Shown here one piece after another: positions 1-27,943 of a stretch of DNA of 27,943 nt. The notes beneath the pieces were generated by a model that saw nothing but the letters and a program-made list of their open reading frames with translations, ran no database searches and was not told the DNA's origin. Position 1 is the first letter of the stretch, and every line of letters starts with the position of its first letter. A program made the translations under genes and the position numbers. The stretch is from a virus. The DNA lies in IMG/VR virus record IMGVR_UViG_3300037847_006725, positions 1-27,943 of that record. The stretch is one strand, 5' to 3'.

Positions 1-4
1 ATCC

Positions 5-376
5 ATGAGTTATGAGGTCTACACCAGGGATCATGGCACCATGGAGGGTACATATGTATGCACTCTGGATAACTATCACCAGGACCCTGATGTGGTTGAT
101 TATGCCACCTCAGAGAACCCTGCAGAACATAAGTCCCATAACCTAATTGAATTGGTTAATGGTCAGTATGCACTGTATCCTAATAATAGAACTCGTATCT
201 ATGATAACAGTTTGACACCAGAAAAACCCAAAACACCTGACTTCAAGGTATCTACTGAATATTATCAAGTAGAGAATGGTTATGATAGGGATGGATTGGG
301 TGATCAGGAAGCATATTTCTGGAAGACCTCTAAGGATAGGCAGAGTGAAATCAATGATCTTTTAGATCCTCTTTAA
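5..376 (+). CDS. Unrecognised phage protein, probably C-terminal fragment
   Basis: The reading frame encodes 123 residues from the first ATG, but it is open to the window edge (the preceding codon is TCC). The ATG at 5 may therefore be an internal methionine of a longer gene. The product is polar, acidic and rich in Tyr and Asp, with a segment YALYPNNRTRIYDNSLTP near residues 55-72 and PDFKVSTEYYQVENG near residues 78-92. It has no signal peptide and no membrane segment. I have the impression that similar proteins occur in marine T4-like phages but cannot name a family. Its place just upstream of gp25 would suit a baseplate-related gene such as gp53 or gp5, but I do not see their diagnostic motifs, so no function is assigned. 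It ends 48 bases before gp25, and that gap holds a late promoter. Confidence 0.6.
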   Translation: MSYEVYTRDHGTMEGTYVCTLDNYHQDPDVVDYATSENPAEHKSHNLIELVNGQYALYPNNRTRIYDNSLTPEKPKTPDFKVSTEYYQVENGYDRDGLGDQEAYFWKTSKDRQSEINDLLDPL

Positions 377-388
377 AATTCTAAATAA

Positions 389-402
389 CCCCTATAAATA
401 AA
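389..402 (+). promoter_or_regulatory. T4-type late promoter upstream of gp25
   Basis: The intergenic gap contains TATAAATA at 393-400, an exact match to the T4 late promoter -10 element read by the gp55 sigma factor. It is embedded in the 14-mer CCCCTATAAATAAA. With T4 spacing, transcription would start near 406, leaving a leader of about 20 bases before the gp25 ATG at 425. The same 14-mer recurs upstream of gp8, which supports it as a real signal. Confidence 0.8.
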
Positions 403-424
403 GACATATCCTAGTGTCTAGATT

Positions 425-826
425 ATGCCTGTTCAAAGGGTAAGTAAACCATTTAAAGATATAAGTGCGACGTTTCAAACAAATCCTTTGAACAGTGACC
501 TGATTGCGTTAAAAAATGAGAATGCAATCTCCAGATCAATTCGTAATTTAATTCTGACAGTACCAGGTGATAAACCATTTCAACCTGATTTAGGTTCTGA
601 GGTATATGAATCATTATTTGAAACATTAGATCAAATTACTGCATCATCCATTCAGCAGCAAATTGAAAATACAATTATTAAGTATGAACCTAGGGTAGAC
701 TTGAAGGATGTATTTGTTAAAGCAAACATCCCTAATAATGCATTTGATGTTTTAATTAACTATGAAATCATTGGTATTGAAGCATCCAGACAACAAATAA
801 ATTTCGCATTAGAGCTCACTAGGTAA
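425..826 (+). CDS. 25: gp25-like baseplate wedge subunit
   Basis: This is a 133-residue protein; T4 gp25 has 132. It belongs to the GPW/gp25 (TssE-like) family. The family hallmark EPR motif is present at residues 88-90 (YEPRV), and the segment near residues 35-58 (RSIRNLILTVPGDKPFQPDLGS) fits the conserved family core. In T4 and in type VI secretion, this protein forms the core bundle of each wedge with gp6 and gp7 and starts sheath assembly. The EPR motif belongs to that contact. The start at 425 is the first ATG after the late promoter, and no clear Shine-Dalgarno sequence is visible. The stop codon is immediately followed by the ATG of gp6, so the two partners are probably translated together. 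Confidence 0.93.
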   Translation: MPVQRVSKPFKDISATFQTNPLNSDLIALKNENAISRSIRNLILTVPGDKPFQPDLGSEVYESLFETLDQITASSIQQQIENTIIKYEPRVDLKDVFVKANIPNNAFDVLINYEIIGIEASRQQINFALELTR

Positions 827-2908
827 ATGCCTTTAGTAAATTTCAGCAATCTAGATTTTAATCAGATCAAAACATCCTTAAGGGATTACCTTCGTGCGAA
901 TTCAAACTTTACTGATTATGATTATGAAGGTTCTAACTTATCAACCATCATTGATCTGTTAGCATATAACACATATATCAATTCATATAATGCTAATATG
1001 GTGACCAATGAGGTCTTCATTGATAGTGCTACATTAAGAGAGAATGTTGTATCACTAGCAAAGAACATTGGTTATACACCAAGACCAAGACGTGCAGCAA
1101 AAGCACTGGTATCATTTGCAGTTGATGTCAGTGGCACAACAACTGTTGCTGTAACATTAAAGAAAGGTATTGTTGCTACTACATCAACTACCTTTGGTGG
1201 TCAGAATTACACCTTCTCAATACCTGAGGACATCACAGTAGGTGTTGGTGATGATGGATTAGCACTGTTTGATTCCATCACAGTGTATGAAGGTGTTTAT
1301 ATTCAACAACAGTTCTCTGTAAGTGCCAGAACACCAAATCAGAAATACATCCTTACAAACAGTGGTATTGATACTAATCTGATTAGAGTTAATGTCAAAG
1401 ACTCATCAAGTTCAAGTATTACAAGAAAGTTTACACAATCCAAAGGGTTGTTTGATGTAAAGAGTGATTCACCTGTATTTTACTTACAGGAAGTGGAGAA
1501 TGAAAGATATGAAATCTTATTTGGTGATGGAGTCTTTGGATTACCAGTCCAGGAACCAAATATAGTACAGGTTGGATACATTGTATCAAATGGTGAGAAT
1601 GGAAATAACTTATCAAGACTGGCATATGCTGGACAGTTAGTTAATAATAATGGTGGTTCAATTACTGCCAATATTACATCAATGGTTGTTGATCAACAAA
1701 GTTATGGTGGTGCAGAGATTGAAAGTATAGACTCCATCAAGAAGTATGGACCACAGATCTATGCATCTCAGAATCGTGCTGTTACAACAGTTGATTATGA
1801 AGCAATGATTCCAAAGATCTATCCAGAAGCAGAATCAGTTTCTGCCTTTGGTGGTGAGGAATTAACACCTCCTAAGTTTGGAAAAGTATTGGTTGCTGTA
1901 AAACCAATCAATGGTGTATATCTCTCAAGCACTGTAAAGACTGATATTCAACGTCAACTGAAGAAGTATTCAGTTGCTGGTATTGTACCAGAGATTGTTG
2001 ACTTGAAGTATCTGTATGTTGAGACTAATTCATATGTCTACTATAATGAGAACAAAGCACCAAGTGCTACAACTGTGACTGGTGTTTGTAGAAACAACAT
2101 CAATGAATATGCAGATTCATCAGAACTGAATCAGTTTGGTGCTAGATTCAAGTATAGTAAGTATCAGAATGTTTTAGATAACAGTCATGTATCTGTTACA
2201 TCTAACATTACAACTGTTAATATGCGCAGAGACCTGCAAGTTGTATTGAATGCATTTGCAGAGTATGAGATTTGCTTTGGTAATAGATTCCACATTAAGA
2301 ACCATGGTCATGGGACACATGGTGGTGAGATTGGTTTTAATATCAAATCATCTGGTTTCAAGGTAACAGGTATCTCTGATACATTATATCTTGGTGATAG
2401 TCCAAATCAAGATTTGAAGACTGGTACAGTCTTTATGTTTAAATTGAATTCTGAAACAGAATATGTAATTGTAAAACAAAATGTTGGTACAATTGATTAT
2501 GTAAAGGGTGAGATTATGCTCTCACCAATTAATATCATTTCTACCGTAGTAAATAGAGGTGAGTCACTCATTGAAATCTCTGCTACTCCTTACTCAAATG
2601 ATGTAATTGGTAAGCAAGACCTTTATCTTCAACTTGACACTTCAAATGTGTTTATTAATGCTGTAACAGATGAAATTGCATCTGGTGATGATATTTCAGG
2701 AAGCAACTACATTGTTACTTCTTCTTATTCAAATGGAAAACTTGTAAGAGGAAAAGAGATCTTAGCATCTTCTCCTACAGTCAGAACCACTACTGCAGCA
2801 GAAACAACCACAACAAATCAACCAGCAGTTCAGTCAACTCAAACAGTTACTGTAACAACTGGAATGGATGGTTCCACAACCTCAACAACAAATACATATT
2901 CTTACTAA
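827..2908 (+). CDS. 6: gp6-like baseplate wedge subunit
   Basis: The protein has 693 residues (T4 gp6 has 660) and belongs to the baseplate J / gp6 family. A helical, Tyr/Asn-rich N-terminal part leads into a beta-rich centre. The segment from YGGAEIESIDSIKKYGPQIY (about residue 293) to the DYEAMIPKIYPEAESV stretch is the most conserved part of the J-like core. Two gp6 copies per wedge form the iris-like ring joining neighbouring wedges in T4. Two features look added: a histidine/glycine loop with H489, H493, H495 and H498, and a C-terminal tail of about 45 residues (about 650-693) dominated by Thr, Ser, Gln and Val. The start codon directly abuts the gp25 stop codon; AGG at 821-823 is only a weak ribosome binding site. 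The stop lies three bases before the next gene. Confidence 0.92.
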   Translation: MPLVNFSNLDFNQIKTSLRDYLRANSNFTDYDYEGSNLSTIIDLLAYNTYINSYNANMVTNEVFIDSATLRENVVSLAKNIGYTPRPRRAAKALVSFAVDVSGTTTVAVTLKKGIVATTSTTFGGQNYTFSIPEDITVGVGDDGLALFDSITVYEGVYIQQQFSVSARTPNQKYILTNSGIDTNLIRVNVKDSSSSSITRKFTQSKGLFDVKSDSPVFYLQEVENERYEILFGDGVFGLPVQEPNIVQVGYIVSNGENGNNLSRLAYAGQLVNNNGGSITANITSMVVDQQSYGGAEIESIDSIKKYGPQIYASQNRAVTTVDYEAMIPKIYPEAESVSAFGGEELTPPKFGKVLVAVKPINGVYLSSTVKTDIQRQLKKYSVAGIVPEIVDLKYLYVETNSYVYYNENKAPSATTVTGVCRNNINEYADSSELNQFGARFKYSKYQNVLDNSHVSVTSNITTVNMRRDLQVVLNAFAEYEICFGNRFHIKNHGHGTHGGEIGFNIKSSGFKVTGISDTLYLGDSPNQDLKTGTVFMFKLNSETEYVIVKQNVGTIDYVKGEIMLSPINIISTVVNRGESLIEISATPYSNDVIGKQDLYLQLDTSNVFINAVTDEIASGDDISGSNYIVTSSYSNGKLVRGKEILASSPTVRTTTAAETTTTNQPAVQSTQTVTVTTGMDGSTTSTTNTYSY

Positions 2909-2911
2909 GAA

Positions 2912-5900
2912 ATGGCGGTAGATAGAGTACAAATTCAGGATGTAATATCATCCCAGATTCCTTCCTATGTAAAGGATGATTTTCCTTTACTTGTAGATTT
3001 CTTAGAAGAATATTATATTTCACAAGAGACACAAGGTGGTACTCTTGACCTGGTTGAAAATCTTGACAAGTATGTACAAGTTGATCAACTTGCTAACTTA
3101 AAGACAGAAGCAACACTTGCTAGTGATATTGATCAATATACTACGTCAATTACTCTGTCTGTTGATACCAACTTTACATATGGATTTCCTGAAAATAATG
3201 GTTTGATTCAAATTGGCAATGAAATCATTAAGTATAGTAGTAAGACTGAAACCTCTTTTGAGGGGTGTACAAGGGGTTTCAGTGGGGTTACGCAGTATGT
3301 TAATACCTTAGTACAAGATAAGCAAACATTTACTACATCTGTAGCAGCATCACATAAAGCAGGTGATACAGTAAAGAATCTGAGTGTTCTCTTCTTACAA
3401 GAATTTTTAACAAAACTGAAAACTCAAATCACACCTGGATTTGAAAGTAGACCTCTTGCAACCAATCTAAATCAGAAGAACTTCCTGGTTGGTGCTGATA
3501 GTTTCTACAAGTCAAAAGGAACTGATGAATCATTCAAGATTCTGTTCAAAGCAGTTTATGGTGTTGATGTAGATATCATTAAACCAAATGAGCAACTTCT
3601 TAGACCATCTGATGCAAACTATGTTTTAAGTCAAGATTATGTTGTTGAGAAATATCTTGGTGATCCATTAGATCTTAAAAATAGAACCATCTATCAAAAT
3701 TCAACATCTGCAAGAGGAACAGTAACAAAGGTTGAGAAACTCAATGTTGATGGTGACTTTTATCAAATTTCAATTGATACTGGATATCAACGTGATATTG
3801 ATGTTGATGGAACAATCTATGGTAAATTTGAACCTAATTCAAAAACAAAACTGCTTAATTCTGTAAGTATTGGTTCAACAATCATTGATGTTGATTCAAC
3901 CATTGATTTTCCTTCCTCAGGATCTTTGGCGCTTATTGATGATTTGGGTGATACTATTTTCTTAAGTTACACAGATAAAAACCTTACACAATTCACTGGT
4001 GTTACAACCACCACCACTGGATTTACAAAGGGTATTGATGTAAGAGAGAATGATTATTCTTATGCAAATGTTGATGGTAATCAACTGAGAGTAAGAATCC
4101 TCTCCACATTGAAAAACATTGAATATAATGAGGAAAACTTTGGTTTCAGTAAAGGTGATAGAATTAGTCTGAAGACTATTGGAATTGAAGACAAAACTTT
4201 CAAATCTGATTGGTTCTACAATGTAAAATCAAAATTAGATGTAAAAAACATCACACTTACTAATCCAAGTAGCAACATCTATCAAATTGAGTTTTTTGAA
4301 ACCCACAATTATGTTGTTGGATACAATGTTGAGATAATTGATAAAAATTTAAATGCAACACATACTGGAGAGATAACATCAATTGATTCAAATAAAACTT
4401 TAGTTGTGAAGTTGGCAGGTGCTATCCCTTCAACTACTTTATCTAATACATTTACTGTAGAAAATCAGACATTAAAAGGTAACTCATCTAAATTACCTAT
4501 CACCAAGTTCAATGCAAATGTTCTGAATTCATATTATAAGAATGGTTCAAAATATTTGATTGCATCCAATAGTATTCCAAACTATGAAGATGAAATCAGA
4601 TGTGATGATAAAGTATTCACATTTACTGGTAAAGCAAATGCTGACACTCTGACCATCTCATCAAGCTTAGACCATGGTCTTTATAGTGGTGACTCAGTAT
4701 ATTATAGTGCAAATACTATTGTAACCACAACAACTAGTGATGGCATATCATTTACTGATTCAACTGTAAGTAAGTTCACAAATGTAGAAGAAGGTGTTTA
4801 CTTTGTACTGAGAGTTGATGCATTTAGTATTAAAATTGCAAAGAGTAAAGCAGACTTAGCAAATGGTAAATTTGTTGTTCCTCAAGGAACTGTTACTGAT
4901 AACAAGTTTACATATTTTCCATTTTATGAAAAACCTCTTGCTTCTCAAAAGATTTACAGAGAGATTGATGAACCTATTCAAGAAGCAGGAGTATTTACAA
5001 CAAAACCTGGAACAACAGGTGTGCTTGTTAATGGTGTAGAAGTTGAAAACTATAAATCATCTGATGTTATATTCTATGGTGGAATCAAATCATTTGAAGT
5101 AACAAGTACAGGTAAGGATTATGACGTCATCAATCCTCCCACTATCAATGTAACTGATGGTTCAGGAACTGGTGCAACAGGGACACTCACAGTTTCTGGT
5201 TCCTTATCTGAACTTAGAATCATTAACAAAGGATTTGATTTCCTTGAAACACCAAAAGTTACAATTGATGGTGGAAGTCCTACAGTTGCAGCAGAAGCAC
5301 AAGTCAATCTTATTGAGATTGATCATAAGATTCCCTTCCAAGCAGGTATTGTTTATAATGTTCTTGAAGGTGGTGTTGACTTACAGGATGATATCATTGG
5401 ATTTACAACATTCCACAACTTGAGAGATATTGAGCAAGTAGTATATGATGTAGCAGAAAATCCTGTAATTGGATTGGGAACTAATCAAAGTTACTTTGCA
5501 AAAGTTATTGATGCAACAAGAATTACGTTGCACTCATCTTTTGCAGATGCAAACTTAGGTATCAACACTGTTGCATTGACTGGTGTTGGAAATGGTTTGC
5601 AAACATTCTCAACTGTTGAGAGAAAAAAAGTTGCAAGTAATATTATAGTATCAAATCCTGGATCTGGTTACAAGAACCAAGAGAGAACTATCACTGCTGC
5701 TGGAATCAGTACAGCATTGAATAAATTTACTATTGAAAATCATGGATATAATACTGATGAAATTATTAGATATACTCCAAAAGGCACTACTGAAATAACA
5801 GGCATCTCATCAGAGACTGATTACTTTGTAGGAAAGATTGATGATAATAATTTCTATCTTTATGCCTTGGGTACTGGATCATTAGATAGAAGATATTATA

Positions 5901-8900
5901 TTGATAACAATATTCCTGCAAACATTACAGGAACAGGTACAGGATGTTTTAATTACAAACCTATCACTGTAACAGTAAGTGGTTTGACTGGTGTAAACAC
6001 TTCATTTGGTCAAGAAATTGATTGCACTGTTCAACCAATTTTCAGAGGAAGCATTACAAGTGCAAATGTATCAAGTGAAGGTGTTGGTTATGGTTCTTCT
6101 GAAATCCTTAACTTTGATAGGAAACCAAATGTATTGTTGGAAAGTGGCAAAGATGCACAACTTACTCCAGTTGTTGTAAATGGATCTGTAAGAGAGGTAA
6201 TTGTAAACAAAGGTGGTAGTGGTTATAACTCACCACCTAACATCACTGTCACTGATGGTAAGTATTGTAAGTTGACACCTGTTCTTGAGAATGGTGTAAT
6301 CAAATCCATCATTGTTGTGTCAGGTGGTATTGAATATAGAGGTGACTCACAGATCATTGTATTGCCAGCAGGTAATGATGGTTCTGTCTCTGCGAACCTT
6401 AACCAATGGACAGTTAATAAAGTTGAACAAAAATTTAATAAATTAACTGATGATGATTGCATCATTACAGAAGGTCATATTGATAATACCACACAACTTG
6501 TTCATCTTTATGCTCCAAGAAATATTAGATCAGTAGTATATGGAAATAAGTCAAATGGAGAGAGACAATATCAACATCCTGATCTTACAATTAAGACTGG
6601 ACTAGAGTCTGATTCCAAGTATCACTCACCAATTATTGGATGGGCGTATGATGGATCTCCAATCTATGGACCATTTGGTTATGACAAACCTGAAGGTGGT
6701 GTTGTAAGAAGAATGGTTTCTGGTTATGAAGCAAAGGTAGGATCAAGTAGACCACCACTTAATAAGTACCCTCTTGGATTCTTTGTTGAAGATTATTCTT
6801 TCACTGGTTTAGGTGACCTTAATGAAAGTAATGGTAGATTCTGCGTTACACCTGAGTATCCAAATGGAACTTTTTGTTATTTTGCAACCTTCCAAGAAAC
6901 TCCAGAAAGTGTTGGTCCATTCAAGAATTTCAGAAAACCACAATTCCCATATTTGATTGGCAATACTTTCCAACACAAGCAAAATGAATTTAACTTTAAG
7001 AAGACTTCCAATCATGTTGATTATGATTTAGTTGCAAACAACTGGAGAAGAATCACAACACCATATAAAATTAATTCAAAATTTGGTGGTTATGACTTCA
7101 TCTTCAATTCCAATGACATAAAAGAACAGGTTATTGAAATCACTGGTGTATCTAAAGGTAGTGTTGATACTGTTGGCATCTTAACTGGTGGCACAAATTA
7201 CAAAGTAAATGATAGAGTCATTTTCAAAGGTGATACAGATGGAAAGACAGCAAGAGGAAAGGTTACTAAAGTTGGTGGTAAACCAGTCAATTATGTAGAT
7301 ATTGAGACTACTACGATTACAAACATTGAATTTCAAAATGTAGGTGCTCCAAATAAGTTTGTTGGATTTACAACTGAACCTCATAATCTTATCAACAACA
7401 CCAGAATGAAAATTTCTGGTCTTTCAGATTATTTTTCTGGTTTAGACAAGTATTATAATATTGGTATCAACACTGGATCTTATGTTCTCCTTGATGATGT
7501 TGACACATCTGCAAACACTGGTATTGTAACTTACTTCAGTGTTGGTGGTGCATTCCAGTACCCATTCATGAGACCAAATGATATCATTAACATTGAATCA
7601 GAAAAGGTCAAGGTACTTAATAGTGAACCACTCAACAATAGAGTAAGAGTTCTGAGAGCACAGAATGGTACAACAGGTGCTGCACATACAGGTAATGTAA
7701 AACTCTTCCAAGATCCAAGATCATTCTCTATCAATGTTGGTGCATTAAAAACAACAAAGATTCTTAAGACTAATACTGAATTTTACTTTGATCCTGCTGA
7801 AGCATTAGGTATTGGAAGTGAAACAACTGTTGGTGCTGGTAAGACTATTGTATTCTCAAACCCTGGTGCTGGTGTCACAAACGTATTTGTACCAGAACAA
7901 CAAATTTACATCCCTAACCACACATTTAGTGTTAATGATTCAGTTACCTACCACACCAATGGTGGTGGTGCATTAGAAGTTTGGAATGGTCAAGCAGGTG
8001 TTGCAAAAACCACACTTGATGAAGTATCACCATTGTTTGTTGCGCCATTTGATGACAAATTCATTGGTCTCTCAACAGTTAGAGTTGGAATGGGAACCAC
8101 TGGTTATAAAGGTATTACTGACAGCACTGTAGGACTTTTCTACTTTACAAATGTTGGAACAAATTCCTATCATAGTTTCAAAACTAATTTTGATGATGTA
8201 GTAACTGCAAGAGCAGAGAGAACTAAGGTAACTGTATCAACAGCAAGTACACATGGTCTTATTGTAAATGATAAAGTATCATTTAAGTTGAATCCAAAAA
8301 ATGAAAAAACAATTGTTGTAAAGTATGACAACTTTAACAGAAGAATTGTATTTGACCCACAAACATTTGTTGCTGGTAATGTAGATACTGCTTCTAACAC
8401 AATTGGAGTTTCAACTAGCATCTTCAAAACTGGTGATAAAGTAATTCACACTTCAGGATCACCTTCTGGTGGTCTGGTTGATGAAAAGATGTACTATGTC
8501 TACATGGATTCACCAACAAGCATCAAACTTGTTGAGGAAAAGTTTGAACTCAATAAGATCTCTCCAAATTTTGTAAACATCACTAGCGCTAGTGGTGGAA
8601 CTCTTTCCAAAATTAATCCAACTGTTTCAGCAGACTCAAATCTGAAATTTGACCTTTCTGATCCATCACTTTCCTTCACATCAAATGCTATTAAGTATCC
8701 TGCATTTGAGATGAAGTTATATACTGATTCACTTTTTATCAATCAGTTTTTAACATCACACAGTAATGATTTTGAGGTAAAAACAAGTGGTGTTGTTGGC
8801 ACAGATGGTGAACTGACACTTGATATCAAGGACATGCCATTTGCTTTGTATTATAAGTTTGTAAATGTCAATGATAACTTCATTATTGATGAGAAGAAAT

Positions 8901-11900
8901 TAGTTATTGATGAAGATGTTATTTCAAACAATACTATCTTCAAGTCTATTTCAGTTCTTGATGGTAATCATACTGTTATTGGAATTGGTTCAACAACTTA
9001 TAATTTTGATTTAGACAATACATCTTTAATTACTTCTTATAATACAACATCTGCAAATGCACAATATGATACATCATCATTAAGCGCATTTGGTTCAATT
9101 GAAAAAGTTGACTTAGTTGACAACAATTATGGTTATACACAAGTACCTGGAATTTCATCAATCAGAAGTGGAGTAGGAACAGGTGCTATTCTCTTTGCTG
9201 AGTCTAAGTCAATTGGTAAAATTAGAAATCAAAAATTCCAATCAAACAATATTGGTTGGAACTATCCAACTGATGAGACACTGAAACCAACAGCAAACCT
9301 TCCTGAGATTGTTGAGGTAAATCCACTTGCATCATTTGAAAGAATTGGTATTACAACATCTGGTAGAGATTACTTAGTTCCACCTACCCTTATTGTAAGA
9401 GATGGTGTAACAAATGAAATTGTTGATTGTGTTCTCACCTATGAACTGGGAGATCCTGAAGTTACTATTCTGACCAATTCAAGAGGTTTCTATCCAACCA
9501 CACCAAGAATTATTGCAACCAATAATTCAAATGGTTTCCTGTTTAATGGTCTTACACTTACTGGTGACACTGTTAAATTAGATCTTACTGCAACATTTGA
9601 CAGTGATTCTGATTATCCCTTCTTTATTGGTGGTAAAGTCTATGTTGAAAATGTAAGCATAGGAATTAACACCACAGGAAAAGGATATAATTCAGAACAA
9701 TACAAGCATGAACTGTTTAGTGTTGTTGGTGTTCAGACAAATGCTGGTGGTGCTGGTGCTTATGTTGAATTCACACTAAAAGATAAACTGAAGACAGGAG
9801 AAATTGCTGGTAATGTAATTTCTATTGATGGAGCAAGAGTTATTCCAGAGGAACATCTTCCAGAATTCAAACCAGTTCTTGGTAAGAATAAATTCTCTAC
9901 TGATGAAACTGTAAGTTGGGGATTAGCAAATAAAGGTGTTGTTGATGGTTACAATCAAGATACTGATATTCTTAAGATCAAGACTTCAAGTGATCTTGAA
10001 ATAGATGATTTAGTGATTGGTGAATCCTCAAGAACAAGAGGCATTGTTGTCAAGAGATTTGACTTTGATGCAGATATTAAGACTGGTGCTGGAACCACTG
10101 TAAACTATGGTTGGACCAGAACAACTGGTTTCTTGAATGATAGTCTTCAAAGAATGCCAAACAATGATTACTATCAAAGATTCTCATATTCTCTTAAATC
10201 AGAAATCCCATATGAGAAGTGGGATAACACTGTTGGTTCACTTAATCACACTGCTGGATTCAAGAAATTCTCAGACCTACAAGTAATCAGCAAAACTGAA
10301 GATCAAAATCTCATACCATATGTCAATGACACTGAAATGTCATTCATTGTTGACTGTATTGGCGAAGGTGATCTGAACTGTTGGCATGATTTTGATTTAG
10401 GAAGAGAAAATCTATTCCCAGTAAATGGTCAAACTGTATCAGATACTGTATTCTTTGAAAATGTTATCCTTACTGATTATTTTGAATCAAAAGGAAACAG
10501 AGTGTTAAGTGTTGATGATGTAAGTCATACATTTAACAGTAATGAAAGAGAAGAGGCATTTACAAACATTAGCAACTTTGAAAGTACAGTCAAATTTGCT
10601 AAATCACTCTTCCTTGTTCAAGATACAAGATTTACTGATGAAAGACAATTCCAAATCACCACTGCTGTGGTTGATGATGAATTTGCATATATGACCAGTT
10701 ATGCAAAACTTTATACTTTCCCTGATCTTGGACATTTTGACGTAAGTGCAACTGCAGAAGAGTGGAATTTCCAATTCCACCCAATCAAATTCAGTTTGAA
10801 TGATTACTTTGTATCTTCATTCACATTTGCCTTTGAACCAGAAGCAGTGGGTGTTGCAGAAACATCATTTGGTGATGTTATTCATCAAATTAACCAAGAA
10901 GTTGCTGTTCCAACCAACACTGTAACAAATATTGTTTCAGTTGGAACAAGTTTCAGATCACTGAAGGTTATGAACCTTTTGGTATCAGGTGATGAATTCC
11001 ATTTTGCTGAATTTAATATTATTCATAATAACACAGATGTAAGTTTTGTTGAATACAACAATATTGATGAAAATAGCAGTGTATTGTATGGTGGTGGCAT
11101 TGGAACATATAGTGCTGAAATAAGTGGTTCTGATATTCTTCTTAAGTTCCACCCAAATACTGGAATTGCAGCAACATCATACAGTCAAATTGTTTGCACA
11201 GCAGCAGGTCAGTTCCCAGGAATTACAACAATGAATACTGCCAGAATTGGTAGTGCATATACATCAATTCCCTCTGATTCTTCACCTACTGCTCATGTAT
11301 TGTCAAGTTATGACACAGTAAGCGCTTCTGAAAAATATAGTGCATCATATCAAGTAGTTACTGTTGAAGACCTTGCAAATAATGAACATGAAATGTTTGA
11401 GATTGGTGTGCTCAACTCATTAACAATTCCAACACAAGGCATTACACCTTTTGGTGTTGTAGAAACTGATTCATCTCTTGGAACAATTGGTGTTTCAACA
11501 TCTGGAGATAATGTGCAGATTACATACACAGCAAATCCCAATACTGCTGTAAGAGTAAGATCATTCTTTGTTGATTTGAGAGAACTTTCTCCAACTGAGA
11601 CATTTAATAAGATTGAGATGAATGATGGTTACTTGAGAGCACAAGTTGGAAATTACTTTGGTACAAAATCTAGTGTTGCAACTGAGTTTGAACTAAAACA
11701 TAATGGTAATGACATCTTTAAGAGACAATTTGATGGATCATCTACAGTAGGTGTCAATACATTTACAAACCAGATCACTCTTCCAAACCACTTCTTCCAA
11801 AGTGGTGAAGCAGTCAAGTACACTGTTACTGGAGTTGATGAAAGAATTCAAATTGTATCAACTGATTTTGGTGGCAGTGTAGGTTCAACAACTAGACTTC

Positions 11901-14881
11901 CAGAAGATTTGTTTGTCATTAAAGTCAATGACGCTTCTATTGGTTTTGCTACAAATGCAACAGATGCCCAAGCAGTCAACCCAGTCTTTGTTGGACTGAC
12001 AACAGTTGGAGTTGGTAATTCACACTTCATCACTGCTACAAAACAGAATACTAAGGCATTGGTCTCAATTGATAATATAATTCAGGCACCCATTGCAAAA
12101 ACTGGTATTGCTGCAACATTGTCATCTGATATTATTTTTGACACAACATTTGCTACAAGTGGAATCACATCTATTGCATCAAATGACATCATTAAAATTG
12201 ATGATGAATTCATGAGAGTTACATCTGTCACTGGCACTGGTGTGACATTCTTTGTACAGAGACCAATTCTTGGGTCTACAATTCAACCACACCTTACTGG
12301 TGCAACAATTGAAAAATTTGTTGGCAATTACACAATCACTGATAATACACTTAACTTTGTAAGTGCTCCTTATGGCAATATTCCTCTTTCCACAACATCA
12401 GCTCTTCCTGATGAAAGAGATTATACAGGAATCTCTACAAATTCCTCTTTCCATGCAAGAGTATTTACAAAGAGAGGTATAATTGGTTCTACAAATGAGA
12501 CATACAGTCTTAACCATGTGTTTGATGATGTATCTGAACAGTTTACAGGTGTAACAAGCAATTTCACTCTTAAATCTGATGGTGCTGATGTAACTGGAAT
12601 TACTTCCAATACAATCATGCTTGTTAATAATATTTTCCAAGCACCACAAGGAGTTCAGGCTGAGGTTGGTGAATATCAAAACTTTGAAAGTGCTGGTGTA
12701 AGCACTGTAAGATTTACTGCTGGTCTTGGAACCCCACGTGGATATGATCAAAATATTGGTGGTCTTCCAATTGGTGGAATGATTGTTTCTGTTGGTTCAA
12801 GTGGAGGTTTTGGATATCAACCATTAGTTGGTGCTGGAGGAACTGCAATTGTTTCAAATACAGGAACTATTTCAGCAATCAGTATTGGAAACACTGGTTC
12901 TGGTTATAGAACTGGTGTTGTGACTGCTTACAATGTTGGTGTTCAAACTTACTTTGGTGTTCTTCCTATTCTTGAGCATATTGGAACTGCAATTGTAACA
13001 GATGGTGGAGTAACAAGTATTGATATCACAAATCCAGGTTCTGGATATACCAATACTAATGCACCAGTTGTTGTAATTGAAGAACCATTAAGTTATGACA
13101 ATATTCCTCTCATCTATTCATCTTCATCTTCAGGTGTTGGTACTGAAGCAACTGCTAATATTAAAGTTGGTCAAGGTTCAAGCGTCATTGAGTTTGAATT
13201 AAATGATTTTGGTTTTGGATTTAAAAAAGCAGAGACATTGACAATTCCATTTGGTGGAGCAACAGGTATTCCAACTAATCCTTCACTTTCATTCAGTGAG
13301 TTCCAACTGACAATACAAGATGTTTACAGTGACAACTTCAATGGATACTCACCTGGAGAATTCCAAGTCTTGGATAGAATTGATGATCAATTTGATGGTA
13401 TTAAGAAAGTATTCCCACTAACATTAGAAGGTGAACCAATTTCAATTAGAGCATCAAGAGAATCAAATATTGAAGTAGACCAAACACTGCTTGTCTTTAT
13501 TAATGATATTCTGCAGGTTCCTCGTTTATCATACACATTTGAGGGTGGAAGTCAAATAACATTTAATGAAGCACCAAAGGGTGAGGGTTCAGGTATTCCT
13601 GAGGGTGATACATCAAGAATCCTTTTCTACAAGGGTGCAGGTGAGTCTGATGTTGTTTTTGAGGACATTCTGGAGACAATTAAGATTGGTGACACTGTTG
13701 AATTAAATGCTGATATTGATGGTGGACAAAGTATTGTCTTTGATCAGGATAAGAGAGTTGTAACTGGTATCACAACAATTGATGCTGTACAAACCAATCT
13801 CTACAAAGGACCTGGACTTGCAAATAACAGAACTGTCACAAGACCTCTTACATGGTGCAAACAAACTGTTGACAGAAAGATCAATGGACAGTTTGTTGGA
13901 AAAGATAGAGTGAAGTATGAACCTATTATTTCTCCTACTTCTTACCTTATCACATCAGTTGGTTCTGCAACAACAGAGGCATATGTTGATAGTGTAAGAC
14001 CATTGTATGATGGTGCCAATGAATCTTCAAACAGAGCATTCCAAAACTCTGTAAGTTTGATCTCACAAAATACAATTTCAGATGCCACAGCAACTGCAAC
14101 TGTTGGAACAGGTGGTACTATTTCAGCAATCACAATCACTGATGGTGGTTCAGGTTATGATTTCACACCAACAGTAACTATTGCAGGTATTGGTACATTA
14201 GGCACTCAGGCAACTGCCACTGCCTCTGTAACAGGTGGAGTGGTCACTGGTGTCACTATCACTAATGCAGGCACTAATTACACTACACCACCATTAGTGT
14301 ATATCCAACCACCAAAGATTACAAAAGAGGTAATCAATGTAGATTCATACTCAGGTGATTTTGGTGTTATTGTTGGAATTGGAAGCACAAATGCTGGTTC
14401 TCAGAAACAGTTGTTCTTTGATGTCTATATCCCAACTGATTCATTCATGAGAGACGCAAGTCTTGTTGGTACTGCTCAAACAGTAAGTGGTATTAGCACT
14501 GGTGATTTTATTGTTGTCAGAGATACATTCCTTTCTATTGGAAGTACATTTGCATCTGCTGTTGGTGTTGCTGATACTTTCCTTGACTGTGTATATCAAG
14601 TTGGTTCTGCATCCACTGAGATGGTGACTGTAACTAATGAGGAAGTTGCTGGTATTGTAACAGCAGTAAGAAGAATCAAGTGTAATGTTGACACATATGG
14701 TCCAGGTATCACACATACCAAGAGACCATTTATGGGCAACTATAGTTGGGGTAAGATTGTTTTTGAAGAGAGAACTGACACCAAGACATTTGATGCACAT
14801 AATGAAAGTGGTGTCATTGGAATATCAACATCTGGTCTGGTCCAGAGAACTAATGCTCTCAAGTTTAAAAACTATATCTAA
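2912..14881 (+). CDS. Giant gp7-like baseplate wedge / virion structural protein
   Basis: A single uninterrupted frame of 3989 residues lies between gp6 and gp8, the slot of T4 gene 7 (1032 residues). Residues about 10-300 resemble, from memory, the C-terminal third of T4 gp7. They include an N-terminal PSYVKDDFPLLVDFLEEYY-type helix and FYKSKGTDESFKILFKAVYG from residue 198, which parallels the FYSTKG...KFLFKVLY stretch of T4 gp7. The remaining ~3700 residues are a chain of small beta-rich modules: GSGY...P-V-I repeats, IGNEIIKY...G-RG modules, 'HGL..GD-V-Y' modules, and F-N-I-Q-P modules near 3050, 3236 and 3527. A YHYH-like domain lies at about 1210-1352. There is no signal peptide or membrane segment, and cysteines are rare. 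I infer that the N-terminus anchors in the wedge and the rest extends outward. The gp7 assignment of the N-terminus is fairly sure; the function of the rest is unknown. The ATG lies three bases after the gp6 stop, with no clear Shine-Dalgarno sequence. Confidence 0.85.
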   Translation: MAVDRVQIQDVISSQIPSYVKDDFPLLVDFLEEYYISQETQGGTLDLVENLDKYVQVDQLANLKTEATLASDIDQYTTSITLSVDTNFTYGFPENNGLIQIGNEIIKYSSKTETSFEGCTRGFSGVTQYVNTLVQDKQTFTTSVAASHKAGDTVKNLSVLFLQEFLTKLKTQITPGFESRPLATNLNQKNFLVGADSFYKSKGTDESFKILFKAVYGVDVDIIKPNEQLLRPSDANYVLSQDYVVEKYLGDPLDLKNRTIYQNSTSARGTVTKVEKLNVDGDFYQISIDTGYQRDIDVDGTIYGKFEPNSKTKLLNSVSIGSTIIDVDSTIDFPSSGSLALIDDLGDTIFLSYTDKNLTQFTGVTTTTTGFTKGIDVRENDYSYANVDGNQLRVRILSTLKNIEYNEENFGFSKGDRISLKTIGIEDKTFKSDWFYNVKSKLDVKNITLTNPSSNIYQIEFFETHNYVVGYNVEIIDKNLNATHTGEITSIDSNKTLVVKLAGAIPSTTLSNTFTVENQTLKGNSSKLPITKFNANVLNSYYKNGSKYLIASNSIPNYEDEIRCDDKVFTFTGKANADTLTISSSLDHGLYSGDSVYYSANTIVTTTTSDGISFTDSTVSKFTNVEEGVYFVLRVDAFSIKIAKSKADLANGKFVVPQGTVTDNKFTYFPFYEKPLASQKIYREIDEPIQEAGVFTTKPGTTGVLVNGVEVENYKSSDVIFYGGIKSFEVTSTGKDYDVINPPTINVTDGSGTGATGTLTVSGSLSELRIINKGFDFLETPKVTIDGGSPTVAAEAQVNLIEIDHKIPFQAGIVYNVLEGGVDLQDDIIGFTTFHNLRDIEQVVYDVAENPVIGLGTNQSYFAKVIDATRITLHSSFADANLGINTVALTGVGNGLQTFSTVERKKVASNIIVSNPGSGYKNQERTITAAGISTALNKFTIENHGYNTDEIIRYTPKGTTEITGISSETDYFVGKIDDNNFYLYALGTGSLDRRYYIDNNIPANITGTGTGCFNYKPITVTVSGLTGVNTSFGQEIDCTVQPIFRGSITSANVSSEGVGYGSSEILNFDRKPNVLLESGKDAQLTPVVVNGSVREVIVNKGGSGYNSPPNITVTDGKYCKLTPVLENGVIKSIIVVSGGIEYRGDSQIIVLPAGNDGSVSANLNQWTVNKVEQKFNKLTDDDCIITEGHIDNTTQLVHLYAPRNIRSVVYGNKSNGERQYQHPDLTIKTGLESDSKYHSPIIGWAYDGSPIYGPFGYDKPEGGVVRRMVSGYEAKVGSSRPPLNKYPLGFFVEDYSFTGLGDLNESNGRFCVTPEYPNGTFCYFATFQETPESVGPFKNFRKPQFPYLIGNTFQHKQNEFNFKKTSNHVDYDLVANNWRRITTPYKINSKFGGYDFIFNSNDIKEQVIEITGVSKGSVDTVGILTGGTNYKVNDRVIFKGDTDGKTARGKVTKVGGKPVNYVDIETTTITNIEFQNVGAPNKFVGFTTEPHNLINNTRMKISGLSDYFSGLDKYYNIGINTGSYVLLDDVDTSANTGIVTYFSVGGAFQYPFMRPNDIINIESEKVKVLNSEPLNNRVRVLRAQNGTTGAAHTGNVKLFQDPRSFSINVGALKTTKILKTNTEFYFDPAEALGIGSETTVGAGKTIVFSNPGAGVTNVFVPEQQIYIPNHTFSVNDSVTYHTNGGGALEVWNGQAGVAKTTLDEVSPLFVAPFDDKFIGLSTVRVGMGTTGYKGITDSTVGLFYFTNVGTNSYHSFKTNFDDVVTARAERTKVTVSTASTHGLIVNDKVSFKLNPKNEKTIVVKYDNFNRRIVFDPQTFVAGNVDTASNTIGVSTSIFKTGDKVIHTSGSPSGGLVDEKMYYVYMDSPTSIKLVEEKFELNKISPNFVNITSASGGTLSKINPTVSADSNLKFDLSDPSLSFTSNAIKYPAFEMKLYTDSLFINQFLTSHSNDFEVKTSGVVGTDGELTLDIKDMPFALYYKFVNVNDNFIIDEKKLVIDEDVISNNTIFKSISVLDGNHTVIGIGSTTYNFDLDNTSLITSYNTTSANAQYDTSSLSAFGSIEKVDLVDNNYGYTQVPGISSIRSGVGTGAILFAESKSIGKIRNQKFQSNNIGWNYPTDETLKPTANLPEIVEVNPLASFERIGITTSGRDYLVPPTLIVRDGVTNEIVDCVLTYELGDPEVTILTNSRGFYPTTPRIIATNNSNGFLFNGLTLTGDTVKLDLTATFDSDSDYPFFIGGKVYVENVSIGINTTGKGYNSEQYKHELFSVVGVQTNAGGAGAYVEFTLKDKLKTGEIAGNVISIDGARVIPEEHLPEFKPVLGKNKFSTDETVSWGLANKGVVDGYNQDTDILKIKTSSDLEIDDLVIGESSRTRGIVVKRFDFDADIKTGAGTTVNYGWTRTTGFLNDSLQRMPNNDYYQRFSYSLKSEIPYEKWDNTVGSLNHTAGFKKFSDLQVISKTEDQNLIPYVNDTEMSFIVDCIGEGDLNCWHDFDLGRENLFPVNGQTVSDTVFFENVILTDYFESKGNRVLSVDDVSHTFNSNEREEAFTNISNFESTVKFAKSLFLVQDTRFTDERQFQITTAVVDDEFAYMTSYAKLYTFPDLGHFDVSATAEEWNFQFHPIKFSLNDYFVSSFTFAFEPEAVGVAETSFGDVIHQINQEVAVPTNTVTNIVSVGTSFRSLKVMNLLVSGDEFHFAEFNIIHNNTDVSFVEYNNIDENSSVLYGGGIGTYSAEISGSDILLKFHPNTGIAATSYSQIVCTAAGQFPGITTMNTARIGSAYTSIPSDSSPTAHVLSSYDTVSASEKYSASYQVVTVEDLANNEHEMFEIGVLNSLTIPTQGITPFGVVETDSSLGTIGVSTSGDNVQITYTANPNTAVRVRSFFVDLRELSPTETFNKIEMNDGYLRAQVGNYFGTKSSVATEFELKHNGNDIFKRQFDGSSTVGVNTFTNQITLPNHFFQSGEAVKYTVTGVDERIQIVSTDFGGSVGSTTRLPEDLFVIKVNDASIGFATNATDAQAVNPVFVGLTTVGVGNSHFITATKQNTKALVSIDNIIQAPIAKTGIAATLSSDIIFDTTFATSGITSIASNDIIKIDDEFMRVTSVTGTGVTFFVQRPILGSTIQPHLTGATIEKFVGNYTITDNTLNFVSAPYGNIPLSTTSALPDERDYTGISTNSSFHARVFTKRGIIGSTNETYSLNHVFDDVSEQFTGVTSNFTLKSDGADVTGITSNTIMLVNNIFQAPQGVQAEVGEYQNFESAGVSTVRFTAGLGTPRGYDQNIGGLPIGGMIVSVGSSGGFGYQPLVGAGGTAIVSNTGTISAISIGNTGSGYRTGVVTAYNVGVQTYFGVLPILEHIGTAIVTDGGVTSIDITNPGSGYTNTNAPVVVIEEPLSYDNIPLIYSSSSSGVGTEATANIKVGQGSSVIEFELNDFGFGFKKAETLTIPFGGATGIPTNPSLSFSEFQLTIQDVYSDNFNGYSPGEFQVLDRIDDQFDGIKKVFPLTLEGEPISIRASRESNIEVDQTLLVFINDILQVPRLSYTFEGGSQITFNEAPKGEGSGIPEGDTSRILFYKGAGESDVVFEDILETIKIGDTVELNADIDGGQSIVFDQDKRVVTGITTIDAVQTNLYKGPGLANNRTVTRPLTWCKQTVDRKINGQFVGKDRVKYEPIISPTSYLITSVGSATTEAYVDSVRPLYDGANESSNRAFQNSVSLISQNTISDATATATVGTGGTISAITITDGGSGYDFTPTVTIAGIGTLGTQATATASVTGGVVTGVTITNAGTNYTTPPLVYIQPPKITKEVINVDSYSGDFGVIVGIGSTNAGSQKQLFFDVYIPTDSFMRDASLVGTAQTVSGISTGDFIVVRDTFLSIGSTFASAVGVADTFLDCVYQVGSASTEMVTVTNEEVAGIVTAVRRIKCNVDTYGPGITHTKRPFMGNYSWGKIVFEERTDTKTFDAHNESGVIGISTSGLVQRTNALKFKNYI
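5080..5280 (+). repeat. Pair of GSGY-type beta modules in the gp7-like giant
   Basis: At protein level two tandem units follow the pattern [V-S-hydrophobic-V-G-x-Y/F-x3-P-x-V/I-x-V/I]. The first is the STGKDYDVINPPTINV unit and the second the NKGFDFLETPKVTI unit. The same pattern recurs in gp8, the DUF4815 protein and gp14. The units are diverged at DNA level, so they are old or under strong protein selection rather than recent DNA duplications. Confidence 0.65.
6046..6375 (+). repeat. Triple GSGY-type beta modules in the gp7-like giant
   Basis: Three consecutive units are visible: SSEGVGYGSSEILNF, NKGGSGYNSPPNITV and SGGIEYRGDSQIIVL. Each follows a hydrophobic strand and precedes a short strand. 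They lie just upstream of the YHYH-like domain. Confidence 0.65.
6540..6965 (+). other. YHYH-like domain inside the gp7-like giant
   Basis: Residues about 1210-1352 of the giant contain WAYDGSPIYGPFGY (from residue 1244), then GDLNESNGRFCVTPEYPNGT and FPYLIG (from residue 1345). This is the order of conserved blocks in the YHYH domain family: G-x-A-x-D-G-x-P-I-Y-G-P, then a D/N-E-x-N-G-R block, then a Y/F-P-Y block. The name-giving YHYH tetrad appears replaced by FCYFA. The metal or ligand role of YHYH domains is poorly known, and its use in a baseplate protein is inference only. Confidence 0.65.
9095..9520 (+). repeat. GSGY-type beta modules, central part of the gp7-like giant
   Basis: Three diverged units are visible: DNNYGYTQVPGISSI, TSGRDYLVPPTLIV and NSRGFYPTTPRIIA. 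They keep the aromatic-x3-P-x-hydrophobic spacing of the other modules, and a linker of about 50 residues separates the first from the second. Confidence 0.5.
12059..13600 (+). repeat. Three N-I-Q-P fibre-like modules in the gp7-like giant
   Basis: A recurring motif hydrophobic-x-N/D-N/D-I-x-Q-x-P occurs at residues about 3050 (LVSIDNIIQAPI), 3236 (MLVNNIFQAPQ) and 3527 (LVFINDILQVP). The second and third copies are both preceded by a D-x-F/Q-x-G...F-L stretch. The third copy is followed by an 'ITFNEAP' strand. Motifs of this type are common in phage fibre and baseplate proteins. Confidence 0.6.
12855..13090 (+). repeat. GSGY-type modules near the end of the gp7-like giant
   Basis: Two close units are visible: ISAISIGNTGSGYRTGVV, and VTSIDITNPGSGYTNTNAPV after a spacer of about 33 residues. 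They are among the least diverged copies of the module shared with gp8 and gp14. Confidence 0.6.
14105..14320 (+). repeat. C-terminal GSGY-type module pair in the gp7-like giant
   Basis: Two textbook units are separated by a Thr/Ala-rich strand: ITDGGSGYDFTPTVTI and ITNAGTNYTTPPLVYI. They sit about 190 residues before the C-terminus of the giant. Confidence 0.7.
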
Positions 14882-14882
14882 T

Positions 14883-14896
14883 CCCCTATAAATAAA
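14883..14896 (+). promoter_or_regulatory. T4-type late promoter upstream of gp8
   Basis: An exact TATAAATA at 14887-14894 sits in the 14-mer CCCCTATAAATAAA, identical to the copy upstream of gp25. It begins two bases after the stop of the giant gene and lies 19 bases before the gp8 ATG. The predicted leader is therefore only about 10-15 bases and has no Shine-Dalgarno sequence. It would give gp8 and the genes behind it their own late transcript, independent of the 12-kb gene upstream. Confidence 0.8.
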
Positions 14897-14913
14897 CAAA
14901 AAGTCCTAATAAA

Positions 14914-16470
14914 ATGGCTGCGATAATAACTGATCAACTTCGTATATTAAATGCAAAAAACTTTGTTGCTGGAGTTCAATCCAGCAGCAATTCTTATTAT
15001 ACGTTTATTGGTTTGCCAAATGCCGCTGATTATTCTTCAACTTGGGAAAGTTCACCACCTTCTCCAAAAGATAGTTTAGATCAGTCAAATGATTATTGGG
15101 ACACAATGATTGCCTTGAAAAAGGTGAGTTCTGGTGATGTGACACAAGTTGTTTCCAAGAACACTTGGTCATCTGGCAATATCTATGATATGTGGAGAAA
15201 TGATATTTCAAGGTCTAACCCTTCACAACCATCTGGTTCATTCAACATCTATACAGCAAATTACTATGTAATGAATAGTGATTATAGAGTCTATATCTGT
15301 CTCTATAATAATGCTCTTCCTGAAAACAATTTCAAAGGAAGTCCTTCACTTGATGAACCCACTTTTACAGATTTAGAACCAAGAGCAGCAGGTTCTAGTG
15401 GTGATGGATATATTTGGAAATATCTTTACACAATCAAACCTGGTGATGCTATCAAGTTTGATTCTACAAACTATATTCCAGTTCCTAACAACTGGGGTAA
15501 TACCACTGAAACATCCACAGTTAAAGCAAACGCTGCTACCAGTGGTCAACTTAAAATTGCAACAATCAGAAATAGAGGTGCTGGACTTGGAAATGCCAAT
15601 ACCTACACTGGTATTGACATCAAAGGTGATGGAACAGGTGCAAAGGCAACTGTTGTTATAAATGCTGATGCAAAAGTACAATCAGTTGCTATTACAAATG
15701 GTGGATCTGGTTATACATATGGAACAATTGATCTTGCTAGTAAAGGTGTAACAGGAACAACTGCTCCTATCTTTAATGTCATTATTCCACCACCTGGTGG
15801 TCATGGTGATGATATTTACTCTGAGTTAGGTGCATATAATGTTCTTGCTTATTCAAGATATGAGAATGATGCTGAGAATCCTGACTTTATTACAGGAAAC
15901 CAGTTTGCAAGAGTTGGACTTGTAGAGAACCCACAAGAGTTTGGTTCAACTAGTCTTCTCACATCTGATAAAGCAGCAGCAACATATGCTTTAAGGTTGA
16001 CTGGAACAGGTTATAGTTCAGTTGTCTTTACTCCAGATTCTGAGATTACACAAACTGTTGGAGTTGGTTCTACAGCAGTTGGAAGAGTGATTTCATATGA
16101 CCAAACTACTGGAGTTTTAAAATATTGGCAAGATAGATCAAATGTTGGGTTTAATTCAGATGGTTCACTGAATGCATCACCAAAATATGGTTTTGTCAAT
16201 ATTCATTTTGATGGTGATGCAAGTGCTAATTCAGGAGGGTCTGTTGATATTGTTGGAGGATCAGCAACATTACAGATTACCACTTCATTTTCAGGTATTA
16301 GCACTGTAATAAATAGTAAGACATATAATCTTGGACAGGAATTTACAATGGGTGTTGCGAATCCTGAATCCAAAAAATACTCTGGAAATATCATATATGT
16401 TGATAATAGACCTCCAGTAACAAGGTCTACTACCCAGAAAGAAGACGTCAAAATCATTTTGCAATTCTAA
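14914..16470 (+). CDS. 8: gp8-like baseplate wedge subunit
   Basis: This is a 518-residue protein (T4 gp8 has 334). Family blocks visible are the N-terminal segment followed by DYWDTMIALKKV, then GDGYIWKYLYTIKPGDAIKF with a following VPNNWG, and the C-terminal SGNIIYVDNRPPVTR ending in a short strand. These align in order with T4 gp8, including its GDGYVWEYL and IYMENRPP blocks. In T4, gp8 dimers sit on the wedge periphery and bind gp7, gp6 and gp10. The extra length lies in the second half: a GSGY-type module near residue 265, and about 130 residues between ARVGLVENP and the ENRPP-like block. That second insert contains a TSG-like unit ending VISYDQTTGVLKYWQ. The gene has its own late promoter and is followed six bases later by the DUF4815 gene. 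Confidence 0.9.
   Translation: MAAIITDQLRILNAKNFVAGVQSSSNSYYTFIGLPNAADYSSTWESSPPSPKDSLDQSNDYWDTMIALKKVSSGDVTQVVSKNTWSSGNIYDMWRNDISRSNPSQPSGSFNIYTANYYVMNSDYRVYICLYNNALPENNFKGSPSLDEPTFTDLEPRAAGSSGDGYIWKYLYTIKPGDAIKFDSTNYIPVPNNWGNTTETSTVKANAATSGQLKIATIRNRGAGLGNANTYTGIDIKGDGTGAKATVVINADAKVQSVAITNGGSGYTYGTIDLASKGVTGTTAPIFNVIIPPPGGHGDDIYSELGAYNVLAYSRYENDAENPDFITGNQFARVGLVENPQEFGSTSLLTSDKAAATYALRLTGTGYSSVVFTPDSEITQTVGVGSTAVGRVISYDQTTGVLKYWQDRSNVGFNSDGSLNASPKYGFVNIHFDGDASANSGGSVDIVGGSATLQITTSFSGISTVINSKTYNLGQEFTMGVANPESKKYSGNIIYVDNRPPVTRSTTQKEDVKIILQF
15670..15785 (+). repeat. GSGY-type beta module inserted in gp8
   Basis: One unit, VQSVAITNGGSGYTYGTI, interrupts the gp8 fold at about residue 255-275. 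It is followed by a short strand and a PPPGGHGDD turn. The unit matches the modules in the gp7-like giant more closely than anything I recall in T4 gp8. Confidence 0.6.
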
Positions 16471-16476
16471 AGAATT

Positions 16477-19400
16477 ATGCCACAGGAAACTAATCTCAAC
16501 GTTGCTCCTTATTTTGATGATTTTGACGCAACTAAAAACTACAACAAAGTTTTATTCAAACCTGCCTATCCAATTCAGGCAAGAGAGTTAAATAGTATTC
16601 AATCTGTCTTACAGAATCAGATTGAAGCAATGGGTGATAACCTCTTCAAAGAGGGAAGTGTTGTCATCCCTGGAAATGCATCATATAAACCTAGATTTAG
16701 ATGTGTTCAGATACAATCTGAGTTTTTAGGAGTTCCAGTACGTTTATATCTTGATAGTCTTGTTGGTAAAAAGATTATTGGTAGAACATCAGGTGTTACT
16801 GCAAGAGTAGTTACATATATTACAAATCAACAGTCTGATAATGGTAATTATACACTGTATTTGAATTATGAGGATTCAAGTGATGATGGTAATTCTAGTG
16901 AAACCTTCTTTGATGATGAAATTCTTGTAACAGATACAGCATTAGCATTTGGTACTTCATTTATTGCTGCTGGTGAGGGTTTTGCAAATACAATTGTTGC
17001 AGCAGCAACAGCAACTGGAACTGCATACACTCAAAGTGCAGGTATCTTCTACCTCAGAGGCAATTTTGTAACTGTAGATGACCAAATCCTGATTTTGGAT
17101 CAATATGGAACTAATTCTACTTACAGAATTGGTTTCCAGATTGAAGAAAAGATCATCACAGCAGATGATGATCAATCTCTTTATGATAATGCTAGTGGAT
17201 TTAACAACTATACTGCTCCTGGTGCAGATAGGCTTCAAATCACTGCTACATTAGCAAAAAAGGCAATTAATAATTTTGATTCTCAGGGATTTGTTCAAAT
17301 CGCTGAAGTAAATAATGGACAACTGAAGAATGCCATCAATAATACTTCAAGATATAATGAACTTGGCAATGAATTAGCGAAAAGAACATTTGAAGAGTCA
17401 GGTCATTATTACATTAAAGAGTTACAGACAAAGATCAAGGAAAGTCTGAATAACCTTGAAGGAAATAGAGGTATTTACAGAGAAGATCAACTTACTCAAA
17501 GAGGAAATGTCCCCTCTGATGATCAAATGATCTATCAGGTATCACCTGGTAAAGCATATGTAAGAGGTTTTGAGACTGAAATTAAGTCCCCACAGTTTAT
17601 TGATGTTCCAAAACCAAGAACTGCCAGAAACATGGGCAGCACTGGTGTAAGTTTTGATTTTGCACCAACATTAAAGGTTAATAGAGTAACTGGTAACGCT
17701 CCAATTGGATTTAACACCACAAATACTCTTTCTTTGAGAGATCAAAGAGTTGGAGCAGATGTATTTGTAACTCCTGGTGCAGAAATTGGTAAAGCAAGAA
17801 TTTATGATTTTGCATTAGAATCAGGATCATATGATGTAGCAAATTCAAATCTAAATCAATGGGATCTCTCAGTTTTTGATATTGAGTTTAAGGCTACAGT
17901 AGAATTTAATGTTGATGCTACTCTTACCAAGTCTTCATTTGTTGAAGGAACTCAAAGTGGTGCTACTGGATTTTCTGCTGGCAATAGCACTGGCACCTCA
18001 CATGATCTATTTAATGTAAGAGGTGAATTTATAAGGGGTGAATCTGTCATTCTTAATGGTGACCCAGATACAGCAAGATTCCTTACCAATTATAGACAAT
18101 ATTCTCTTGCTGATGTTAAATCAGTACAAGCAGTTGTTGGAACAGCAAACACCTTTACTGCTGATGTTATTCAAAGTCCAATTCTGACTTTTGAAAATGC
18201 AAATATCACTGGCGCAAGTGCAGGTGTTTCAACTGTTTCAAGTCCATCAAATGGTGGAAAAACATTAGTTGGTGTGGTCACAACTGGTAATTTAATTACC
18301 TATGAGAGACCAGGACTGACTGATATTTCTATGGGAAGAGTTGTTTCTGTAGCATCAACAAATTTTGAAATTGAAGCAGTTACTACAGTTAATGGTGTTG
18401 TTGATGGTGCTCTTCCAACAACTAATTTTGATGCCAATGATCTGAGAGTTGTAACAACAAAACTCACCAATTCATCTAATAGTGGAAATGATGCTGGAAA
18501 GAGATCACTGTATTCTGTAATTCCAAACAGCAATGTCAAGTCAGTTAATCTGAATAATTCAAATATTACTTTAAGAGTTAAAAAGATTGTAAATATCAGC
18601 AATGCTGGTGAGACAGGCGCAATTAGTGTTGATGATGTTGATAATCAGACTTGGCTTTCCTTTGATGAAGAAAGATACTCTCTTCAAAGTGATGATGGAA
18701 CAACTCAAGTTCTGACAAATGACAAATTATCATTCAATACTGCAAGAACAGAATTAACCATTCAAGGATTGACTGGATCTGGACCAGCAGTTTTAGTTGG
18801 AACTGTTCTACAGAGTAAAGTTACTTCAAAGATAAAGAGAAAGAACATTGTCACTAAGATTACTGTTGACAAATCTATTGACCCAACTTCAGGAATTGAT
18901 GCAGTTGGATTTGCAGGAACAACTTTAAATGATGGTCTTGAATTTGGCACCTTCCCATTTGGAACAAGAGTACAAGATAACACAATCTCTCTGAATAGAC
19001 CTGATGCATACACTGTTCATGGAGTTTATGAATCAATTGACGTAAATGATCCTAGTAGTCCATCCTTAACTATCACAAATGCAACTGGTCCAAGTGCAAA
19101 TACAGATGACTTGTCAGTTGGAGAAGTTTTAATTGGTAACTTGAGTAGTGCAAAGGCAATATTCCTTGAGAAGATTTCTTCATCTAGAATTGCATTTGCT
19201 TATGTGAATAACAAAACCTTCCAGAATGGTGAAATTATTAATTTCAGAACATCTGGAGTACAAGCAAACGCTTCTGAAATAGATCTTGGTTCACCAAATA
19301 TCACAAAATCATTTGAATTTGACAATGGTCAGAGAAGTGACATCTATGATATTTCAAGAATTATAAGAAAGGCTGGTGCTCATACACCAACCAAAAAACT

Positions 19401-22400
19401 TTTGATTTACTATGGTTATCTTGATTATGATCCAGCTGACACTGGTGATATTACAACAGCAAACTCATATCAGAACTGTAACTATTCCACAGAAGTACAA
19501 CTTACAAATGGATTTAGAAACACTGATATTATTGACCTGAGACCAAGAGTCTCTGCTTATACAGTTGCTTCTGGAGCAAACTCACCATTTGAATTTGATG
19601 GTAGAACATTTGACAATAGTAATCATAGCACTAAGCATGTATTTTCAAGTGATGAAAGTTCAATCTACTCATATGAATACTATCTTGGTAGAGCAGATAG
19701 AATTTATCTGACAAGAAATGGTGACATTCAGGTAACTCTTGGTGCTCCTTCAGATAGACCAGAACTTCCTGATGTTCTTCCAGGTGCTTTAAACATTGCT
19801 AATGTATTCAATCCACCATACCTCTACAATGTAAGAGATTCAAGGATTAAATTTGTTGAGCATAAGAGATATCAGATGAATGATATCGCAAAACTTGAGA
19901 AGAGAATTAAGAACCTTGAATACTATACTTCACTGAATCTCCTTGAGCAAAATACACTCAATACTTTTGTCTCAGACGCAAATGGATTAAACAGATTTAA
20001 ATCTGGTATTTTTATTGATAACTTCTCATCCTATACACCACAAGATGTTACCATTGGTGTCAGAAACAGTATTGACCCAGTAGAAAAGATTTTAAGACCT
20101 GCACACTACTCAACTGCTGTCAATCTGCAGGTTGGTAGTGCTGCCATTCCTGGAATTGGAACTGTTACAACACCAGATACAGATTCAAGATTTACATCTC
20201 TCTCAGGTCAAAATGTTAGAAGAACTGGTAATGTAATTAGTTTGAATTTTACTGAAGTTGCTGAAATCTCACAACCTTATGCTACTAGAGTTGAGAATGT
20301 AACTCCATTCCTGATTGATTTCTATGAAGGAAGTATTGCTCTCAACCCAACCACTGATGTTTGGGTAAGTACACTTCCACCTGAAACAAATGATGTGGTT
20401 ATTGAGGGTAACTTTGAATCAGTTGCTCAAGCACTTCAGGCAGAATTCACAGAGGGTGATGATGGTCTTAGAAGTGGTGTAGCACCAACATTATGGAATT
20501 CTTGGGAGACAACTGGAATTAATCTTGATCTTTCTGGAACAACTCAGACTGAGACATTTAATGCTGCTTCTAGAAGAACTGGAAGAACAACAGGTGATCT
20601 TGGACTTGGTGGATTCAATGCCAACCTCTCAACTATTAATTCAACCACCATTGATGGAACAATTAATATTGAGCAAAACAGAACAGGTGTTCAACAGACT
20701 GTAAATGAAGTTCTTACAGAAGCAGCATCACTTGGTACAAGGATTGTAAACAGATCCATCTCCAACTTCATGAGGGAGAGAAATATTGAGTTTACTGGCA
20801 CTAGACTGAAGCCAAACACTCAGGTATTCTCATTCTTTGATAATGTAAACGTAACTCAAAGATGTACTCCTAAACTTATTCAAATTGCCATGAACACTGG
20901 AACATTCCAGGTTGGTGAGGAAGTTGTTGGATCAATCTCTGGAGTAGATGGTGCTTCAATTAGATTTAGAGTTGCTACTGCTAACCATAAGTATGGTCCA
21001 TATAACAATCCAACTGATTTCTATGATAGCAATCCCTATCTGAGAAACAATGCCATGCCCTCAGTTTACTCTGCTGAGAGCACAGTTTTGAATGTTGACA
21101 CTGCAAGTCTTGCATCAGAAGAAAGTCCTACATTTAGAGGTCATGTTGTTAATACAATGATCCTTAGAGGTCAAACAAGTGGTGCTGAAGCAACTGTAAC
21201 CAATGTAAATCTTATCACAGATAGAGTTGGTACAATACAGGGTTGCTTCAATGTTCCAGGTGAGGGAGATTTTTCAGAACAAACATTCAACACTGGAAGA
21301 AATGTATTCAGGTTGACAAGTAGCGGTATTAATAGTCAGGTTGAAGGCACAACTACTACATCAGCAGAAGAAGTCTTCTATTCTCAGGGTGATATTGATA
21401 CAACTGAAGAAGTAACACTCTCACTTAGAAATGCAAGAGTAACTACAGTAGAAGTAGAAGCAGAGCAGCAAACAGTTGAATCTGATGTAAACTTTGACAT
21501 CATCAATAGCAGGACATTAAGACCTACACCTCCCCCTCCACCACCACCAAGACCACCTAGAAGAGGTGACCCACTTGCACAGACCTTTAAGATTGATGCT
21601 AAGAATGGTATCTATGCATCTAAGGTAGATCTGTTCTTCCAGACAAAAGATGATACTCTGCCTGTTACTGTTCAGATTAGAGAAACTACATTAGGAACAC
21701 CAAACCAGACAATTCTTGGATATTCTGAGGTAACTCTGAATCCTGATGATGTTAATATATCTGAAGATGGTACAGTAGCAACAGAATTTAGATTTGAATC
21801 ACCAGTATATCTCAAACCTGGTGTTGATTATGCTCTGGTTGTTATGGCAAGTGTCACAACCTATAACCTGTGGATTTCAAGACTTGGTGAAGCAGATGTA
21901 ACAACTCTTGCAACAGAGTCTGGAAGAGTTCTGGTTACTGAGCAACCATTGTTGGGTTCATTGTTCAAGTCACAAAACTCACGTATTTGGACTCCAAGTC
22001 AATATGAAGATATGAAGTTTGTTCTTCATAGATGTGACTTTGTTGGATCTGGCAATATTCAGTTCTACAACCCAGATCTTGATGAAAAGAATGAGGCAAT
22101 TGCACCTGGTTCTGTTATTGCTGAATCAAGACAAATCAGTGTTGGTATTGGAACAACAGTTAATCAGACAGGTGTCACTGACACTCTTGTTGTTGGCAAT
22201 AGAGTTATTCAGAAAAACACTGGAGCATTTGGTTACCTCAAACAGTTCTCTGGTATTGCCACTGGACCAATGCAAATAACTGCTGCAGGTATTGGATTTA
22301 CTCCTTCTGCAGGAACATTAACTTATGCTGGTGTTGCATTGACATCAGTGACTGGAAGAGGACGTGATGCAACTGCTGACATCACTATTCAAGATGGTAT

Positions 22401-24042
22401 TGCAATTGGTGCAACTATTAATGCTGGTGGTAGTGATTATGTTGTTGGTGATATTGTTTCACCTATTGTTATTGGATCAAAAGAACTTGGTGGTGGTGCA
22501 AGATTTACTGTTGGTATTATCACTGCATCAGATGCACTACTTTTGAAAAATGTTCAGGGAGAATTCAGCACAAATGCTAATGACTACCTTGAGTATGATT
22601 CAACTGCTGGCACAAGACTGTCACTTAATGCTGGTGTTGGTGGTTCAGTTGTTCCAACCACATCAGTTGTCATTACAGATGGTCTTCACTTGAAGATTAG
22701 ACAGAGAAATCATGGAATGTACTCTACCACAAATAAAGTTAGAGTAAGACAAGTGACAGGAAGTGGAAGACCTACAAGTCTTCTGACAAATGTCACAAGA
22801 GACGCTACTGCAAACATTGCTATTGCAAATACAACTGGATTTGATACTTTTGAAAATGTAGGTGTATCAAACACCAATCCAGGATATGTTCAGATTGGAG
22901 ATGAAATCCTCAAATATGAGGGAATCACCTCTGGTTCAGGTGTAACTGGAACATTGACTGGAATTGGTAGAGCAGTTGATAGTGTTGCTTCCTCTCATGC
23001 AACTAATGACCTTGTTACTAAGTATGAGTTCAATAATGTATCACTTAGAAGAATCAACACAGTTCACAACCTGGTTGATGTAACTAAACCAGAACCACTT
23101 GCAATTGATCACTACCATATTAAACTTAATATGGCAGAGAATGGAACTGATAGAACTGGTATTGGTACATTCAGACCAGTTACAAACTATCTGACTGATG
23201 GACACACAAATATTCAAACTGCAAAAGGAACATATAACATTCCTTATTCAGTAATTGTTCCTGACATTACATCAACTGCACCTGAGGGTGCATATATCCT
23301 TGCTTCTGCAAGATCCATCTCTGAAACTTCTGTTGATGGTACTGAAGTTGCATATATTGATCAAGGGTTCCAAGATATTCAATTCAATAAGAAGAATTAC
23401 TTTGAAACTCAGAGAATGGTTGCTTCTGAAATAAACCAAGAGGAAATGCTGGATGAACTCCCTGGCAACAAGTCATTCACTCTCAATCTTGATCTTCTTA
23501 CCTATGATGCAAGAATCTCTCCAATGATTGATTTGAATCACTCCTCTGTTGTATTTGTGTCCAACAGAGTTGATGGTCCAATCACTGACTTTGCCACTGA
23601 TCCAAGAGTTGTTGGAATTCCACAGGATCCTAACAGCATGATTTACGTGACAAAGCAAGTTACACTTGAGAATCCTGCTACATCACTGAAAGTGTTCATT
23701 GATGCCTTCATTGCAAATACAAGTGATGTAAGAATGTTCTATGCACTTGATCAAGATGTAAGTGCAAATGAAACTAAGTTCAAACCATTCCCTGGTACTG
23801 ATAACATTGACCCATATGGTCAAGTTATTAATCCAACCAGATCAAATGGTACACCTGATGAGAAGAAGGAGAAGTCTGATAAGTTGACTCAGACACCTGC
23901 TATCAATGACTTTACTGAATATAAATTCACCATGGACAACCTTCCTCCATTCAAGTCATTCAGACTCAAACTGATTGGAACATCTGTAAACCAAGCAGTG
24001 GTTCCACAATTTAGAAACCTTAGAGCAATTGCATTGGCATGA
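16477..24042 (+). CDS. DUF4815 giant virion structural protein
   Basis: The protein has 2521 residues. The N-terminus is a clear DUF4815 domain: PYFDDFDATKNYNKVLFKPA, then PIQARELNSIQSVLQNQIEA and GDNLFKEGSVV, within residues 10-65. A later helix-rich stretch (about residues 1135-1165) holds HKRYQMNDIAKLEKRIKNLE. Residues 1682-1696 form a Pro/Arg linker with seven consecutive prolines (1685-1691), followed by GDPLAQTF. That begins a conserved beta domain (about 1697-1820, to WISRLGE) known from many marine T4-like phage tail proteins. Further on are a GSDY-type repeat, an IGDEILKY...G-GRA module and a C-terminal beta domain ending in RNLRAIALA. It occupies the position of T4 gp9-gp12, so a role at the baseplate periphery or as a fibre or fibre anchor is likely but unproven. 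The ATG lies six bases after gp8. Confidence 0.85.
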   Translation: MPQETNLNVAPYFDDFDATKNYNKVLFKPAYPIQARELNSIQSVLQNQIEAMGDNLFKEGSVVIPGNASYKPRFRCVQIQSEFLGVPVRLYLDSLVGKKIIGRTSGVTARVVTYITNQQSDNGNYTLYLNYEDSSDDGNSSETFFDDEILVTDTALAFGTSFIAAGEGFANTIVAAATATGTAYTQSAGIFYLRGNFVTVDDQILILDQYGTNSTYRIGFQIEEKIITADDDQSLYDNASGFNNYTAPGADRLQITATLAKKAINNFDSQGFVQIAEVNNGQLKNAINNTSRYNELGNELAKRTFEESGHYYIKELQTKIKESLNNLEGNRGIYREDQLTQRGNVPSDDQMIYQVSPGKAYVRGFETEIKSPQFIDVPKPRTARNMGSTGVSFDFAPTLKVNRVTGNAPIGFNTTNTLSLRDQRVGADVFVTPGAEIGKARIYDFALESGSYDVANSNLNQWDLSVFDIEFKATVEFNVDATLTKSSFVEGTQSGATGFSAGNSTGTSHDLFNVRGEFIRGESVILNGDPDTARFLTNYRQYSLADVKSVQAVVGTANTFTADVIQSPILTFENANITGASAGVSTVSSPSNGGKTLVGVVTTGNLITYERPGLTDISMGRVVSVASTNFEIEAVTTVNGVVDGALPTTNFDANDLRVVTTKLTNSSNSGNDAGKRSLYSVIPNSNVKSVNLNNSNITLRVKKIVNISNAGETGAISVDDVDNQTWLSFDEERYSLQSDDGTTQVLTNDKLSFNTARTELTIQGLTGSGPAVLVGTVLQSKVTSKIKRKNIVTKITVDKSIDPTSGIDAVGFAGTTLNDGLEFGTFPFGTRVQDNTISLNRPDAYTVHGVYESIDVNDPSSPSLTITNATGPSANTDDLSVGEVLIGNLSSAKAIFLEKISSSRIAFAYVNNKTFQNGEIINFRTSGVQANASEIDLGSPNITKSFEFDNGQRSDIYDISRIIRKAGAHTPTKKLLIYYGYLDYDPADTGDITTANSYQNCNYSTEVQLTNGFRNTDIIDLRPRVSAYTVASGANSPFEFDGRTFDNSNHSTKHVFSSDESSIYSYEYYLGRADRIYLTRNGDIQVTLGAPSDRPELPDVLPGALNIANVFNPPYLYNVRDSRIKFVEHKRYQMNDIAKLEKRIKNLEYYTSLNLLEQNTLNTFVSDANGLNRFKSGIFIDNFSSYTPQDVTIGVRNSIDPVEKILRPAHYSTAVNLQVGSAAIPGIGTVTTPDTDSRFTSLSGQNVRRTGNVISLNFTEVAEISQPYATRVENVTPFLIDFYEGSIALNPTTDVWVSTLPPETNDVVIEGNFESVAQALQAEFTEGDDGLRSGVAPTLWNSWETTGINLDLSGTTQTETFNAASRRTGRTTGDLGLGGFNANLSTINSTTIDGTINIEQNRTGVQQTVNEVLTEAASLGTRIVNRSISNFMRERNIEFTGTRLKPNTQVFSFFDNVNVTQRCTPKLIQIAMNTGTFQVGEEVVGSISGVDGASIRFRVATANHKYGPYNNPTDFYDSNPYLRNNAMPSVYSAESTVLNVDTASLASEESPTFRGHVVNTMILRGQTSGAEATVTNVNLITDRVGTIQGCFNVPGEGDFSEQTFNTGRNVFRLTSSGINSQVEGTTTTSAEEVFYSQGDIDTTEEVTLSLRNARVTTVEVEAEQQTVESDVNFDIINSRTLRPTPPPPPPPRPPRRGDPLAQTFKIDAKNGIYASKVDLFFQTKDDTLPVTVQIRETTLGTPNQTILGYSEVTLNPDDVNISEDGTVATEFRFESPVYLKPGVDYALVVMASVTTYNLWISRLGEADVTTLATESGRVLVTEQPLLGSLFKSQNSRIWTPSQYEDMKFVLHRCDFVGSGNIQFYNPDLDEKNEAIAPGSVIAESRQISVGIGTTVNQTGVTDTLVVGNRVIQKNTGAFGYLKQFSGIATGPMQITAAGIGFTPSAGTLTYAGVALTSVTGRGRDATADITIQDGIAIGATINAGGSDYVVGDIVSPIVIGSKELGGGARFTVGIITASDALLLKNVQGEFSTNANDYLEYDSTAGTRLSLNAGVGGSVVPTTSVVITDGLHLKIRQRNHGMYSTTNKVRVRQVTGSGRPTSLLTNVTRDATANIAIANTTGFDTFENVGVSNTNPGYVQIGDEILKYEGITSGSGVTGTLTGIGRAVDSVASSHATNDLVTKYEFNNVSLRRINTVHNLVDVTKPEPLAIDHYHIKLNMAENGTDRTGIGTFRPVTNYLTDGHTNIQTAKGTYNIPYSVIVPDITSTAPEGAYILASARSISETSVDGTEVAYIDQGFQDIQFNKKNYFETQRMVASEINQEEMLDELPGNKSFTLNLDLLTYDARISPMIDLNHSSVVFVSNRVDGPITDFATDPRVVGIPQDPNSMIYVTKQVTLENPATSLKVFIDAFIANTSDVRMFYALDQDVSANETKFKPFPGTDNIDPYGQVINPTRSNGTPDEKKEKSDKLTQTPAINDFTEYKFTMDNLPPFKSFRLKLIGTSVNQAVVPQFRNLRAIALA
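21520..21564 (+). other. Polyproline/arginine hinge in the DUF4815 protein
   Basis: Codons 1682-1696 read RPTPPPPPPPRPPRR, immediately before the GDPLAQTF domain. Such a run cannot form regular sheet or helix. It probably acts as a stiff spacer between the N-terminal half and the C-terminal beta domains. The DNA mixes CCT, CCC and CCA codons, so it is not a simple slippage tract. Confidence 0.7.
22355..22475 (+). repeat. GSGY-type beta module in the DUF4815 protein
   Basis: One unit, GATINAGGSDYVVGDIV, is preceded by a strand rich in Ala/Thr/Ile. It follows the same hydrophobic-G-G-S-x-Y spacing as the copies in the gp7-like giant and gp14. Confidence 0.5.
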
Positions 24043-24260
24043 GTTACATACCTGTTGAGGGCAATAAAAATTTGTCCAGAGATGGCAAAAATAATGCCAT
24101 CATTAATACAAATAAAAATGAATTTCATGCATACATAAAAAATAGGGAGAAACTTAAATCTAATACAGATAGAGTTGACTCCCTTGAGAAAAAAGTTGAT
24201 GATTTGAAAGGTGATCTAGATGAAATCAAATCAATGTTAAAAGCAGTAATCAATGGCTAA
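24039..24260 (+). CDS. Small coiled-coil protein of unknown function
   Basis: This 73-residue protein is highly polar and Lys/Asn/Asp-rich. The last ~35 residues form a heptad pattern (RVDSLEKKVDDLKGDLDEIK, then SMLKAV) typical of a short oligomerising coiled coil. The start overlaps the stop of the DUF4815 gene as ATGA, and the end overlaps the start of the next gene by eight bases, so expression is probably coupled to both. Its position between the large virion genes suggests a small structural or chaperone-like accessory, perhaps a trimeric whisker-like or fibre-linking piece. That is inference only; I recognise no family. Confidence 0.75.
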   Translation: MSYIPVEGNKNLSRDGKNNAIINTNKNEFHAYIKNREKLKSNTDRVDSLEKKVDDLKGDLDEIKSMLKAVING

Positions 24261-24639
24261 CAACACTATCACCTTTAATCCAGATTCTAATGCTGCGTAT
24301 GGTGTAAACCTTACAATATTAGAAGGTGCTGATTTCAAATCTACATTCAAAGTAAAAAAGGAGAATAAATCTTCCTTTGATTTGAGTGGTTATGCAATTC
24401 ATGCAAAGATGAAGAAGAGTGTTGCTATTGGAGCATCAGATGGTGGTATTCAAGGATTTACTGCTGGTATAACAAGTGCTGCTGCTGGTGAATTTAATAT
24501 TTCTCTTACAGACACTATCACAAAAGACTTGAAACCAGGGAGATATTATTATGATATCAATGTTGTTAGTTCAGCATCAACAGTTTATAAGATGGTGTCT
24601 GGAAATGTAGTAGTAGAAGGGGGTCTCCCAGTCTCCTAA
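24253..24639 (+). CDS. Small beta-sandwich virion protein (BppU-N-like pattern)
   Basis: The protein has 128 residues. The order of motifs, ILEGADFKSTFKVKKENKSS, then FDLSGYAIHAKMKKS, GEFNISLTDTITKDLKPGRYYYDI and a final VSGNVVVEGG strand, follows a pattern common in small phage virion proteins: 'G-D-F..F.V....DL.GY...A.I', then 'G...L.L....T..L.PG.Y.YD'. BppU N-terminal domains of Siphoviridae baseplates follow a similar pattern. I infer a single beta-sandwich that decorates or adapts another virion part. It has no signal peptide. It overlaps the coiled-coil gene by eight bases and ends 24 bases before gp13. Assignment to a virion is by neighbourhood and pattern, not by a known homologue. 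Confidence 0.75.
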   Translation: MANNTITFNPDSNAAYGVNLTILEGADFKSTFKVKKENKSSFDLSGYAIHAKMKKSVAIGASDGGIQGFTAGITSAAAGEFNISLTDTITKDLKPGRYYYDINVVSSASTVYKMVSGNVVVEGGLPVS

Positions 24640-24640
24640 A

Positions 24641-24648
24641 TATAAAAA
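24641..24648 (+). promoter_or_regulatory. Possible weaker late promoter upstream of gp13
   Basis: TATAAAAA begins two bases after the preceding stop and differs from the T4 late element TATAAATA at one base. It overlaps the start of an AAAGGA sequence at 24647-24652, which is the best Shine-Dalgarno candidate in the window, 11 bases before the gp13 ATG. If the promoter were used, the AAAGGA would lie at or upstream of the RNA start, so the two readings partly exclude each other. Confidence 0.35.
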
Positions 24649-24663
24649 AGGATATAGTGTATA

Positions 24664-25527
24664 ATGGCACAACCTTCTTCAAGACAAGAACTTATAGATT
24701 ATTGCTTAAGACAGTTAGGTGCCCCTGTCTTAGAAATTAATGTCGCTGAAGAACAACTTCAAGACTTGATGGATGATGCCATTCAACATTTTCAAGAAAG
24801 GCATTATGATGGTGTTGAAAAGACATTTTTAAAATATCAAATTACTGAAAAAGATGTTGAAAGGGGTAAGGCAAGACCTCCAGGAGCAAAAAGTGCTACC
24901 ACGCAAACTGGAATTACATCAACTACAGTAAATACCACAGTTGGTGGTGATTCTACAAACTTTGCTTACTATGAGAACAGCAATTATATTCAGATTCCAC
25001 CACAAGTAATAGGTATTGAAAAGATATTTAAGTATGATGATGCTCAGGCAGCAAGTAGTTCCAATATGTTCAGTTTCAAGTACCAACTGTTCTTGAATGA
25101 CATTTACTACTTTGGAAGCACTGACTTGTTATCATATCAAATGTCAATGAGTTATCTGGAGACAATGGATTATCTCCTGAATACTCATAAGAGAATTAGA
25201 TTTAATATTAGACAAGATAGAATGTATCTTGATGTTGATTGGGATAATTTAAAGGAAGATGAGTTTATCATTCTTGAATGCTACAGAGCACTGAATCCTA
25301 ATGACTATACAAGAGTGTATAATGATCCATTCTTGAAGAGATATTTAACTGCTCTTATTAAGAGACAATGGGGTCAAAACCTTATCAAATTCACTGGTGT
25401 AAAACTACCTGGAGGTGTTGAGTTTAATGGAAGGCAACTCTTTGATGATGGTCAAAGAGAACTTGATGAAATCAAGGTTGAAATGCTAAGTAAGTATGAG
25501 TTACCACCAATGGATATGATAGGTTGA
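24664..25527 (+). CDS. 13: gp13-like neck protein
   Basis: The protein has 287 residues (T4 gp13 has 309). The N-terminal block ELIDYCLRQLGAPVLEINVA, then EEQLQDLMDDAIQHFQERHYDG, matches the gp13 family pattern (R-R-L-G-A-P-x-I-x-V-E-L, then D-x-x-x-x-A, then Y/F-x-x-x-H-x-D-G). The C-terminal block KRYLTALIKRQWGQNLIKF, then LPGGVEFNGRQL, and a final LPPMD match the family end. In T4, gp13 and gp14 seal the DNA-filled head and provide the docking site for the tail. An AAAGGA sequence 11 bases upstream supports the start at 24664. The gp14 start follows four bases after the stop. Confidence 0.92.
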   Translation: MAQPSSRQELIDYCLRQLGAPVLEINVAEEQLQDLMDDAIQHFQERHYDGVEKTFLKYQITEKDVERGKARPPGAKSATTQTGITSTTVNTTVGGDSTNFAYYENSNYIQIPPQVIGIEKIFKYDDAQAASSSNMFSFKYQLFLNDIYYFGSTDLLSYQMSMSYLETMDYLLNTHKRIRFNIRQDRMYLDVDWDNLKEDEFIILECYRALNPNDYTRVYNDPFLKRYLTALIKRQWGQNLIKFTGVKLPGGVEFNGRQLFDDGQRELDEIKVEMLSKYELPPMDMIG

Positions 25528-25531
25528 TGTT

Positions 25532-27943
25532 ATGCTCAATCCATATTTTCTAAACAACTCTAAGCAAGAGCAGAATCTCATACAAAGTCTGGTCAACGAA
25601 CAGTTGAAGATGTATGGGATTGAAATTTATTACATCCCAAGAAGGTATGTCAAGAAAAACACTGTCATCAGAGAGGTAATTCAATCTGAGTTTGACAATG
25701 CATATCCTATAGAGGCTTATCTTGACAGTTATGAGGGATATGGTGGTCAGGGAACAATCTTATCAAAGTTTGGTATTGAAGAACAAGATGATTTGACATT
25801 AGTTGTGTCAAAAGATAGGTATGAAAATTATATTAGTCCACTGATTAAAAATATACCAAATATTGAATTAGCAACCAGACCAAAAGAAGGTGATTTAATT
25901 TACTTCCCACTTGGTGACAGGTTGTTTGAAATTAATTATGTTGAGCATGAGCAACCATTTTATCAACTTCAGAAGAACTATGTGTACACTCTGAAGTGTC
26001 AACTCTACAGATATGAGGATGAGGTTCTTGATACTGGTGTAGAGACAATTGATGATGAAATTGAGCAGATTGGATATATTCAGAAACTTCAATTGATTGG
26101 TGTTGCATTGCCAGCAACTGCATCAATTGCAGGCATTTGCTCTGGTGCTATTAGTGGCATCAATATTACTAATATGGGAGGTGGTTATACATCACACCCA
26201 ACAGTTGCCATTTCATCTGCTCCTGCAGGTGGTGTAGATGCTGAGGCAGTGGCAGTTCTTACTAGTGATTACATTGGATGTGATGGAACAAAGGGTGGAA
26301 CTGTAACAGCAATTCATCTGACAAATCCTGGTTGTGGATATACTGTAAACCCAATCATAACAATCACAGGAGGAGGAGGTGGTGGTGCCACTGCTGAGGT
26401 TGTAGGTATTGAGACTATTGGAGGCATACACCCAATTACTGTCACCTCAGGTGGTAGTGGGTATGTTGGTGCTCCCACTGTTGGTATATCAACCCCAAAA
26501 CATGTAGGGGCATTAGGAACAGCAAATTTAGATTCTCCAATAGTTGGTGGAGGTGTAAGTGTTATTTCTGCTAATGTTACTCTTGGTGTAGCAACTTATC
26601 TATTCCCAGGAGGAGTATTTGGTGGTGCATTCTATAAAGAGGCACCCCCAGTTGTATTTGATTTACCAACAGGAAGTGGCAATAATGCTCAGGCAACAAC
26701 CACTCTTGATAGCATTGCAGAAACTGGAGGAACAGTAGAAACTATTGGATTGACAACTGGAGGCAAATTCTATACAAGTGTTCCAGGAGTTACACTTACT
26801 CATCCAGGAACAAGTTTTGCTTCTGCAACCATAGGAATTGCTGGTTCATCTATAAATCCAAGTTCTATTGCCTTTAGCACTACAGGTAGAGCATATAGAA
26901 CTGCACCTACTGTTGCAATCACTACATCTGGTACTATGATTGCACCAACAGTCACTGCTATTGGTATTGCAACAATACATCCTATCACTGGTATAGTCAC
27001 TGCAGTTTCATTTAATAATGATGATGCTTGGGCAGTGGGAACAAGTGCAACAATTGGTGCAGGATATACTGTTGCTCCTACAATATCTTTCAGTGGAAGT
27101 CCATCACCAATTCAAGCAACAGCATCTGTCACTGTTTCTGTTGCAGGAACTGTTAGTTCCATTAGTATTGGAAATAGTGGATATGGATATATTACTGCCC
27201 CAACTGTAACTATTGGTGGTCCTGGTGGTGGAAATGAACAATTTAGGGCACTTGGTTTTACAACTATTAGATTCAATTCAATATCAACAACTGGAACCTT
27301 ATCTACCACATCTACAACAATTACAGGCATTACCACTACAAATATAGTTGTTGGTGATAGAGTCAGACTTGCAGTAGGGCATGATAAATTTTATAACTTT
27401 GTTAAAGCAGGAACTTTTGTAAGTGGAATTGGTGCTGGTTCAATTACTCTTAATAAAGCATCAACAAATGTTGGAATTGCAACTTCAGTGTTTGAATTTG
27501 GTATTGATCAATGTGGTATTGTTACAGGCATTGGAGTTTCATATGGTGGAGGAGGTTATTTGTCTCCACCTGTAGTAACAATCTCTAATGATTCTAGATA
27601 TAAGAATTATATTGATGTTCAACCAGGTGTTACAACAGCAATTGGAGTGGCAAACACTAGTGCTGCTGGTGTTGTTACAAGTGTAACAATTACAAACAGT
27701 GGTAGTCAATATGTGTTAACACCAACTATCACAATTTCTGAACCTGTCTCTACAAGCACTGGTTCATTTATATTCAATGAAGTTGTAACTGGTGCAACCT
27801 CTGGAACAACTGCAAGGGTTAAGTCTTATGATGCTGCTAATAATATTCTTGAGGTGTCTATTGTTGATGGCACATTCACACCAGGTGAAACAATTGTTGG
27901 TTCAGAATCTGGTGCTAGACACTCAATGAAAACACAAGATAAG
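25532..27943 (+). CDS. 14: gp14-like neck protein with long repeat extension (partial)
   Basis: The frame is open from the ATG at 25532 to the window end, 804 codons without a stop, so the C-terminus is missing. Residues 1-200 are gp14-like: MLNPYFLNNSKQEQNLIQSL, IYYIPRRYV, YPIEAYLDSYEGYGGQG, then TRPKEGDLIYFPLGDRLFEI, and QKNYVYTLKCQLYRYEDEVLDTG. T4 gp14 is only 256 residues. From about residue 200 onward the protein consists of GSGY-type beta modules and ends, as far as visible, in a TSG-A-A-V unit (FNEVVTGATSGTTARVKSYD). I infer that the N-terminal part does the neck job with gp13 and the extension projects from the neck, perhaps in place of whiskers. AGG at 25521-25523 is a weak ribosome binding site. 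An alternative ATG at 25527 hits a stop after eight codons. Confidence 0.88.
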   Translation, partial: MLNPYFLNNSKQEQNLIQSLVNEQLKMYGIEIYYIPRRYVKKNTVIREVIQSEFDNAYPIEAYLDSYEGYGGQGTILSKFGIEEQDDLTLVVSKDRYENYISPLIKNIPNIELATRPKEGDLIYFPLGDRLFEINYVEHEQPFYQLQKNYVYTLKCQLYRYEDEVLDTGVETIDDEIEQIGYIQKLQLIGVALPATASIAGICSGAISGINITNMGGGYTSHPTVAISSAPAGGVDAEAVAVLTSDYIGCDGTKGGTVTAIHLTNPGCGYTVNPIITITGGGGGGATAEVVGIETIGGIHPITVTSGGSGYVGAPTVGISTPKHVGALGTANLDSPIVGGGVSVISANVTLGVATYLFPGGVFGGAFYKEAPPVVFDLPTGSGNNAQATTTLDSIAETGGTVETIGLTTGGKFYTSVPGVTLTHPGTSFASATIGIAGSSINPSSIAFSTTGRAYRTAPTVAITTSGTMIAPTVTAIGIATIHPITGIVTAVSFNNDDAWAVGTSATIGAGYTVAPTISFSGSPSPIQATASVTVSVAGTVSSISIGNSGYGYITAPTVTIGGPGGGNEQFRALGFTTIRFNSISTTGTLSTTSTTITGITTTNIVVGDRVRLAVGHDKFYNFVKAGTFVSGIGAGSITLNKASTNVGIATSVFEFGIDQCGIVTGIGVSYGGGGYLSPPVVTISNDSRYKNYIDVQPGVTTAIGVANTSAAGVVTSVTITNSGSQYVLTPTITISEPVSTSTGSFIFNEVVTGATSGTTARVKSYDAANNILEVSIVDGTFTPGETIVGSESGARHSMKTQDK
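26140..27740 (+). repeat. Array of GSGY-type beta modules in the gp14 extension
   Basis: At least five units can be read: NMGGGYTSHPTVAI, NPGCGYTVNPIITI, SGGSGYVGAPTVGI, then GAGYTVAPTISF / NSGYGYITAPTVTI, and later GGGGYLSPPVVTI and NSGSQYVLTPTITI. Each is preceded by a strand of type V-x-x-I-x-V/L/I. The array continues at uneven spacing over about 530 residues. This is the densest array of the module in the window. Confidence 0.75.

Follow-up and report, generated by a model that had tools for sequence, protein, structure and literature searches.

The window analyzed here, a virus record of 27,943 bases, carries a T4-type baseplate and neck gene cluster. Besides gp25, gp6 and gp8, the cluster encodes a baseplate wedge protein of 3989 aa, two further proteins of 2521 and 128 aa, and the neck proteins gp13 and gp14; the window itself stops within gp14. 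The modules and domains of the wedge protein, gp13 and gp14 described below are all on the plus strand. The order gp13-gp14-gp15-gp16 agrees with that of T4: gp13 is in the window, and gp15 and gp16 lie behind gp14 in a near relative (contig L088). Based on gp6, the nearest records are the Synechococcus phages RN05-S, RB11-B, S-B05 and S-B43 (63.6%) and the Prochlorococcus phage P-TIM68 (61.2%). A marine Kyanoviridae-like T4-type phage is the best reading of the source, as part of an overall explanation that we consider probable. The photosystem family PF00124 is present in one of 23 related contigs, and PF00504 is above the cut-off in none of 16, with one match below it; all of these contigs are fragments.

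Several neighboring genes are of interest in their own right. A ferredoxin-family protein (5-376; phrog_3704 match) adjoins the baseplate genes. The 2521-aa protein (16477-24042) matches phrog_358, a family of unknown function, over its full length, and we take it to be, perhaps, VrlC. That name occurs in the accessible part of PMC7029224. Phage S-B05 has, shortly upstream of gp13, a long protein annotated as a ‘virulence associated protein’. The 128-aa protein encoded between the 2521-aa gene and gp13 (24253-24639) matches phrog_1084, whose function is unknown, and phrog_3304, a family of L-shaped tail fibre assembly. In L088, a 791-aa tail-fibre-like protein (13199-15574) is found between gp16 and the next large ORF. 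In pelagimyophages, a host-recognition hypervariable region adjoins gp14 (PMC7029224, accessible part).

The gene for the gp14 neck protein (25532..27943) is a single ORF of 804 codons without a stop up to the end of the window, which bears out the earlier note's description of a frame that runs through a repeat region and leaves the window. Its true end lies further downstream: in the closest relatives (L020, L087 and L088) gp14 has 836 aa and a normal stop, the C-terminus of L020 reading ...ADDIIDFSKTNPFGMP. Thus, the window truncates gp14 about 32 codons early and the 3' end is missing. We compiled 162 gp14 loci, two of them from the window itself and four from named phages, with some contigs present twice. 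The gp14 N-terminus occurs in 154 of them, and in 97 the gene has both start and stop. Of these complete genes, 36 encode 460-513 aa, one encodes 657 aa, and 60 are single-frame genes of 834-855 aa that come from many contigs, some present twice. In a further 46 loci the gene has a stop, but its aligned first position is not a start codon; these genes, 28 of at least 600 aa and 18 shorter, were excluded from the complete count. The other 11 loci have no stop. One gene counted within the 36, that of L147 (760-2298), has a gp14 frame of just 513 aa, though its locus matches the long cassette over 1402-2910, either a true truncation or a sequencing error.

In favor of an artefact (fused genes or an assembly join) stands that the window, being a fragment, breaks off within gp14; the earlier note had raised a join or a lost stop codon near 26100. 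However, 60 of the 97 complete genes are long and in a single frame, and identity is even across the junction: gp14 of the window and gp14 of L088 give a gapless alignment in which 770 of 804 residues agree, with nucleotide identity of 85-97% in all 14 bins of 60 codons and no break near codon 190. A gene fusion, lost stop or assembly join at this place is ruled out, so that we leave the artefact reading, already refuted, practically no probability. The long frame is one real gene.

That note had also taken residues 1-200 for ordinary gp14. The identity is confirmed, but the neck (stopper) domain ends near residue 180 (residues 1-180; 25532..26071). Residues 1-183 match the Pfam family T4_neck-protein (PF11649; E 1.3e-34, 120.2 bits vs a cut-off of 25), residues 2-167 match the solved T4 gp14 (E 1.5e-29), and phrog_460, which together with phrog_679 represents the gp14 family, is matched at E 8.7e-123. 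The AlphaFold2 monomer model of L088 gp14 (44 sequences; mean pLDDT 70.8, pTM 0.43) has the stopper beta-barrel fold of T4 gp14 (9lu4_M; Z 9.5, rmsd 3.6, 94 aligned residues), and other phage neck proteins rank next. In T4, gp14 forms a hexameric ring, and its C-terminal region (residues 178-256) contacts gp15 in the virion (PMC12270204, a preprint, accessible part).

Behind the neck domain lies a block of modules (about residues 191-744; 26102..27763) with ten GSGY motifs, defined as G-x(1,2)-Y-x(1,4)-P-x-[VIL]-x-[IFVL] and located at residues 216, 267, 308, 365, 411, 452, 509, 550, 673 and 724. Shuffled sequences (n=200) contain 0.09 such motifs on average and two at most. The spacing is 41-57 residues, save for one gap of 123 residues that contains a beta domain of about 75 residues (582-657; 27275..27502). 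This domain matches 9n71_A (Z 7.6, rmsd 2.9, 72 aligned) and 8vjh_B (Z 6.7); its weak likeness to phage tail domains, with Z under 8 and unrelated Uba1 rows also near Z 6, is a lead only. Tandem Repeats Finder detected no arrays, and hence no simple tandem repeat, in the DNA. The module block matches no Pfam family at E 5, and a sequence search of the cassette described below against the PDB gave nothing beyond chance (E 0.42 and 0.83).

In the L088 model and its structural matches, the block interrupts a barrel after what would be its first strand, near residues 181-190 (26072..26101). The remainder of the barrel, placed by relatives and by the model, corresponds to residues 745-804 of the window (27764..27943). 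Structural matches spanning residues 175-808 or 181-808 cover 68-80 aligned residues at mostly middling Z (5.8-8.5); they indicate that the strand near 181-190 and strands 745-808 may make one barrel around the block. Since the flanking strands appear to share one barrel, the modules are an insertion. As judged by alignment, with support from the model, the GSGY modules are inserted between the neck-ring domain and a conserved C-terminal region. The long repeat extension of the earlier note is therefore a real, long modular region, but not a terminal extension, with a conserved barrel and a peptide behind it. That C-terminal peptide, IDFSxxNPFGMP, is conserved in relatives (L147 was left out of its profile) and lies beyond the window end. 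Its resemblance to T4 residues 213-230 is only suggestive, as the comparison ranks third of 1001, tied with one shuffle and below two others.

The fold search with L088 probed mainly residues 23-164 and 582-657, and the other modules may thus have an unlisted fold. A model of a short-class gp14 (mean pLDDT 61.9) is poor for the neck and good for the block (residues 181-430). Outside the neck, its top-scoring rows are eIF2-gamma barrels (Z under 7), which seem to reflect just a common arrangement. Matches of the long model in BFVD to other cyanophage structural proteins, headed by M4PYL0 (762 aa), were discarded for their low TM-scores over long spans.

We then examined how gp14 length varies among relatives. 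Class frequencies are drawn solely from 80 loci fetched by gp13, with no selection on gp14 length; the other locus sets were chosen for their resemblance to the long gp14 or to its cassette. The long gp14 is a minority class in this gp13-anchored sample: 70 of the 80 genes have a stop (10 run off contigs), of which 63 encode 457-490 aa and seven 809-865 aa. Across cyanophages and uncultured kin, lengths step through 308, 390, 470, 657 and 763 aa up to 809-865 aa. The gp14 of metaG-MbCM1 has 308 aa and no motif, yet retains the barrel region and the NPFG end. One motif each is found in S-RIM2 and S-IOM18 (390 aa), two in P-TIM68 (471 aa), three in P-SSM2 (470 aa), four in the short-gp14 contig L027 (462 aa), five in Sf-FS3 (763 aa, the longest among the named records compared), seven in S-CAM9 (657 aa), eight in S-PRM1 (656 aa) and ten in L088 (836 aa). 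Length and motif count are not strictly parallel because the motif undercounts diverged modules. The flanks of the block are conserved across these relatives bearing 0-10 motifs. The expectation that neck proteins are usually compact thus fails in this group, where even the non-long genes reach the 457-490 aa given above and an isolate reaches 763 aa.

No phage record covers 80% of the window's gp14, and residues 312-663 have no match at E 1e-5 among 50,697 phage records, very close relatives possibly lying outside this set. When L138, another long gp14, is the query, phages S-8S53 and S-8S56 give alignments of 37% identity that cover 84% of the query, and isolates thus carry related modules. 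In Synechococcus phage Sf-FS3 (L232, 1-2638), sugar and prolyl-hydroxylase genes are directly upstream of gp13. Searches of the open-licence articles in PMC returned no title or abstract start that describes a long or modular gp14, and the accessible parts of PMC3797505, PMC9602691 and PMC10665884 hold nothing decisive. Here, we report the gp14 of the window as a genuine variant, seen repeatedly, within a known protein family, with no earlier description in the literature covered.

Close genomes differ in whether they carry an exchangeable cassette within gp14. L088 (long) and L027 (short) are collinear, with nucleotide identity of 88% upstream and 85% downstream of a swap within gp14, in which 1367 nt of L088 (9939-11305) replace 242 nt of L027 (5875-6116); a second, smaller break follows gp16. 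The gapless alignment to L088 places the counterpart of this exchangeable cassette at 26403..27769 of the window. In 73 of 80 loci, the cassette shares one reading frame with a sequence that matches the gp14 N-terminus, and the remaining seven frames are open at the 5' edge of their contigs. A tree was built from the initial 555 nt of gp14, with 83 rows including the window (48 long, 35 short) out of the 154 loci that match the gp14 N-terminus. Incomplete genes, genes with no start codon where the alignment places it, and duplicates of a start already included were dropped, and L147 and S-CAM9 were left out. By a raw parsimony count, on what is a quickly built tree of recombining genes, it contains nine changes between long and short. 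In this tree, the short L027 falls into one group with two long members, the window and L020 (support 95).

Long genes also differ among themselves. Identity between the window and L020 is 95-98% at codons 1-300, 61-84% at 301-720, 97% at 721-780 and 90% at 781-804. By contrast, identity between the window and L088 is 85-97% throughout. Between long genes, then, cassette alleles alone are swapped while the N-terminal flank stays 95-98% identical, and the cassette is probably exchanged by homologous recombination within conserved flanks.

The same type of module is encoded elsewhere in the window. The baseplate wedge protein (2912-14881; phrog_2885) has gp14-type GSGY modules in its C-terminal part, at residues 3613-3827 (13748..14392); the protein as a whole matches phrog_460 at E 7e-30. 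This hints that virion genes exchange modules. Such modules in the same genome, the ease with which repeats recombine and the variation in gp14 length between lineages would fit a near-neutral accretion by recombination among virion-gene GSGY modules, with no specific role. We regard this as quite improbable, as the dN/dS of the cassette is 0.164-0.372 over 55 pairs, gp14 falls into two sharp size classes, and 14 cassettes have a fixed module order with a mean column identity of 72%.

For the same 55 pairs, made from 11 long genes, median dN/dS is 0.034 in the neck domain, 0.354 in the shared modules, 0.285 in the cassette and 0.202 in the C-terminal barrel; the pairs are non-independent and of related sequences, recombination violates the model, and median dS is near 0.75. 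The shared modules thus exceed the cassette. All parts of gp14 are below 1, which argues that the cassette is a maintained protein. On these estimates it evolves under purifying selection yet about eight times faster than the neck ring domain. Positive selection on gp14 was reported in one wild cyanophage lineage (PMC5112629, accessible part); its authors warn that the number of signals equals the false-positive rate, and for this reason we do not use it as proof.

The adjacent neck protein gp13 (24664..25527) aligns without most of T4 gp13 residues 190-239, domain III, to which T4 fibritin binds (PMC12270204, preprint, accessible part). Eight residues stand against the 50 of T4 in all 161 alignment rows with residues, the window included (one zero-length row was counted apart). 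The domain is absent from eight of eight named cyanophage gp13 proteins. Among Vibrio phages, PVA8 keeps a 54-residue stretch at this position and K351 is without it. The gp13 of S-CAM9 (L084, 1871-2992) has 373 aa vs 268-287 in the other cyanophages compared; it too is without the T4 domain III and has an extra domain elsewhere. Fibritin_C (PF07921) was matched in none of 12 records (the window and 11 related contigs, all fragments), with the T4 control record positive, in line with the earlier remark that no wac-type whisker gene is visible.

These absences, together with the location of gp14 at the neck, could mean that the module block functionally replaces the T4 whiskers, forming neck arms that hold or sense the long tail fibres. 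However, S-RIM2, S-IOM18, ACG-2014d and MbCM1 have no gp13 domain III either, and their gp14 has 308-390 aa with 0 or 1 motif; in K351 it has 224 aa. Absence of the domain does not, therefore, require a long gp14, and whisker loss alone does not explain the modules. We consider this alternative doubtful, if worth keeping in view. Rather doubtful, too, is the broader scenario in which uncultured marine T4-like phages would have replaced the gp13/wac whiskers by six gp14-borne arms of beta modules, the cassette being a recombining neck locus, both present/absent and allelic, that resembles a receptor- or environment-sensing locus and is not at the tail.

The insertion just precedes the C-terminal region, which in T4 contacts gp15 (PMC12270204, accessible part), and in phage Milano a collar links neck and sheath (PMC10491603, accessible part). 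The block might thus be a structural brace that strengthens the head-tail joint by packing against gp15 and the upper end of the sheath, or against the capsid vertex. A brace seems unlikely to us, given that the cassette evolves fast and that gp15 and gp16 of the long L088 and the short L027 are collinear at 85% identity, so that the presence or absence of about 375 residues leaves the partners recognizably the same.

We thus favor, as the probable explanation, a T4-type gp14 of a marine Kyanoviridae-like phage into which ten beta-rich GSGY modules and one further beta domain are inserted and exposed as a neck decoration. This explanation builds on the established integrity of the gene, the insertion site, the module series, the exchange of the cassette and its purifying but fast evolution. 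By analogy with the T4 hexamer, each virion would have six copies of gp14, whose blocks may point away from the neck at the gp14/gp15 level and decorate the surface; the pLDDT and pTM given above are too low to fix how such an arm would project. Their partners may be fibres or something external to the virion. Exchangeability would be expected of a part that faces outward, towards the host surface, the tail fibres or the environment, and not the DNA channel. The putative role most likely lies in making contacts or handling fibres at the neck, the lineage being free of wac whiskers.

The phage neck is usually regarded as conserved plumbing. Here, a core head-closure protein bears an exchangeable cassette that is gained and lost between close genomes and evolves faster than the ring domain. 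Cassette turnover suggests selection on the outside of the neck, and comparison among relatives, which carry no, few or many modules, suggests that the gp14 block could be a swappable outer decoration at the head-tail joint. Phage records with gp14 of 308-763 aa exist, several of them from isolates, and the role of the modules is thus testable now.

The gp14 of the window shares with T4 gp14 (head closure Hc2; PF11649) the neck fold, the gene order gp13-gp14-gp15-gp16 and sequence over residues 2-167. However, the T4 protein has 256 aa and is free of modules, and the T4 whiskers attach to gp13, not gp14. The gp14 proteins of isolate cyanophages (P-SSM2, P-TIM68, S-CAM9, S-PRM1 and Sf-FS3; phrog_460) have the neck domain, GSGY modules, C-terminal barrel and NPFG peptide in common with it, and are shorter. 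T4 fibritin (wac) whiskers would be comparable as neck appendages if the gp14 arm projects; fibritin is, in contrast, a separate protein bound to gp13, and neither its C-terminal domain nor the gp13 binding domain was found in the records searched here. The neck fibres of cyanophage A-1(L), gp80-82, would be comparable as a modular neck appendage, but they are encoded by separate genes and sit on a pentadecamer ring (PMC10966104, accessible part), whereas the modules described here are an insertion in the head-closure protein itself.
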